From Mycolicibacterium hassiacum DSM 44199 (lineage in GTDB: Bacteria; Actinomycetota; Actinomycetes; Mycobacteriales; Mycobacteriaceae), in contig NZ_LR026975.1 in assembly GCF_900603025.1 (NCBI RefSeq), forward strand, positions 1,178,001-1,242,000: a DNA stretch of 64,000 nt, in the 5' to 3' direction. The position numbers were made by a program, and so were the translations under genes. Below, piece after piece: positions 1 through 64,000 of this stretch; positions within the stretch are counted from its first letter, which is position 1; each line of letters begins with the position of its first letter. Under the pieces are notes generated by a model that had not been told where the DNA came from, did no database searches, and saw nothing but the letters and a program-made list of their open reading frames with translations.

Positions 1-285
1 GCGCGGATGGAGGCCCGCGCTCACGCCGCCCGCACCGCCTACTACGACGCCGCCGCGCTGATGCTGGCGGGCAAGCCGTTCAAGAAGGCCGCCGCGATCG
101 CCAAGCTGGTGGCCAGCGAGGCGGCCATGGACAACGCCCGCGACGCGACCCAGATCTTCGGCGGATACGGCTTCATGAACGAGTACACCGTCGCCCGGCA
201 TTACCGGGACAGCAAGATTCTCGAGATCGGGGAGGGGACAACCGAGGTGCAGTTGATGTTGATCGCGCGGGAGGCCGGCCTGTGA
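1..285 (+). CDS. fadE19: Acyl-CoA dehydrogenase, C-terminal part (FadE19-like)
   Basis: Only the last 94 residues are in the window; the reading frame is open at base 1. The visible part is the C-terminal helical domain of a flavin acyl-CoA dehydrogenase, with QIFGGYGF and the late segment ILEIGEGTTEVQ typical of short/branched-chain enzymes. Known role of the family: FAD-dependent alpha,beta-desaturation of acyl-CoA in the cytosol. The stop TGA overlaps the GTG of the next gene (GTGA), so the genes are translationally coupled. Position next to MaoC, CitE-like and 2-oxoacid dehydrogenase genes matches the Rv2500c locus and points to branched-chain amino acid breakdown; the symbol rests on synteny. 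Confidence 0.85.
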   Translation, partial: ARMEARAHAARTAYYDAAALMLAGKPFKKAAAIAKLVASEAAMDNARDATQIFGGYGFMNEYTVARHYRDSKILEIGEGTTEVQLMLIAREAGL

Positions 286-782
286 CCGGGGCGGGCGAGC
301 AGAAGCGGGTCGTCGTTCAGCGCGGCCTGTGGTACGAGGAGTTCGAGACCGGGGTGATCTACCAGCACCGGCCCGGGCGCACCATCACCGAGGCCGACAA
401 CGTGCTGTTCACCACGCTGACCATGAACACCCAGGCGCTGCACCTCGACGCCGCGTTCTCCGACGCGTTGCCGCCGTTCCACCAGCGGCTGGTCAACTCG
501 ATGTTCACGCTGTCGACGCTGGTCGGCCTGTCGGTCGCGCAATTGACCCAGGGCACCATCGTGGCTAACCTCGGCTTCGGCGAGATCGCCTTCCCGAAGC
601 CGCTTTTCCACGGCGACACGCTCTACGCGGAGTCGGAGGTGCTCGACAAACGGGAGTCCAAGAGCCGGCCGGGCGAAGGGATCGTCACGTTCTCCCACAT
701 CGGGCGCAACCAGCACGGTGAGATCGTGGCGACCGCGACCCGCAAGACCCTGGTGCGCAAGCGTCCGGCGGAGGCGCAGTGA
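282..782 (+). CDS. MaoC-like (R)-enoyl-CoA hydratase family protein
   Basis: A 166-residue protein of hot-dog-fold length. The N-terminal GLWYEEFETG and the later FGEIAFPKPLFHGDTLY are typical of MaoC-like dehydratases; the family hydrates trans-2-enoyl-CoA. It corresponds to Rv2499c by order. The GTG start overlaps the stop of the acyl-CoA dehydrogenase, and the stop TGA overlaps the next gene, so it sits in the middle of a tightly coupled operon. A hydratase after a dehydrogenase is the expected next step in acyl-CoA oxidation, but the substrate is not visible from sequence. Confidence 0.85.
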   Translation: MTGAGEQKRVVVQRGLWYEEFETGVIYQHRPGRTITEADNVLFTTLTMNTQALHLDAAFSDALPPFHQRLVNSMFTLSTLVGLSVAQLTQGTIVANLGFGEIAFPKPLFHGDTLYAESEVLDKRESKSRPGEGIVTFSHIGRNQHGEIVATATRKTLVRKRPAEAQ

Positions 783-1609
783 TGGGCGAGTCGGCGCTGG
801 CACACGCGGGTCCGGGCTGGCTGTTCTGCCCGGCTGACCGGCCGGAGCGGTTCGCCAAGGCGGCCGCGGCGGCCGATGTGGTGATCCTCGACCTCGAGGA
901 CGGGGTGGCCGCCAAGGACCGCCCGGCCGCCCGTGAGGCGCTGATCGCCTCGCAGCTGGACCCGACCCGCACCGTGGTGCGGCTCAACCCGGCCGGCACC
1001 CCCGACCACCAGCTGGACCGCGAGGCGGTGGCCAAGACCCCCTACCGCAGCGTGATGCTGGCGAAGACCGAATCCGCCGATCAGGTCGCCGCGCTGGCGC
1101 CGCTGGAGGTGGTGGTACTCGTCGAAACGCCGCTGGGCGCCCTCAACGTCACCGAGACCGCGCGCGTCGACAACGCCGTCGCGGTGATGTGGGGTGCGGA
1201 GGACCTGTTCGCCGTCACCGGCGGCACCGCCAACCGCCGGCCGGACGGCAGCTACCGCGACGTCGCCCAGCACGTGCGCTCGCAGAGCCTGCTGGCCGCC
1301 AAGGCCTACGGCAGACTCGCCCTCGACTCGGTCTACCTGGACATCAAGGACCTCGACGGGCTGCGCGCCGAGGCCGATGACGCCGTCGCCGTCGGGTTCG
1401 ACGCCAAGGTGGCCATCCACCCGTCCCAGGTCGACGTCATCCGGGCCGCCTACGCCCCGACCCCGGAGCAGGTGGACTGGGCGCGCCGGGTACTGGACAC
1501 GGCCCGCAGCCAACGTGGGGTTTTCCAGTTCGAGGGCATAATGGTGGATGCCCCAGTGCTGCGGCGAGCCGAGCGCATCGTCCAGCTGGCGCCCCACCCC
1601 GGCGCATAG
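782..1609 (+). CDS. citE: CitE-like HpcH/HpaI-family CoA lyase
   Basis: About 275 residues of TIM-barrel aldolase/citrate lyase beta-like type. Visible family features are the N-terminal LFCPADRPERFAKA, the metal-site segment VVILDLEDGVA, VVVLVETPLGAL, and AIHPSQV near residue 220. Stand-alone CitE proteins of mycobacteria lack CitD/CitF partners and act on beta-hydroxyacyl or citramalyl-type CoA esters rather than citrate; the exact reaction here is not decided by sequence. The ATG at 782 overlaps the upstream TGA by one base; a GTG immediately before it (779) is an alternative start. It is the ortholog of Rv2498c by position. Confidence 0.85.
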   Translation: MGESALAHAGPGWLFCPADRPERFAKAAAAADVVILDLEDGVAAKDRPAAREALIASQLDPTRTVVRLNPAGTPDHQLDREAVAKTPYRSVMLAKTESADQVAALAPLEVVVLVETPLGALNVTETARVDNAVAVMWGAEDLFAVTGGTANRRPDGSYRDVAQHVRSQSLLAAKAYGRLALDSVYLDIKDLDGLRAEADDAVAVGFDAKVAIHPSQVDVIRAAYAPTPEQVDWARRVLDTARSQRGVFQFEGIMVDAPVLRRAERIVQLAPHPGA

Positions 1610-1709
1610 CTGGCAGCCTCCCACCCGAGGTCCGGGCCCGGTCGCCACCGCGCTGAGCACCTCAGTCGCCTGACGGCGCGACCCGCCGTCGGAGACCCAA
1701 GGAGGCGGT

Positions 1710-2840
1710 ATGGCAGGGTCCGTTCAGCGCACCCCGAAATCGGACACCGTGCCGGTCGACCCGGATGTCCCGGTTGTCGAGCTGGAGCCGATCCAGTTGC
1801 TCGCTCCCGACGGGACACCGACCGACGAGACCCGATACCGCCGCGATCTGCCGCCCGAGACCCTTGCCTGGCTCTACGAGCTGATGGTCGTCACGCGCGA
1901 CCTCGACGGCGAGTTCGTCAATCTGCAACGCCAGGGCGAGTTGGCGCTGTTCGCCTCGTGCCGCGGTCAGGAGGCCGCCCACATCGGCGCCGCCGCATGT
2001 CTGCGCAAGACCGACTGGCTGTTCCCGCAGTACCGGGAGCTCGGCGCGTTCCTGCTGCGCGGTCTGACGCCCGCTCAGATCGGCGCGCTGTGGCGCGGCC
2101 GTTGGCACGGCGGAACCGGATTCACCGACCGGTGTGTGGCCCCCATCGCCATCCCGATCGCCACCCAGGCGCTGCACGCCGTCGGCGCGGCGATGGCCGC
2201 CCAACGGTTGGGCGAGGACTCGGTGACCCTGGTCTACCTCGGTGACGGCGCCACCAGCGAGGGCGACTGCCACGAGGCGCTCAACTTCGCCGCCGTGTTC
2301 AACACGCCGACCATTTTCTTCGTCCAGAACAACCAGTGGGCGATCTCGGTCCCGGTCGAACGGCAGGCTGCCGGGCCGTCGCTGGCGCACCGCGCCATCG
2401 GCTACGGCATGCCCGGGGTGCGGGTGGACGGCAACGATGTGCTGGCCTGCTATGCGGTGACCGCCGAGGCCGCACGACGCGCCCGCGCCGGCGGCGGACC
2501 CACGCTGATCGAGGCGGTCACCTACCGGATGGGTCCGCACACCACCTCCGATGATCCCACCCGCTACCGCTCCGACGCCGAGGTCGCCGAATGGGCCGCC
2601 CGCGACCCCATCGAGCGCTACCGCACCTACCTGAGATCCGTCGGGATCCTGGATGACCGGCTCGCGGCACGGGTCGCCGCCCGTTCCCAACGCCTGCGCA
2701 CCGAACTGCGCGAATCCGTCCTGGAGTCAGACGATTTCGATATCGCCGACGTCTTCGACACGGTCTACCACGACCCCACCCCCGACCTCCTGGCCCAGCG
2801 CGAACAACTCCTGGCGGAGACGGCGAAGGAGGCGAAATGA
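1710..2840 (+). CDS. bkdA: 2-oxoacid (branched-chain) dehydrogenase E1 alpha subunit
   Basis: 376 residues, normal for E1 alpha. The thiamine diphosphate motif begins GDGATSEGD at about residue 178 and ends in the NN pair near residue 207. RYRSDAEV and the C-terminal helices are typical. With E1 beta and E2 it decarboxylates 2-oxo acids in the cytosol; synteny with Rv2497c favours branched-chain substrates. AAGGAGG lies 7 bases upstream of the ATG. A gap of 100 bases separates it from the CitE-like gene, so it may have its own promoter. Its stop overlaps the ATG of E1 beta (ATGA). Confidence 0.93.
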   Translation: MAGSVQRTPKSDTVPVDPDVPVVELEPIQLLAPDGTPTDETRYRRDLPPETLAWLYELMVVTRDLDGEFVNLQRQGELALFASCRGQEAAHIGAAACLRKTDWLFPQYRELGAFLLRGLTPAQIGALWRGRWHGGTGFTDRCVAPIAIPIATQALHAVGAAMAAQRLGEDSVTLVYLGDGATSEGDCHEALNFAAVFNTPTIFFVQNNQWAISVPVERQAAGPSLAHRAIGYGMPGVRVDGNDVLACYAVTAEAARRARAGGGPTLIEAVTYRMGPHTTSDDPTRYRSDAEVAEWAARDPIERYRTYLRSVGILDDRLAARVAARSQRLRTELRESVLESDDFDIADVFDTVYHDPTPDLLAQREQLLAETAKEAK

Positions 2841-3943
2841 CCCAGATCATCGAGCGACCGACGCTGAACGGGGACGACGCTTCCGAGCCGGTCGGCACCC
2901 CACTGGCCACCGTGCCCGGGCAGCCGGCAGCGCCGGACGGGGCGGTGCGGCGACCCGGCGCCATCGGGACACCGACCATGGTGCAGGCGATCAACCGGGC
3001 GCTGCACGACGCGATGGCGGCAGATGACCGGGTGCACGTCTTCGGCGAGGATGTCGGCACGCTCGGCGGCGTGTTCCGGGTCACCGAGGGGTTGGCCGAG
3101 AAATTCGGTCGGACAAGGTGTTTCGATACCCCTCTGGCCGAGTCGGCGATCATCGGCGTCGCGGTCGGGATGGCGCTGCGCGGGCTGGTGCCGGTGCCGG
3201 AGATCCAGTTCGACGGGTTCGCCGCCCCCGCATTCGACCAGATCGTCAGCCACCTGGCCAAGTATCGGATGCGCACCCGTGGCGATGTCGACATGCCGGT
3301 CACCGTGCGGATTCCGTCGTTCGGCGGAATCGGTGCGGTGGAACACCATTCGGAATCGACCGAGACGTACTGGCTGCACACCGCGGGACTGAAGGTGGTG
3401 ACACCGGCCACCCCGTCGGATGCGTATTGGCTGCTGCGCCAGGCGATCACCAGTCTCGACCCGGTCATCTACCTGGAACCCAAACGCCGGTACTGGACCC
3501 GCGGCCCGGTCGACACCAGCCGTCCGGAACTGCCGATGGGGCGGGCCGCGATCCGGCGCCCCGGGGAGGACGTGACGGTGCTGACCTACGGTCCCCTGGT
3601 CGCCACCGCGCTCAACGCCGCCGACCTGGCCGCCGAACGGCACGGATGGCGGCTGGAGGTGGTCGATCTGCGGTCGCTGAATCCGCTGGACTTCGACACC
3701 ATCGCCGCGTCGGTGCGCCGGACCGGGCGCGCGGTGGTCATGCACGAGGGGCCCCGCACCCTGGGGTTCGGCGCCGAGCTTGCCGCCCGGCTGCAGGAGG
3801 AGCTGTTCTACGACCTGGAGGCGCCGGTGCTGCGTGCCACGGGATTCGACACCCCCTACCCGCCGGCGCGGTTGGAGAGGTTGTGGCTGCCGGGCGTCGA
3901 CCGACTGCTCGACTGCGTCGAACGGGCGATGGAGCAGCCGTGA
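2837..3943 (+). CDS. bkdB: 2-oxoacid (branched-chain) dehydrogenase E1 beta subunit
   Basis: 368 residues with the transketolase-like pyrimidine domain ([13 protein letters not shown] near residue 70, [12 protein letters not shown] near 95) and a C-terminal transketolase domain ending in the conserved arrangement TGFDTPYPP. The first 40 residues are a variable, Pro-rich extension. It pairs with E1 alpha to form the alpha2beta2 decarboxylase. Start and stop both overlap neighbours (ATGA with E1 alpha, GTGA with E2), which couples the three subunits for stoichiometric synthesis. Confidence 0.93.
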
Positions 3944-5163
3944 CCGAGCGTGACTTCCTGGTGCCCGACCTCGGTGAGGGGCTGCAGGAGGCGACGATCA
4001 CCGAGTGGCTGGTCGCCGTCGGCGACACGGTCGCGCTCAACCAGCCGCTGTGCACTGTCGAGACCAACAAGGCGCAGGTGGAGATCCCCAGCCCGTACGC
4101 GGGAACGGTGGTGGCGCTGGGCGGTGCCGAGGGGCAGACGCTGCAGGTCGGTTCCCTGTTGGTGCGCATCGCCACCGACACCGACGCGGCCCCGGCCGCG
4201 ACCGGCCCGCCGGATGGGGCCGCGGAACCCCGGCCGGATCGGGCCCCGCGGCCCGACGCGCAGCGGCGCCCGGTGCTGGTCGGGTACGGCGCCGCCGACG
4301 ACCTCGACGTCAGCCGCCGCGGACCGGACCGCCCGCCGCGGCCCAGGGCCAAACCGAAGGTGCGCAGGCTGGCCGCCGAACTCGACGTGGATCTGCACAC
4401 GGTGCCCGGGACCGGGCCGGGCGGGGTGATCACCGGAGACGACGTGCTCGCCGCCGCGGGCCGGCCGGTGCCGGCGGACGACACCGTGCCGGTCAGCGGT
4501 GTGCAGGCAGTGATGGCGCAGCGGATGACGCTGTCGCGCAGCAGGATTCCCGATGCCCATGCCAGCGTGCAGGTGGACTGCACGGCGCTGCTGCGGCTGC
4601 GGGACCGCATCGGCGGGACCGTGCCGGTCACGCCGTTCGTGCTGACCCTGCGGCTGTTGACGCTCGCGCTGCGCCGCCACCCGAACCTCAACGCCACCTG
4701 GGTGGACACCAGCGAGGGACCGCAGATCCACCGGCACCGCACGGTGCATCTCGGATTCGGGGTGGCCACCGACCGCGGGCTGCTGGTGCCGGTGGTCACC
4801 GATGCGCACGCCCGCACCACCCGCGAGCTGGCCGAACGGGTCGCCGAACTGATCCGCTGTGCGCGGGCCGGCACCCTCAAACCGACCGAACTGCAGGGCT
4901 CGACGTTCACGGTGTCGAACTTCGGGGCGCTGGGCCTCGACGACGGGGTACCGGTGATCAACTATCCGGAGGCCGCGATCCTCGGCATGGGTTCGATCAA
5001 AGAGCGCCCGGTGGTCGTCGACGGCGCCGTGGTCGCTCGCCCGACCATGTCGCTGACCTGTGTGTTCGACCATCGTGTCGTCGACGGTGCGCAGGCGGCC
5101 GCGTTCCTGTGCGAGTTGCGCGATCTCATCGAGGCGCCGGAGACCGCGCTGCTGGATCTGTGA
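3940..5163 (+). CDS. bkdC: Dihydrolipoamide acyltransferase E2 component
   Basis: 407 residues starting at the GTG that overlaps the E1 beta stop. Domain order: one lipoyl domain (DLGEGLQEA; lipoyl-lysine in ETNKAQVE, about K44), a Pro/Arg-rich linker, a peripheral subunit-binding domain from about residue 138 ([14 protein letters not shown]), and the catalytic domain ending with HRVVDGA at about residue 378, the HxxxDG active site. It transfers the acyl group to CoA and forms the complex core. An E3 gene is not adjacent; mycobacterial complexes share lpd encoded elsewhere. Confidence 0.93.
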
Positions 5164-5179
5164 GCTGCTCGCGGCTGGC

Positions 5180-5932
5180 TCAGCGGCGTTTCGCGGCAGC
5201 CAGCCGGGCGGCGAACTCCGGCGATTCGATCGAGCGGGCCTGCGGACCCAACTCGGTCTCCACCGCGAGGCGGTGCTGGTCGGTGTCGATCACGCCCGGG
5301 TTCGCCGTCGCCCGCATCGAGGCCTTGGTGGCGACGACGACCTCACGCGGAGCCGATGCGGGCCCGGCCGCCAGCTCCAGCGCCGCCGCCACCGGGTCCT
5401 CGGCGATCTCGAGCGCCAGCCCGTAGCGGACCGCCGCCTCGGCGTCGAACGACTTGCCGAACAACAGCGCCGCCCGGGCGACCTGAACGCCGACCGCACG
5501 GTGCAGCATCCAGGTCGCACCGCCACCGGGATGGATCCCCAGCTGCTGGAACCGCGGATCGAACAACGCCCGGGGTCCGGCGATGCGCACATCGGCGGCC
5601 AGCGCCAGGTTCAGGCCCGCACCGACCGCCGGACCGTTGACCGCCGCGATCGTCGGCAGCGTGCAGTTGGCGACGGCGAGGAAGCCGTTGTAGATGGCCC
5701 GCAACCCGTCCTCGGTGGCCGCACCCAGTGCGCTCAGATCCGCGCCGGCGCAGAAGGCTCTGCCCGCACCGGTGACCACGATCGCGTGCACACCGGGATC
5801 GGCCTGCGCGGATTCGACGGCGGACCGCAGCGCCGCCGACATCGCCGCGGTGACGGCGTTGCGGCGGTCGGGATCGTTGACGGTGATGACAGCGACGCGG
5901 TCCTCGACGCGGACCAGTACCGGTTCAGCCAC
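5180..5932 (-). CDS. echA14: Enoyl-CoA hydratase/isomerase family protein
   Basis: 250 residues of the crotonase family, convergent with bkdC with 16 bases between stops. Visible features: [13 protein letters not shown], the oxyanion-hole segment [10 protein letters not shown] near residue 60, and [21 protein letters not shown] near residue 100. Known role: hydration or isomerisation of enoyl-CoA. The position matches echA14 (Rv2486) relative to the bkd and pls genes, although several genes present between them in M. tuberculosis are absent here. Substrate specificity cannot be read from the sequence. Confidence 0.88.
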
Positions 5933-5982
5933 GCGCTCAGCGTAGCGACCCGCCGGTCGGCGCCGGTGCGGGCTCGATCTCG

Positions 5983-6010
5983 AGCACCCCGGTCAGAGCA
6001 CCCCGGTCAG
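5983..6010. repeat. Tandem duplication of a 14-bp unit
   Basis: AGCACCCCGGTCAG occurs twice head to tail. The second copy runs into the stop codon of the minus-strand secreted protein gene. Looks like a simple slippage duplication in the gap between two minus-strand genes. Confidence 0.7.
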
Positions 6011-6378
6011 GGCGTGATCGTGAACGTGACGTTGTGCAGCGCAACCGCCACGTCGGTGGGCAGCACATCGACGAAGGTGGGCACGTCGCGGATCGCCGCT
6101 CCGGAAGCGATCACGTTGCCGGGAAACCCGGGCCCGCAAGGAAGGTCACGGCACCGGTACCAGGAACCGGGGGCGCTCTGATACGGCGGCATGCTCGGGG
6201 CCTGATCGACGCGGTAGCGCCCCGGGGGCAGGTAGGCCGTCGCCCAGCCGTCACGCGGATTGGTGGTCACTCCGAAGACGCCGTTGCTGCCGTAGCTCGG
6301 CGGGCTCGCCGCAGCCGGCCCGACCGCCGACAGGGTCAACAGCGCGCCGGCCGCGATGCCGGCCATCCGGGCATACAC
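6007..6378 (-). CDS. Small exported protein of unknown function
   Basis: 123 residues from a GTG start (an in-frame ATG four codons later is an alternative). The first 25 residues form a Sec signal peptide: a short charged start, the hydrophobic stretch AGIAAGALLTLSAVG and an A-x-A type cleavage site at PAAAS. The mature part is about 98 residues, rich in Pro/Gly, with two close cysteines in WYRCRDLPC that could form a disulfide. I recognise no domain. It would act in the periplasm or outside the cell. Confidence 0.7.
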   Translation of the reverse strand: MYARMAGIAAGALLTLSAVGPAAASPPSYGSNGVFGVTTNPRDGWATAYLPPGRYRVDQAPSMPPYQSAPGSWYRCRDLPCGPGFPGNVIASGAAIRDVPTFVDVLPTDVAVALHNVTFTITP

Positions 6379-6496
6379 GCGGTGGAGTCTAGTCAGCCGA
6401 CCGCCGGTCCACCGCCGCTACGCGCTGGGCGGCACCGCCCCTGCTGCGGGCAAAAGCCGCCGCCGGCCGGACGGTGTGTGGGATCGCCGGCCACAG

Positions 6497-6569
6497 CGCC
6501 CCCGGCAGGACTCGAACCTGCGACCAACCGCTTAGAAGGCGGCTGCTCTATCCGCTGAGCTACGGAGGC
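6497..6569 (-). tRNA. tRNA-Arg (anticodon TCT)
   Basis: A 73-nt cloverleaf on the minus strand. The acceptor stem GCCTCCG pairs with CGGGGGC, the D arm is GCTC/GAGC, the anticodon loop CTTCTAA gives TCT, and the T arm loop is TTCGAGT. CCA is not encoded. Confidence 0.95.
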
Positions 6570-6772
6570 AGCGCTGTCAACCCTAACGACCGGGTGGAGG
6601 CGATGTGCTCCCGGTGGCAGCAACCGCGTGTCGGCGCCGGCCGGTGGCGGCCGCGGTGGTATGACCGGCCGCGGTGGCCACCGCCGCGAACGGCACCACC
6701 AAAGGCGTGTCGGGGCGCCGGCCGGCGGGCTAGCGTGGTCGGTACACCACGAAGGGAGGGGAAGCGACGAGC

Positions 6773-8251
6773 ATGAACGACGCGGCGGGGCTCGATGCGG
6801 CAGGCCTTCCGGAAGAACTGAGCCCGTTCGACCAGATCCTGCACCGCGGCGAGGCCAATCCACGCACCCGCTCGGGCATCATGACGGTCGAGATCCTCGA
6901 CACCGCACCCGATTGGGAACGGCTGCGCACCCGCTTCGAGTACGCCTCCCGCAAAGTCCTGCGGCTGCGCCAGAAGGTGGTCATTCCGACGCTGCCCACG
7001 GTCGCACCGCGCTGGGTCGTCGATCCGGACTTCAACCTCGACTACCACCTGCGCCGCGTCCGGGTGGCCGAGCCCGGAACCATGCGCCAGGTGATGGACA
7101 TGGCCGACGTGGCCGCCCAGTCGCCGCTGGACATCTCCCGTCCGCTGTGGACGGCGACGCTGATCGAGGGTCTCGAGGACGGCCGCGCCGCGCTGATGCT
7201 GCACTTCAGCCACGCCGTCACCGACGGCGTCGGGGCGGTGGAGATGTTCGCCAACATCTACGACCTGGAGCGCGACCCGCCGCCCGAACCACCCCCGCCG
7301 CTGCCGATCCCCCAGGACCTGTCGCCCAACGACCTGATGCGCCAGGGCCTCACCCGGCTGCCGGGCACGGTGTTCGGGCGGCTGCGCGGCACCCTCGCCG
7401 GTGCCGCGCACGTGGCCGGCGAGGTGATCCGCGATCCGGTGTCGCGGTTGAGCAGCGCGGTCAACTACGCGGTGTCGGGAGCCCGGGTGCTCGGGCCCGC
7501 CGCCGACCCGTCTCCGGTGCTGCGCCGGCGCAGCCTGGCCTCCCGCACCGAGGCCATCGACATCGAGTTCGGCGCGCTGCACCGCGCCGCCAAGGCCGCC
7601 GGCGGCTCGATCAACGACGCCTACCTCGCCGGCCTGTGCGGGGCGCTGCGGCTCTACCACGAGGCGATGGGTGTACCGATCGACGCGCTGCCGATGGCGG
7701 TGCCGGTCAGCCTGCGCTCCGACGCCGACCCGGCCGGCGGAAACCGGTTCGTCGGGGTCAATCTCGCGGCCCCGATCGGGTTGTCCGATCCCGCCGTGCG
7801 TATCCGCAACGTGCGGTCGCAGATGACCAGCAAGCGAGAGGAACGCGCGATCGACATGGTCGGCGCCATCGCGCCGGTGGCCAGCCTGCTGCCGGACTCG
7901 GTGCTCGAGTCGCTGGCCGGATCGGTCGTCAACGCCGACGTGCAGGCCAGCAATGTGCCCGTCTATGCCGGTGAGACCTTCATCGCCGGCGCGAAGATCC
8001 TGCGGCAGTACGGGATCGGGCCGCTGCCGGGTGTGGCGATGATGGTTGTTCTCATCTCCCGAGGCGGCTACTGCACGGTCACCACCCGCTACGACCGCGC
8101 CTCGATCCGCGACCCGGAGCTGTGGGCGCGGTGTCTGCTCGCCGGTTACGACGAGGTGCTCGCCCTGGGCGGGGAGGGCAGGGCCGAGCCGGCGACCTTC
8201 GCCGCTGAGGAGCCCCAACCGACGTCCCCGAATGGGAGTGCCCAGCAATGA
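6773..8251 (+). CDS. WS/DGAT-family diacylglycerol acyltransferase-like protein
   Basis: 492 residues, the usual length for mycobacterial Tgs/WS-DGAT proteins. The condensation-type active site reads [12 protein letters not shown] near residue 145. The second conserved motif is [14 protein letters not shown] near residue 281. The family normally shows HHxxxDG; here the first His is Ser while the catalytic second His and Asp-Gly remain. Known role: acyl transfer from acyl-CoA to glycerolipid or alcohol acceptors. It starts at ATG behind GAAGGGAGGGGA and its stop overlaps the plsC start (ATGA). It is the ortholog of Rv2484c by order and forms an operon with two glycerophosphate acyltransferases. 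Confidence 0.88.
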
Positions 8252-10092
8252 CTTCGGGCTCGAACGCAAACGGCGAGGCGTCGCGGCGGGTGCTGCGGCT
8301 GCCGGGTTCGGTGGCCGAGATCGAGGCGAGCCCGGCCGGTCCGGAGGTCGGGGCGTTCTTCGACCTGGACGGCACCCTGGTGGCCGGTTTCACCGGGGTG
8401 GTGATGACCCAGGACCGGCTGCGCCGCCGTCAGATGTCGGTCGGCGAGTTCATCGGCATGGTGCAGGCCGGGTTGAACCACCAGCTCGGGCGTGCCGAGT
8501 TCGAGGACCTCATCGGCAAGGGTGCGCGCATGCTGCGCGGCAGCTCGCTCGCCGACATCGACGAGCTCGCCGAACGGTTGTTCATGCAGAAGATCGTGTC
8601 GCGGATCTACCCCGAGATGCGCGACATCGTGCGCGCGCACATGGCGCGGGGCCACACCGTGGTGCTCAGCTCGTCGGCATTGACCGTGCAGGTCGAGCCG
8701 GTCGCGCGGTATCTGGGCATCGAGAACGTGCTGAGCAACAAGTTCGTCGTCGACGAGAACGGTCTGCTCACCGGCGAGGTGCAGCATCCGATCATCTGGG
8801 GCCCCGGAAAGGCCCGTGCGGTGCAGGAGTTCGCCGCCGAACACGGCGTCGACCTGTCCAAGAGCTATTTCTACGCCGACGGCGACGAGGACGTCGCGCT
8901 GATGTATCTGGTCGGCAATCCCCGGCCCACCAACCCGGGCGGCAAACTGGCCGCGGTGGCCGCCAAACGCGGATGGCCGGTGCTGAGGTTCACCAGTCGC
9001 AGCGGCAACAGTCCGATGGCGCATCTGCGCACCGCGGCCGGGGTGGCGACCATGGCGCCGGTCGCTGCCGGCGCGCTGGGCATCGGGCTGGTGACCCGCA
9101 ACAAGCGCGCCGGGGTCAACTTCTTCACCTCGGTGTTCGGCCGCACCCTGCTCAACACGCTGGGAATCAGGATCAACGTCCTGGGCAGGAAGAACCTGAC
9201 CAAGAAGCGGCCCGCGGTGTTCATCTTCAACCACCGCAATCAGGCCGATCCGATCATCGCCGGGCGGCTGGTCGAAACCAACTTCACCTCGGTCGGCAAG
9301 AAGGAACTCGAAAAAGACCCGCTCATCGGCACTCTCGGCAAGGTGCTGGACGCGGCGTTCATCGACCGCGACAACACCGAGAAGGCGGTGGAGGAGCTGA
9401 AGAAGGTCGAGGAACTCGCCCGCAAAGGGCTGTCGATCCTCATCGCCCCGGAGGGCACCCGGCTCGACACCACCGAGGTGGGCCCGTTCAAGAAGGGCCC
9501 GTTCCGGATCGCGATGTCGGCCGGAATCCCGGTGGTACCCATCGTCATCCGCAACGCAGAGGTGATCGCCGCGCGCGACTCGACGGTGTTCAACCCGGGG
9601 ACGGTCGATGTGGCGGTCTACCCGCCGATCTCGGTCGCGGACTGGACGCACGACGATCTGTCGGAGCGCATCGCCGAGGTGCGTCAGCTCTATCTCGACA
9701 CGCTCAAGAACTGGCCGGCCGACGAACGGGAGCTCGACGAGCTGTTCGCCCGCAACATCGGGGCCGCGGCGGCCGGAAAGTCCCGCGGGAAACTCGGCGC
9801 GAAGCCGGCGAAGGCGCCCGGCGGGAGGTCGGCGACCGGGAAAGCCCCCGCGCGGAAGGCTGCCGCCAGGAAGACATCGGCCGGAAAGGATTCGGGCAGG
9901 ACCCGGTCGTCGTCCGAGAGAGACACGGCGTCCACGAAGGGCTCCGGCACGAAGGGCACCCGCACGAAGGGCACCGGCACAAAGGGCACCGGGCCGGCCG
10001 GCGCGCAGACCCCGGACGCCGCGACGACGGCCCCGGCCGCGGTCGACCCGGACACCACGACGAACACCACAGCGGCGGAAGGGCGGTCATGA
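8248..10092 (+). CDS. plsC: HAD phosphatase / 1-acylglycerol-3-phosphate acyltransferase fusion (PlsC-like)
   Basis: 614 residues with two enzymes in one chain. The N-terminal half is a HAD-IB hydrolase (nucleophile motif FFDLDGTL near residue 40, later [10 protein letters not shown]). The second half is an acyltransferase with NHRNQADP near residue 328 (HX4D) and EGTRLDT near 402. The last ~110 residues are a Lys/Ala/Thr tail ending in [14 protein letters not shown] repeats, likely disordered and very basic. The acyltransferase part makes phosphatidate at the membrane; the HAD substrate is unknown. Both ends overlap neighbours (ATGA), consistent with the Rv2484c-Rv2482c operon. Confidence 0.92.
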
Positions 10093-12431
10093 AGGTCTCG
10101 GCCGACGAGTTCGCTCCGTTCACCGCGACCGGGGATGCGCTGGTGCTGGCGTCGGTGTCGTCGGCAGCCGAACAGGAACTGCTCGACGACTGGCTGGTGC
10201 GCCAGCGCCAGGAACACCCCGAAGCGCGAATCGCGGTGCTGCGTCTGCCGCACGAGGATCCGCCCCCCGGGGTGCTGGCCCAGTTGGTCGCCGAACTGGA
10301 GGCCGACGAGGACCGCACCGTGGTCCCGGTGCGGGTGTTCTGGGTGCCCGCCGGGCTGCCGACCCGGTTCAAGGTGGTCGCCCTGCTGTCCGGCCGGGAC
10401 ACCTACCGGCCGCCCGAGTTGCTGCAGCGCCGCATCCTGCGCCGGGATCCGTCGCGGGCCCGGGTGGTCGCCGGTGAACCGGCCAAGGTCTCCGAACTGC
10501 GCCAGCAGTGGGCCGACACCACCGCCGCCGAGAACCCGCGCGAGTTCGCGCGATTCGTGATCCGCCGCGCCGTGCTGGCGATCGAACGGGTGGAACTGCG
10601 GCTGCTCGGCCCGGAGTACAAATCGCCGCGCCTGATCAAACCCGAGATCATGGCGTCGGCCCGGTTCCGCGAAGGGCTGGAGCAGATTCCCGGCGCGACC
10701 CTGGACAAGGCGGGGGAGATGCTCGACGAGCTGTCCACCGGCTGGAGCCGGTTCTCGGTCGATCTGATCCCCACCATGGGTCGGGCCATCTTCAGCCGCG
10801 GCTTCGACCCGAACATCGACTACGACCGCGACGAGGTCGAGGTGATGCGGCGCAACCTCGAGAACCACCCCGCGGTGCTGCTGTTCTCCCACCGGTCCTA
10901 TCTCGACGGGCTGATCATTCCGGTGGCCATGCAGGAGAACCGGTTACCGCCGGTGCACACCTTCGCCGGCATCAACCTGGCGTTCGGGCCCATGGGCCCG
11001 GTGATGCGGCGCTCGGGCGTGATCTTTCTGCGCCGCAAGATCGACGATCCGCTCTACCGGTACGTGCTGCGCCAGTTCGTCGGCTACATCGTCGAGAAGC
11101 GGTTCAACCTGAGCTGGTCGATCGAGGGCACCCGGTCGCGGACCGGAAAGATGTTGCCGCCCAAGCTCGGTCTGCTGACCTATGTGGCCGACGCCTACCT
11201 AGACGGGCGCAGCGAGGACATCCTGCTGCAGCCGGTGTCGATCAGCTTCGACCGCCTGCACGAGACCACCGAGTACGCGGCCTACGCGCGCGGCGGCGAG
11301 AAGACGCCCGAGAGCCTCTCGTGGATGTACAAGTTCATCAAGGCCCAGGGGGAGCGCAATTACGGCAAGATCTACGTCCGCTTCCCCGAAGCGGTGTCGA
11401 TGCGCGACTACCTCGGCCCCCCGCACGGACCGCTGGCCACCGACGAAGCCGCCAAACGCCTCGCCCTGCAGAAGATGGCGTTCGAGGTGTGCTGGCGGAT
11501 CCTGCGCGCCACCCCGGTCAACGCCACCGCTCTGGTCTCCGCGCTGCTGCTCACCGCGCGCGGGCTCGCGTTGACGCTCGACCAGATTCACCACTCGCTG
11601 CAGCCCTCCCTGGACTACCTCGAGCAGAAGCAGATTCCGATGACCAACAGCGCGTTGCGGCTGCGCACCCGGGAGGGGGTGCGCGCGGCGCTCGACGCGT
11701 TGTCGGACGGTCACCCGGTGACCTGCGTGGAGGGCGGCCGCGAACCGGTGTGGCGGATCGCCCCCGAGGACGAGCACGAGGCCTCCTTCTACCGCAACAC
11801 GCTCATCGACGCGTTCCTGGAGACCTCGCTGGTCGAGTTGGCGCTGGTGCACGCCGGCCGCGCCGAGTCCGACCAGGTGGCGGCGTTCTGGACGCAGGTG
11901 ATGCGGCTGCGGGATCTGCTGAAGTTCGACTTCTACTTCGCCGACTCGGCCGCGTTCCGCGAGCATGTCGCCGAGGAGCTGTCCTGGACCGACGATTGGG
12001 AAGCCGGCGTCACCGGCGGCGAGCAGCAGGTCGACGCCCTGCTGCTGAAGAAGTCGCCGCTGCTCGCCGGGGCCATGCTGCGCCCGTTCTTCGAGGCCTA
12101 CGCCATCGTCGCCGAGGTGTTGCTCGACGCCCCGGTCGACCTCGACGACAAGGAGCTCACCCGCCGGGCGCTCGGGCTGGGCAACCAGTACTTCGCGCAG
12201 GGCCGCATCCGCAGCAACGACGCGGTGTCGGCGCTGCTGTTCGCCACCGCCCGGCAGGTGGCCGCCGACCAGAACCTGTTCACCCCCGCGCCGGATCTGC
12301 GGCAGCGGCGCCGGGCGTTCCGCGACGAGCTGCGCGGCATCCTGCGCGACATGGAACGCGTTGAGCAGATCTCGCTGCAGCAGTTCCTCGATCGCGAGCG
12401 CCGGCTGCGCCGCAGCGGTGAGGCGGACTGA
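10089..12431 (+). CDS. plsB2: Glycerol-3-phosphate acyltransferase
   Basis: 780 residues from the ATG overlapping the plsC stop. Acyltransferase blocks in order: FSHRSYLDG near residue 268 (HX4D catalytic dyad), [28 protein letters not shown] and [10 protein letters not shown], all standard for PlsB/GPAM. The large N- and C-terminal helical regions are normal for bacterial PlsB. Reaction: first acylation of glycerol-3-phosphate at the inner membrane. Being directly behind PlsC gives a two-step route to phosphatidate in one operon, with the WS/DGAT-like enzyme able to use downstream diacylglycerol. Confidence 0.94.
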
Positions 12432-12432
12432 G

Positions 12433-12450
12433 ACCTGACAGCTGTCAGGT
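12433..12450. promoter_or_regulatory. Perfect 18-bp palindrome, candidate operator
   Basis: ACCTGACAGCTGTCAGGT is a perfect inverted repeat starting two bases after the plsB2 stop codon and ending 30 bases before the start of the CopD/CtaG gene. Size and symmetry fit a dimeric repressor site (for example TetR or MarR type); the regulator is not in the window. It is too short and too U-poor to look like a terminator. Confidence 0.5.
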
Positions 12451-12480
12451 CACATCGGCGGTGGTCATAGGCTGGATGTC

Positions 12481-14487
12481 ATGACGACCGTCGCGGCCAG
12501 GGTGCGGCGCAGCACCGCATGGCCGGTGCTCGTCGGCGCCGCCGTACTGGCCGGAGCCGTCGCCACCGGGCTGAGCGCCCTGTCGCTGGCCGACGCGCTC
12601 ACCGCGACCGGGCTGCCCGATCCGGGGCCGGTGACCAGCTACGGGCTCCCGTTCCTGCGGGCCGCGGGGGAGATCGCCGCCGTGATCGCGGTCGGTTCGT
12701 TCCTGCTGGCGGCCTTCTTCGTGCCGCCGCAGGAGAGCGGCGTGCTCGACGTCGACGGCTACCGCGCGCTGCGGACCGGCACCGTCGCCACCGGGGCGTG
12801 GGCGGTGTGCGCGGCGCTGCTCGTGCCGCTGACGTTGTCGGATGTCAGCGGGCAGCCGGTGAATCGGCTGCTCGACCCGGTCCGGGTGTGGCAGCTCACC
12901 GGTCTGGTGGCGACCGCGAACGCCTGGCTGTGGACCGCGATTCTGGCCGCGCTGCTGACGCTGGCCGCCATCCCGGTGCTGCGCTGGGGGTTCACGCCGT
13001 TCCTGCTCGGCGGTGCCCTGGTGACGTTGCTGCCGCTGGTGCTGACCGGCCACTCGGCCACCGGCGGATCCCACGACCTGGCCACCAACGCGCTATTCAT
13101 CCACCTGATGGCCGGGGCGCTGTGGGCCGGTGGACTGCTCGCCCTGCTGGCGCACGTGCTGCGCGGCGGCGGGTACACCGAGCTGGCCGCCCGGCGCTTC
13201 TCCGCGGTGGCTTTGTGGTGCTTTGTCGCGATGGCGTTCAGCGGGGTCATCAACGCGCTGGTGCGGGTCCGGCCCGCCGACCTGCTGGGCACCGACTACG
13301 GGCGGCTGCTGTTGGCGAAGGTTGCCGCGCTGGTGGCGCTCGGGGTGCTGGGATGGCTGCAGCGGCGCCGCGGCATCGCCGCCATCCGCACCGACCCGAC
13401 AGCCCGGGCGCCGCAGCTGTGGTTCACCTTCGCCGAGGCGGTGGTGTTCGCGCTGACCTTCGGGGTCGCCGTCGCGCTCGGCCGCACCCCGCCGCCCCCG
13501 CCGCTGGTGCTCAACCCGTCCATCGCCATGGTGGAGATCGGCTACGACCTCGACGGGCCGCCGACGGTGGCGCGGGTGCTCTTCGACTGGCGGTTCGACC
13601 TGATCTTCGGCACCGCGGCGATCGTGTTCGCGGCGGTCTATGTGGCCGGGGTGATCCGGCTGCACCGGCGCGGCGACGCCTGGCCGGTCGGGCGGACCGT
13701 GGCCTGGCTGCTCGGCTGTGCCACGCTGCTGATCGCGACGTCCTCGGGCATCGGTCGGTACATGCCGGCCATGTTCAGCATGCACATGATCGGCCACATG
13801 CTGTTGTCGATGCTGGCGCCGGTGCTGCTGGTGCTCGGCGCCCCGGTCACGCTGGCGCTGCGGGCACTGCCGGTGGCCGGACGCGACAACCCGCCGGGCC
13901 CGCGCGAGTGGCTGCTGGCGGCGCTGCACTCACCGGTGTCGCGGTTCTACACCAACCCGTTCGTCGCGACGATCCTGTTCATCGCCGGGTTCTACGGGCT
14001 GTACTTCGGCGGGTTGTTCGACGCCGGGGTCGACGAGCACGGGGCGCACGTGGCGATGAACGTCCACTTCCTGTTCTCCGGCTACCTCTTCTACTGGGTG
14101 GTGATCGGGGTCGATCCGACACCCCGGCCGATCCCGCCGCTGGCCAAGATCGGCATGGTGTTCGCGTCGCTGCCGTTCCACGCCTTCTTCGGGGTGGTGG
14201 TGATGGGCATGGACACCCTGCTCGGCGGGCAGTTCTACCGGTCGCTGCAGCTGCCCTGGCACACCGATCTGGCCGGGGATCAGCACCTCGGCGGTGCGAT
14301 CGCGTGGTCGGCCGGAGAACTGCCCCTGTTGATCGTGATGATCGCGCTGCTGATCCAGTGGCGGCGCAGCGACGAGCGAACCGCCCGCCGCCTGGACCGG
14401 GCCGCCGAACGCGACGAGGAGGCCGAACTCGCCGCCTACAACGCGATGCTGGCCGAGCTGGCCCGCCGCGACAACCAGGCCCGCTGA
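12481..14487 (+). CDS. CopD/CtaG-type membrane protein, cytochrome oxidase copper assembly
   Basis: 668 residues with many membrane helices. The first half resembles CopD (GHSATGGSHDLATNALFIHLMA segment near residue 185, His-rich in the membrane). The second half resembles the caa3_CtaG family, with SMHMIGHMLLSMLAPVLL near residue 440 and HVAMNVHFLFSGYLFYW near 525, both rich in the His/Met residues expected for copper binding. The fusion matches Rv0102-type proteins. Likely role: handling copper for cytochrome c oxidase at the inner membrane. The C-terminal tail is charged and cytosolic. It follows a palindromic operator candidate. Confidence 0.85.
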   Translation: MTTVAARVRRSTAWPVLVGAAVLAGAVATGLSALSLADALTATGLPDPGPVTSYGLPFLRAAGEIAAVIAVGSFLLAAFFVPPQESGVLDVDGYRALRTGTVATGAWAVCAALLVPLTLSDVSGQPVNRLLDPVRVWQLTGLVATANAWLWTAILAALLTLAAIPVLRWGFTPFLLGGALVTLLPLVLTGHSATGGSHDLATNALFIHLMAGALWAGGLLALLAHVLRGGGYTELAARRFSAVALWCFVAMAFSGVINALVRVRPADLLGTDYGRLLLAKVAALVALGVLGWLQRRRGIAAIRTDPTARAPQLWFTFAEAVVFALTFGVAVALGRTPPPPPLVLNPSIAMVEIGYDLDGPPTVARVLFDWRFDLIFGTAAIVFAAVYVAGVIRLHRRGDAWPVGRTVAWLLGCATLLIATSSGIGRYMPAMFSMHMIGHMLLSMLAPVLLVLGAPVTLALRALPVAGRDNPPGPREWLLAALHSPVSRFYTNPFVATILFIAGFYGLYFGGLFDAGVDEHGAHVAMNVHFLFSGYLFYWVVIGVDPTPRPIPPLAKIGMVFASLPFHAFFGVVVMGMDTLLGGQFYRSLQLPWHTDLAGDQHLGGAIAWSAGELPLLIVMIALLIQWRRSDERTARRLDRAAERDEEAELAAYNAMLAELARRDNQAR

Positions 14488-14661
14488 CGCTCGGGACTGC
14501 TGCTGCCGGTCTCGCCCCGCGGGGCCGGTTATCCCCAACCCCGGATTCCTCCACAGCCGGTGCGGCGGCCGCCTTCCGCCTCCCGGCGATGTCGGGGACG
14601 CGGTGCCCAATGGTGCCACCGGCACGCCACCCGGCGGCCGGCAGACAGTTGGAGGAAGAAC

Positions 14662-15147
14662 ATGTTCGAAACAGGCATCACCATCGTGGGCAACGTCGTC
14701 ACGGATCCGATCCACCGCCGCGTGGGGGATCAGGAGGTGGTCAGGTTCCGCGTCGCCAGCAACTCGCGCCGCCGGACCGCCGAGGGAACATGGGAGCCCG
14801 GGAACTCGTTGTTCGTGACGGTGAACTGCTGGGGGCGGGTGGTGCCCGGCGCCTGCACGGGTCTGGTCAAGGGTGATCCGGTGATCGTCGTCGGACACGT
14901 CTACACCAGCGAGTACGAGGACCGGGACGGCAATCGTCGCTCGTCGGTCGAGGTGCGCGCCACCTCCGTCGGACCCGACCTGGCCCGATGCGTGGCCCGG
15001 ATCGACCGGGGCCGCCAGTCCGATCAGCAGGCCACCGACACCGCCGACGACCCCGACCGGGGCGTCGGCGGCGATGCAGACGATGATGCTGACGTGGACA
15101 CGGCAGGGGAGAGCAGCGGCGACGCGGCGCTGACCCTGACGGCGTAG
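14662..15147 (+). CDS. Single-stranded DNA-binding protein (SsbB-like)
   Basis: 161 residues from the ATG behind GGAGGAAGAAC. The OB-fold opens with ETGITIVGNVVTDP and contains VVRFRVASNSRRR and NSLFVTVNCWGR, as in SSB proteins. It lacks the Gly/Pro-rich tail ending in DDIPF seen in the main replicative SSB; the last 45 residues are instead Asp/Thr/Ala-rich. This and the synteny with Rv2478c indicate the second mycobacterial SSB paralog, linked in the family to recombination or stress rather than replication. Confidence 0.88.
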   Translation: MFETGITIVGNVVTDPIHRRVGDQEVVRFRVASNSRRRTAEGTWEPGNSLFVTVNCWGRVVPGACTGLVKGDPVIVVGHVYTSEYEDRDGNRRSSVEVRATSVGPDLARCVARIDRGRQSDQQATDTADDPDRGVGGDADDDADVDTAGESSGDAALTLTA

Positions 15148-15188
15148 CGCGAACGCTGGATCGGCCCCGCCGGCAGCGCCCGAGCGGA

Positions 15189-15223
15189 GTCCCCGGAGGC
15201 CGGCCGAGGTGCCGGCCGGGGAC
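15189..15223 (+). terminator. Strong GC hairpin between ssb and ettA
   Basis: A bulged stem of 13 pairs: bases 15189-15196 pair with 15216-15223 and 15200-15204 pair with 15211-15215. It lies 42 bases after the SSB stop codon and about 110 bases before ettA. There is no clear T-run, so this would be an actinobacterial U-poor terminator or an mRNA 3' stabiliser. Confidence 0.4.
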
Positions 15224-15332
15224 CCCGTAGGGTCCGCGAACGGCTCTCCCGGCGGGGCGGATCGGCTCCCGCCTACGATGGTCCGCGAGCATCAACCCCG
15301 AGACTCGCACTTTCGAAAGGCAACATCACGGC

Positions 15333-17009
<1,677 letters not shown>

Positions 17010-17140
17010 TGTCGCTCGTGCGGGCCTAGGGGCCCCGCCGGCATCACCACCGTCGGCTCAACGGTCGCCCAACCGTTGTCGGCACCCGACGGACGGCCCC
17101 ACCCGTGCGGCCCGCACGACAGTGAGGTCAGGAGGGTGGC

Positions 17141-20100
17141 ATGACCGTGGATCCCGGCGCCGCCAGCGGACCGGCCGAGGCCGGCAGCCCCGCCGAACCG
17201 GGACTGCCGGAATTCATCGACGTCAGGTCGTTGGCGCAGGCATATCTGCAGACCTACCGCGGCCCACAGGACGCGCCCACCGGTGACGGTGTGGTGACCC
17301 AGCCGGTCGAGTTGGGCGTGGGTCCGACGGTCACCCCGGCGCTGCTGGCCGCGCACCGTCGCCTCGGCGGGCAGCGGTCGGTGGGGCAGACCCGGGTGGC
17401 GATCTACGACGCCGCCGACCCCAGCGGGGTCGGGGCCGCGTTGCAGATCGTCACCGACCACACCCCGCTGGTCGTGGACTCGGTCACGGTGCTGCTGCAC
17501 CGGTTCGGCGTCGCCTACACGGCGATCATGAGCCCGGTGCTGCGGGCGCGCCGGGACCAGACCGGCCGTCTGCTCGAGGCGCACCCGGTCGCCGACGCCG
17601 GACCGGAGGGCCTCGACGAGTCGTGGATCCACGTCACGCTCGCCCCCGGCACCGACACCCACGCCGTCGAGCAGGTCGCCGAACTGCTGCCCGGCGTGCT
17701 GGCCGACGCCCGCCAGGTGGCGCTCGACACCGAGGCGCTGGTGGCGACCATGCGCCAACTTGCCCACGACATCCACACCGACAGCACCGACCGGTTCGCC
17801 GGCAACACCCACGCCGACGTCGCCGCGCTGCTGAGCTGGCTGGCCGACGGGCACTTCGTGCTGCTCGGCTATCAGCGCTGTACGGTGGCCGACGGCCGGG
17901 CCTCGGTCGATCCGGCGAGCCGACTCGGCGCGCTGCGGCTGCGCCGCGACGTGCTGCCGCCCCTGACCCGCCCCGGTGAACTACTCACCCTGGCTCAGGC
18001 CACCGTCCCGAGCTACTTCCGCTACGGGGCATACCCCTACCTGGTGGTGGTCCGTGAGCAGGCCGGCTCCACCCCGATCGAACACCGCTTCCTCGGCCTG
18101 TTCACCGTCGCCGCCACCAACGCCAACGTTCTCGACATCCCGCTGATCTCGCGCCGTGTGCGGGAGGCGCTGGAACTGTCGGCGCAGCACCCCGGTCATC
18201 CGGGGCAGCTGCTGCTCGACATCATCCAAACCGTCCCGCGCGCCGAACTGTTCGCGCGCTCACCGGCGCAGCTGCTGGAGATGGCCAGAGCGGTCGTGGA
18301 CCTCGGTACGCGGCGCCGGGCTCTGCTGTTCATGCGGGCGGATTCGCTGGCCCACTTCGTGTCGTGCCTGGTGTATCTGCCCCGCGACCGCTACACCACC
18401 GCGGTGCGGCTGCAGATGCAGGACATCCTGGTGCGCGAACTGGGCGGGGCGAGCATCGACTACACCGCCCGGGTGAGCGAATCACCTTGGGCAGTAGTGT
18501 ATTTCATCGTCCGGATGCCCGACGGCACGCGGGTGGAGGATATCGACACCTCGGCCGACAACACCGCGCGGATCCAGCAGCTGCTCACCGAGGCCGCCCG
18601 GACCTGGGCCGACCGGATGATCGGCGCGGTCAAGACCGGCGCGATCGACCTGGACCGCGCCCGGCACTACTCGAGCGCCTTCCCGGAGTCCTACAAGCAG
18701 GTCGTCAGCCCCGAGGCGGCCCTCGAAGACATCGCGATCATCGAAGAGCTGCAAGAGAATTCGATCCGTCCCCGGCTGGCCGACACCAGCACCGACGGCA
18801 CCACCTATCTGACCCTCTACCTCGGCGGGCGGTCGGCGTCGCTGAGCGATCTGCTGCCGATCCTGCAGTCCATGGGCGTGGTGGTCCTCGAGGAGCGGCC
18901 GTTCACCGTCGTCCGCCCGGACGGGCTGCCGGTGTGGATCTACCAGTTCAAGATCTCCCCGCGGCCGTCGATTCCGCAGCCGCAGCCGGGTCCGGAACGT
19001 GACGCCACCGCGGCGCGGTTCGCCGACGCGGTCACCGCGATCTGGCACGGCCACGCCGAGATCGACCGGTTCAACGAACTGGTGCTGCGCGCCGGGCTGA
19101 CCTGGCAGCAGGTCGCGCTGCTGCGCGCCTACACCAAGTACCTCAAACAGGCGGGCTTCCCCTACAGCCAGGCGCACATCGAGACGGTCATCAACGACCA
19201 CGCCGGTACCGCCCGCTCACTGGTCGAGCTGTTCGAGGCCCTGTTCGACCCGGTGTCGGACCGTGGCGACAAGACCACCCGCCGGGACGCCGCGGCCGCG
19301 GCCGCGGCCGTCGCCGCCGACATCGACGCGCTGGTCAGCCTGGACACCGACCGGGTGCTGCGGGCCTTCGCGTCGCTGATCCAGGCCACCCTGCGCACCA
19401 ACTACTTCGTCCGCCGCCCCGGGTCGGCCCGGGAGCGAAACGTTCTGTCGTTCAAGCTCAATCCGGAGTTGATCGACGAACTGCCCCTGCCGCGGCCGAA
19501 GTTCGAGATCTTCGTGTACTCGCCGCGGGTCGAGGGGGTGCACCTGCGGTTCGGCCACGTCGCCCGCGGCGGGCTGCGCTGGTCGGACCGCCGCGAGGAC
19601 TACCGCACCGAGATCCTGGGCCTGGTCAAGGCGCAGGCCGTCAAGAACGCGGTGATCGTGCCCGTCGGCGCCAAGGGCGGGTTCGTCGTCAAACAACCCC
19701 CGACGCCCACCGGCGACCCGACCGCCGACCGGGAGGCGCAGCGCGCCGAGGGCGTGGCCTGCTACCAGCTGTTCATCTCCGGACTGCTCGACGTCACCGA
19801 CAACGTGGACAAGGCCACCGGCGCGGTGGTGCCCCCACCCGATGTGGTGCGCCGCGACGGCGACGACGCCTACCTGGTGGTCGCCGCCGACAAGGGCACC
19901 GCGACGTTCTCCGACATCGCCAACGAGGTCGCCAAGTCCTACGGGTTCTGGCTCGGCGACGCGTTCGCCTCCGGTGGTTCGGTCGGCTACGACCACAAGG
20001 CGATGGGCATCACCGCCCGCGGCGCCTGGGAGGCCGTCAAACGGCACTTCCGCGAACTCGGTGTCGACGTGCAGTCCGAGGACTTCACCGTCGTCGGCAT

Positions 20101-22012
20101 CGGCGACATGAGCGGCGACGTGTTCGGCAACGCGATGCTGCTGTCCAAGCACATTCGCCTGATCGCCGCCTTCGACCACCGCCACATCTTCATCGACCCC
20201 AACCCCGACGCCGCCCGCTCCTGGGCGGAGCGCAAACGGCTGTTCGAGCTGCCACGGTCGAGCTGGGACGACTACGACCGGTCGCTGATCAGCGAAGGCG
20301 GCGGGGTGTACAGCCGCGAGCAGAAGGCCATCCCGATCACCCCGCAGGCCCGTGCCGCGCTGGGCATCGACACCGACGACGACGAACTGACCCCGCCCGC
20401 GCTGATCAAAGCGATCCTGCGCGCCCCGGTGGATCTGCTGTTCAACGGCGGTATCGGCACCTACGTCAAAGCCGAGACCGAATCCGATGCCGATGTCGGT
20501 GACCGCGCCAACGACGCGGTGCGGGTCACCGGAAACCAGGTGCGCGCCAAGGTGATCGGTGAAGGCGGCAACCTCGGGGTGACGCCGCTGGGCCGGGTCG
20601 AGTACAACCTCAACGGCGGGCGGATCAACACCGACGCGTTGGACAACTCCGCCGGGGTGGACTGCTCGGACCACGAGGTCAACATCAAGATCCTGATCGA
20701 CTCGCTGGTCACCGCCGGCAAGATCAGCGCCGAGGAACGCGGCGACCTGCTGTCGTCGATGACCGACGAGGTCGCCCGGCTGGTGTTGCAGGACAACCGC
20801 AACCAGAACGACGTGCTCGGCGTCAGCCGGACCAACGCGGCCGGCCTGCTGCCGGTGCACGACCGGATGATCCGCGAGCTGGTCCGCGACCACGGTCTGA
20901 ACCGCGAACTCGAGGCGCTGCCTTCCGAGCGCGAGATCCGCCGTCGCGCCGAACTCGGAATCGGTTTGACCTCACCGGAACTCGCGACCCTGATGGCACA
21001 CGTCAAGTTGGCTCTCAAACACGAGATCCTGGCCAGCGACCTGCCCGACCAGGAGGCGTTCGCGTCCCGGCTGCCGGGGTACTTCCCGGAGAAGCTGCGC
21101 GTCGAGTTCGGCCGCGAGATCCGCGCGCATCAGCTGCGCCGCGAGATCGTGACCACCATGCTGGTCAACAACCTCGTCGACACGGCCGGCATCAGCTACG
21201 CCTACCGCGTCACCGAGGACGTCGGCGTGGGGCCGCTCGACGCGGTCCGCGCCTTCGTGGCCACCAACGCCATCTTCGGTATCGACGAGTTGTGGCAGCA
21301 GATCCGGGCCGCCGCCGACGCCGGCGTGTCGGTGGCTGTCACCGACCAGATGACGCTGGACCTGCATCGGCTGATCGACCGGGCCAGCCGCTGGCTGCTG
21401 AACTTCCGGCCGCAGCCGCTGGCGGTCGGCGCCGAGGTCAACCGGTTCGCCGCGAAGGTCGCCACGCTGACCCCGCGGATGGCCGAATGGCTGCGCGGCG
21501 ACGACAAGGACATCGTCACCCGCCGCGCGAGCGACCTGCGCGTGCACGGGGTCCCGGAGAACCTGGCGTACCTGGTGGCCACCTGCCTGTACCGGTACAG
21601 CCTGCTCGACGTCATCGACATCGCCGACATCCTCGACCGCGAACCCGACGAGGTGGCCGACACCTATTTCGCGTTGATGAACTACCTCAACATCGACGGC
21701 CTGCTCACCGCGGTGTCGCGGCTGCAGCGCCAGGACCGTTGGCACGCGCTGGCCCGGTTGGCGATGCGCGACGACATCTACGGGTCGCTGCGGGCACTGT
21801 GCTTTGATGTGCTGGCGGTCGGTGAACCCGACGAGACCGGCGAGGAGAAGATCGCCGAATGGGAGGCCACCAACAGCTCCCGGGTCGCGCGAGCGCGGCG
21901 CACCCTCGCCGAGATCTTCGAGAGCGGCGAGCTCGACCTCGCGACGCTGTCGGTGGCCGCCCGCCAGATCCGCAGCATGACACGCACGAGTGGAACAGGG
22001 AGTTCTTGGTGA
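17141..22012 (+). CDS. gdh: NAD-specific glutamate dehydrogenase, large (180 kDa) type
   Basis: 1623 residues, the length of the L-GDH180 class. The central catalytic core shows [16 protein letters not shown] near residue 810, [11 protein letters not shown] near 843 and [15 protein letters not shown] near 987. The long N-terminal ACT-like regulatory part and helical C-terminal part are typical. Reaction: reversible oxidative deamination of glutamate to 2-oxoglutarate in the cytosol. In mycobacteria the family is inhibited by unphosphorylated GarA; that is family knowledge, not visible here. GGAGGGTGGC precedes the ATG, and the stop overlaps the GTG of the thioesterase. Confidence 0.95.
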
Positions 22013-22422
22013 CCAAGGGATTCGTCGCGCCGGTACCCGTTCGCTGGTCGGACATCGACATGTACCAGCACATCAATCACGCGACGATGGTCACCATCCT
22101 CGAGGAGGCCCGGATCCCGTTCCTGCGGGAACCGTTCGGGCCGCAGATCGACACCATCGGGTTGTTGATCGCCGAGGTGAACATCTCCTACAAGGCGCAG
22201 CTGCGGCTCATCGACTCGCCGCTGCAGGTCACCATGTGGACCAAACGGGTGCGGGCCGTCGACTTCACCATCGGCTACGAGGTGCGCTCGGTGAGCGCTC
22301 CCGCCGACTCGAGGCCCGCGGTGATCGCCGACACCCAACTGGCCGCCGTGCACATCCAGGAGCAGCGGCTGGTGCGGCTGACCCCCGAGCAGCGGGAGTA
22401 CCTGCAGAGCTGGATGCGATGA
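22009..22422 (+). CDS. Acyl-CoA thioesterase, 4HBT hot-dog family
   Basis: 137 residues from the GTG that overlaps the gdh stop (GTGA). The hot-dog active-site region reads [17 protein letters not shown] near residue 10, with the Asp in the usual catalytic position of 4-hydroxybenzoyl-CoA thioesterase-like proteins. EARIPFLRE and FTIGYEVRS continue the family pattern. Expected reaction: hydrolysis of acyl-CoA in the cytosol; substrate unknown. Ortholog of Rv2475c. Its stop overlaps the following ATG, so it is coupled on both sides. Confidence 0.85.
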
Positions 22423-23078
22423 GCCGACCGGAGCGCGGGTTCTGGCTCGACGACGCCGGGCACCGCGCCGATCTCGCCACCTTCGTGGACCGGGCGCGGC
22501 GCCTGGACGAGGCCGCGGTGATCCGCCTGCGGGCGCGCCGCGACGGCCTGGTCGGTGTGTGGGTGGCGACGGGTTTCGACGTACTGGCCACCCGGGCGGT
22601 GCCCGGCCGGGTGCGGCCCGACGACCTGTGCACCGGTGCCGACGCGCTGGCCGCGGGCCTGGCCGCGGCGGGTGCCGACGGCTACGTCGACCCGGGGTTC
22701 GCCATGGACGCGGCGTGGCGCGGGGCGCTGCCGCCGGAGACCGGGTTCACCCATCTCGACGACGTTCCGGCGCGGGTCGTACTCGAGCTGGCGCAGCGCG
22801 GTGCCGAACTGGCCCGTGAACACGCCGGCGCCCACGGCCCACCGGCGTCGCTGCTGGACCAGGAGGTGATCTCGGTGAGCTCCGGAGAGGTGGACGCCGG
22901 GATCCCGATGCGGGCGGTGTTCGCGCTCACCGCGATGGGTTTCCTGCCGCAACAGGCGGACGCGGTCGCCGCCTCCGAGGTGGTCCGGGTCCGGGTCACC
23001 CCGGCCTGGCTGCGCATCGACGCCCGGTTCGGTTCGGTGTACCGGCGCCGCGGCGGCCCGTCGCTGCTGGTGCGTTAG
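22419..23078 (+). CDS. Conserved mycobacterial protein of unknown function (Rv2474c-like)
   Basis: 219 residues from the ATG overlapping the thioesterase stop. Mixed alpha/beta composition, no signal peptide or membrane helix, many Arg/Asp. The start [25 protein letters not shown] and a C-terminal WLRIDARFGSVYRRRGGPSLLV are the most distinctive stretches. I recognise no enzyme motif; the call rests on synteny with Rv2474c. Its TAG stop lies inside the left copy of the target duplication of the adjacent IS481 element, so insertion kept the gene intact. Confidence 0.75.
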   Translation: MSRPERGFWLDDAGHRADLATFVDRARRLDEAAVIRLRARRDGLVGVWVATGFDVLATRAVPGRVRPDDLCTGADALAAGLAAAGADGYVDPGFAMDAAWRGALPPETGFTHLDDVPARVVLELAQRGAELAREHAGAHGPPASLLDQEVISVSSGEVDAGIPMRAVFALTAMGFLPQQADAVAASEVVRVRVTPAWLRIDARFGSVYRRRGGPSLLVR

Positions 23079-23079
23079 G
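23074..23079. repeat. IS481-family target site duplication, left copy (GTTAGG)
   Basis: GTTAGG directly before the left terminal repeat. It contains the TAG stop of the upstream gene. The identical hexamer follows the right end. Confidence 0.9.
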
Positions 23080-24153
23080 TGTAACTCCCAGACAGGTTGT
23101 GAACGGCGTGGTGAGCGGAAGTAGGTGAGGACCTCCGGTATCGGTGTGGTTACCAAACACGCACATCCGATTACCGAGAGGTCCTCATGGTCCACGCTAA
23201 TGCTTCGTTGACTCCTCGTGGGCGGTTGCGGCTTGCGCAGGCTGTTGTTGATCAGGGCTGGAGTTTGCGGCGCGCTGCTGAGCGGTTCCAATGTTCGGTG
23301 GCCACAGCCAAGAAATGGGCCGACCGTTATCGCGACGGTGGCGAAGCAGCGATGGTAGACCGGCCCAGCCGGCCGCATCGCAGTCCGTTGCGGTTGCCGA
23401 AACGACGTGAGCGGCGCATCGTCAACCTGCGCTTCACCCGGCGGTGGGGCCCACATCGTATCGCCGCCCATTTGCGGTTGGCGCGGTCAACGGTAGAAGC
23501 GGTGTTACGCCGCTACCGCATGCCATTGCTGCGGCACCTGGACCAGAACACCGGGTTGCCGGTACGCCGGCCCAAACCCCGCCGCTATGAGCACCCGGCT
23601 CCCGGCGACTTGGTCCATGTCGACGTCAAGAAACTGGGCCGCATCCCCGACGGGGGCGGCCATCGCAAGCTGGGTCGCCAAGCCGGCCGGCGCAACCGCT
23701 GCGGCATGGGATACACGTTCTTGCACCACGCCGTTGATGACCACTCCCGGCTGGCGTATTCCGAGGACCTCGCCGACGAACGCAAAGAAACCGCCGCGGG
23801 GTTCTGGAAACGCGCCAGCGCGTTCTTCGCCGACCATGGCATTACCGTCAAGCGGGTGTTGACCGACAATGGATCCTGTTACCGGTCAAAGAATTTCGCT
23901 GAAGCGCTCGGCCCCGACATCGCCCACAAGAGGACCCGGCCCTACCGGCCGCAGACCAACGGCAAAGTCGAGCGATTCAACCGCACCCTGACCACTGAAT
24001 GGGCCTATGCGCAGACCTACCGCTCTGAGGCCGAACGCGCCGGAACCTACCAGCACTGGCTGCATCACTACAATCACCACCGACCCCACACCGGCATCGG
24101 CGGAATGACACCTATCGACCGCCTACGCGTTCACAACCTACCCGTGAAGAACA
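23080..24153 (+). mobile_element. Complete IS481-family insertion sequence
   Basis: A 1074-bp element bounded by inverted repeats that begin TGT and share AGGTTGTGAACG at 14 bases inside each end (23094-23105 and, inverted, 24128-24139). It is flanked by the 6-bp duplication GTTAGG. It holds one DDE transposase. IS481 members are known to prefer NYTAGN-like targets with about 6-bp duplications; the TTAG core here fits. The element has lower GC and different codon use from its neighbours, consistent with a recent arrival. Confidence 0.93.
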
Positions 24154-24158
24154 GTTAG
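23187..24158 (+). CDS. IS481-family DDE transposase
   Basis: 323 residues. An N-terminal helix-turn-helix region (LRLAQAVVDQGWSLRRAA, then a second HTH with RWGPHRIAAHL) is followed by a retroviral-type integrase core: first Asp in DLVHVDVKKLG, second Asp in VLTDNGSCYRS, Glu in GKVERFNRTL. This is the full DDE set, so it should be active. Oddity: the last sense codon AGT and the stop TAG use bases 24154-24158, outside the element, in the duplicated target. The chain is therefore terminated by the target sequence itself. Confidence 0.93.
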   Translation: MVHANASLTPRGRLRLAQAVVDQGWSLRRAAERFQCSVATAKKWADRYRDGGEAAMVDRPSRPHRSPLRLPKRRERRIVNLRFTRRWGPHRIAAHLRLARSTVEAVLRRYRMPLLRHLDQNTGLPVRRPKPRRYEHPAPGDLVHVDVKKLGRIPDGGGHRKLGRQAGRRNRCGMGYTFLHHAVDDHSRLAYSEDLADERKETAAGFWKRASAFFADHGITVKRVLTDNGSCYRSKNFAEALGPDIAHKRTRPYRPQTNGKVERFNRTLTTEWAYAQTYRSEAERAGTYQHWLHHYNHHRPHTGIGGMTPIDRLRVHNLPVKNS

Positions 24159-24159
24159 G
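24154..24159. repeat. IS481-family target site duplication, right copy (GTTAGG)
   Basis: GTTAGG directly after the right terminal repeat. It supplies the transposase stop (TAG, 24156-24158) on the + strand and the aglA stop (TAA, complement of 24155-24157) on the minus strand. Confidence 0.9.
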
Positions 24160-25747
24160 GCGCGACCAGCCAGACGGCCGCGTCCGGCGGCAGCTGCCCG
24201 TCGGTCACGTCGGAGCTGGCCAGCAGCACCTCGCCGGCGGGCAGGGGCAGCGGGCGCGAACCGGCGTTGAGCAGGCAGGTCAGCGAGCCGCGCCGGAACC
24301 CCAGGGTGTCGGGTGGGGTTTCGAGCCAGCCGAAGTCGGCATCGGCGAACTCCGCCCGATCGCGGCGGATCGCCACGGCCCGCCGGTAGAAGTTCAGCAT
24401 CGACCCCGGGTCGGCGCGCTGGCGCTGCACGGTCAGCTCCGCCCACTGCGGCGGCATCGGCAGCCAGGTGTCGGGGCTGGACGAGAAACCGAACGGCGGC
24501 GCATCACCGCACCAGGGCATCGGCACCTGGCAGCCGTCGCGACCGCGTTCGGTGTGCCCGGAGCGTTCCCACACCGGGTCCTGCAGCGCTTCGTCGGGCA
24601 GCTCGACGTTGGGCAGCCCGAGCTCGGCGCCGTTGTAGACGAACACCGCGCCCGGCAGCGCGAACATCACCAGCGCCATGGCCCGGGCCCGGGCCAGGCC
24701 GACCGCGCCGCCGCCGTAGCGGGTGACCTCCCGGTCGACGTCGTGGTTGGACAGCGTCCAGGTCGGGGTGGCGCCCTCCAGCGCGACCGCGGCCAGCGAG
24801 TTGTCGATGGCGTCGCGGATCTCGGCGGCGTCGAACTCGGCGCGCACCAGCCGGAAGTTGAACCCCAGATGCAGTTCGTCGTGGCGCAGGTAGGCCGCGA
24901 ATTGCACGTTGTCGTAGACCCACACCTCGCCGACCGCCACAGTGCCCGGGTAGTCGTCGAGCACCCGGCGGATGAACCGGTGCACCTCGTGCACGCTCTC
25001 GTTGTTGAACCGGGGGTCGTCGTCGAGATCGGCGAGCAGCCTGGTGTCGGTGACCGCCATGTCGGGCAGCCCGGGTGCCTTGGTCATGCCGTGCGCGACG
25101 TCGATGCGGAACCCGTCGACGCCGCGATCCAGCCAGAACCGCAGCGTCTGCTCCAGATCCTCGAACACCTCGGGGTTGTCCCAGTTGAGGTCGGGCTGGG
25201 CGGCGTCGAACAGGTGCAGGTACCACTGGCCGGGCCGGCCGTCGGGTTCGGTGACGCGGGTCCAGGCCGGCCCGCCGAACACCGACGGCCAGTTGTTGGG
25301 CGGTTCGGACCCGCCCGGACCGCGGCCGTCGCGGAAGATGTAGCGCGCCCGCTCGGCGCTGCCGGGCCCGGCCGCCAGCGCGGCCGAAAACCACGGGTGC
25401 GCCGAGCTGGTGTGGTTGGGCACCAGGTCCATGGTCACCCGGATGCCGCGGGCGTGCGCGGCATCGAGCAGCCGGTCCAGGGCGGCCATACCGCCGAACA
25501 GCGGGTCCACATCCCGGGGGTCGGCGACGTCGTAACCGTGGTCGACCATCGGCGACACCATCACCGGGTCGAGCCAGATCGCCTCGACGCCGAGGTACTC
25601 CAGGTGATCGAGGTGCGCGGTCACCCCGTCCAGGTCGCCGACGCCGTCGCCATCGGTGTCGCAGAACGACCGCGGATACACCTGGTAGAAGACGGCGCGG
25701 CGCCACCAGCGGGCGTCGTTCGCAGGGTCGTCGGTCGGTGCGCTCAC
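24155..25747 (-). CDS. aglA: Alpha-glucosidase, GH13 family
   Basis: 530 residues from a GTG just after AAGGAGG; the frame extends upstream to 25813 but the shorter form matches the family N-terminus (WWRRAVFYQVYPRSF close to the start). GH13 catalytic sites: FRIDVAHG (nucleophile Asp), VGEVWVYDN (acid/base Glu), SNHDVDR (third Asp). It hydrolyses alpha-1,4 or alpha-1,1-linked glucosides in the cytosol; family members act in maltose/trehalose metabolism. Ortholog of Rv2471. The stop codon lies within the IS481 target duplication and is preserved by it. Confidence 0.92.
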   Translation of the reverse strand: MSAPTDDPANDARWWRRAVFYQVYPRSFCDTDGDGVGDLDGVTAHLDHLEYLGVEAIWLDPVMVSPMVDHGYDVADPRDVDPLFGGMAALDRLLDAAHARGIRVTMDLVPNHTSSAHPWFSAALAAGPGSAERARYIFRDGRGPGGSEPPNNWPSVFGGPAWTRVTEPDGRPGQWYLHLFDAAQPDLNWDNPEVFEDLEQTLRFWLDRGVDGFRIDVAHGMTKAPGLPDMAVTDTRLLADLDDDPRFNNESVHEVHRFIRRVLDDYPGTVAVGEVWVYDNVQFAAYLRHDELHLGFNFRLVRAEFDAAEIRDAIDNSLAAVALEGATPTWTLSNHDVDREVTRYGGGAVGLARARAMALVMFALPGAVFVYNGAELGLPNVELPDEALQDPVWERSGHTERGRDGCQVPMPWCGDAPPFGFSSSPDTWLPMPPQWAELTVQRQRADPGSMLNFYRRAVAIRRDRAEFADADFGWLETPPDTLGFRRGSLTCLLNAGSRPLPLPAGEVLLASSDVTDGQLPPDAAVWLVAP

Positions 25748-25825
25748 ACGCCTCCTTGCCGGTGCCGGCGGGGGTTCGCGGTTCAGTGTGTCAGCCGGGG
25801 CCGGGCACGGCACGGCGGCGCGGGG

Positions 25826-26221
25826 TCAGAACGGCGAGTTGACCAGTGAGTGCGCCGCCATCTCCAGGTAGTCGAGCAGCACTTTGCGGTGCTCGTCGTC
25901 GAGGGTGTCGGAGTCGACAGAGGCCACCGCGGTGTGCATGCAGCGCAGCCAGGCGTCGCGCTCCAGGTAGCCGATCCGGAACGGGGCGTGGCGCATCCGC
26001 AGCCGTGGATGGCCGCGCAGCTCGGAGTAGGTGCGCGGCCCGCCCCAGTACTGCTCGAGGAACATCCGCAGCCGTTCCTCGGCCGGCCCGAGGTCCTCCT
26101 CGGGGTAGAGCGGCCGCAGGATCTCGTCCTCGCGCACGAGTTCATAGAACCGCGAGACGATCCTGCGGAACGTCTCGTGGCCACCGACTTCGTCGTAGAA
26201 CGACCGCTGCGGCTGAGTCAC
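25826..26221 (-). CDS. glbO: Group II truncated hemoglobin (trHbO)
   Basis: 131 residues from a GTG start; upstream codons in frame are not family-like. Group II 2-over-2 globin features: SRFYELV (B helix), [20 protein letters not shown], the proximal His in [12 protein letters not shown], and the group-specific Trp (G8) in [11 protein letters not shown]. It binds heme and O2 in the cytosol; in mycobacteria it is linked to O2/NO or peroxide chemistry. Separated by 140 bases from the divergent HNH gene. Confidence 0.93.
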
Positions 26222-26361
26222 CCCACCATTGTGACGTTCGCGTCCGGTGCGGGTCGGTGCGGTGCCGTCAGGAGGGGGTGCTATAGGCAACGACCAGCGA
26301 ACACGCAAGAATTACCGTGCGGTCGTCGGAAATCCGTGGTGGACTGTCCGACGGAGGACGT

Positions 26362-27009
26362 ATGGCGCACCGGACGAAGAACGCGTCCAAGAAGGCCGGC
26401 CGCAGGTTATCAGGACCAGCGGCCGGCGTGGCTGAGTCGTCCTCCCACGTCCTGCATCGTGTCGAGACACACGGCTCCGGCGACGGCTCGCTGTGGGGCC
26501 GGCGGCGCGTCCTGCTGCTCAACTCGACCTACGAGCCATTGACCGCCCTGCCGCTGCGCCGGGCCATCATCATGCTGCTCTGCGGCAAGGCCGACGTCGT
26601 GCACGACGACCCCAACGGCCCGGTCATCCACTCCGCGTCCCGTTCCATCACGGTGCCGTCGGTGATCCGGCTGCGCTGCTACGTGCGGGTGCCCTTCCGG
26701 GCCCGTGTCCCGCTGACCCGGGCGGCGCTGATGCACCGCGACGGGTTCCGGTGCGCCTACTGCGGCGGCAAGGCCGACACCGTCGACCACATCGTGCCCC
26801 GCAGCCGCGGTGGTGACCACTCCTGGGAGAACTGCGTGGCGGCCTGCTCGGCGTGCAACCACCGCAAGGCCGACCGGCTGCTCACCGAACTCGGGTGGAC
26901 GCTGCGGTCGGCGCCGGTGACCCCGAAGGGTCAGCACTGGCGGCTGCTGTCCACGGTCAAGGAACTCGACCCGGTGTGGGTGAGGTATCTGGGCGAAGGC
27001 GCGGCCTGA
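26362..27009 (+). CDS. HNH endonuclease family protein (Rv2469c-like)
   Basis: 215 residues from ATG behind ACGGAGGACGT. N-terminal 45 residues are basic and low in order. The core RRVLLLNSTYEPLTALPLRRA is a conserved actinobacterial module preceding the HNH site. The HNH/zinc site reads FRCAYCGGKADTVDHIVPRSRGG then NCVAACSACNHRKADRL, with two CxxC pairs and the His/Asn set. Nuclease activity is plausible; the biological target is unknown. The gene is widely conserved in mycobacteria at this locus. Confidence 0.85.
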   Translation: MAHRTKNASKKAGRRLSGPAAGVAESSSHVLHRVETHGSGDGSLWGRRRVLLLNSTYEPLTALPLRRAIIMLLCGKADVVHDDPNGPVIHSASRSITVPSVIRLRCYVRVPFRARVPLTRAALMHRDGFRCAYCGGKADTVDHIVPRSRGGDHSWENCVAACSACNHRKADRLLTELGWTLRSAPVTPKGQHWRLLSTVKELDPVWVRYLGEGAA

Positions 27010-27032
27010 CCCACTACTGATACGGTTTGCGC

Positions 27033-27278
27033 GTGGACACAGCTCTTATCCATACCCTGGTGGGCGCGGTTCCGCTGGGTGTGACGCTGATCTTGATCTT
27101 CCTGATCTACGGCGTCGGCAAGAACCGCAAGGGCCCGCACGAGAAGACGTACAACCTGTCCGAGCCTTGGACCCACGGACCGATCCTGTGGGCGGCCGAG
27201 GAGCCCGCCGCGCACGGTCACGGCGCGCACGGCGGTGATCACCAGATCGTAGGAGGCGGCGCAAGTGGCAAGTGGTGA
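27033..27278 (+). CDS. Small single-pass membrane protein
   Basis: 81 residues from GTG (a TTG two codons upstream is possible). One membrane helix ([20 protein letters not shown]) is followed by a conserved cytosolic-looking stretch [22 protein letters not shown] and a His/Gly-rich tail. No enzyme motif. It overlaps the start of the next gene by 14 bases, so the two are translated together; the pair is found at the equivalent place next to Rv2468c. Function unknown. Confidence 0.75.
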
Positions 27279-27738
27279 GGTCGCGACGGCAACCAAGGAC
27301 GTCGGTGAGCTGCCGCTGGGCTTCGCGGTCACCAGCAGCGGCCGCATCTCCGGCGTCACCGAGCCCGGTGAGCTGTCGCTGCACTACCCGTTCCCGACCA
27401 AGGACCTGGTGTTCCTCGACGACGCGCTGAAGTACGGCTCGCGCAGGGCCAAGGCCCGGTTCGCGGTCTACATCGGCGACCTCGGCGCGGACACCGCCGC
27501 GACCGCCCGCGAGATCCTGGCCAAGGTGCCGACCCCGGAGAACGCGGTGCTGCTGGCGGTGTCGCCGAACCAGCGCGCCATCGAGGTGGTCTACGGCAGC
27601 GAGGTGAAGGGCCGCGGGATCGAGGAGGTGGCTCCGCAGGGTGTGGCGGCGGCCGCGGCGGCGTTCCGCGACGGCAAGTTGATCGACGGTCTGATCGCCG
27701 CCGTCGAGGTGATGAGCGCCGGCGTCTCGCCGCACTGA
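27265..27738 (+). CDS. DUF5130 (TPM-like) family protein, Rv2468c-like
   Basis: 157 residues from GTG behind GGAGGCGGCGCAA. Sequence runs [29 protein letters not shown], then a compact alpha/beta domain with [11 protein letters not shown] and [19 protein letters not shown]. This resembles the TPM/DUF5130 fold of mycobacterial Rv2468c proteins. It lacks a signal peptide of its own but overlaps a small membrane protein gene, suggesting a membrane-associated pair. Function unknown. A strong hairpin terminator follows 12 bases after the stop. Confidence 0.78.
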
Positions 27739-27750
27739 CGTTTGAGCACC

Positions 27751-27780
27751 GACGCCCTCCCCGGCTCCGGGGAGGGCGTC
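27751..27780 (+). terminator. Perfect 13-bp GC hairpin terminator
   Basis: GACGCCCTCCCCG pairs perfectly with CGGGGAGGGCGTC across the loop GCTC, 12 bases after the DUF5130 stop. It is followed by GGTGTGTTTCTG, a weak T-rich tail. Good candidate for the operon end. Confidence 0.75.
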
Positions 27781-27887
27781 GGTGTGTTTCTGGGTCCGTG
27801 TCTGGTCGAAATTCGTGCGTCGAGCCTCCCCGCGCGGGCCATAGGCTTGAAGCGGATGTGAGAGGTCGCGAATAGAGGGGCGCCTGG

Positions 27888-28052
27888 GTGGGAGTGCTCG
27901 ACGGGTTCGACGTGATCTGGTCGAAGGCTCGGTCGACCTTCGGCGACGGGCCACCGGTCGATGGAACGGGGTTCGACAAGAGCGGTCAGTTGCGGAGGCC
28001 GGAGTCCGAACGGAGACCCGAGTCATGTGCGTTGGGTGGAGCAGAACGGTAA
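27888..28052 (+). pseudogene. Likely remnant of an ESX-associated (EspE-like) protein N-terminus
   Basis: A 54-codon frame from GTG reads VGVLDGFDVIWSKARSTFG and then GFDKSGQLR, the pattern seen at the start of several large mycobacterial type VII secretion-associated proteins, which normally continue for hundreds of residues. Here the family-like sequence stops after about 37 codons and the frame ends soon after. The next gene overlaps it in another frame. I infer an internal deletion that left the N-terminal codons. The family match is from memory of such proteins, not from a search. Confidence 0.35.
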
Positions 28053-28308
28053 GTGGTACCAGGCGACCTGGGTCGATTACGACCTTGAGCGAGAACGCGT
28101 AACGGCCCTCGTCCCTCACAATGACGCTGGTGGTTACCGCACGCTCCACTGGGGGCAAAACAAGTGGGAGCCGATCGACATCAAGGACATCTACCAGATC
28201 CAGGCGCGGAACTCCCGACTTCCGCTGTACATCCCGAATCCGTTTGGGGGTCAACACCACATACCCGTGCCAGCTAGAGACCGCCCGGTCATAGTGTCCG
28301 GAGGGTGA
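28027..28308 (+). CDS. Small conserved-looking protein of unknown function
   Basis: About 93 residues from GTG (the frame stays open back to an ATG at 27961). The protein is soluble and Trp/Tyr-rich: RWVEQNGKWYQATWVDYD, ERVTALVPHNDAGG, LHWGQNKWEP, then LYIPNPFGG. It reads like a small beta-barrel partner protein. It may have been the companion of the truncated ESX-type gene in front of it. It is followed after 7 bases by the first of two paralogous membrane-anchored proteins. No function can be assigned. Confidence 0.55.
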   Translation: MRWVEQNGKWYQATWVDYDLERERVTALVPHNDAGGYRTLHWGQNKWEPIDIKDIYQIQARNSRLPLYIPNPFGGQHHIPVPARDRPVIVSGG

Positions 28309-28315
28309 CCACAGC

Positions 28316-28741
28316 GTGACGCACACACATTGGCTTCGGGCGGGGATCGCCACCGTCTTGATCGTCGAACTGGTGGCCGCGGTGCTCGTCGTGATACGAG
28401 CTGCCCAGCAGTCGCCTTCGGAGGCTGACTGTCGCGTCGTGTCAGGGGTTTTCCGCGAATGGGCGAGTGTAGGGCCGGACGGCGAGGACCGGGGCGAGGT
28501 CATCGGGGCGTTTGCCGAACGCACACGCGCGGCGGCCGACTCCGTCTCCAGTTCGAGCGTCAGGGACGACCTGAACAGTTGGGCGGAAGGGGCCGGCCTG
28601 CTGGCTGAGATCCGGCGCGGACCCGACGGTGCGATGGACGACAACGACCCGACCCTGGCCCGGGCCTTGGGTTTGGTGGTCGGGGCGGCCGACGAGTTGC
28701 TCCAGGCCTGTCCCGAGTCATATCGCGTCGAAGCCGGGTGA
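28316..28741 (+). CDS. Membrane-anchored protein, paralog A of a tandem pair
   Basis: 141 residues from GTG. One N-terminal membrane helix (IATVLIVELVAAVLVVI, residues 10-27) with a short basic start, then an extracytoplasmic domain with SEADCRVVSGVFREWAS, a helical middle, and a second Cys in ADELLQACPESYR. The two Cys probably pair. It shares the layout DC..V....EW (first Cys) and ADEL.QACPE (second Cys) with the next gene, so they arose by duplication. Function unknown. Confidence 0.65.
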   Translation: MTHTHWLRAGIATVLIVELVAAVLVVIRAAQQSPSEADCRVVSGVFREWASVGPDGEDRGEVIGAFAERTRAAADSVSSSSVRDDLNSWAEGAGLLAEIRRGPDGAMDDNDPTLARALGLVVGAADELLQACPESYRVEAG

Positions 28742-28751
28742 AGGGAACGAA

Positions 28752-29165
28752 TTGAACAGGCTTGACCGGAAGTGGTTGCTGGCGCTTGTCGCCGTGGTTG
28801 TCTGCCTGGCGACAGTGACAGCCCTGGTGATATGGAACAGGGAATCCGTTGCCTCCGAATCAGATTGCCAGGCAGTGGCGGAACTGGCGCACGAGTGGTC
28901 CGAATCCGCAGAGCAGGATCAAGCGGGAGGCGATCCCGCGGCCGGGTTGGCCCGCAAGGTTCGCGACGCCACGCGTGCTGTCGACGACCCGAAGCTGAAG
29001 GACACGCTGAACACCTGGGCTGACGGCTTCGACACGTTCGCCGAAGCGCTGCGTACGAATACCGACAGTGATCCGCGGCTCGTCGAAGCCGCAAATCTGA
29101 TCTACGGCACGGCCGACGAGTTGCGCCAGGCCTGCCCCGAGGCGTTTCCCGCCGACACTCGCTAA
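28752..29165 (+). CDS. Membrane-anchored protein, paralog B of a tandem pair
   Basis: 137 residues from a TTG start behind AAGGGAACGAA. Layout matches paralog A: basic start NRLDRKW, membrane helix LLALVAVVVCLATVTALVIW, then SESDCQAVAELAHEWSES and C-terminal ADELRQACPEAFP. The helical middle (DPKLKDTLNTWADGFDTFAEAL) is also alike. Its TAA stop overlaps the stop of the convergent HNH gene by three bases. Together with the preceding small genes it forms an islet between Rv2468c- and pepN-like genes. Confidence 0.65.
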   Translation: MNRLDRKWLLALVAVVVCLATVTALVIWNRESVASESDCQAVAELAHEWSESAEQDQAGGDPAAGLARKVRDATRAVDDPKLKDTLNTWADGFDTFAEALRTNTDSDPRLVEAANLIYGTADELRQACPEAFPADTR

Positions 29166-29581
29166 CTGACCGACGTCTCGGTGAGCATCCTGCGGATCTC
29201 GATGTAGCGCTCGAGAAACCGGCGCTCGTCGAGCCGCTTGCGGCGCAGCCAACCGGTGACCTCGTCGTTGCACTTGCTGGTGTTGCACGACGGGCACGCC
29301 GGCACGACATTGTCGACGGTGTAGCGGCCGCCGCGGCTGATCGCCATCACGCAGTCCTTCTGCAGCGGACGGTCTGTCGCACCGCAGTACGCGCAGCCCT
29401 GCCATGCCTCCTTCAACGCCGCCCACTGTGCGGGGGTGAGGTCGTTGACGACGGCGGTGACGCGACGCTGACGACGCCGCGCCGCACGCGCTTTGCGACT
29501 CCTGCTGACCGCCACCTGCAGAGCATGCAGCGCGAGCGTGCGCAAATGCCGGAGAATCCGCGGCGTGTCGTGTGCAGACAC
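29162..29581 (-). CDS. HNH endonuclease family protein
   Basis: 139 residues from GTG. A basic N-terminal segment (SRKARAARRRQRR) precedes the HNH site: CAYCGATDRPLQKDCVMAI, then VDNVVPACPSCNTSKC, giving two CxxC zinc pairs. The first His of classic HNH (usually DH.....) is not obvious; DCVMAISRGGRYT stands at that place, so activity is uncertain. It converges with the tandem membrane proteins (stops overlap) and lies 25 bases beyond the pepN stop on the same strand. Confidence 0.7.
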   Translation of the reverse strand: MSAHDTPRILRHLRTLALHALQVAVSRSRKARAARRRQRRVTAVVNDLTPAQWAALKEAWQGCAYCGATDRPLQKDCVMAISRGGRYTVDNVVPACPSCNTSKCNDEVTGWLRRKRLDERRFLERYIEIRRMLTETSVS

Positions 29582-29606
29582 GCACGCTCGCGGATTATTC
29601 GGCGGG

Positions 29607-32192
<2,586 letters not shown>

Positions 32193-32334
32193 GCCGTTAA
32201 ACCTAGCGGCCCGGCCGCTGGCGCGTCGGAGCCGCGGGAACACACCGCTGGGCGCGGCGGTTGTTAAACGCGGCACGTGAACGAGGTTGTTGACCACGTA
32301 CTCGCAGGTCGAGTGCCCACCCGGAAGGAACGCC

Positions 32335-32943
32335 ATGCCTGAGAAGTCAGTCGCCGATTTCTGGTTCGATCCGCTGTGCCCGTGGGCCTGGATCACCTCG
32401 CGGTGGATCCTCGAAGTGGAGAAGGTCCGCGACATCGAGGTGAACTTCCACGTGATGAGCCTGGCGGTGCTCAACGAGGGCCGCGACCTGCCCGAGCAGT
32501 ACCGGGAGCTGATGGCCAAGGCGTGGGGCCCGGTACGGGTGGCGATCGCCGCCGAGCAGGCCAAGGGCCCGCAGATCCTTGGTCCGCTCTACACCGCGAT
32601 GGGCACCCGCATTCACAACCAGGGGATCAAGGACTTCGACCAGGTGATCAGCGAGTCGCTGGCCGAGGTGGGCCTGCCGGCCGAGCTGGCCGAGGCCGCC
32701 ACCAGCGACGCCTACGACGAGGCGCTGCGGGCCAGCCACCACAAGGGCATGGACCCGGTCGGCGAGGACGTCGGCACCCCGACCATCCACGTCAACGGGG
32801 TGGCGTTCTTCGGCCCGGTGCTGTCGCGGATCCCGCGCGGGGAGGAGGCCGGCAAGCTGTGGGACGCGTCGGTGACGTTCGCGTCGTACCCGCACTTCTG
32901 GGAACTGAAGCGCACCCGCACCGAGCCGCCCCAGTTCGACTGA
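32335..32943 (+). CDS. Rv2466c-like DsbA-fold mycothiol-linked oxidoreductase with CPWA active site
   Basis: 202 residues from ATG behind GGAAGGAACGCC. Thioredoxin-fold DsbA/FrnE type: [14 protein letters not shown] at the start, then [43 protein letters not shown] near residue 150 (cis-Pro region). M. tuberculosis Rv2466c has CPWC; here the second Cys is Ala (codon GCC at about 32386). The nucleophilic Cys is kept, so a monothiol, mycothiol-dependent mechanism is possible, but a dithiol one is not. Cytosolic. Confidence 0.88.
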
Positions 32944-32977
32944 CCGCGCCCGGGTGACCGCCGCGAGGTCTGCCAGA

Positions 32978-33460
32978 ATGGCCGCCATGCGCGTCTACCT
33001 GGGAGCCGACCACGCGGGCTTCGAACTCAAGCAGGCCATCATCGAGCACCTACGCGCCGCGGGGCACGAGCCGATCGACTGCGGGGCCTACGTCAACGAC
33101 CCCGACGACGACTACCCGCCGTTCTGCATCGCCGCGGCGGAGAAGACCGTCGCGGATCCGGGCAGCCTGGGCATCGTGCTCGGCGGGTCCGGCAACGGTG
33201 AGCAGATCGCGGCCAACAAGGTGCCCGGTGCGCGGTGCGCGCTGGCCTGGAGCGTGGAGACGGCGAGATTGGCGCGCGAGCACAACAACGCGCAGCTGAT
33301 CGGCATCGGTGGGCGCATGCACAGCGTGGAGGAGGCGCTGGCGATCGTCGACGCGTTCCTCAGCACCCCGTGGTCGGAAGCCGAACGGCACCAACGGCGT
33401 ATCGACATGCTCGCCGAGTACGAACGCACCCACATCGCGCCGCCCGTGCCCGGCGCGTAG
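32978..33460 (+). CDS. rpiB: Ribose-5-phosphate isomerase B
   Basis: 160 residues from ATG 32978 (ATG 32987 is an equally possible start). RpiB/LacAB features: RVYLGADHAGFELK, HEPIDCG, the active-site loop GIVLGGSGNGEQIAANKVPG near residue 70, and HNNAQLIGIGGR. Actinobacterial enzymes of this subtype use a Glu in GNGE instead of the Cys of E. coli RpiB, as seen here. Reaction: ribose-5-P to ribulose-5-P in the pentose phosphate pathway. The nei2 gene starts 3 bases after its stop. Confidence 0.94.
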   Translation: MAAMRVYLGADHAGFELKQAIIEHLRAAGHEPIDCGAYVNDPDDDYPPFCIAAAEKTVADPGSLGIVLGGSGNGEQIAANKVPGARCALAWSVETARLAREHNNAQLIGIGGRMHSVEEALAIVDAFLSTPWSEAERHQRRIDMLAEYERTHIAPPVPGA

Positions 33461-33462
33461 GG

Positions 33463-34257
33463 ATGCCCGAAGGCCACACGCTGCACCGGCTGGCGCGGCT
33501 GCACCAGCGCCGTTACGCCCGCGGGCCGGTTTCGGTGTCCAGCCCGCAGGGCCGGTTCGCCGACGGCGCCGCCGTGGTGGACGGTCGGGTGCTGCTCAAG
33601 GCCAGCGCGTGGGGCAAACACCTGTTCCACCACTACGAGGGCGGCCGGGTGGTGCACATCCACCTCGGGCTGTACGGCACGTTCACCGAGGCGCCGGTGC
33701 CGATGCCGCCGCCGGTGGGGGCGGTGCGCATGCGCATGATCGGCTCCGAGTTCGGCACCGACCTGCGCGGACCGACGGTCTGTGAGGTGCTCGACGAGCC
33801 GGAGATCGCCGACGTGGTCGGCCGGCTCGGGCCGGATCCGCTGCGCCGCGACGCCGACGAGTCGCTGGCCTGGCGGCGGATCCGCACGTCGCGCCGGCCC
33901 ATCGGTGCGCTGCTGATGGACCAGACCGTCATCGCCGGGGTCGGCAACGTCTACCGCAACGAGTTGCTGTACCGCCACCGCATCGATCCGTACCGGCCGG
34001 GGGTGCGCATCGAGGAGAGCGAGTTCGCGGCGATGTGGGCCGACCTGGTCGCGCTGATGAGGGTGGGCGTGCGTCGCGGCAAGATCATCACGGTGCGTCC
34101 CGAGGACGACCACGGCGCGCCCGCCTATGCGCCGGGCCGGCCCCGCACCTATGTGTACCGGCGGGCGGGGGAGCCGTGCCGCATCTGCGCGACGGAGATC
34201 CGCACCGCCGTGCTCGAGGGCCGCAATATCTTCTGGTGCCCGGCCGAGCAACGCTGA
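33463..34257 (+). CDS. nei2: DNA glycosylase, Fpg/Nei family (Nei2-like)
   Basis: 264 residues starting MPEGHTLHR, where the N-terminal Pro (after Met removal) and Glu are the catalytic residues. The helix-two-turn-helix region contains MDQTVIAGVGNVYRNELL. The C-terminal zinc finger shows CRIC and WC, but the usual fourth Cys is absent: the chain ends CPAEQR. Known role: removal of oxidised bases with AP-lyase activity. It is three bases behind rpiB and likely cotranscribed. Ortholog of Rv2464c. Confidence 0.9.
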   Translation: MPEGHTLHRLARLHQRRYARGPVSVSSPQGRFADGAAVVDGRVLLKASAWGKHLFHHYEGGRVVHIHLGLYGTFTEAPVPMPPPVGAVRMRMIGSEFGTDLRGPTVCEVLDEPEIADVVGRLGPDPLRRDADESLAWRRIRTSRRPIGALLMDQTVIAGVGNVYRNELLYRHRIDPYRPGVRIEESEFAAMWADLVALMRVGVRRGKIITVRPEDDHGAPAYAPGRPRTYVYRRAGEPCRICATEIRTAVLEGRNIFWCPAEQR

Positions 34258-34333
34258 GCCTGCGCGGTGTGCCGGCGCGCCTGTGGCTGACTCGTGCAAG
34301 CGCCGGTCCCGCCGACCGGAGAGAATCGTCGGC

Positions 34334-36010
34334 GTGGAATTGATCTTGGTCGTTGTCGGAGCCATCGTCGTGACCGCGCTCGCGCACCGCCGCGGGATTG
34401 AACCGGCCCTGCTCATCGTCGTCATCGGTGCGGCGGTGTCGTTCCTGCCGGGGTTCGAGCCGCCCGAACTCGACTCGCACATCCTGCTGACGGTGGTGCT
34501 GCCGCCGCTGCTGTACTCGGCGGCGCTCAACTTCTCGGTCCCGACCTTCCTGCGCAACATCCGGCCGATCCTCGGCCTGGGCGTAGGCCTGGTGGTGGTC
34601 ACCGCCTTCGCGGTCGCCCTGTCGTCGCATCTGCCGTGGGTGCCGCTGAGCTTCGCCACCGCGCTGGTGCTCGGGGCGATCGTGGCGCCCCCGGATGCGG
34701 TCACCGCGGTGGCGGTCGGGCGCAAGCTCGGCCTGCCCAAACGCGTGATGGCGATCCTGACCGGCGAGAGCCTGATCAACGACGCGGCCGCGCTGACGAT
34801 CTTCAGCATCGCGGTCGCCCACGTCACCGGCGATCACGTCTTCATCGAGGAGCCGTTGCTGCTGTTCGGCTACAGCGCGGTGGTCGGGCCGGTGGTAGGC
34901 GCGGCGCTGGGCTACGTGACGCTGTGGATCCGCGAAAGCCTGGCGCATCCGGGCCTGGAGACGGTGCAGGGGATGGTGGTGCCGTTCGCGGCGTTCATCA
35001 TCGCCGAGGAGTTGCACGCCTCGGGGGTGCTGGCCGTGGTGGTGGCCGGCTTCGTGGTGGGCAGCGGCCGGCTCGACGCCGGGTTCCAGACCCGGCTGCA
35101 GGAGCGGTACGTGTGGAACTCGGTCGACGTGCTGCTCGAGGCGTTCGTGTTCGCCTACATCGGGTTGCATCTGCGGTTCGTGCTCGAGGATCTGCACGAG
35201 GCACACGAGTCGCTGGGCGAGGTCGTGATCGTGTCGCTGATCGTGCTGCTGATCGTGCTGGTGATCCGGCCGCTGTCGGTGTTCGCGATGTTCTGGCGCA
35301 AGAAGCTCTCCGAGCGCATCGAGAACAAGCTCAGCGGACAGATGCCGGAGCGCGGCCGCGGTGGGCCGGGCACCCGCCGCAGCGCACCGAGCTGGTGGTC
35401 ACGCATCGACCGCACCCCGCTGAGCTGGCAGGAGAACGTGGTCGTGTCGTGGACCGGTATGCGCGGCGTGGTCACGCTGGCGGCGGCCGCGGCGATCCCG
35501 GCGACCACCGCGACCGGCGCGGAGTTCCCCGAGCGGGCCACCATCCAGGCGGTCGCGTTCGTGGTGGCGGTGGGCACGCTGCTGCTGCAGGGTTCGACGC
35601 TGCCGATGCTGATCCGGCGGCTGAACCTGGGGTGGGCCTCCGCCGACGAGACGGCCGTCGAAGCCGAGCACCGCAAGGCCGAGCAGGTCGCGAAACAGGC
35701 GGCCGAGCGGGTGTTCGCCGATTTCCGGGAACATCCGCCGGGAGACGTGGATCCGCAGGTGCTCGTGGACATCGTGACGCGCATCGCGCGGTTGGCGCAG
35801 GACGCCGACGAGGCGCCCGACCCGGAGGAGCACACCCGCCGCGCCGAGGTGTACACGTCGCTGTACCGCGACGTGCTCGCCAGCCAGCGTGCCGCGTTGC
35901 TCGCCGAGCGCGACGCCGGCCGCATCGACGAGGAGGTGGTGCGTGCCATGCTCGACCGGCTCGACCTGCAGGAGGCCGGGGTCACCGCCCGCCTGGAGGG
36001 CCGCCTCTAA
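34334..36010 (+). CDS. Na+/H+ antiporter, CPA1/NhaP-like
   Basis: 558 residues from GTG. About 12 membrane helices in the first 420 residues. Key ion-binding region: GESLINDAAALTIFSIAV near residue 143, with the Asn-Asp pair of CPA1 exchangers; LPPLLYSAALNF near 57 and WTGMRGVVTLAAA near 370 are further family motifs. A soluble C-terminal domain of about 140 residues follows, as in E. coli YjcE/CvrA-like proteins. It exchanges Na+ (or K+) for H+ across the inner membrane. The wider M. tuberculosis locus lacks it here. Confidence 0.9.
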   Translation: MELILVVVGAIVVTALAHRRGIEPALLIVVIGAAVSFLPGFEPPELDSHILLTVVLPPLLYSAALNFSVPTFLRNIRPILGLGVGLVVVTAFAVALSSHLPWVPLSFATALVLGAIVAPPDAVTAVAVGRKLGLPKRVMAILTGESLINDAAALTIFSIAVAHVTGDHVFIEEPLLLFGYSAVVGPVVGAALGYVTLWIRESLAHPGLETVQGMVVPFAAFIIAEELHASGVLAVVVAGFVVGSGRLDAGFQTRLQERYVWNSVDVLLEAFVFAYIGLHLRFVLEDLHEAHESLGEVVIVSLIVLLIVLVIRPLSVFAMFWRKKLSERIENKLSGQMPERGRGGPGTRRSAPSWWSRIDRTPLSWQENVVVSWTGMRGVVTLAAAAAIPATTATGAEFPERATIQAVAFVVAVGTLLLQGSTLPMLIRRLNLGWASADETAVEAEHRKAEQVAKQAAERVFADFREHPPGDVDPQVLVDIVTRIARLAQDADEAPDPEEHTRRAEVYTSLYRDVLASQRAALLAERDAGRIDEEVVRAMLDRLDLQEAGVTARLEGRL

Positions 36011-36035
36011 CGCTCGCCCGGCCGGTTCAGTCGCC

Positions 36036-36090
36036 GAGACCACGCTTGTTGACGGCCGCACTCGCGGTTCGCGTCAACAAGCGTGGTTTC
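36036..36090. terminator. Long 19-bp hairpin between convergent genes
   Basis: Bases 36036-36054 pair with 36072-36090 (18 Watson-Crick pairs and one G-T) around a 17-base loop. It lies between the convergent antiporter and DUF1542-like genes, 25 and 20 bases from their stops, so it probably ends transcription from both sides. Confidence 0.75.
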
Positions 36091-36110
36091 GATGCGTTCG
36101 GGGGACGTGC

Positions 36111-36866
36111 CTAGAAGCCGCCGAAGTCGAGGTCGAAGTCACCGCCCCCGAAGTCGGCCCCCCCGAAGTCGGCCCCGCCTGCCTCGAGACCCTGCTCATA
36201 GCCCTGGTCGAAGCCCTGGTCGAAGCCCTGCGCCAGGCCCTGCTCGTAGCCGGTGCCGTGCATTCCGGAGAACAGCGCGTCGAACAGCAGCACCGATCCG
36301 ACACCCCAGGCGCCCGCCACCAGCGCGGGTTTCCACCACGGCTCGGAATACCAGCCGGCGGGGATCGGGCGCCCGGCGACCCGGCCGCCGGGGAAGTAGT
36401 TCGGGGTGCGCTTCGACGGGGTGGGGGAGGCCTCGATCTCGCGACCCTCGAAGTTCACCCGACGTTCCTCGGTGACGACGCCGGCCTGCCGCTGGCCCGC
36501 CAGCGGTTCGAGGTCCGGGCCGGGATCCATCCCCATCGCCAGCCGCGCGGCCCGCACGTAGTACAGGCCCTCGAGCGCGCTCTCCTTCGCCAACTGGGCC
36601 TGCTTGACCGTGGTGGCCTGCTCGATCTGGGAGCCGGCGGCGGTGTACCGCTCGGCGGCGTCGGCCAGTGCCTGCTTCGACGCCTCGTCGGTCCCGGTGA
36701 GGTTGAGCACCTGGCCGCCGAGGCGGTCGATGACGCGGCGGGCGTCGGCCTTGGCGTCGGCGAGCGCGACGGCGTTGCGTTGCGCGGAGGTCTTCATCGC
36801 GCCGTAGACGACCGCGCCGAGCACGACGACGGCCACGAGCACCAGCACCAACAACACGCCGTCCAT
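36111..36866 (-). CDS. DUF1542-like membrane-anchored protein with Gly/Asp/Phe tail
   Basis: 251 residues from ATG 36866 (two GTG codons just upstream are alternatives). N-terminal membrane helix VLLVLVLVAVVVLGAVVYG, then an Ala/Lys-rich helical domain (residues 30-110, TSAQRNAVALADAKADARRVIDRL), a second hydrophobic helix near 190-205, and a low-complexity tail of repeats such as GFDQGYEQG and ADFGGADFGG. Similar mycobacterial proteins are annotated DUF1542; function unknown. It is the last host gene before the phage attachment site. Confidence 0.75.
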   Translation of the reverse strand: MDGVLLVLVLVAVVVLGAVVYGAMKTSAQRNAVALADAKADARRVIDRLGGQVLNLTGTDEASKQALADAAERYTAAGSQIEQATTVKQAQLAKESALEGLYYVRAARLAMGMDPGPDLEPLAGQRQAGVVTEERRVNFEGREIEASPTPSKRTPNYFPGGRVAGRPIPAGWYSEPWWKPALVAGAWGVGSVLLFDALFSGMHGTGYEQGLAQGFDQGFDQGYEQGLEAGGADFGGADFGGGDFDLDFGGF

Positions 36867-36961
36867 GCGCACCACCCTACCGATGTCGGGGCGGTGCCCG
36901 GCCGGCGCAGCGGATGGTCAGCAACCCGCGAATGCGCTTTCGCGCTGATCACGGGGGCAGT

Positions 36962-37004
36962 GGAGCGGGCGACGGGAATCGAACCCGCGTCACTAGCTTG
37001 GAAG
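36962..37004 (-). other. attL: 3' half of tRNA-Gly(TCC), phage attachment core
   Basis: On the minus strand these 43 bases read from the anticodon loop (CTTCCAA, anticodon TCC) through the 3' anticodon stem, variable loop, T arm (GGTTCGATTCC) and acceptor stem of a tRNA-Gly; CCA is completed by base 36961. The 5' half does not follow: beyond 37004 the bases cannot pair with the anticodon stem. This is the signature of integration into the 3' end of a tRNA gene. L5 is known to use a 43-bp core in tRNA-Gly. The rebuilt, complete tRNA-Gly should be at the far end (attR), outside the window. Confidence 0.9.
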
Positions 37005-37155
37005 AATGGGTTGTCGTTTCGGGCGTATTCCCAGCTCAGAGGGTGTTTTTAGGTCCAGTCGACCGCGACACCGAAGTGGACAGAAATGCCTGGTCGTGGA
37101 CACGGGAAGACTCCTGAAGGTCGCAATAAGGTCGCACTCCGGTAGCCTGTCTCGC

Positions 37156-38274
37156 ATGGCAGCCAAGCGACGCGGATGGGGAACGCTGCGGGTTCAGCGC
37201 AGCGGCCGAGTGCAAGCCTCGTACGTCAGCCCGGTCGACGGGAAGCGGTACTTCGGCCCGAGGAACTACGACAACCGGATGGACGCTGAAGCATGGTTGG
37301 CCGACGAACGTCGGCTGATCGAGTGCGGAACCTGGACGCCTCCTTCGGAGCGCCAGAAGCAAGCCGAGGCGATGTCGGTGACGGTCGAGGAGTACGTCAA
37401 CCGGTGGCTCGAAGAGCGCGACCTCGCGCCTAGCACGCGAGAGCTGTACCGAACCCACGCCAAGAAGCGGATCTTCCCGGTGCTGGGCGATGTGGCCATC
37501 TCCGAGGTCACCCCCGCCCTCGTACGGGCGTGGTGGGCCGGGATGGGTCAGGACTACCCGACAGCTCGCCGGCACGCGTACAACGTACTCCGGGCGGTGA
37601 TGAACACCGCGCTGGAGGACAAGCTGGTGTCGGAGAACCCCTGCCGGATCGAGCAGAAGGCAGCGCCCGAGCGCGACGTTGAGGCGCTCAACCCGGAGCA
37701 ACTGGATCTGGTAGCGGCCGAGGTCCATGAGCACTACCGGATCGCGGTCTACATCCTGGCGTGGACGAGCCTGCGATTCGGCGAGCTGATCGAGCTTCGC
37801 CGCAAGGACATCGAGGACGACGGGGAGACGATGCGCTTCCGGGTGCGCCGGGGCGCAGCCCGAGTCGGTAACAAGATCGTCGTCGGCAACACCAAGACCG
37901 TCCGGTCGAAGCGGCCGGTGACCGTGCCGCCGCACGTAGCGGCGATGGTCCGCGAGCACATGGCTGACCGCTCGAAGATGAACAAAGGGCCAGAGGCTTT
38001 CCTGGTGACCACGACGCAGGGCAACCGGCTGTCGAAGTCCGCGTTCACACGGTCGCTGAAGAAGGGCTACAAGAAGATCGGCCGGCCGGAGCTTCGCATC
38101 CACGATCTGCGCGCCGTGGGCGCGACCTACGCCGCCCGGGCTGGCGCGACGACCAAGGAACTGATGGTGCGCCTCGGTCACACAACCCCTCGCATGGCGA
38201 TGAAGTACCAGATGGCGTCGGTCGCCCGAGACGAGGAGATCGCTCGCAAGATGTCCGAGCTTGCGTCGTCGTAA
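37156..38274 (+). CDS. int: Phage tyrosine integrase
   Basis: 372 residues from ATG 37156; the frame is open further upstream into attP-derived DNA. N-terminal arm-binding part (RGWGTLRVQRSGRVQASYVSP), SAM-like core-binding domain (VEEYVNRWLEERDLAPSTRELYR), then the catalytic domain with Arg in WTSLRFGELIEL, HxxR in IHDLRAVGATYAA, His in LGHTTPRMAM and the nucleophile Tyr in KYQM. It would carry out attP x attB recombination at tRNA-Gly. The 150 bases between attL and the start hold the expected arm sites and promoter, which I cannot delimit. Confidence 0.93.
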   Translation: MAAKRRGWGTLRVQRSGRVQASYVSPVDGKRYFGPRNYDNRMDAEAWLADERRLIECGTWTPPSERQKQAEAMSVTVEEYVNRWLEERDLAPSTRELYRTHAKKRIFPVLGDVAISEVTPALVRAWWAGMGQDYPTARRHAYNVLRAVMNTALEDKLVSENPCRIEQKAAPERDVEALNPEQLDLVAAEVHEHYRIAVYILAWTSLRFGELIELRRKDIEDDGETMRFRVRRGAARVGNKIVVGNTKTVRSKRPVTVPPHVAAMVREHMADRSKMNKGPEAFLVTTTQGNRLSKSAFTRSLKKGYKKIGRPELRIHDLRAVGATYAARAGATTKELMVRLGHTTPRMAMKYQMASVARDEEIARKMSELASS

Positions 38275-38307
38275 CGGTCTCAGCGGAGCAGTCTGAAAAC
38301 ACAAAAG

Positions 38308-38341
38308 CCCCCTCCCGAGGGCCGAAATCCTCGAGAGGGGG
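38308..38341. terminator. Bidirectional intrinsic terminator between int and tail operon
   Basis: A two-part stem: CCCCCTC with GAGGGGG, then CGAGG with CCTCG, separated by one mismatched pair. Runs of A on the left (38303-38306) and T on the right give a T-tract in either direction. It separates convergent int and the last tail gene. Confidence 0.85.
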
Positions 38342-38350
38342 TTTGTGCTG

Positions 38351-39001
38351 TTAGTACGTTCTGATCCAAGCGCGACCGGGTGCGCCTTTACCGCCTGCGG
38401 AGCCTGTGAACAGACCTCCGTCCCCGCCGCGACCGCCGCCGCCAGGCGGGTTGCCTGGGGTGCCGTTGCCTGATGTCACTGCAGCGCCGCCGACGTATAG
38501 CTCTCCAGCGTGAGTGAAGTTGCCTGCAGGCTGCCCGTCCTGGCCTGTGTGCTCGGTGAAGACTCCACCGTCAGCCGACAGACCTGACCAGCCAGACGCC
38601 GACGCGGTACAGGGGCTGCCGGGGGTGCCGCCGCCGGAAAGGGCGCCGCCGGGGCCACCAGGGCCGCCGTCTGGCACAACCAAGGTGATAGTTGTTGTCT
38701 CCACCGGTATGTGGACGCCGCGCTGCAACGTGACACCCGCCCACTTACCGCCACCGCCACCGAGACCGGCAACGAACCCGCCGCCGCCGTGGTGACCTCC
38801 GGCCCCACTTCCCAACAGGACCACATCGAGGAACGTGCAGTTCGCCGGGATGGTGAACGTGTGCGTCCCGACGGTGGAGAACGTGAACGTCTCTGGCTCT
38901 GCCAGAGGCCACAGCAGCGTGTCCCCGAGGTAGACCTTGTTGGCCAAGGCACCCCCCACGTAGACCGCTGTGACCGGATCTGATCCAAGGAGAAGTGTCA
39001 T
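38351..39001 (-). CDS. Glycine-rich minor tail protein, last gene of the tail operon
   Basis: 216 residues. After a start with VYVGGALANKVYLGDTLLW, the chain becomes Gly-rich (GGHHGGGGFVAGLGGGGGKW and GNPPGGGGRGGDGG), a composition typical of phage tail tip or adhesin proteins. L5-type phages end the structural arm with such a protein (gp32 position). It overlaps the preceding gene by ATGA and is followed by a bidirectional terminator. Probably exposed on the tail tip. Confidence 0.75.
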   Translation of the reverse strand: MTLLLGSDPVTAVYVGGALANKVYLGDTLLWPLAEPETFTFSTVGTHTFTIPANCTFLDVVLLGSGAGGHHGGGGFVAGLGGGGGKWAGVTLQRGVHIPVETTTITLVVPDGGPGGPGGALSGGGTPGSPCTASASGWSGLSADGGVFTEHTGQDGQPAGNFTHAGELYVGGAAVTSGNGTPGNPPGGGGRGGDGGLFTGSAGGKGAPGRAWIRTY

Positions 39002-40827
39002 CAGGTCACCGCGTATATCGTGTTGGGATCCTTGGTCGGGATGGCCGCGTACTGCGCCGCAGTCCCGACCCAGATGCTCAGGCTCGTTGCCACGCCGTTC
39101 CTTGAACCGTCCACGCGGCCTACGCCGAGGGCCGACACCGGGATATCGGTGAACGTATTGTTCGCCCCGGACATCGTCTTGTTCGTCAGCGTGGCCGTAG
39201 CGGAGTTCTTCGCCGCGTCCGACGTGTTGTCGACATTGCCCAGGCCGACTGCGGCCTTGTTCAGCGTCTGCCAGGTCTTGTCACCGCGCCAGTACTGCGC
39301 TGTGGTGCCGGCCGGGATTGCAGCCTCAGCGCCGAGGTTGGCTCGGGCCTGCGCCGCGTTGCTCGCGCCGGTACCGCCGTTGGCGAGAGCGAGGATGCCA
39401 ACGACCTGGCTGCCGAGATCGATGGAGCCACCTCCCATGCCGGGGTCTACGTCGGCAATCGTGACTCGGGTGACCGAGGACGGGGTGCCCTGGCCGAGGT
39501 TGCGGGGACGAGCCTGGCCCTCCCAGCCCCAGCGCCGGTAGTCCGGGCCCAGGCGGGAGACGACGGCGTCGTCCGACCACGTAGCGAGCACAGAGCCGTT
39601 CTTGGCGAACTCGAACTTCTCGATGCCATCGCTAGTGCCAGCCGTGAAACTGAACACGGTCCCAGCACCCCAGGAGCAGCTCACCGGCGACCCGACGAAC
39701 GTGTCGACGTTGTCCTTGCGGTAACCGATCTGGGCCATGTTCCACCCGCCGATCTCCACGAACACGCCGTCGCGGATGCCCTGCGAGAAAGCAGTCTCGT
39801 TGACCCGCAGCCACAGCCGGATGTGAGAACCGTCGCCCTCGAACGGAGCCCCGGACTCGCCGGGGATCGTCCCGACGACGAGGGTCATCTTCTGGTAGTC
39901 GGAGACCGTCCTCTCGTCGTCCGTGTCGTAGCGGACGAACCTGGCGGTGTTGGTCTGGTTGCCCTCGTCGACCCATCGGGCCTGGTGGCCGTCGAGGTAG
40001 TAGTAGCCCCGGCCGGTGTTGAAGTCGTACCAGGCGATCCATCCATCCCCGAGGTCGCGAGTCGTCTCGCGTTCGAAGTCGTCACCGCCGGCGATACCTC
40101 CGTTTGACTGCTGGTCGAGTCGACTCTGGAGCTCTGCGATAGCCGACGAGTTCGAGACGGTGGTGTTGGCTAGTTCGCCGATTTGCTCGGCCGGTTCGAC
40201 CACCGTCTGGTCAACGTCCGGTGTGCGCCCGGTGAGAGCGCTCCAGAACTGGTTCCACGTCTGCTGCAGGCCGGTGGCAGCCTGGTTGGCTGCGTTCTGG
40301 AGCAACTCGATCTCGTCGCTGAGGTCGAAGATCCGGTCGATCAGTTCGCCAACCGGCTCGACGCCGAGTGCTTCCAGCAGCATGTCCACGATGGTCTGGA
40401 TCGTGTTGCCGATGGTCTCCATCGCGGACTCGAGCCCGTCGATGAGGTGCTGGGGGATCTGCCCGATGACCTCTGCCGGGTCGGACAGGAGCTGCGTCAG
40501 GAACTGCTGGAACTGCGCGAACCGGAGGAACGCCGGCCCCTCTTGCAGTGAGTCCATGATCGCGTCGACCGCACCGGTCACGGTGTCGAACGCACCCTCG
40601 ACAAAGTCCGGGACCATGTCCTTGAAGCCCTGCAGCGCCTCCAGGGGCAGCTTCAGCAGTTGCTCGCGGAGAAGATCGAGGGCGTTCTCCAACGTGATCA
40701 CTGGCATGGTGAACAGCGACCGGATGATCTGCTCTGTGTACTCCTGTCCGAAGTTGAAGTCCCCGCCACCGATCTCGAAAGCGCCATCAGATCCGATGGC
40801 TTCCAGCGGATTAGTGGGGTATGTCAC
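39001..40827 (-). CDS. Minor tail protein with N-terminal helical and C-terminal receptor-binding-like part
   Basis: 608 residues from GTG, directly abutting the previous gene's stop. Residues 1-230 are helical (ENALDLLREQLLKLPLEALQGF and similar), then a beta-rich domain with GWIAWYDFNTGRGYYYLDGHQARW and IRLWLRVNETAFSQGI, and a C-terminal segment typical of phage fibres: NGGTGASNAAQARANLGA, QYWRGDKTWQTLNK, DNTSDAAKNSATATL. The last motifs are common tail-fibre repeats, so this is a likely host-recognition protein (L5 gp31 position). Confidence 0.8.
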   Translation of the reverse strand: MTYPTNPLEAIGSDGAFEIGGGDFNFGQEYTEQIIRSLFTMPVITLENALDLLREQLLKLPLEALQGFKDMVPDFVEGAFDTVTGAVDAIMDSLQEGPAFLRFAQFQQFLTQLLSDPAEVIGQIPQHLIDGLESAMETIGNTIQTIVDMLLEALGVEPVGELIDRIFDLSDEIELLQNAANQAATGLQQTWNQFWSALTGRTPDVDQTVVEPAEQIGELANTTVSNSSAIAELQSRLDQQSNGGIAGGDDFERETTRDLGDGWIAWYDFNTGRGYYYLDGHQARWVDEGNQTNTARFVRYDTDDERTVSDYQKMTLVVGTIPGESGAPFEGDGSHIRLWLRVNETAFSQGIRDGVFVEIGGWNMAQIGYRKDNVDTFVGSPVSCSWGAGTVFSFTAGTSDGIEKFEFAKNGSVLATWSDDAVVSRLGPDYRRWGWEGQARPRNLGQGTPSSVTRVTIADVDPGMGGGSIDLGSQVVGILALANGGTGASNAAQARANLGAEAAIPAGTTAQYWRGDKTWQTLNKAAVGLGNVDNTSDAAKNSATATLTNKTMSGANNTFTDIPVSALGVGRVDGSRNGVATSLSIWVGTAAQYAAIPTKDPNTIYAVT

Positions 40828-41151
40828 TTAGCCTCCTGCGTTGTAGACCACGCGGAGCTTGTCACCTTCGATGCGCTCGATGCGCTCGGTGCGAAGCTCT
40901 TCTCGGAGACCGGAGATGTCCTTGCGGATCTCAACGAACCCCTCGCGCACCGTTTGGGCGAGATCATCGATGTCGTCGCGAAGGTTCGTGTCGTGGCTGT
41001 TGGCTACCTGCTCCTTGATGTCTCCCAACGTCTTTGCGTATCGACGGTGGTTGTTGATCAGGACAGGTGCGACTACGCCTGCGAAGCTGAATGCAGCCAG
41101 GATCGCCAGCGCGACCACGTCCATCCAGTCGTCGGGGTTGAAAGGCTGCAT
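40828..41151 (-). CDS. DUF2746-like membrane protein in tail operon
   Basis: 107 residues: one membrane helix near the start (DVVALAILAAFSFAGVVAPVLI) followed by a long coiled coil (NLRDDIDDLAQTVREGFVEI, ISGLREELRTERIERIEG). This is the layout of DUF2746 proteins found in the tail region of L5-like phages (gp30 position). Its start overlaps the previous stop. Function unknown; a structural or membrane-contact role during infection or lysis is possible. Confidence 0.8.
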   Translation of the reverse strand: MQPFNPDDWMDVVALAILAAFSFAGVVAPVLINNHRRYAKTLGDIKEQVANSHDTNLRDDIDDLAQTVREGFVEIRKDISGLREELRTERIERIEGDKLRVVYNAGG

Positions 41152-41594
41152 CAGTCAACGACCTCAGCCATCGAAGGTCCGGGGGAGTCCTTCTTGATCC
41201 ACCCGTCGCGTTCGTACTGCGCGATCATCGCTCGGTTCTCCTGGTCTGTGAGCTTGCGGATGTCCGGGATACGCACGGGCTCTGGGTCCGGTTCGTCCTT
41301 GCCGACCCATCGAGCCGCGTGGTTCATGAGGTGCCTCTGGCCTCGGAAGGCCGGTTGGAACTTGATCGTCTGCTCGGGAAGCTGACTGACGTGGATGTTG
41401 CCGTCCTCATCAGCCAGCTCCCGGAGCCAGTCGACGTGCCGAAAGCCGCACTTCCACAAGTGCTCTGACCAATCCGCCAGGTAGCCCGGATGCGTGATCG
41501 CTCCGACGCCAGCAACCAGCGGGAGGTTGCGTAGCGCCCAGGCGACGTGCTGTCGCGGGTCGTTCGGGTTGTGGTCTTTCTGCGATGGAATCAT
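41151..41594 (-). CDS. Minor tail protein, L5 gp29-like
   Basis: 147 residues from ATG. Starts [20 protein letters not shown] and is Trp/His-rich ([26 protein letters not shown]), ending with a charged stretch [22 protein letters not shown] recognise it only as the small protein that stands between the large tail protein and the DUF2746 gene in L5-like phages. No catalytic motif. Likely a tail tip component. Confidence 0.7.
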
Positions 41595-41611
41595 GCGGCG
41601 TGCCTTTCGGT

Positions 41612-43405
41612 TTAGAGAATCCCCGCAGTGCCCAGAGCGCCGTTGACGCGCCGGACCTCTTCGAGGATGCGTAGTGCAGGGTTCTTCGGTTCGCGGTATC
41701 CGATCTCGATCTCCAACGGCTTCATGCCGTCCTGGTCGATGGAGTACTTGATCCGGCGGATGCGCTCCACGAACAACTGGTGCTCGACGGGGTATCCCAG
41801 GACCGATGTACCGACTCGGTCTCCAATCCAGCAGTGCCCGTAGGGCTTTGGCGCGAAGATGTATGGAGATGCGTCGGATACCTTGAGGGTGTGCGTGGTA
41901 CGAGCACGGGTCTTGTGGATCTCAGCTGCGATGGCGGCGAAGGCACTCAGGGTGAACGCCTTCATGGACCCTTCGGCCATGTTCTCGTAGTAGTGGAAGT
42001 CACCCAGGCCGGTGACGATGTCCTCGAGCCCGGAGATCGGGAGCGAGATGCCCATCGCACGCAGCGTCGGGACTTCCATGAACGCACCGAACACATCGCT
42101 GTAGAGCGGTTCCAGCACCGAGTTCATCAGACCTCCCAGAGGCGGAAGGTCAATCGCCACACCGGGAATCGGCGAGAACGACGCCAGGGCCGAGTTGATC
42201 AGCGAGGTGAGCAGATCGCCACCGATGTTGATCAGAGCCCCGATGCCCTCGTTGATACCGGGAGCCGACTCGCCACCAGCCAGGAAGCTGGTGTCGGTCG
42301 CCTCGTAGTACGAGAACTCGCTCGACTTGATGCCGGTCAGCGGACCCTCTTCGAACACGACGTGGGGTGCCATCGGGCTGGTGCCCAGGAACCACGGGGA
42401 GTAGTACTCGCCGGGGAACGTGTAGTCGCCCGAGAACACATCGACGCCCTCGACCTGGCCGTCACCGGCCAGTTGGACGATGCCCCGGATGAACCCGGTC
42501 AGCCAGGAACCACCGAACGCGGTCTGGGTGCCCCAGCCGCTGTTGTCCTCGATGTCCCAGACGACGCAGCCGTCCCGGAGCGGGATCAACTGCAGCAGGT
42601 CTTCGACGGGGTCGATTCCCCACACGCCCTTGAGATCATCGAACGGATGCGGGTCGCGGTCCTTGATATACCGGCGACACGTCAGCGTGAGCTGATGGTC
42701 TTCGAGGATCCCCTTGGCGGTGTCATAGAACGTCCCGAATCGGCTGAACACCATCGTGATCGGGGAGTTGTCCAGCAAGAAGGGGAACGGCTTGACGATG
42801 TTCCGCCAGTTGCTGGGGTTGAAGCTCGGCCCCATCCACTCCCAGATGTCCAGGGGGTCATCCGGCAGGGTCCACAGGCTCGTCTCCAGCCGTAGCAGGT
42901 TCACGAACAGGGTGACCAGCAAACACCACTTCGCCGGCCCGAAGATGATCCAGATCTTAGGGAACTGCAGCTCAGGGCGCAGGAAGGGGTTGCACCAGAC
43001 GCGGATGTGCTTCGTCTGCTCGAAGTCGTGCAAGAACACGATCTCGAGGTAGGCGTCCCCGGACTCGGCCTTGACCACCCGGTAGTGGTCCATCATCCCG
43101 GACCAGCGAGCGCCTTGCTTCTCGATGACGATGATGACGTTACGCTTCGCACGGCCCCGGTGGTTCATCACCCACTTCGCCAGGTAGTGGCTGAGGGACA
43201 GATGCAGCGTGCAGGTGCCTGTCTCGTTCTCGATGAACTCCCATTCGAGGAGACGCTCACCGGCCACCAGGCCGCGCAGGCGGAAGTCGCCGTCACGCAG
43301 CTCCACGTCCGGCGGAGCCAGTCGCTCCTGCTCGCGCTTGAAGCGTCGGAGTTGGATCTTCTGCCAGAGGTCTTCGGCCTCACGAACGCTCGTCAGACCA
43401 CTCAC
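41612..43405 (-). CDS. Minor tail protein (large, L5 gp28-like)
   Basis: 597 residues from the GTG that overlaps the previous stop (GTGA); upstream frame to 43471 overlaps a gene and is not needed. The first 120 residues are charged and helical; the middle is rich in Trp/Phe beta strands ([31 protein letters not shown]); the end is [19 protein letters not shown]. It corresponds in order and size to gp28 of L5, a tail tip/baseplate protein following the distal tail protein. Confidence 0.8.
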
Positions 43406-44412
43406 TCGAGCCCCCAGCAGCGCGTCCACGGCCTCGGAAGCCGCAGGGTTATAACCTGTCCCGGAGCGCATCCCGATGCGTCTATGACGAACTCAGCCTC
43501 TTCGGTGTAGGGCGGAATCGAGTTGCGGAACCGGACACCGTTCATGCGAGCCCAGACCTGGGAGCCCGACTCGGAAGAGATCTGCTCCTCGCGTCGGTCG
43601 GTGTCGATGACGCAGTTCTCTCCGTAGATCAACCCCGGCGTCTTGACCCGGCGGTTGCGGAACTCCTCGTCCTCGAAAGAGTAGTCCGGGATGACGAACT
43701 GAGTGAACGGCGCTGTCTCCCACGGGATCGGGACGTTCGGCGGGAACGGCCAGGGGAAGTTGGGCACCTTCTCGGTGGAGCCCGGAACGGTCCACTTCGG
43801 GAAGATGTACTGATCGGTGGGGTTGAGACCGCCCTGCTCGCGGCCGACCTTGATCTTCAAGGTCTCCTTGGGCAGTTCCTCCCACGGCCACGGCGGCGTC
43901 CAGAGTGACGGATCAAACCGGGTGTCGGTCTTGGTCTCGGCTGAGAACACGACATCGTCCTCGTACCAGAATGGGTCGTACGCGATGCACGACATGACGG
44001 TTAGGTTGATCGAGTTGCCACGGGGGTCCGTTCGCATATCGACCTTCGGGGACTCGAACAGCCGCACCTTGAGGTAGCGCGTACCGGAGTCCGGTGTGGT
44101 GACGTAGATCTTGCAGTCGCGGTTGAACGCCCACGCCTTACGCCACTCGGAGTCTCGCGACAGCCAGGACCGTGGTCCCTGCTTGGCGTCGTTGAGGATC
44201 TGGACGCCGAAGACGATGTCACGCTTGAGGACTCGGTGATTCAAGTAGCGAGCGCCGGGGTAGTTCCCCGGCTCCTCAATCACGACCTTGACGGGAGGGT
44301 CGTAGAAACAACCCTCCACGTCTGTGGCCAGGAACACGCCCTGGTCACCGGTCGTCAGATTGAAACGCTCACCATTGACACCCTCGAGTTCAACGATGGT
44401 GTCGGTGATCAA
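43402..44412 (-). CDS. Distal-tail-like minor tail protein (L5 gp27-like)
   Basis: 336 residues from ATG. N-terminal VELEGVNGERFNLTTGDQGVFLATDVEGC is typical of Dit-like proteins that follow the tape measure gene; later RYLNHRVLKRDIVFGVQIL and YLKVRLFESPKVDMRTDPRG. C-terminal part carries FVIDASGCAPGQVITL. Expected role: first ring of the tail tip, joining tube and baseplate. A stoperator occupies the 25-base gap in front of it. Confidence 0.8.
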   Translation of the reverse strand: MITDTIVELEGVNGERFNLTTGDQGVFLATDVEGCFYDPPVKVVIEEPGNYPGARYLNHRVLKRDIVFGVQILNDAKQGPRSWLSRDSEWRKAWAFNRDCKIYVTTPDSGTRYLKVRLFESPKVDMRTDPRGNSINLTVMSCIAYDPFWYEDDVVFSAETKTDTRFDPSLWTPPWPWEELPKETLKIKVGREQGGLNPTDQYIFPKWTVPGSTEKVPNFPWPFPPNVPIPWETAPFTQFVIPDYSFEDEEFRNRRVKTPGLIYGENCVIDTDRREEQISSESGSQVWARMNGVRFRNSIPPYTEEAEFVIDASGCAPGQVITLRLPRPWTRCWGLE

Positions 44413-44424
44413 TGTCTACCTCCT

Positions 44425-44437
44425 GGTGGATGTCAAG
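44425..44437 (-). promoter_or_regulatory. Stoperator, between tape measure and Dit-like gene
   Basis: GGTGGATGTCAAG on the + strand, an exact match to the 13-bp cluster A stoperator consensus (GGTGGMTGTCAAG). It touches the tape measure stop codon. The strand transcribed as mRNA carries CTTGACATCCACC, the same orientation relative to transcription as at the early promoters. Confidence 0.85.
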
Positions 44438-46954
44438 TCAGCGGCCAACGATGGACAGCGCGGCCTTGGACTCCTCGCGGTCCTTGATGGACAGTGCCTC
44501 ATCGACAGAGCCGATCTGGAAGATGTACTGGATGCCTTCGGTGATGGCTCGCGAGATCAGGCCGTCTCCGCTGATGCCGATGTCCGAAAGGAACTGCTTG
44601 CCAGTCGCTTTCGCGAAGTCGACAGGCGTCGACATGAGCTTGGCGATGGACTTCTCCAGAGTCCCTGCGCTGTTGTCGGTCTCGTCGTTGAAGTCGTTGG
44701 TCAGGTCGAGCATGTCCTTCTGTAGCGACAGCTCTTCCTTCATGGTGCGGAGCCTCTGGGCTTCGGCCTTCAAACCCTCGTTGCCGGTGATCTTCGCCTG
44801 GTATTCAAGGGCTTTCGCCTGCTTCTCCAGACGCTTCGTCTCGAACCCGAGCACCTTCTCTATGCGGGACACGTCCGACTTCGACATGCCGGCCAGCAAC
44901 GCGGTGGGATCACCGCCGCTGGCGAACGCCGCAGACACCTGATCAGCCAGGTGCCTGGCCTGAGCCAGAACGGGCTCGAAGCCCTTGTCCAAACCGATCT
45001 GGAAGCCCTGCCCGGTGTTCTTGCCGTACTCCTCGAACAACTTCGACGGCGACTCGATACCCAGGAAGCCCTTCACAGCGCCAGCGACACTCGACGCCAG
45101 CTCCTTGGCCTTGTTGACCGCAGAGCTGATCATGCCGCCGATACCGTTGATGAGACCCTTGACCAAGTCCTTACCGGCCTGCAGGCCGATGTCCATCAGG
45201 TTCTCGAGAGCCGACCGCACCATCCCCGGCAGCTCCGCTGCCTTGGCCGCGATCTCCTGTGCCCCGTTGGCGAAGCTGGCAATCCACTCGGCCACCTTGG
45301 AGACGACCCTGGCGATGATCTCGGCCAGGTTCGCCAGCGCGCCGATAAGCGCGCCTCCGATGGACACAGCCACCTGTATGACCGCGCTGGCCACGCTGAT
45401 GAGCGCCTGAGCCAGCGGCAGGACCGTCGGCATGATCGCGGCGAACGACTGCGCCATCGAGACGACAGACGGCAGAAGCTCAGCGAACTTGGGAACCAAC
45501 TGAACGAACGCCGGGATCAACGCCTGCATGATCGTCGGAACCAACTGCAGGACCGCGCCGGCCACCTGGCCGAGCGCCTCGCCCAGAGCCGGGATGTGCG
45601 GGCCCAGGCTGGTCACCAGCACGTCGGAGAGCTGCTGGAAGCTCTCCAACAGAGACGGCAGCATCGGCTGCAGCGCCTGCAACGCCGTGTTCAGCGTCGT
45701 GCCGATCAGCGTGGCGACCTGCGTCAGGATCGGACCCACCGCCTGCAGCGCGCCGGTCAGCAGCGTGCCGAGGGTGTCGGCCAGCGTGGTGAACGCAGGC
45801 GTCAGCGCCGTGACGATGGGAGCGAGCTGCGTCCCCAGCGTCCCCAGGACGTTGCCCAGGAGCGAGGAGAACGAGATGAACGCGGGCATCAGGCTCGCGA
45901 ACAGGTCCATTAACCCGCCGAGGAACGTCGACAGCGGACCTCCGAGCTGGCCCATCGCGTTGATGCCCAGCTCCATCAGTTCGTTGAACGCGTTGCCGAG
46001 CGAGTCAGTGACCTGCTGCAGACCGTCGAACGCGGAGTCGAGAGCACCACTGGCGGTGACACGGTTGACCATGTCGTTGAAGCCGGTGGAGAAGTTGCCG
46101 ATGGTGGCCGTCAAGTTGTCGAACGACGACGAGCCCGCCGTCATCAGCGACAGGAACCCCTGCGTCAAGGTGTTCATCGGACCCTGCAGGCCCGAGAATA
46201 ACCCCTGCGTGTTGGCCAGGAACGTCTTGATCTGTTCCGGCCCAGCGCCCGTCGCGAACGCGTCGGTGACGCCCTGGAACATGTCGACCATGCCCGAGGC
46301 GACACCCTTCATGCCCTCCTGCACCATCGGCATCAGGCCCAGCAACTGCTGGAACTGCGGGGTCAGACCCTGCTGGAAGACCGCCGAGACGGCCGTCTTC
46401 ATCTCCTCGAACGAGGGGGCGAGCGTCTGGGCGGCTGCCTTGATACCCTCCATGCCGAGCGCGACCGCACCCGCACCAGCGCCGAACGCGCCGATCAGCG
46501 ACGGGAGGCCCGCCAGGAGCGTGGCCACCATACCGGTCAGCGGAGCCGCCAGCGCGGCGATCAACGCGAACATCGAGCCCCACGTCGGTTCAGGGTGCTG
46601 CTTCAGGAAGGAGAGCGCACCGCCGAGCTTCTTGGCCTGAGCAGTGGCCCTGTTCATCCGGTCGTCGTCGCCGTCCCCGAGGAGACCCCCGAGGACACCT
46701 CCCTTCTTCTTGTCGACCGCTACGTCGACCGGGACTCGGACGCCCTTCGCAGCTTCGGCCTTGAGCTGCGCCATCATTCGCTTGAAATCAGCCTTGGCCT
46801 GAGCGTCGTTGAGGTGGCCGGTGACCTCAACGTCGGCCCGCAACTCCTTCTCGATCTTTTCGAGGTCGGCCTTCAGTTCCTTGCGGAACGCTCGGGTGTC
46901 AGGGCTGACCTTGACTGAAATGCGGGCTACTTCAACGCCCGCGCTGTTCGGCAC
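44438..46954 (-). CDS. Tape measure protein
   Basis: 838 residues from GTG, nearly the length of the L5 tape measure. Long helical, Ala/Leu/Gln-rich chain: N-terminal coiled coil (FRKELKADLEKIEKELRADVEV), a hydrophobic middle with many LQPMLPSLLESFQQL-like repeats, membrane-type stretches (MFALIAALAAPLTGMVATLLAGL), and a SPSKLFEEYGKNTGQGFQIGL segment near residue 635 common in tape measures. It sets tail length and helps DNA entry. Its start overlaps the frameshifted chaperone gene. Confidence 0.95.
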   Translation of the reverse strand: MPNSAGVEVARISVKVSPDTRAFRKELKADLEKIEKELRADVEVTGHLNDAQAKADFKRMMAQLKAEAAKGVRVPVDVAVDKKKGGVLGGLLGDGDDDRMNRATAQAKKLGGALSFLKQHPEPTWGSMFALIAALAAPLTGMVATLLAGLPSLIGAFGAGAGAVALGMEGIKAAAQTLAPSFEEMKTAVSAVFQQGLTPQFQQLLGLMPMVQEGMKGVASGMVDMFQGVTDAFATGAGPEQIKTFLANTQGLFSGLQGPMNTLTQGFLSLMTAGSSSFDNLTATIGNFSTGFNDMVNRVTASGALDSAFDGLQQVTDSLGNAFNELMELGINAMGQLGGPLSTFLGGLMDLFASLMPAFISFSSLLGNVLGTLGTQLAPIVTALTPAFTTLADTLGTLLTGALQAVGPILTQVATLIGTTLNTALQALQPMLPSLLESFQQLSDVLVTSLGPHIPALGEALGQVAGAVLQLVPTIMQALIPAFVQLVPKFAELLPSVVSMAQSFAAIMPTVLPLAQALISVASAVIQVAVSIGGALIGALANLAEIIARVVSKVAEWIASFANGAQEIAAKAAELPGMVRSALENLMDIGLQAGKDLVKGLINGIGGMISSAVNKAKELASSVAGAVKGFLGIESPSKLFEEYGKNTGQGFQIGLDKGFEPVLAQARHLADQVSAAFASGGDPTALLAGMSKSDVSRIEKVLGFETKRLEKQAKALEYQAKITGNEGLKAEAQRLRTMKEELSLQKDMLDLTNDFNDETDNSAGTLEKSIAKLMSTPVDFAKATGKQFLSDIGISGDGLISRAITEGIQYIFQIGSVDEALSIKDREESKAALSIVGR
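46103..46115 (-). promoter_or_regulatory. Possible stoperator inside the tape measure gene (12 of 13 bases)
   Basis: GGTGGCCGTCAAG differs from the consensus at one base (C for T at position 7) and has the same orientation as the other structural-arm sites. It lies in coding sequence, so chance is a real possibility. Confidence 0.3.
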
Positions 46955-47387
46955 TCTCCTGCTCCCTCTTCTCTCTCGCCGCCCTCTTCGCCGCCACGAC
47001 CATCGCGGCGAACGAACCCGGCTTGATGTCCTTCTTCGGCTCTAGGTCGTCGGGACGCGGGTATGCCTGGGGTGGCTTCGGCTTCGGCCTGTTCGGATCG
47101 CGATGCGCCATCACCAGCAAGTGGTTGCCGGCCTGTATGGCGTCGTAGATGTTTGCGAGCGCGTAGCGGTCCTCATCCCAACCCCGGTACTGCTGCCCAC
47201 CACGACGCTCCGCGTAGAAAGCGCCGTCCTTGGGAAGGCAGAGCACCAGGGCCAGGACGAATCTTGGCGAGATCGGTGCCTCTTCGCTGAACAAGTCCCG
47301 AAGGTCTACCCCGTAGTACTGGAGCAGGTCAGCGAGGATCGCCCCGCCGAACTTGTCGATCAGTTCGGCGAGGGCGCGGCTTCCCCC
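46932..47387 (-). CDS. Tail assembly chaperone, -1 frameshift extension (T part)
   Basis: Reading frame entered only by slipping back one base on GGGGGAA (complement of 47381-47387). The extension reads SRALAELIDKFGGAILADLL, YYGVDLRDLFSEEAPISPRF, then WDEDRYALANIYDAIQAGNHLLV and a basic end. It has no good start of its own; fused to the upstream frame it gives the G-T form needed to load the tape measure protein. Its end overlaps the tape measure start. Confidence 0.85.
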   Translation of the reverse strand, partial: GGSRALAELIDKFGGAILADLLQYYGVDLRDLFSEEAPISPRFVLALVLCLPKDGAFYAERRGGQQYRGWDEDRYALANIYDAIQAGNHLLVMAHRDPNRPKPKPPQAYPRPDDLEPKKDIKPGSFAAMVVAAKRAAREKREQESAEQRGR

Positions 47388-47764
47388 AGTTGCGTCTCCT
47401 CCATGTACGTGCGGAGGACAGCGGCGTATAGCTCAGCGCGGATCTGCGGATCTTCCTCGGCGTCCAGTGCGTTGATCAGCTTCTTCGGCGAAGTGGCGAT
47501 CAGCCGGAACACCTTGGCGATGACCTTGCAGGCGCGGTCGGAGTACTCGTCCACCAGCTCGTCGGCGTCTTCGTCGTCCTCGTCGATCTCGGGGATCTCT
47601 TCGATCTCCTTGATGGCCTCAACCACCGCATCGCGGGTCTTCTTGCCCAGCTTCAGCAGCGGCTTCAGCTCGACGGTCACATCGTCGGACAGGCCGATGA
47701 GGACCGGAGCGTACTTCTTCTTGACCTCGGCGCGGAATGCGTCGACGGTGAAAACGTTTGTCAT
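47360..47764 (-). CDS. Tail assembly chaperone, short form (G part)
   Basis: 134 residues from ATG. Starts TNVFTVDAFRAEVKKKYAPVLIGL; acidic middle (EEIPEIDEDDEDADEL); ends in LGEAAPSPN just after the slippery sequence. Position directly between major tail protein and tape measure, with an overlapping -1 frame, identifies it as the G protein of the G/GT chaperone pair. A T-run terminator and a stoperator lie upstream of it, after the major tail gene. Confidence 0.9.
   Translation of the reverse strand: MTNVFTVDAFRAEVKKKYAPVLIGLSDDVTVELKPLLKLGKKTRDAVVEAIKEIEEIPEIDEDDEDADELVDEYSDRACKVIAKVFRLIATSPKKLINALDAEEDPQIRAELYAAVLRTYMEETQLGEAAPSPN
47381..47387 (-). other. Programmed -1 frameshift site (GGGGGAA)
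   Basis: Read on the minus strand, GGGGGAA stands nine codons before the G-frame stop. Shifting -1 here joins the G frame to a 148-codon open frame without a stop. GC-rich sequence follows. Confidence 0.85.
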
Positions 47765-47799
47765 GGCGAACCTTTCATGAGTCGGCGGGCTGTAGATGG

Positions 47800-47844
47800 A
47801 AAAAGGAGGGGGAGGTCAGGCCCGCCAAGGAAACCTCCCCCTCC
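47800..47844 (-). terminator. Intrinsic terminator after the major tail gene
   Basis: Perfect 12-bp stem (47805-47816 with 47833-47844) around a 16-base loop, followed on the minus strand by five T. It would reduce read-through from head/major tail genes into chaperones and tape measure, matching the need for far more major tail than tape measure protein. Confidence 0.9.
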
Positions 47845-47869
47845 TGGGGGACACTCACCGCGTGAGATC

Positions 47870-47882
47870 GGTGGGTGTCAAG
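47870..47882 (-). promoter_or_regulatory. Stoperator after the major tail gene
   Basis: GGTGGGTGTCAAG on the + strand: consensus except G at the degenerate sixth position. It begins 13 bases after the major tail stop codon on the transcribed strand, and the terminator follows. Confidence 0.75.
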
Positions 47883-47894
47883 TTCGGATCAGTC

Positions 47895-48488
47895 CTATCC
47901 ACCGCCGATTCCGACGTTGAACAGATCCTCGTTGATCCACGAGAACGGAAGCTCGTCTTCGTAATCGAGGTAGGTGAATCGCACCGGCAGCGCGGCGAGG
48001 TCATCGATGGGCAGCTCGATGGCGTCATCGCGCTTCACGCTGGCCTTGTGGGCGTGATGCCCCAGGCGCATGTCGCCGTCTTCGATGATCACCAGGACCG
48101 CCTTCTCGTTGGTCTGGCCGGTCTTCACGCCGAACACACCAGGGGTCGCAGAGGCGTTGGGGCCGTAGTACAGACCCAGCGTCTGCTCATCGAACTGGTG
48201 CAGGAGGACCGTCACGTAGTCGATGGGATCTTCGGTGCTGATCTCGCGGAGCTTCTTCTTCTGCCAGGAGCCCTTGACTTCGGACTCGCCGCCTTCGAAG
48301 CCGAACTCCGGGAGCGTGCCTCGGCTGGTGTGGCCGACACTCTCCCAGCCGGGGGCACCGGACCAGGTGCTCGGGTCGGTGAGGTCGATGGTCTTCAGAG
48401 CGGCCGGCGTAGGTGCATCGGTGCCAGGGTCGGCGACGTACACATACCCGACCGCCGCAGTCAATACTGCGTCGTCGTTTTCTGCCAT
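47895..48488 (-). CDS. Major tail protein (tube subunit)
   Basis: 197 residues from ATG. Beta-rich tube protein: VGYVYVADPGTDAPTPAALKT, ESVGHTSRGTLPEFGFEGGES, SWQKKKLREISTEDPIDYVTVLL, FTYLDYEDELPFSW. This pattern, the position after the tail terminator gene and before chaperones, and the dedicated terminator all identify it. It polymerises into the siphovirus tail tube. Confidence 0.9.
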   Translation of the reverse strand: MAENDDAVLTAAVGYVYVADPGTDAPTPAALKTIDLTDPSTWSGAPGWESVGHTSRGTLPEFGFEGGESEVKGSWQKKKLREISTEDPIDYVTVLLHQFDEQTLGLYYGPNASATPGVFGVKTGQTNEKAVLVIIEDGDMRLGHHAHKASVKRDDAIELPIDDLAALPVRFTYLDYEDELPFSWINEDLFNVGIGGG

Positions 48489-48505
48489 GTGGCTGTACCT
48501 TTCGG

Positions 48506-48925
48506 TTAGAGGGTGGTTCTCGGTGTGCGGACGCCGAGCCTGATAAGACCCTGGATGCGCCAGGAGTCCTGGAAGAGGGAGCTGAACTGAGTCGCACCCA
48601 TCGTTTCGTAGATGGAGGTCAAATACCCTGCGGGAGTGTGCGTCTGGTTCCTCACGGCGTCGTAGAGAACTTCTAACGCAGTCTCGTACAGCTCCTCAGT
48701 TTCGAGGAGACCGTCTGTGGTGTAGGCGGTCATCTCGATCACCGGCAGCGTGTGCAGCAGCGGTGCGTTGGGGTTCCTGATCCCACCGATGCGCCGGATG
48801 TTGATCATCGGGAACTCTCGATAGTCCACATCGGGAACCCACGTCGTGATCGTCACTCCCTCAAGCCGAGGGTCTGACCGGAGGATCGGGGCCACTACCT
48901 GCTGGACGCGAGGCATTCGCGCCAT
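48506..48925 (-). CDS. Tail terminator protein
   Basis: 139 residues from ATG behind GGAGGTCAC. Contains RVQQVVAPILRSDPRLEGVTITTWVPD, FPMINIRRIGG, and IEMTAYTTDGLLETEELYETALEVLYDAV, the pattern of lambda gpU-like tail terminators. Position directly before the major tail gene supports this. It caps the tail tube. Confidence 0.75.
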   Translation of the reverse strand: MARMPRVQQVVAPILRSDPRLEGVTITTWVPDVDYREFPMINIRRIGGIRNPNAPLLHTLPVIEMTAYTTDGLLETEELYETALEVLYDAVRNQTHTPAGYLTSIYETMGATQFSSLFQDSWRIQGLIRLGVRTPRTTL

Positions 48926-48933
48926 GTGACCTC

Positions 48934-49287
48934 CTATGAGACGGTGCCGCCTATGGCGGCGCGGGTGAGGATGTACTCGGGCGGCGTAGGCGCTTTCTGC
49001 CTTCCGGCGAATATACCCCTCGGGCCGAACGCACCCGACGGTGCGTGGCCGAACTCGAGTGCAAACGCGTTGGGCGCGTTCAGGATCGTGTGGAAGTCGG
49101 TATCGCCGTCCTGCTCGGTGATGCTGGCCGGGAAGTACCCCTCTTCGGTGATACGACTGGTCTTGTTCGCTCGCGCCAGGTTCGCCTTGGCTCGACGGGT
49201 GACGCCGTCTCGCACGTCCTTGACCTTGGCCCTGGTGTCGGCGTGACGCGCTGCGACCTTGTTCGCTTTCGCATAGACCTTCGCCAT
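48934..49287 (-). CDS. Head-tail joining/tail completion protein (HK97 gp10-like)
   Basis: 117 residues from the ATG overlapping the previous stop. Basic N-terminal helix (KANKVAARHADTRAKVKDVRDGV, RRAKANLARANKTSR), then NAPNAFALEFGHAPSGAFGPRG, the conserved core of HK97 gp10-type tail completion proteins. Fits between stopper and terminator proteins in the operon. Confidence 0.75.
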   Translation of the reverse strand: MAKVYAKANKVAARHADTRAKVKDVRDGVTRRAKANLARANKTSRITEEGYFPASITEQDGDTDFHTILNAPNAFALEFGHAPSGAFGPRGIFAGRQKAPTPPEYILTRAAIGGTVS

Positions 49288-49655
49288 CAGAACCTCTTGA
49301 TCGTGTAATCGACCCGCGCCAGCGCGGGGGATGAGTCGTAGACGGTGGCGTCTCCGAAGAGCGCCCACCGCTGACCACGCCACTCGATCACGGACTGAGC
49401 ACCGAGTATCCCGTGCTCCTTGGTGAACGAGCGAGGGAACCGCATTCGGTAGACCTTCTCGGTCTCGAAGCCCTCGTTGTCCTGCTCGGCTCGTCGGGCC
49501 GAGGTACCGGACTGGTTGGCTACCTGGAACCGGGCGATGGCCGGGATGCCGGTCTTGGACGGCCGGGTCCGCTTGTTGCCGTCACCGTCGATGACCATCT
49601 CTTCGGGGTAAACGATGCACGGCTGGTACCGGGCACCGGTGTCAAGGAGGCTCAT
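49287..49655 (-). CDS. Head-to-tail stopper-like protein
   Basis: 122 residues from ATG behind a GGAGG-like site within overlap with the previous gene. Beta-rich: GARYQPCIVYPEEMVIDGDGN, GIPAIARFQVANQSG, IEWRGQRWALFGDATVYDSS, VDYTIKRF. Size and order fit a stopper/neck protein closing the head. No catalytic motif. Confidence 0.65.
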   Translation of the reverse strand: MSLLDTGARYQPCIVYPEEMVIDGDGNKRTRPSKTGIPAIARFQVANQSGTSARRAEQDNEGFETEKVYRMRFPRSFTKEHGILGAQSVIEWRGQRWALFGDATVYDSSPALARVDYTIKRF

Positions 49656-49846
49656 CAGATCACCGCCGAACGAGACTGCTGAGTGGCCTTCTTCACGTTG
49701 CCCCACTCGATACGCCAGTCGTGGACGCACCGGCAGAGGCCGATGTCGTGGTCGCAGTCGTATGCGTTCACGCGATCCGGCGTGGTCGCCACCAGGAAGC
49801 CAGGTGGATAGATGATCGGAGCCCTGTGGGCATCGCTTCCGCTCAT
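49655..49846 (-). CDS. Small neck-region protein, four Cys
   Basis: 63 residues from ATG overlapping the connector stop (ATGA). PIIYPPGFLVATTP leads to VNAYDCDHDIGLCRCVHDW; three Cys and two His in a short span could bind a metal. It stands between connector and stopper genes and is conserved in that slot in L5-like phages to my knowledge; function unknown. The call name counts Cys loosely: three are certain in this start choice. Confidence 0.6.
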   Translation of the reverse strand: MSGSDAHRAPIIYPPGFLVATTPDRVNAYDCDHDIGLCRCVHDWRIEWGNVKKATQQSRSAVI

Positions 49847-50220
49847 GTCGGCATCACCAAGTTCGGGACGAGAACTGCCATGCGCTTCTGCGATTTGACC
49901 CCGAGGATCTCCCACTCCTCATCGAGGATGGTGAGCTTGCCCTGTGATAGGTCGGCCTGGAGCTGGTAGGTGTACGAGCCGTCGGTCTCCGACAGGTAGC
50001 CCTCGGGGTTACGCACAAGGCGCAGAACGGCATCCGCTTCGATGTCGACCAGGTCTGCGTGGAAGGTCGGGCTGACAGCGACCCTCAGGTCGAGATCGGG
50101 GATCCGCCGCTTGATCATCCGCTCGATCTGTTCGAGCCGACGCTCGATCAGCGTCATCACTTCGGGCTCAGGCTCCTTGGCCCACAACGTCACAACGTCT
50201 TCGGCCGTCGCGTAGGCCAC
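49843..50220 (-). CDS. Head-to-tail connector (Gp19/Gp15-like adaptor)
   Basis: 125 residues from GTG. AYATAEDVVTLWAKEPEPEV, then IERRLEQIERMIKRRIPDLD, FHADLVDIEADAVLRLVRNPEGYLSETDG: this is the Gp19/Gp15/Gp42 head-tail connector family of actinophages. It would form the ring below the portal. The preceding small gene ends three bases upstream. Confidence 0.82.
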   Translation of the reverse strand: MAYATAEDVVTLWAKEPEPEVMTLIERRLEQIERMIKRRIPDLDLRVAVSPTFHADLVDIEADAVLRLVRNPEGYLSETDGSYTYQLQADLSQGKLTILDEEWEILGVKSQKRMAVLVPNLVMPT

Positions 50221-50223
50221 GGG

Positions 50224-50388
50224 TCACTCCTCGTTCTTGGGCTCCTTCTTGGGAGCGGTCTTGGTCTTGCGGGCACGCGGCTTGCGTGCGGGTTTGTCGG
50301 CGTTCTCGACGACACCGGCCGCGATCAGTCGTGCGCCGAACTCATCGGACACCTCGGCGATACCGCCGTTGGGGAAGCGGATCTTCAT
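50224..50388 (-). CDS. Small basic protein between capsid and connector genes
   Basis: A 54-codon gene with ATG behind GAGAGGACC. It starts [13 protein letters not shown] and ends in a Lys/Arg/Pro tail ([13 protein letters not shown]). The gap would otherwise be 240 bases of noncoding DNA in a packed operon. A short protein in this slot is usual in cluster A phages. The N-terminal half looks folded ([17 protein letters not shown]); the tail may contact DNA. Function unknown. Confidence 0.75.
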
Positions 50389-50410
50389 GTGGTCCTCTCA
50401 GACACCCCGG

Positions 50411-50437
50411 AGAGGGCCGGTGTTACCCGGCCCCCTC
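50411..50437 (-). terminator. Hairpin after the capsid gene
   Basis: CCGG inner stem and GAGGG/CCCTC outer stem around TGTTAC, with two extra C on one side. No T-run. It stands between the capsid stop and the next gene, just beyond a stoperator on the transcribed strand. Confidence 0.45.
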
Positions 50438-50439
50438 GC

Positions 50440-50452
50440 GGTGGATGTCAAG
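50440..50452 (-). promoter_or_regulatory. Stoperator after the capsid gene
   Basis: GGTGGATGTCAAG on the + strand, exact consensus, starting seven bases after the capsid stop codon in the direction of transcription. Confidence 0.85.
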
Positions 50453-50458
50453 TTGCGA

Positions 50459-51478
50459 TCAGCCTCCGCCGCCGGTGACCGAACCCCCCGCCGCGCCGCC
50501 GTCCTCGACCGGAGGCACCAGGTCGGTCAGCCGAACGAAGGCATCCGCGTCGTTGCAGTGGAACGCGTACTCAGCCTCGACTCGGACTGCGACGAGGTTG
50601 TGCTGCCACAGCGAGACGAAGTTCGGGGACTGCGGGGTGCCCAGGTTCAGGGTCGCCTGGTCGGTCACGTCGAAGGACAGACCGCCAACCTGACCCCAGA
50701 CGAGCTGGGTGAAGTCGCCCATGAAGCCGACGATGTTGTGCGCGGGCACGTCGCCGTCCTCTTCGACCTCCAGCGATACGTGATCGCTCAGGATCGACTG
50801 CCGGCCGACGATGCGGCCCGGACGGAACGGGTTGACCACGTCACCGTACGGCGCGTCCACGAACAGCGGGCGGCCGTTCAGATCCTTGGCACCGTTGAGG
50901 ATCGGCTCAGCGATGTCGTCCAGAAGGGTGTTGGTCCACTTCTTGCCGTCGTTGACCAGCAAGCTCAGACCGTTGACAGCCAGCGCGTCGTACGCGGTCA
51001 GGCTGCCCGAACCGGCGATGGACACCGTCTTCGTGGTCTGGTTGATGTAGGTCGGGAACGGGCTGTCGGTGCCGAACAGAGCCGCGCTGTCGAACGCCAT
51101 CGCGAAGGCCGTGGCGACCTTGGTCCGCATGGTGCCCAGGTAGTTGGCCGGGTTCGCACGGACGGTTTCCGCCGACGCCACGAAGATCGTCGCGATCTTG
51201 TGGGGCGCGATGGTCTGCGAGGTCATGTTGCCCTTGGTGATGGGCTTCATGTCACCCTCACCGATCCACGACGCGCTCACGTCTCCGACCCAGTGCGGAA
51301 TCTTCTGGCCGGTCGTGCCCATCGGGATCTTCTGGGCGAACTGCTGGACGATGGAGGTCTTCTCCGCTTCGGCGAAGTAGTCCTGCGCCTGCTCGGGCTC
51401 GAGATAGCCCTCGAACATCGAGTCGCCGGTCTGGGCGATCTGGCTGTGATCGACCGCGAACGCGGTACCTGCTGCCAT
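50459..51478 (-). CDS. Major capsid protein, HK97 fold
   Basis: 339 residues from ATG behind AAGGAGAGATAAGC. FEGYLEPEQAQDYFAEAEKTSIVQQFAQKIPM is the N-arm/helix of actinophage HK97-type capsids; then WVGDVSASWIGEGDMKPITKGN, RTKVATAFAMAFDSAALFGT, and a C-terminal region ending in Gly-rich GGSVTGGGG. It follows the scaffold gene directly and is trailed by a stoperator. It builds the icosahedral shell. Confidence 0.93.
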   Translation of the reverse strand: MAAGTAFAVDHSQIAQTGDSMFEGYLEPEQAQDYFAEAEKTSIVQQFAQKIPMGTTGQKIPHWVGDVSASWIGEGDMKPITKGNMTSQTIAPHKIATIFVASAETVRANPANYLGTMRTKVATAFAMAFDSAALFGTDSPFPTYINQTTKTVSIAGSGSLTAYDALAVNGLSLLVNDGKKWTNTLLDDIAEPILNGAKDLNGRPLFVDAPYGDVVNPFRPGRIVGRQSILSDHVSLEVEEDGDVPAHNIVGFMGDFTQLVWGQVGGLSFDVTDQATLNLGTPQSPNFVSLWQHNLVAVRVEAEYAFHCNDADAFVRLTDLVPPVEDGGAAGGSVTGGGG

Positions 51479-51510
51479 TGCTTATCTCTCCTTGAGATCT
51501 GTTGGGTGGG

Positions 51511-52035
51511 TTACTTCTTGATCCCGACGGCCTGCTTGATGGCCTCCAAGATCGGGTCACCGTTCAGAGGCAGAGGCGGCTTACCTCCGCGTCCCTGAGA
51601 CGGGTCGAACGCAGGGCTCGGGGTCTTGCTATCGAAACCGCCGACGAGTTCCAGACGGGACTTCACCGACGCAGCGATGCTGTCCCGGTCGTTGCCGTCG
51701 AGGATCTCGATGAACGCCCGAACCTTGTCGTTGGGAACCTTGGCGTCGAGGGAGAGGTAGACCTTCTCCAGCTCAATCCAAGCATCTCCCAACTGCTTCT
51801 GCAGTTCGGCGTACGCGAGGTCTCGGGCTGCCAGCTCCTGCTGGTGCTTCTCGGTCAGCTCCTTGACCGCCGCTTCAACGGCGTCCTTCTTCGCAATCCG
51901 ATGAGCAGCGGCCTCTTCGCGGAGCGCCTTGACGTACGCTTCGTCGTAGACCTTGCCCTGCGGCTCCATCGGCTTCGAGACCTCCTGGGTCTGGTCGCCG
52001 GCCGGGGTGCTTTCGGTATTTGCATTGTCGGACAT
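51511..52035 (-). CDS. Scaffolding protein
   Basis: 174 residues from ATG. Acidic, Gln/Glu-rich N-terminus, a coiled-coil middle (AAVKELTEKHQQELAARDLA, YAELQKQLGDAWIELEKVYL), and a C-terminal DPILEAIKQAVGIKK. Composition and position directly before the capsid gene are those of siphovirus scaffolds. It guides prohead assembly and is removed on maturation. Confidence 0.85.
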   Translation of the reverse strand: MSDNANTESTPAGDQTQEVSKPMEPQGKVYDEAYVKALREEAAAHRIAKKDAVEAAVKELTEKHQQELAARDLAYAELQKQLGDAWIELEKVYLSLDAKVPNDKVRAFIEILDGNDRDSIAASVKSRLELVGGFDSKTPSPAFDPSQGRGGKPPLPLNGDPILEAIKQAVGIKK

Positions 52036-52085
52036 GTGTTTTCGCCTCCTGGGCTAGTTGAAGAACCCACCTGGGGTTCGGAGAA

Positions 52086-52940
52086 TCACGCAGCGAGTGC
52101 GTAGTTGGACATTTCGATTTCGCCGCGTGCAAGACGGCGTCGGAGCGCGTTGAGCGTCTCCCTGTTCATGTTGTTGGAGCGGGCCTTGCCGGATTCGATC
52201 AGGTCGCTCGCTTCGTTCCCTGCTTCGATCCAAAGTCGCTGCGCCCGTAGGGCAGCGTCTCTCCCTGGCCAGTTCTGCACGTCGAAGACCGGAACCACCA
52301 AGCAGTCGCACCCTGCGTGCCACTCCTCGATGTGGGGCTTTGTCTCTGCGCGGAACTTCTCGAGATCGTGACCGGACTCGTTCCAGAGGTCGATCATGGT
52401 CTCGTCATCGAGGGAGGCCCCTGCCGTGGCTGCTTCCCGGTATGCGAAGTTGCCTTTGTGATTCAGCTCTGCGCCACGGGAAATGAGCATCAGACACCAG
52501 GCGCATGTTTCGCGCCCGGTGGCTACCCTCGCCCAGCCCCTTACGATCTGAGGAGGAGCTGGGTCGTTCTTGACAGCGCCGATGATCTGTCGGCGTCCTG
52601 CCATCTCCACTTCGCGGACTGCCGCCAGGGCGAGCTTGGTCGTCGCCTGCGGCGGAGAGTCGGCCTGCGACATCTCCTTTCGGGCGGGTTCCATGTTCCT
52701 GACGAACCACTCCCACTGAAGCTCTCCTCGGAACCTCTCGTTTCGAGGCAGTTCAGGGTGGTGGAGTCTGCGCTGGGAGTCGTAGAAGTCCCGGCCCAAG
52801 GCGGCAGCATCCGCGTACCGCCGTTGGACCTCTGGGAACAGCACTTGCAGCAATCGCAGCCACTCGCCTACAACGAGGGCTGGACCGACGAAAAGCGAAG
52901 CGAACCGGTGGACGTAGGTGGCAAGACCTGCAGTGATCAA
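52086..52940 (-). CDS. MuF-like head morphogenesis protein
   Basis: 284 residues from TTG 52940; the frame is open back to 52967 and reads LTLEEYAASQA, so a non-canonical upstream start is possible. Central region VRGWARVATGRETCAWCLMLISRGA and the later WHAGCDCLVVPVF are the Cys-bearing core of phage Mu gpF-like proteins. It lies between portal and scaffold, where cluster A phages carry their putative capsid maturation protease (L5 gp15 slot). It probably sits on the portal inside the head. Confidence 0.78.
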   Translation of the reverse strand: MITAGLATYVHRFASLFVGPALVVGEWLRLLQVLFPEVQRRYADAAALGRDFYDSQRRLHHPELPRNERFRGELQWEWFVRNMEPARKEMSQADSPPQATTKLALAAVREVEMAGRRQIIGAVKNDPAPPQIVRGWARVATGRETCAWCLMLISRGAELNHKGNFAYREAATAGASLDDETMIDLWNESGHDLEKFRAETKPHIEEWHAGCDCLVVPVFDVQNWPGRDAALRAQRLWIEAGNEASDLIESGKARSNNMNRETLNALRRRLARGEIEMSNYALAA

Positions 52941-52969
52941 CGCCTGTGAAGCGGCGTACTCCTCCAGGG

Positions 52970-54409
52970 TCAGGCAGCATCACCGCCCTCGATTGCCGGC
53001 TGCGCCGGCTTCGGAGGGGCTGTCGGGTCGGGGTCGACCATCGTGCCAAGTAGGCCGAGGCCCATCGCGGCCTCTTCCTCGTCCCAACGCCGCATCTCTT
53101 CGCGCTCCTTGACGGAGTAGCCCATGTCGATACGAGCGCGCTCACGCGGGATGACGCCCTGGCCGTTGCCGTACAGCTTGGTAGCCGCGTCGGCCTTCGC
53201 CGCGAACGTCGGAGTCGACGGGTCGCGCCAGACGACCTCCATGCGGTGCATTTCCGGGGGAACCTCGCCACCCTTCATGATCCGGTAAGCGATCCGCATC
53301 GCCTCTTCCCATGCGCCACCGAAGATCAGGTTCTTCCGCTCGACCTTCTTGATGAGTCGGTTCTCTGCGGCTCTGATGGCCTCAGCGGAGGCCGGATTAT
53401 CCGCAGCGGTGCTCAGGTACTGGGGAGGCAGTCCCGTGTACGCAGCGACCTGTTTAGCGATCTGATCGAGCGCGTTGGTAAAGTTGGCCAGCTCGGCTGC
53501 TGAGAACTGCTGGATCTTGCCCTCGGCATCCTCGAACGCCAGGATGCGAGCGAGGTATGCGTCGAACATCGTCTGGCCGGTCTCGGAGTCGACGCCGATC
53601 TCCTCGGGCTTGATGCCGAAGATCAGACGCTGGGGAACACCCATCAGCTCTGCAGTCGCCTGCATCAGCATCAGGATACGAGCCGCCGCGTCGGTCATCG
53701 ACCGAAGCTCCGGGGTGATCTCGCTGGTGCCGTACAGGTCCGAGAGCCGGGTCCGGTTCGGCAGCGGCACGACCGGGACTACACCCAGGCCGTGGCTAAC
53801 CGTGAACCACTCTTCCCACTCGCCGTCCGCGTTCTTGAACCATCCGAACGTGTCGGTCGGTGTGTAGAGCGTGGAAGCCTGGATCTCGTTACTTTCCTTG
53901 TCGTAGACGACTCGGATGGCCTTGGAGACCCGGTTGATCCGGGGATCGATCTCCGCGTACATCCGCGTTGGCGGTTCGACCCGGATGATCGGCATGTTCT
54001 GGTCCCACCCGAGGTCGAGCTGCGGGTCGGGCTTGCTGATCGTGATGTACGACCGGCCGTGGACGTAGGCGTCCGTATAGCCAAGCGGCGCTTCGATGTC
54101 GAGGTTGTTGGCCTTCCACCACTGCCACAGCTCTTCGTCAGCCTCGTCGGCATCGCCGAGGCGGAATCCCTCGACGGCCTGTCGCTCCGCGATGGAGTCG
54201 ACGTAGAGCCGGGGGTATCCGACGTGAGCCAGCAGGGACTGCATCTGCGGTGGCACGGTGACGCCGATGGCCTCTGGCCGTCGCTCAGCTTCGTAGTAGC
54301 TGGTGTTGGACTCGAGATCCTTGATCGACTCCTCGAAGGCCGAGACCATCTCGTCTCGGGTGATCTCCGGGTCTTCGATCTCCTCCATACCGGGGAGCGG
54401 TGCTGTCAT
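52970..54409 (-). CDS. Portal protein
   Basis: 479 residues from ATG overlapping the large terminase stop. Features of SPP1-type portals: YEAERRPEAIGVTVPPQMQ, LLAHVGYPRLYVDSIAERQAVEGF, PVVPLPNRTRLSDLYGTSEIT near residue 220, AAYTGLPPQYLSTAADNPASAEAIRAAE near 320. It forms the dodecameric ring for DNA entry. It is directly between terminase and MuF as expected. Confidence 0.92.
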   Translation of the reverse strand: MTAPLPGMEEIEDPEITRDEMVSAFEESIKDLESNTSYYEAERRPEAIGVTVPPQMQSLLAHVGYPRLYVDSIAERQAVEGFRLGDADEADEELWQWWKANNLDIEAPLGYTDAYVHGRSYITISKPDPQLDLGWDQNMPIIRVEPPTRMYAEIDPRINRVSKAIRVVYDKESNEIQASTLYTPTDTFGWFKNADGEWEEWFTVSHGLGVVPVVPLPNRTRLSDLYGTSEITPELRSMTDAAARILMLMQATAELMGVPQRLIFGIKPEEIGVDSETGQTMFDAYLARILAFEDAEGKIQQFSAAELANFTNALDQIAKQVAAYTGLPPQYLSTAADNPASAEAIRAAENRLIKKVERKNLIFGGAWEEAMRIAYRIMKGGEVPPEMHRMEVVWRDPSTPTFAAKADAATKLYGNGQGVIPRERARIDMGYSVKEREEMRRWDEEEAAMGLGLLGTMVDPDPTAPPKPAQPAIEGGDAA

Positions 54410-56154
54410 TGAACCATCACCACCCGGCCGCTACGGGCCTTCTTGCTCATGAGGTAGTCCTGTCTCGCCCCGAACGCGAGGACAGCGCAGACTGCAGCGT
54501 CGATCTTCTTGCTGGAGTCCTTCGTGGCCTTGCGAATCGCGATGGCGTCGTAGTTCGTTGGATGTCGTTTGGCGTTCAGAACGTGTTGGCGCAGAACGGG
54601 ATTTCCGTCGTGGAACAGCTCTCGCTCGATGACGGCGTCTTCGAATCGCTCGCAGTCGAACGCGAATCGCTTCTGCTGACCGCGCATGTCGAATGCCACC
54701 GGGTTGTTCGGGCTGGCGTTGACCTTGAGCTTCTTCTTGTAGGTCCGCGACCACTGGTCGACGTACGACTCAAACTCCTTCACGTCGGCGCGGAACGCGA
54801 CAACGTCGTAGCGGGCAAACGCTGAGTGGACTGCGGCATCCACGTCTTCACGCGGCACCTCGCCGCCGTGCTTCTGGGGATCCCAGACGTTGAGGACGAA
54901 GAGCATCCCGTCGTCCACGCGGCACGCCACCAGGGCGGTCCAGTCGTTGGACTTCGACCCGTCGAACCCGAGGGTGATGCGCTGCTTGGGCTGCAGCTTG
55001 AACACCGGATCGATCAGTGCGACCCGGTCCCATTCCTGCGGTGAGATCCAGGCGTCCTCAGCGGCGTTGATCTGGTTGAGGAACTTGCGTCGAGACTCGG
55101 TGATCGGGTTCTTGGTCGACAGGATCGACTTGATGATGTCGTCAATCGGCAGCCAGGTGGAGTCGCCACGGGCGATCTCGATGCCCTCGCGGAGCTTGGC
55201 GATGCCTTCCTCGAATCCCTTGGGATCCTCCTTCTGCGAGGGGATCTCGGAGATCGGGGTATCGGCCGGCGCTTCGAGAGCGTCGTACATCATGCCGGTG
55301 TCGACGGACTTGCCGGACATCACATCCTGCCACTCGACGTACGCCTTCTCGGCAACCGTCTCGGTGCCAGGGATGTGGGCGTTGCAGATCGACAGGGTGC
55401 GTGAGCCCTCGACCTTGGTCATGTTGCCTTCGATGACCTCTGCCATCGCGTGGCCCTCGTTGACCTTGCCGTCCGGGCCTTGGCCCCACCACTGCGTCTC
55501 GTTCTGGACGACGAAGGTGGGTCGGTTGCCCTCCATCGATGCGGGGCTCGAGGTCGCTGCCTCGATGCGGCCACCGGCTGCGGAGTAGATGATGAAGCGG
55601 TTCACGTCCAGGCCGTACTCGGCCTTCAGCTTCTTGCTGATCATCACCGGGAACAGCGAAAAGGTGTTCTTCGTCTGGTCCTGGCTGACGGCCGCGACGG
55701 TGATCCATGCGGCTGAACGCGGCTTGCCGACCGGGTTACCGTCGGCGTCGAAGTGTGAAAAGGCTACGGGGCCACAGAGTTCCGCGAGACAGAGCGCGGC
55801 TACGAACGGATCCTTGCCCCAACCCTTGAGCCGGCGGATCACGCCTTCGCGGTAGACGTACTGGCCCTCGTCGTCTACAGCGTACCACCACAGAACCAGC
55901 CGTACCTGCTCGTCTGTGGGGATGAACATGTTCTCGTTCTCGAGAAGCCCCGCCTCTGACAGCGCGATGAGCGTCTTGAGTCGATTCGGATCGTCGTGTC
56001 CCCCAGGGGTATTCACGTACTCGGAGAGCCACTTCAGGACTCCCCATCCGAGGGTCTTCTCGGGCAGATACCACTCTCCGTCGACGGTCTTCTGCCACGA
56101 CGGACCGATGATGTGAGGCGGAGCCGGGGCAAGCTCCGGATGACTCAGGCTCAC
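54406..56154 (-). CDS. Large terminase subunit
   Basis: 582 residues from GTG behind AAGGAGGCCGGG. ATPase part: the Walker-A-like RRLKGWGKDPFVAAL near residue 115 and the Walker B region RPTFVVQNETQWW near 215. Nuclease part: ITLGFDGSKSNDWTALVACR near 415 and DAAVCAVLAFGARQDY near 560, giving RNase H-like acidic residues. It packages DNA and cuts at cos. In cluster A phages it follows the lysis genes, as here. Confidence 0.93.
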   Translation of the reverse strand: MSLSHPELAPAPPHIIGPSWQKTVDGEWYLPEKTLGWGVLKWLSEYVNTPGGHDDPNRLKTLIALSEAGLLENENMFIPTDEQVRLVLWWYAVDDEGQYVYREGVIRRLKGWGKDPFVAALCLAELCGPVAFSHFDADGNPVGKPRSAAWITVAAVSQDQTKNTFSLFPVMISKKLKAEYGLDVNRFIIYSAAGGRIEAATSSPASMEGNRPTFVVQNETQWWGQGPDGKVNEGHAMAEVIEGNMTKVEGSRTLSICNAHIPGTETVAEKAYVEWQDVMSGKSVDTGMMYDALEAPADTPISEIPSQKEDPKGFEEGIAKLREGIEIARGDSTWLPIDDIIKSILSTKNPITESRRKFLNQINAAEDAWISPQEWDRVALIDPVFKLQPKQRITLGFDGSKSNDWTALVACRVDDGMLFVLNVWDPQKHGGEVPREDVDAAVHSAFARYDVVAFRADVKEFESYVDQWSRTYKKKLKVNASPNNPVAFDMRGQQKRFAFDCERFEDAVIERELFHDGNPVLRQHVLNAKRHPTNYDAIAIRKATKDSSKKIDAAVCAVLAFGARQDYLMSKKARSGRVVMVQ

Positions 56155-56167
56155 CCCGGCCTCCTTC

Positions 56168-56536
56168 CTACTTCAGTTGATTCAGCCCCAGAGAAACCAG
56201 CGGCCCGACGACGGGAACGTCGCTCGTAGCCTGCGAGACAGCCGCCTTGACGGCCTCAATCTCCTTCTCGGCCTTGGCCTTCGACTCCACGATCTGCTGG
56301 ACGCCGGTCACCACGGCATCGACCGGATCGACCTCATCGAACAGGCCATCCTTGCGCTGCTCACCGACCTTGTAGCCAGCATACGCGGGAGCCGTGCCAG
56401 CGATCAGAGTGCCGAGACCCTGTACCGCAGCGGCGATGTCGCCTCCGCCCTTGACAGCGGTCCAGACCTGAACCAGGCCCAGGATGTAGAGGACAGCGCC
56501 GCTGATGTAGTAGGCAGATTCACGAACCTTGGTCAT
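56168..56536 (-). CDS. Holin-like membrane protein
   Basis: 122 residues from the ATG overlapping the endolysin stop. Two membrane helices (ESAYYISGAVLYILGLVQVW and GLGTLIAGTAPAYAGYKVG) with a short turn, then a charged coiled-coil tail (ESKAKAEKEIEAVKAAV) and hydrophobic end. Position next to the endolysin and topology indicate a holin that releases or times the endolysin. No lysin B gene lies between it and the terminase. Confidence 0.8.
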   Translation of the reverse strand: MTKVRESAYYISGAVLYILGLVQVWTAVKGGGDIAAAVQGLGTLIAGTAPAYAGYKVGEQRKDGLFDEVDPVDAVVTGVQQIVESKAKAEKEIEAVKAAVSQATSDVPVVGPLVSLGLNQLK

Positions 56537-58020
56537 GCAATGCCTTTCTTGGCGTAGTAGTCCTTGAGGATGTGAGGCCGGGTGGCCTCGATGTCGGCGA
56601 GAATCGCCAGCGCCAACTTCCGGTCCTGCTGACGGTCGGGGTACTTCTTCGGGTCGGCGTTTGCGACCTCGAACAGCAGGTCGATCTGGCTCTCGACGCC
56701 GATCTCGGCCAGCGTCTTGACGATCAGGATGTGGATGTTGGCGTCCTGGTTGAGGTCCATACCGGCCCAGGTGTCGACCAGACCCTCGCCCAGATGGCGA
56801 AGCGGCGACCGGGACGGGAACTTCTTGGTCAGTTCGTCGCGGACCTGGTTCCACTCACTCTGCGGAACTTGTGCCATGTCGTCTTGTTCCCCTTCGAGGA
56901 TGTAGAGAAGCTCTTTGTCCAAATCCAGGGCGCGGTTGAATCTGGTGCGCCGGTCTTCCAGACCGTTCGTGCCGCCGTTGATCGCTCTGGTGACCCCGAC
57001 GAGGTCGGCGTTGTCACACAGCGAGTTGATGAACGGCCTTGCAACGGTCCAGTACCAGGCAGCGCCGATGCCGGCCCACTTCACGTCCGACAACTGCTGC
57101 GGGTTGTCCACGAAGTACTTGCTGTTCGGCACCAGCCCGTTGCGGTACGCCCAATCGGAGAACTGGGTGTAGTTCGACCGTCCCGTGATCTGGATCCACG
57201 TGCGGCCCTTGAACCGGACCCCGTCACCGGGGTGGATGTTGCCGAGATCCTTGCGGCCCTCGTAGGCCGCTCCGGAGGCGTACTCCTCGGTGGCGTTGAA
57301 GCCTGCGGACTCATGCCCGGTCTGGGCGATGAACATCGCGATCCGGAACTTGTTGTTGCACTCGGCCAGCCGCAAGCCCTGCTGCATCGTCGGCAGGATC
57401 TCCTGCGCCTTCGTATAGCTGATGCCTGCGGCCTTCGCCAGGGTGTCGGCAGCGCGGTTGAAGTTCTTCGGAGGAAGGTCCGCGTAGCAGTAGCCCTTCG
57501 GCGGGATCAAGGTCGCGGCCTGGTCGAAGCTGATCCAATAGTTGAACGGCCTGAAGCCGGAGTCAGCGATCCACAGCGCCCGAGCGCCGGGGGTATCGTC
57601 GTAGCCCATGCAGGCCACGTAGTGGTAGGTCGTGCCACCCGAGTAAGACGGGTTAGGCGACCCCTTCACGCCACGCGGCTTGTTCGACGGGGGAGCCACC
57701 CAGTTCATGATCACGCCCCAGCCGTTGTCGATGCTGCGGACGATGTGCTCCCAAAGTCGCTCCTTCTGAGCTTGCGTGGGCGGGTCGTTCTCGATATAGA
57801 CCGACGTGTACTTCGCCTCTGGGACACGGCGATCCAGCACCCGCTCGATCAGGCCGACGTAGTCGGTCCCTCGCGTCGTCGTGCCGATCTCAGCGGCCAA
57901 CGTCGCTTCGGGGACCACGATGCCCCGTGAGTTCAGGACGACCTGAGTCGATGCGGGACCGCACCAGTAACCGGTCTCCTGCGGGACCACGTTGCGGTCA
58001 TAGGGGAGTACCTTCTCCAT
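56533..58020 (-). CDS. lysA: Endolysin (lysin A) with C39 peptidase and GH19 domains
   Basis: 495 residues from ATG behind AGAAAGGGACAC. N-terminal C39-type peptidase (residues 1-170): catalytic Cys in TGYWCGPASTQ, His in TTYHYVACMGYDD. Central chitinase-like GH19 domain: FIAQTGHESAGFNATEE near residue 240 (catalytic Glu), RFKGRTWIQITGRSNY near 275. C-terminal cell-wall-binding part from about 380. This modular order is known in cluster A LysA proteins. It digests mycobacterial peptidoglycan at lysis. Confidence 0.93.
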   Translation of the reverse strand: MEKVLPYDRNVVPQETGYWCGPASTQVVLNSRGIVVPEATLAAEIGTTTRGTDYVGLIERVLDRRVPEAKYTSVYIENDPPTQAQKERLWEHIVRSIDNGWGVIMNWVAPPSNKPRGVKGSPNPSYSGGTTYHYVACMGYDDTPGARALWIADSGFRPFNYWISFDQAATLIPPKGYCYADLPPKNFNRAADTLAKAAGISYTKAQEILPTMQQGLRLAECNNKFRIAMFIAQTGHESAGFNATEEYASGAAYEGRKDLGNIHPGDGVRFKGRTWIQITGRSNYTQFSDWAYRNGLVPNSKYFVDNPQQLSDVKWAGIGAAWYWTVARPFINSLCDNADLVGVTRAINGGTNGLEDRRTRFNRALDLDKELLYILEGEQDDMAQVPQSEWNQVRDELTKKFPSRSPLRHLGEGLVDTWAGMDLNQDANIHILIVKTLAEIGVESQIDLLFEVANADPKKYPDRQQDRKLALAILADIEATRPHILKDYYAKKGIA

Positions 58021-58033
58021 GTGTCCCTTTCTG

Positions 58034-58046
58034 GTTGAGTGTCAAG
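58034..58046 (-). promoter_or_regulatory. Degenerate stoperator before the endolysin gene
   Basis: GTTGAGTGTCAAG keeps TGTCAAG but differs at three of the first six positions. It is in the gap between a tRNA and lysA and has the structural-arm orientation. Confidence 0.4.
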
Positions 58047-58050
58047 CCGG

Positions 58051-58132
58051 TGCCCCCGAGAGGATTTGAACCTCCACTTCCCGTATCTCGCTGCGTCCAG
58101 CGCGGGCGTCCTGCCGATTAAACGACGGGGGC
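58051..58132 (-). tRNA. Aberrant phage tRNA, anticodon not resolvable
   Basis: 82 nt on the minus strand. Acceptor stem GCCCCCG/CGGGGGC is perfect, D arm GTTT/GGAC is weak, and T arm GGAGG/CCTCT has loop TTCAAAT. The anticodon arm is abnormal: the region after the D arm folds as CCCG, then CGCTG/CAGCG closed by GACG, then an AGATA bulge and CGGG. No 7-base loop with T33 is found. It is either a decayed gene or a tRNA-derived RNA. Confidence 0.6.
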
Positions 58133-58166
58133 AAAGACCCAGCCCGACAAGCAGACTGGGTGGTTG

Positions 58167-58239
58167 TGCGCTCCCCAGGACTCGAACCTGGAACCGGCGG
58201 CTCTGGAGACCGCTGCTCTACCAATTGAGCTACATGTAC
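58167..58239 (-). tRNA. Phage tRNA-Trp (anticodon CCA) with mismatched acceptor stem
   Basis: 73 nt on the minus strand. D arm GCTC/GAGC, anticodon arm GCGGT/GCCGC with loop CTCCAGA (anticodon CCA) and T arm CCAGG/CCTGG with loop TTCGAGT are all sound. The acceptor strands GTACATG and GGAGCGC do not pair (three mismatches and two G-T), so maturation or charging is doubtful. L5-type phages carry a tRNA-Trp at this place. Confidence 0.75.
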
Positions 58240-58248
58240 ATGCGGGGG

Positions 58249-58271
58249 CTCCCCACGCTCTGGGGAGCCGC
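58249..58271 (-). terminator. Hairpin between gp6-like gene and tRNA-Trp
   Basis: GGCTCCCC pairs with GGGGAGCC around a 7-base loop, between the gp6-like stop codon and the first tRNA in transcription order. It could end the gp6 mRNA or mark a processing point. Confidence 0.55.
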
Positions 58272-58278
58272 CCGAGCT

Positions 58279-59247
58279 TTACCTCGGCTGTCGGTAGACG
58301 ACGCCGAGCTGGACTGGATCGCCGCCAGCGGCTTCGCCGGTCGGCATGTGGACAAGCTGCCAGCGGCAGCGGTTCGGGATCTTATCGGCCTCTTCGGACT
58401 CGACCTTGATCGTGGCCTTGGCACCGTCGATGGTGAACGGCCAGATGGTCAGACGCTCCTTGCCCAGATCGATTACCTCGACCGTGATCGACGGGTTGTA
58501 TCCTGTCAGGTTGGACGCGTCTGGGATGATTGCCTCTATCGGCTGGTTGGCCAGCTCGCCGACGAACTCGATCTCGTAGACCCGGTTCCAGTAGAAGTCG
58601 ACGTTGACGGTGTTCACCGCGCCGACCAGGCCGGCGACCCCGTTGAAGAAGTTCTTGACGGCGGTGCCGGTTACGTCGACCGCGAACGTGACGACACCGA
58701 CTTCATCGAAGGATCGCCGCGAGGTCACCTTGAGCTGGAAGTTCAGGGCGTCGGTGACCGTCATCGACACGTCGACCCCCATCAGTTGCTCGAACGTGTC
58801 GAAGAAGTCGTTCGCGGTCTTGTTGATCAGGTTGACCAACTGCTCGGTGAGCGGCTTGTCGATGTTGAGGTTGAAGTTCAAGATCCACGACGGATGCAGC
58901 AGCGTGGGGTAGACCTCGACGTTGCCGACGCCTGCCGCAGCCTCCAGGGCTTCGGTGATGTCGCCGGGGAGACCCTGCGGGTTCTCCGACACGTCGTTGT
59001 AGTCTATCGGGGGAGTCGTCTCACCCAGGATGTCGAACGCGTACGTGCCGCCGGTAGCCCCGGTGATGGTCACCCGCTGGCGTGCGTTGTGTTCGCCACC
59101 GGTCTCAAGCTCAAGGAACAGCTCACCGGCCGGCCAGGGAGTGACCTGCTTGGTCTGTGGGTCGCGGTGTTCGATCTCCCACTTGAAGTCCCGGCCTGTG
59201 ACCAGGCAGAGCATCTCGAGGTCGAGTGGTTTGCCGAGGTCGGCCAT
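58279..59247 (-). CDS. LtfC/L5 gp6-like virion protein
   Basis: 322 residues from ATG behind GAAAGGAACCAC. N-terminal MADLGKPLDLEMLCLVTGRDF then WEIEHRD and PAGELFLELETG match the LtfC/p132/Gp6 beta-sandwich domain named after L5 gp6. The rest is a mix of helices (LTEQLVNLINKTANDFFDTF) and beta strands. Its place before the tRNAs and lysA is as in L5. Likely a tail-associated structural protein. Confidence 0.78.
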   Translation of the reverse strand: MADLGKPLDLEMLCLVTGRDFKWEIEHRDPQTKQVTPWPAGELFLELETGGEHNARQRVTITGATGGTYAFDILGETTPPIDYNDVSENPQGLPGDITEALEAAAGVGNVEVYPTLLHPSWILNFNLNIDKPLTEQLVNLINKTANDFFDTFEQLMGVDVSMTVTDALNFQLKVTSRRSFDEVGVVTFAVDVTGTAVKNFFNGVAGLVGAVNTVNVDFYWNRVYEIEFVGELANQPIEAIIPDASNLTGYNPSITVEVIDLGKERLTIWPFTIDGAKATIKVESEEADKIPNRCRWQLVHMPTGEAAGGDPVQLGVVYRQPR

Positions 59248-59268
59248 GTGGTTCCTTTCGAATGTCGA

Positions 59269-59317
59269 CCCCGAGGGGGAGCGGCTGGTAGCGGCAACGG
59301 CTCAGAACCCCTCGGGG
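59269..59317 (-). terminator. 10-bp inverted repeat downstream of the small terminase gene
   Basis: CCCCGAGGGG and CCCCTCGGGG are perfect complements around a 29-base loop, between the small terminase stop and the gp6-like start. No T-run. Confidence 0.5.
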
Positions 59318-59322
59318 GACCA

Positions 59323-59790
59323 TCAACCCCCGCCGCTCGCCTTGGCGAGTCGCTGCTTGAGCACGTCGGTTACGTCAACGACCTTCCCGCCTGTCGGGTC
59401 AGCGGGTGCCCGCTCGATCTCGAGTCGGACGCGGCGTCGGTCGCCTTCGGTCAGCAGCAGTGCGGAGAGCATCTGGTTGATGGCTGTCAACTTCATCGCG
59501 CCGATGGGCTTGCCCTGATGCTGGGCTGCGATGAGTTCTTGGTTCAGTGTGTAGAGGGCGAGTCGGGCGAACTGCCAGTCGGTCGGCTCGTAATACTTGA
59601 CCGCCGCCGACTTCTTGATCGACTCGTACATCTCCTCGATGAGCGGATGCGTCTCGCCGAGATGGCTCACGTCCCCGAGGTCGGGGATCTCCACCGGGCC
59701 GATCACCTGGATCGTCTCGGTCGGGTTCTCGTTGATGTTCCGGCGAACCCGCTCTTCGTCTCGCTTTCCGATTGGGCCTCGCGTGCCCAC
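59323..59790 (-). CDS. Small terminase subunit
   Basis: 155 residues from GTG. MGTRGPIGKRDEERVRRN at the start and EEMYESIKKSAAVKYYEPTDW follow the cluster A small terminase pattern; the middle is helical (FARLALYTLNQELIAAQHQG). It binds DNA near cos and hands it to the large subunit. It is far from the large subunit here, separated by gp6-like, lysA and holin genes, as in other cluster A genomes. Confidence 0.8.
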   Translation of the reverse strand: MGTRGPIGKRDEERVRRNINENPTETIQVIGPVEIPDLGDVSHLGETHPLIEEMYESIKKSAAVKYYEPTDWQFARLALYTLNQELIAAQHQGKPIGAMKLTAINQMLSALLLTEGDRRRVRLEIERAPADPTGGKVVDVTDVLKQRLAKASGGG

Positions 59791-59826
59791 TGTTCACCTC
59801 CTGGGTGGAACGGGCACCTGGCCCGT

Positions 59827-60123
59827 TTATCGACGCCCAGGGTGGCGTTCTGGTGGTCGCTTCCTCCGGGCTCTTAGTTCCCGCCGTCGGGCTACACCCT
59901 CGGCGGCTGATTTCTTGCCGTGACAGACCCTGCATGCGGCCTGTAGATTGGATCGGCTGTGGTCGTTACCTCGCCTGATGTGGTCGACATCGGTTGCGGC
60001 CCGGACACATCCGGGGCCGTTGATCTCACACATCCAGTTGGCCGCAGAAAGGACCGGGAGCCGGTAGTTCAGCTCCCAGTCCTCTGGTAGATCCTGTCGC
60101 CGGCTGGAGCCGGCCCAACTCAC
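59827..60123 (-). CDS. HNH endonuclease
   Basis: 98 residues from GTG. WMCEINGPGCVRAATDVDHI, then NLQAACRVCHGKKSAAEG and a very basic tail. Asp-His of DVDHI, the following Asn and CRVCHGKK give a complete HNH site. HNH proteins beside terminase genes are required for cos cleavage in several phages (HK97 gp74 type); this one is 36 bases before the small terminase start, so a packaging role is likely. Confidence 0.88.
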   Translation of the reverse strand: MSWAGSSRRQDLPEDWELNYRLPVLSAANWMCEINGPGCVRAATDVDHIRRGNDHSRSNLQAACRVCHGKKSAAEGVARRRELRARRKRPPERHPGRR

Positions 60124-60125
60124 TG

Positions 60126-60440
60126 CTAGGCCAGCTCCGAAAGGTCGCCGGATATGGCGTCCGCTTCCAGACGCAGGATGTCGAATGCCTCAGTCGCGGT
60201 CTTGCCGGCCCGGCGCAGCTTGTTCATCGCCTGGAACAGGGTGCTGCGTTCGAGGGTGCCTCGGCCTCCCTGAACGAACAGCACGTTGTCGTCGTTGGTG
60301 TACAGCGTCATGCCGCCGTGGATGTGCGCCCAGCGGCCGGGACCGGAGAGCGGTAGCGCGTCGTAGCCCTCGACGGGGCGGATGGCCTGCGCCTGGTTGA
60401 CGGCCTTCTCTACAGCGGACTCTGGTAGACGGTCGGTCAC
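60126..60440 (-). CDS. Small protein paired with the ADP-ribosyltransferase gene
   Basis: 104 residues from GTG overlapping the ART stop (GTGA). LPESAVEKAVNQAQAIRPVEG, WAHIHGGMTLYTNDDNVLFVQGG, then a helical RSTLFQAMNKLRRAGKTATEAF. Soluble, no known motif to me. Tight coupling to a toxin-like enzyme suggests a partner or protective protein, but that is inference. Confidence 0.6.
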   Translation of the reverse strand: MTDRLPESAVEKAVNQAQAIRPVEGYDALPLSGPGRWAHIHGGMTLYTNDDNVLFVQGGRGTLERSTLFQAMNKLRRAGKTATEAFDILRLEADAISGDLSELA

Positions 60441-61360
60441 GGCAGCAACACCTCCACTTCGATCTCCCATTTGCCTTCGTCGTTCTTGAACACGTTGGTG
60501 ATATAGAACTCGGTCCCGCGAGGGAGCAAGAACTCGTTCTCAGTTGGCAACGTGGACAACGCTCCACTGTGTATGGCATCGCCAGCCATGTAAACACCCT
60601 TTATACCCTTGGGGACCGTCACGGTGAGCTGCACCGGCATGTAGTCCATCGCGGCCTTGCCGCCGACCGAGGTCGACGTGTATGCGTCGTTGACGTACGT
60701 CTTGCCCAGGAGCTGGTGCAGGTCGTCGTCGGGGCCGGTGATGCCCAGGTTCTTGAACTCATGCCAGCGAGTGCCGCGAGCCAACTGGATCGTCTCGGGG
60801 ATCTCCGGGGCGAAGTCGAACCCGGCATCCATGTTCGCGATGCGCTCTTTGATGTTCTCGATGTACTTCTGCTTGACGTAGTCCGAGTACGGGTTGCCGT
60901 TGAAGTCCTTCAGGCTGTCAACGAATGCGGGGTCATCGAACTTGCTGATGTCGCCGCCTGCATCACGTAGCGCGGTGTTGATCGTCTGGTAGCCGATGTT
61001 GGTCGAGTAGGTTGCGAACTCCTCGCGAACCTTGTCCTCGTACTTGTCCTTCGAGGGCCAGATGCTGGCGAACCACTTCCGCGCCTGCTGGGCGCTGGGG
61101 AAGGTCTTCGGCTTAGTCGGTTGCTCCTGCGGCGTGCGATTCGGGGTCTGAACTCCACCACCGGAGCCGGCTCCGCCGCCACCGCCTCCGATGAACCTGC
61201 CGGTACCGGCGTTGCCTACACCTGCGTACCCGCCTCCGCTCGACCCGGCGCTACCAGCGCCGCTGCCGGGGATACCAGATCCAGATCCTGGGGCGGCAGC
61301 TCCAGCGCGGCGCTTTCCTGTGCCGGGACCGGGGCCGCCGCGGCCTCCGCGTCCACCCAA
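60437..61360 (-). CDS. ADP-ribosyltransferase (arginine-type, R-S-E) with Gly-rich N-terminus
   Basis: 307 residues from TTG behind AAGGAAG. Residues 1-70 are Gly/Ala/Ser-rich and flexible. The ART domain shows all three landmarks: Arg in IQLARGTRWHEF (about residue 196), the STS strand in DAYTSTSVGGKA (about 229), and the ENE (E-x-E) in TENEFLLPRGTEFYI (about 276). Such enzymes transfer ADP-ribose from NAD to arginine. Being in the virion arm, it may be injected or act on host proteins late. The first 145 bases overlap the preceding gene in another frame. Confidence 0.85.
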   Translation of the reverse strand: MGGRGGRGGPGPGTGKRRAGAAAPGSGSGIPGSGAGSAGSSGGGYAGVGNAGTGRFIGGGGGGAGSGGGVQTPNRTPQEQPTKPKTFPSAQQARKWFASIWPSKDKYEDKVREEFATYSTNIGYQTINTALRDAGGDISKFDDPAFVDSLKDFNGNPYSDYVKQKYIENIKERIANMDAGFDFAPEIPETIQLARGTRWHEFKNLGITGPDDDLHQLLGKTYVNDAYTSTSVGGKAAMDYMPVQLTVTVPKGIKGVYMAGDAIHSGALSTLPTENEFLLPRGTEFYITNVFKNDEGKWEIEVEVLLP

Positions 61361-62025
61361 TTCAGTTGCTTCCTTCGTCTGTCCCAGTAGGTCGGGTACT
61401 CCCTGACCTCTGGAAGGTCGATGTCGTCGCAGTAGCGCAGCCGTCCATAGACCAGGAGCCGCTGCGGTTGCCTGCGTGCGATGAGTTCTTTGAGACCGGC
61501 GCGGAACAGCGCCTGGTCCTGCTTGCTGCTGCGGATGCCCATCGAGCTGATGGCGACCGTGGCTCCGGCAGGGATGCCGTCGAAGCAGAACTCATACGAA
61601 TCCGGCGTGCTCCAACACGCCGTGGGGATGACCTCGACGCCTTCCGACTGCCAGTACGCGCCGCACCAGCGATTGCGGTAGACGTTCCAGATCTGTGCGG
61701 CCTTGGGCATGTCCACCCAGAGGCTGAAATCGGGAGTCAGGGCTGCCCCAACCGCTTTCACGCGGGGGAGGAGCCTCTCTGGACTCGACCAACAGGTCTC
61801 GAATCGGTAATCATCGAGGAAGAAGTGCAGTGCGCCGCCCGAAATGGCGGCGTATTCGCGATGACGCGGCATGTTCCATGCCGCGAGATTGTTCGGAACG
61901 AACTCAGTCGGTTGCAGATCCGGAATGTCGTAGGCGGATGACGACTCGAACGTCAGCCGCAGGTTCAGAACGTCGAACTTTCCCGGTTGAGTGCTCCAAT
62001 AGGCACTCGAGCGAGTGCCATACAC
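61216..62025 (-). CDS. DUF4417 protein, first gene of the left arm
   Basis: 269 residues from GTG behind AGAGGGGTGACTCAACT. The central part ISGGALHFFLDDYRFE, DFSLWVDMPKAAQIWNVYRN, CGAYWQSEGVEVIP, GIPAGATVAISSMGI fits DUF4417, found at the left end of cluster A genomes. The Pro/Ala-rich C-terminus overlaps the ART start. Function unknown; the domain resembles proteins linked to restriction or host modulation only loosely. Codons 3-8 form a perfect hairpin in the DNA. Confidence 0.78.
   Translation of the reverse strand: MYGTRSSAYWSTQPGKFDVLNLRLTFESSSAYDIPDLQPTEFVPNNLAAWNMPRHREYAAISGGALHFFLDDYRFETCWSSPERLLPRVKAVGAALTPDFSLWVDMPKAAQIWNVYRNRWCGAYWQSEGVEVIPTACWSTPDSYEFCFDGIPAGATVAISSMGIRSSKQDQALFRAGLKELIARRQPQRLLVYGRLRYCDDIDLPEVREYPTYWDRRRKQLNWVDAEAAAAPVPAQESAALELPPQDLDLVSPAAALVAPGRAEAGTQV
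62002..62019 (-). other. Hairpin in the first codons of the DUF4417 gene
   Basis: GGCACTC/GAGTGCC with loop GAGC, starting 6 bases inside the gene on its sense strand. It continues the hairpin array upstream and could hold back translation of the first late gene. Confidence 0.6.
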
Positions 62026-62045
62026 AGTTGAGTCACCCCTCTATA

Positions 62046-62351
62046 AGGGCCGCGCACTGGCGCGGCCTTGAGATCCGGCGGTTGCCGGATCGAATAGATC
62101 CTTATGACCGGCCCTTCAAGGCCGGTCTATCTAGAGAGCGCCTGGTGGCGCTCTTATCGCGCCGCCTGTGCGGCGCTCTATAGAGAGGGGCTTTAGCCCC
62201 TCATAATGTAGGAAGGTGTATGTACCTTGACAGCCACCCTTCATAGTGACATAGATCACTGATTAATGAGAAGCGCCCTGAGAGGCGCTGAGACCATTCC
62301 GGGGGTATAACCACACCTGGGTGGGGGAGTTCGTGCGCCCTGGAGGCGCAC
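62046..62351. repeat. Array of eight short perfect hairpins in the late-operon leader
   Basis: Stems in order: GGCCGCGC/GCGCGGCC (62048-62067, loop ACTG); GATCCGGC/GCCGGATC (62072-62091, GGTT); GACCGGCC/GGCCGGTC (62106-62127, six-base loop); AGAGCGCC/GGCGCTCT (62135-62154, TGGT); GCGCCGC/GCGGCGC (62159-62176, CTGT); GAGGGGC/GCCCCTC (62185-62202, TTTA); AGCGCC/GGCGCT (62272-62289); GTGCGCC/GGCGCAC (62333-62351). Stems are 6-8 bp with no mismatch, loops mostly 4 bases, and the first six follow each other within 160 bases. No open frame is supported here. Confidence 0.9.
62226..62238 (+). promoter_or_regulatory. Stoperator within the hairpin array, right-arm orientation
   Basis: CTTGACAGCCACC (complement GGTGGCTGTCAAG, exact). 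Unlike the structural-arm sites it faces rightward transcription, toward cos. TTGACA could be a -35 box but the -10 at 17 bases (CATAGA) is poor. It also overlaps the upstream part of a weak minus-strand -10-like TACATT. Confidence 0.8.
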
Positions 62352-62429
62352 AGAGGCCGTGAGAGTGGTTCCTGGACCGGCCCCTGGCCCTGATCGACTT
62401 GAAAACCCGTACACGATGGCTCGGCCGCA

Positions 62430-62439
62430 TAACCGACCG
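62430..62439 (-). other. cos site: cohesive-end sequence
   Basis: TAACCGACCG here is CGGTCGGTTA on the minus strand, the 10-base 3' overhang I know from several cluster A subclusters. It lies between the start of the left arm and the right-end noncoding region, exactly where joined ends should be in a prophage. Confidence 0.8.
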
Positions 62440-62741
62440 GTCACGGCTGTCCCCTAGGGGGGATACCCCCTGGGGGTATAGAAACAGGCTCTGGCCTGGG
62501 CAAACTCACGCATGCGCGGGCGTGCGAGACCCCGCGGGCGCTATGCCAGCAAAGGGCACTTGTGTGCCCGATACCCACGCCTACCTGCGGGGATGCGAAC
62601 AGCCGGCCGAGGCTGCAGCAAACACACGCACGCGCTGTGCTGCACACCAGCGCACACACCAGCGCACACGCGCTGGCCAGCGCAAACACACACGCTCACA
62701 CCAGCGTGTGACCAGCGCACACGCGCATACCGAGCACGTAG

Positions 62742-62756
62742 TGAGCAGCCTATGCG
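62742..62756 (+). repeat. 15-bp direct repeat, copy 1 (TGAGCAGCCTATGCG)
   Basis: First of three identical copies in the right-end noncoding region; the others start at 62876 and 62959. Confidence 0.9.
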
Positions 62757-62875
62757 AACAAGCGGATTAAGCCTCTACCAGCACAAACGGTGGCTCATGC
62801 AGGCACGCACACGGGCGCACGCGCCCACGCGGGCGCGCACACGCGAGCGAGCCCGGCCCACGACCGGACAGGAAC

Positions 62876-62890
62876 TGAGCAGCCTATGCG
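62876..62890 (+). repeat. 15-bp direct repeat, copy 2
   Basis: Identical TGAGCAGCCTATGCG; followed by CGGCGATGTC. Confidence 0.9.
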
Positions 62891-62958
62891 CGGCGATGTC
62901 CCGCCGGGAATGTCATGCCGGGAATGTCCTGTCGGGGATGTCCAGACCGGGCACCAAG

Positions 62959-62973
62959 TGAGCAGCCTATGCG
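62959..62973 (+). repeat. 15-bp direct repeat, copy 3
   Basis: Identical TGAGCAGCCTATGCG; followed by CGGCTAGGGG. Spacing to copy 2 is 83 bases, copy 1 to 2 is 134. Confidence 0.9.
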
Positions 62974-63077
62974 CGGCTAGGGGCCGGTCGCGGCCGGCCG
63001 TTACAGGCCGCTAGTGCCCTTTACAGTCACCCGGACGGCCGGTAAAACAGCAGGTAGCGGCCAATTTTCCGAATGGA

Positions 63078-63107
63078 CTTGACATACACCGGCCGGTGGT
63101 GTTTACT
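63078..63107 (+). promoter_or_regulatory. Repressible promoter candidate 1 with stoperator
   Basis: Stoperator variant CTTGACATACACC (63078-63090) contains the -35 TTGACA; a 17-base spacer leads to TTTACT at 63102-63107. Faces the right arm. Confidence 0.6.
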
Positions 63108-63180
63108 GGTGTCACCGGCGAGAAAGACAGCCGGGAGGCGGATCCGACAGGATCGCGCCGGAACCGGAAAATTCCGGGGG

Positions 63181-63211
63181 CTTGACAGCCACCGGGAATA
63201 TCCGGTAGAGT
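63181..63211 (+). promoter_or_regulatory. Early promoter with built-in operator, copy A
   Basis: CTTGACAGCCACC (63181-63193) is an exact stoperator and supplies TTGACA as -35; -10 TAGAGT at 63206-63211, spacer 18. The block TAGAGTGAGAATCAC is shared with copy B. L5 P-left has this overlap of operator and -35. Confidence 0.85.
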
Positions 63212-63305
63212 GAGAATCACTCCAGCAAGACCGGGGTCGAGCGGGTACCGCCTTAATGCCAGCGGCGGTAAACGAGGGCATAGCGCAAATACGCAAAACG
63301 GCCCG

Positions 63306-63335
63306 CTTGACAGCCACCGGACGAGCTGCTAGAGT
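63306..63335 (+). promoter_or_regulatory. Early promoter with built-in operator, copy B
   Basis: CTTGACAGCCACC (63306-63318), -35 TTGACA, 17-base spacer, -10 TAGAGT at 63330-63335; transcription should start near 63342. Best scoring promoter in the window; the expected major early lytic promoter of the right arm, silenced by repressor in the lysogen. Confidence 0.88.
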
Positions 63336-63376
63336 GAGAATCACGCAAGACAGGGAAGGGCCGCAGCCCAACCCAA

Positions 63377-63405
63377 CACCCGCGATGGTGTGAGCATCGC
63401 GGGTG
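63377..63405 (+). other. Perfect 11-bp hairpin in the early leader RNA
   Basis: CACCCGCGATG pairs with CATCGCGGGTG around a 7-base loop, about 35 bases after the predicted start of transcription. No T-run follows, so a stability or attenuation element is more likely than a terminator. Confidence 0.7.
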
Positions 63406-63515
63406 CGGCGGAAGTCCGATGCCGATAAAGTGCGGACACTGCGGATAACTAAATGTAGACCTGCGGTTAGGTTCCGATAGATACTGTTTGACCCGTGGGG
63501 AGAATTCAGACTTGG

Positions 63516-63537
63516 AACCTAAGCTTTGGCTTAGGTT
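63516..63537 (+). other. 9-bp hairpin preceding the tRNA-like element
   Basis: AACCTAAGC pairs with GCTTAGGTT around TTTG, ending three bases before the tRNA-like acceptor stem; could be a processing signal. Confidence 0.7.
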
Positions 63538-63540
63538 CGG

Positions 63541-63645
63541 GGGTAGCTCTGGCGGTGTGGAATGACACCTGAGCTATGGTCTGGCGGACCATGCTAAGGC
63601 ATGGTCGCGGCATCACGACTACGCGGTTCGATTCCGCGCTACCCA
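63541..63645 (+). ncRNA. tRNA-like structured RNA candidate in the early leader
   Basis: The 5' GGGTAGC (63541-63547) pairs with GCTACCC (63638-63644), followed by A as discriminator. A T-arm-like hairpin GCGG-TTCGATT-CCGC directly precedes the 3' strand. Inside are ATGGT/ACCAT with the 7-base loop CTGGCGG (63576-63592; C32-T33 then GGC), GCTC/GAGC as a D-like stem competing with the acceptor, and a hairpin GGTGT/ACACC in the oversized D loop. A 28-base variable region follows. CCA is not encoded. It is about 30 nt longer than a tRNA, so I call it tRNA-like rather than a tRNA. Confidence 0.6.
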
Positions 63646-63667
63646 CTACCTGAGATTTGATCTAGGA

Positions 63668-63680
63668 CTTGACATACACC
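63668..63680 (+). promoter_or_regulatory. Stoperator before the first right-arm gene
   Basis: CTTGACATACACC, same variant as at 63078. No -10 box at the right distance, so it would act as a roadblock to elongation rather than a promoter operator. The ribosome site GAAAGGGGTG follows. Confidence 0.75.
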
Positions 63681-63694
63681 GAAAGGGGTGTGCT

Positions 63695-64000
63695 ATGCGA
63701 TTCTACGGTGAGCCGGGCAACAAAGCCCGGAACGTGAAAGCCTCCGAGCGCAACACCATCCGTATGCCCTTCGTGGCCCCCGAGCTGTCGCCAGCTCCGC
63801 TGCTGGCCCGTGAGCTGGAAAAGGGCACCAAGGGGTGGACTGACTTCGACAAGAAAGTCGAAAGCGTTGCGATGGTCGACGGCGCAGCGGTGCGTGCTGC
63901 CAAAGAAGAGTTCGAGCAGATCACCTGCGGAGAAGTGATCATCCGCAAGGCACCCAAGACGACGGCGCGTGTGCGCCGCCCCCGGCCGACCAAGCGTCGC
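63695..64000 (+). CDS. First right-arm (early lytic) gene, partial
   Basis: ATG behind GAAAGGGGTG; 102 codons are open to the window edge, no stop. Starts MRFYGEPGNKARNVKAS, then FVAPELSPAPLLARELEKG and WTDFDKKVESVAMVDG, with a basic run RVRRPRPTKRR at the visible end. Soluble and likely nucleic-acid binding or partner-binding by charge. It is read away from the structural arm, from the stoperator-controlled promoters about 360-485 bases upstream, so it should be made early in lytic growth. Function unknown. Confidence 0.8.
   Translation, partial: MRFYGEPGNKARNVKASERNTIRMPFVAPELSPAPLLARELEKGTKGWTDFDKKVESVAMVDGAAVRAAKEEFEQITCGEVIIRKAPKTTARVRRPRPTKRR

Follow-up and report, generated by a model that had tools for sequence, protein, structure and literature searches.

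Stem-loops at the 5' ends of bacterial mRNAs are known to stabilize the message, as in ompA, and the put RNA of phage HK022 consists of two adjacent stem-loops of defined sequence that act on RNA polymerase. Control of late transcription in L5-type phages is poorly known. The late start site is listed among the matters not understood before in the accessible text of a report whose strand-specific RNA-seq data place the start of the L5 and D29 late transcripts approximately 230 bp from the left genome end (PMC5712189). For the subcluster A4 phage Kampy, the accessible text of a second report describes a late start near 200 bp from the left end and a leader that gives the highest RNA peak at 60 min, which its authors attribute perhaps in part to a pile-up of reads at the 5' end; this left-end RNA, untranslated and without peptides, was found by BLAST only in A4 phages (PMC4626039). 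Within open-licence PubMed Central papers, we found no description of the hairpin array that we report here.

The DNA analyzed (the window) is a stretch of 64,000 nucleotides from Mycolicibacterium hassiacum DSM 44199 (NZ_LR026975.1, positions 1,178,001 to 1,242,000), part of a 5.27-Mb chromosome assembled as one contig. To judge from its similarity to phages, the window contains an integrated cluster A prophage. A blastn search with positions 61950-62500 matched 371 phage records, 338 named Mycobacterium and 28 named Gordonia; Journey13, MissWhite, and SWU1 were the best among the 40 matches listed, which also included D29. The best matches start at record base 1, which corresponds to window position 62429 on the minus strand. 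Positions 62430..62439 on the same strand are presumably the cos overhang, taken from the L5 sequence as we know it, and the far side of cos resembles a phage right end, as if the two ends were joined in the manner of a prophage. The region from cos to the early promoter contains many short repeats at 62618-62850, such as ACCAGCGCACAC. Gene 1, the first gene of the late operon (61216..62025, minus strand), encodes a DUF4417 protein (Pfam PF14386, E value of 8e-70; phrog_940, annotated in PHROG as nuclease). The second late gene (60437-61360, minus strand) encodes an ADP-ribosyltransferase domain (Pfam PF03496, E value of 2e-22; PHROG, exoenzyme toxin), and its counterpart in Journey13 is named VIP2-like. 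In the chromosomes of the host genus, 18 of 297 genomes matched a 741-nt query comprising the leader and the start of gene 1, and the matches other than that of the window itself are pieces of approximately 35 to 185 nt. Plasmids gave a single short match.

An initial annotation had pointed out dense short perfect hairpins in 62002..62351, and both the density and the coordinates proved right. With perfect stems of at least 6 bp and loops of 3 to 8 nt as criteria, these 350 nt contain nine perfect hairpins, with stems of 6 to 8 bp and loops of 4 to 6 nt, whereas 2,000 dinucleotide-preserving shuffles averaged 0.48 and never exceeded 4; for stems of at least 7 bp, the count is eight, where the shuffles averaged 0.12 and reached at most 2. 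This is the densest part of the window (nine hairpins versus a window mean of 1.2 in 350-nt frames moved in steps of 10), and it accounts for 8 of the 42 stems of at least 7 bp on the minus strand of 25000-62429. Elsewhere on the minus strand, at approximately 27747-27784, lies a perfect 17-bp hairpin with a 4-base loop. The annotation regarded the eight or nine hairpins as one single array. We instead distinguish three elements, because comparison with 42 relatives separates them: a core of six hairpins, two hairpins that precede the late promoter region, and one that lies in the codons of gene 1 and is partly explained by them.

The core (62048-62202, minus strand) lies between the late promoter region and gene 1 and consists, in the direction of transcription, of H1 (GAGGGGC-TAAA-GCCCCTC, 62185..62202), H2 (GCGCCGC-ACAG-GCGGCGC, 62159..62176), H3 (AGAGCGCC-ACCA-GGCGCTCT, 62135..62154), H4 (GACCGGCC-TTGAAG-GGCCGGTC, 62106..62127), H5 (GATCCGGC-AACC-GCCGGATC, 62072..62091), and H6 (GGCCGCGC-CAGT-GCGCGGCC, 62048..62067). 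H6 adjoins the ribosome site, a Shine-Dalgarno-like AGAGGGG at 62036..62042 (AGGGGTG in most relatives). H7 (62002..62019) lies within the first codons of gene 1 (GTRSSA) and has perfect counterparts in relatives. All nine hairpins span phage positions 79-428, and the perfect-hairpin scan placed the two upstream ones within 62272-62351: hairpin a at 62333..62351 (phage 79-97) and the cos-linked hairpin b, with the loop TCTCAG, at 62272..62289 (phage 141-158). Between these two and the core, on the same strand, are a dyad read by eye (AGTGATCTATGTCACT, 62245..62260; GTGATCTACGCCACT in many relatives), a stoperator or repressor site (GGTGGCTGTCAAG, 62226..62238) that matches the consensus 5'-GGTGG(c/a)TGTCAAG (PMC5712189), and an A/T-rich -10-like element (TACATTAT, 62203..62210), a putative promoter element with similar counterparts at this place in many leaders. 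H1 follows this element directly, and the start site may therefore cut H1.

The six core stems of the window differ from one another, and no family of direct repeats was found within 62002-62207 at the settings used, so that the core is not a CRISPR- or TIGR-like repeat array. None of the core hairpins in this window is followed by a U-tract as an intrinsic terminator would be. Formation of H2 and H3 could be opposed by a larger, imperfect inverted repeat (62127-62142 with 62172-62187), but the predicted ensemble favors the two hairpins. The leader has no Rfam match above the gathering cutoff; the best match below it (Atu_C3, 26.4 bits versus a cutoff of 100, E value of 0.0042) is on the opposite strand.

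Relatives were collected by three routes: gene 1 relatives in viral contigs (30 loci), the cos-end pattern (47 stretches), and relatives of the HNH gene that takes first place in other phages (87 loci, of which 80 were retained), together with named records. The 43 DUF4417-type gene 1 leaders compared in detail are those of the window, of 25 loci from the gene-relative route, and of 17 from the cos pattern; with 69 from other lineages, 112 leaders were scanned. From the gene 1 relatives, L027-L031 were omitted (40 to 44% identical, gene not at the contig end). The cos pattern gave 23 new loci, of which L053, L083, L098, L065, L086, and L097 fall outside the DUF4417 set. Another lineage's count includes L065 and L086, and L083 and L098 entered by way of copies in the HNH-gene set; L053 was omitted from the lineage counts, and L097 looked unrelated. 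In the HNH-gene set, 76 of 80 loci were scanned (L107, L149, L150, and L151 omitted), and the lineage counts omit the other-phage loci L132, L134, L139, L148, L172, and L182-L185, which have 0 to 4 hairpins, as well as the offset loci L158, L163, and L174. The start of gene 1 was placed 26 nt after H6 in 17 loci, and that of L025 by estimate rather than annotation; the presence of H6 in those 17 leaders is hence by choice.

With L025 set aside, 42 DUF4417-type leaders contain, from gene 1 upward, 10 (H6), 12 (H5), 25 (H4), 23 (H3), and 27 (H2, present in 41) distinct hairpins. Classes H2 to H4 were ordered from H5, and a lost hairpin shifts the order (L026 is without H4); H4, recounted by sequence, is recognized in 40 of the 42 leaders as 23 distinct hairpins. 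All 35 pair positions of H2-H6, assigned by order, are Watson-Crick, and 28 of them show more than one pair type, in stems that were found by perfect matching and in which internal mismatches cannot show up. Two points are free of this bias: H5 has at least 7 pairs in all 42 leaders, and a scan that tolerated one mismatch found none inside H2-H6. In strictly matched H4, H5, and H6, 14 of the 21 pair positions vary (4/7, 5/7, and 5/7, respectively) and every pair is Watson-Crick. Over H2-H6 as assigned by order, 3' arms shuffled among the phages were paired at 61 to 88% on average. H5 is the clearest case, in that its outer pairs are swapped and its two inner pairs are kept, with the loop AACC in 6 of 12 distinct hairpins; H4 is nearly invariant, each position being alike in 21 to 23 of the 23 distinct hairpins. 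The claim that shape is conserved over sequence can therefore be upheld across phages, where the changes are compensated, but it does not follow from this window alone. The compensatory changes support the view that the pairing is under selection. Of the findings that would have spoken against an RNA role, namely, a lack of compensatory change, a lack of the array in relatives, and a lack of a transcript, none was obtained, the transcript data being those of relatives rather than of this prophage.

Folding predictions agree with this picture. RNA folding of the 200-nt leader of the window gave a z score of -8.7, and 16 representatives of ten groups gave -4.1 to -9.7, with 3 to 8 perfect hairpins each versus shuffle averages of 0.2 to 0.8. 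Of 229 core hairpins, 212 have a predicted pairing probability above 0.9; the value is low for 2 of the 5 hairpins of L022 and for 2 of the 4 of L025. By eye, L022 and L024 have, at approximately 240-290, overlapping hairpins (CGGCTCTC... and GAGCCGCC...) that share an arm, so that only one can form at a time. The linkers have a G+C content of 30%, compared with 84% for the stems and 65% for window positions 24001-62429. From the pairing probabilities and this contrast in G+C content, the leader is predicted to be a string of hairpins that fold singly.

In spite of the sequence turnover, H2-H6 of the DUF4417 lineage contain no G-U pairs. As a control, the acceptor and T stems of 13 tRNAs (11 from two cluster L phages and 2 from the window) contain 21 G-U among 156 pairs (13%). 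Core stems vary in length from 5 to 9 pairs, and with such variation, stability alone should tolerate G-U. In the one-mismatch scan of ten groups, 237 distinct hairpins had 6 G-U, 5 A-C, and 23 other mismatches, and some of the mismatched hairpins in other lineages may be true leader hairpins; in the DUF4417 set, the scan gave 3 G-U outside the core hairpins and 1 A-C in the outward extension of H4. Template-switch repair of palindromes would produce the absence of G-U without selection, and so would a reader of perfect helices. Across all lineages, 181 of 215 distinct hairpins have C-G as the pair that closes the loop.

The core keeps its place relative to the promoter region. A stoperator-like motif, sought with a loose expression, is present in 30 of 43 leaders, 29 to 38 nt before H1 in 27 of them and 65 to 69 nt before it in 3. 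In contrast, H1 lies anywhere between 215 and 515 nt from cos, and in the long-leader phages, the promoter region and the array are displaced as one. The binding of terminase next to cos, one of the roles first considered, is thus very improbable for the core, which lacks the fixed place of a cosB-type site and has no direct repeats within 62002-62207, even though the nine hairpins lie near the left end at phage 79-428; what survives of it concerns hairpin b, whose distance to cos is steady. A counterpart of hairpin b starts at a phage position of approximately 129 to 147 in 27 of the 43 left ends, and several of these counterparts have CTCAG-like loops. Five of these 27 are long-leader phages in which the promoter region and array lie approximately 270 to 290 nt further on, which indicates that hairpin b goes with cos. 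Counterparts of hairpin a start at approximately 58 to 115 in 25 of 43 left ends, in a less regular place. One or both of these hairpins are apparently tied to cos, and the two (phage 79-158) are perhaps part of the packaging site.

That no coding frame explains the hairpins is correct for the core, for which a coding explanation was rejected: the stems covary, and the linkers differ by any number of bases. It is not fully correct for H7. Perfect hairpins occur in the first 36 nt of gene 1 at 35 of the 43 loci, and 32 of these are of the GCACTC type. In seven sequences of the protein, T4, R5, and S7 do not vary, so that protein constraint partly explains H7. We also rejected a tie between the array and DUF4417 as such. 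For this, 80 of 196 DUF4417 relatives in genome contigs were taken, and two were dropped for having less than 260 nt upstream; 77 of the remaining 78 have 0 to 2 perfect hairpins in the 250 nt upstream, and one has 4. The cluster L phages Faith1 and Silverleaf have a DUF4417 gene without an array, and HNH-first lineages have arrays without a DUF4417 gene in first place.

Hairpins occur at the same place in Kampy (A4) and its kin, Bxb1 (A1) and its kin, the pairs L126/L128 and L127/L130, the group L065/L086/L121/L122, the lone contigs L129 and L131, and the Gordonia phages Rosalind and Waits. Between 4 and 8 perfect hairpins were found in the stretch scanned in 111 of 112 leaders, and 3 in L131. 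The stems of the HNH-first lineages are mostly different from those described above, whereas those of Rosalind and Waits are plainly kin to the stems of the window; Bxb1 kin have longer linkers. By eye, Rosalind has an apparent small frame between the array and gene 1. Among 144 distinct 7-mers of 5' arms, 117 occur in one group only and 27 in two or more, with GACCGGC in five. Pairing is therefore kept more widely than sequence, to judge from these counts, with some carry-over of sequence; wholly unrelated stems between lineages were rejected on the same 27 recurrences, which possibly reflect distant homology or sequence-specific recognition of some hairpins. Journey13, nearly identical to the prophage in this region, carries an exact 117-bp tandem duplication with H2-H5, so that its core counts ten hairpins rather than six. 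Among the kin of Bxb1, the hairpin at phage positions of approximately 392 to 416 has two different forms between the same neighbors. As these two cases show, single hairpins or groups of them are copied as units and probably also swapped as units.

The position of the array, attributed at the outset to the leader of the structural operon, is supported by transcription data from relatives. H1 starts at 225 in the relative L009 and the first hairpin of Kampy at 196, which agrees with the reported starts of approximately 230 bp in L5 and D29 (PMC5712189) and 200 bp in Kampy (PMC4626039), so that in relatives the core is a transcribed leader. The value of 230 bp is not exact, because, for the early transcript of L5, the RNA-seq data underrepresent approximately 30 nt of the 5' end (PMC5712189). 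The core thus combines conserved pairing with compensatory change, observed here, with the transcription, the high leader peak, and the non-translation described for relatives.

Taken together, the pattern of substitutions suggests that the hairpin string with which the late messenger begins very probably functions as a folded RNA. As to its role, we tentatively favor, at somewhat below an even chance, a modular 5' leader that protects and insulates the late transcript through its overall shape. The core would form the untranslated leader at the 5' end of the late structural mRNA and would fold as separate short hairpins with A/U-rich linkers, leaving the ribosome site of gene 1 open. Acting through its overall shape, hairpin by hairpin, it would protect the leader from degradation and from unwanted pairing, and possibly also from the loading of Rho, such that leader RNA would accumulate and the long late message would arrive intact. 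The protective and insulating role, which we infer, is in keeping with a modular copy number and with stems that tolerate sequence change, as well as with A/U linkers, a ribosome site left open, and the abundance of leader RNA, and the increase from six to ten core hairpins in Journey13 is as expected of an additive element. The near invariance of H4 and the recurrence of stems such as GACCGGC in five lineages appear to count against a role of shape only, and the absence of G-U from H2-H6, which stability alone does not predict, would count against shielding. Avoidance of mycobacterial RNase E sites would predict C-poor unpaired segments, according to the accessible text of PMC10641625; this variant is not supported, since the linkers (174 C, 155 G) are not specifically C-poor.

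The recurrence of 27 of the 144 arm 7-mers shifts some weight from the shielding leader to two other readings. The first, a possible though less probable alternative, is processive antitermination of the put type, in which the nascent hairpins would bind their own RNA polymerase, either unaided or together with a factor from phage or host, and allow it to read through terminators over the late operon. The array is in the right position for this, just downstream of the promoter of a long operon and in its first transcribed part (by the published starts in relatives and the linkage to the stoperator-like motif), its pairing is conserved and its copy number modular, and the recurrence of some stems between lineages is what a contact with polymerase might produce. 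However, it is a string of simple perfect hairpins instead of two with a defined sequence as in put: there are 4 to 8 hairpins in 111 of 112 leaders and ten in the core of Journey13, and most stems differ between lineages. Neither of two boxA motifs, written from general knowledge, occurs in any of the 112 leaders scanned; terminator-like sites, by a generic consensus, number 12 versus 11.8 in shuffles on both strands of 43000-62500, which covers part of the operon; and the open-licence literature gave no support. A largely sequence-tolerant RNA device is likewise possible, though improbable: interchangeable perfect hairpins, swapped and copied as units, would act additively, either on the transcribing RNA polymerase or on some protein able to recognize the shape of a helix, as a processive antitermination or anti-Rho leader of actinobacterial phages.

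The second reading helped by stem recurrence, which we consider unlikely, is that of a partial attenuator or a source of regulatory RNA. Transcription would stop, or the RNA would be processed, within the array to yield an abundant short RNA with a trans-acting role, such as that of a sponge that takes up an RNA-binding protein. The height of the Kampy leader peak (PMC4626039) and the abundant, stable RNA from a toxic region at the opposite genome end of L5-type phages (PMC5712189) are in its favor, as is the multiplication of hairpins in Journey13, but core hairpins in the window lack the U-tract, and no conserved single-stranded target motif was noticed except for some loops (mostly AACC in H5). 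Still less probable is a DNA-level element, with palindromes that form cruciforms or single-stranded hairpins for replication, recombination, or protein dimers and with transcription as incidental. Perfect palindromes without G-U in H2-H6 are what would be expected if both strands must pair, the nearly equal counts of 6 G-U and 5 A-C in the one-mismatch scan of all lineages carry no sign of the RNA strand, and a C-G closing pair (181 of 215) is the same on either strand. Nevertheless, the absence of G-U can also stem from template-switch repair, the array of the DUF4417 lineage stays between the promoter region and the ribosome site, arrays also precede a different first gene, and the variety of stems makes a single sequence-specific dimer unlikely.

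A separate observation concerns the early leader, where a tRNA-like stretch (63539-63646, plus strand) has a T-arm (GGTTCGATTCC) and an acceptor-like stem. Rfam tRNA-Sec matches it below the cutoff in the window (24.6 bits, E value of 0.05) and in Journey13 (L190; E value of 0.23), and Rosalind (L189, 228-290, minus strand) has a weak match to mascRNA (E value of 0.024), which is itself tRNA-like. D29 (L186) has no Rfam match yet contains T-arm and acceptor-like letters; by eye, the arms look compensated, and the predicted fold differs. The T-arm pattern occurs in eight viral contigs and was not found in Kampy, Bxb1, or Rosalind. The stretch seems to lie approximately 500 nt after Pleft, about where the abundant L5-type RNA would end; tRNA-like processing could define this 3' end, which the accessible text of PMC5712189 calls unclear.

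Leaders built similarly to the left-end RNA of Kampy thus exist in other lineages of cluster A as well as in related phages of Gordonia. The element is small and easily mutated, and nearly identical phages with six or ten hairpins are natural copy number variants, so that its role is directly testable; it might also be of use as a leader part for mycobacterial expression.

Compared with known systems, the array resembles the stabilizing stem-loops of the ompA type in that hairpins stand at the 5' end of the message, but here a whole string of them is kept through the turnover of most of their sequences. It resembles put of HK022 in that hairpins stand at the start of a long phage operon, but the string is longer and consists of plain hairpins with varying stems. 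The Pright region of L5, D29, and StarStuff is the same locus in close relatives, with the stoperator, the late start, and gene 1; the accessible text of that report does not describe folding of the leader, and the word "hairpin" is absent from its main text (PMC5712189). The non-coding peak at the left end of Kampy, an abundant RNA that lies upstream of gene 1 and is not translated, is the subcluster A4 form of this leader, and whereas BLAST confined it to A4 (PMC4626039), arrays of perfect hairpins occupy the same place in further lineages.
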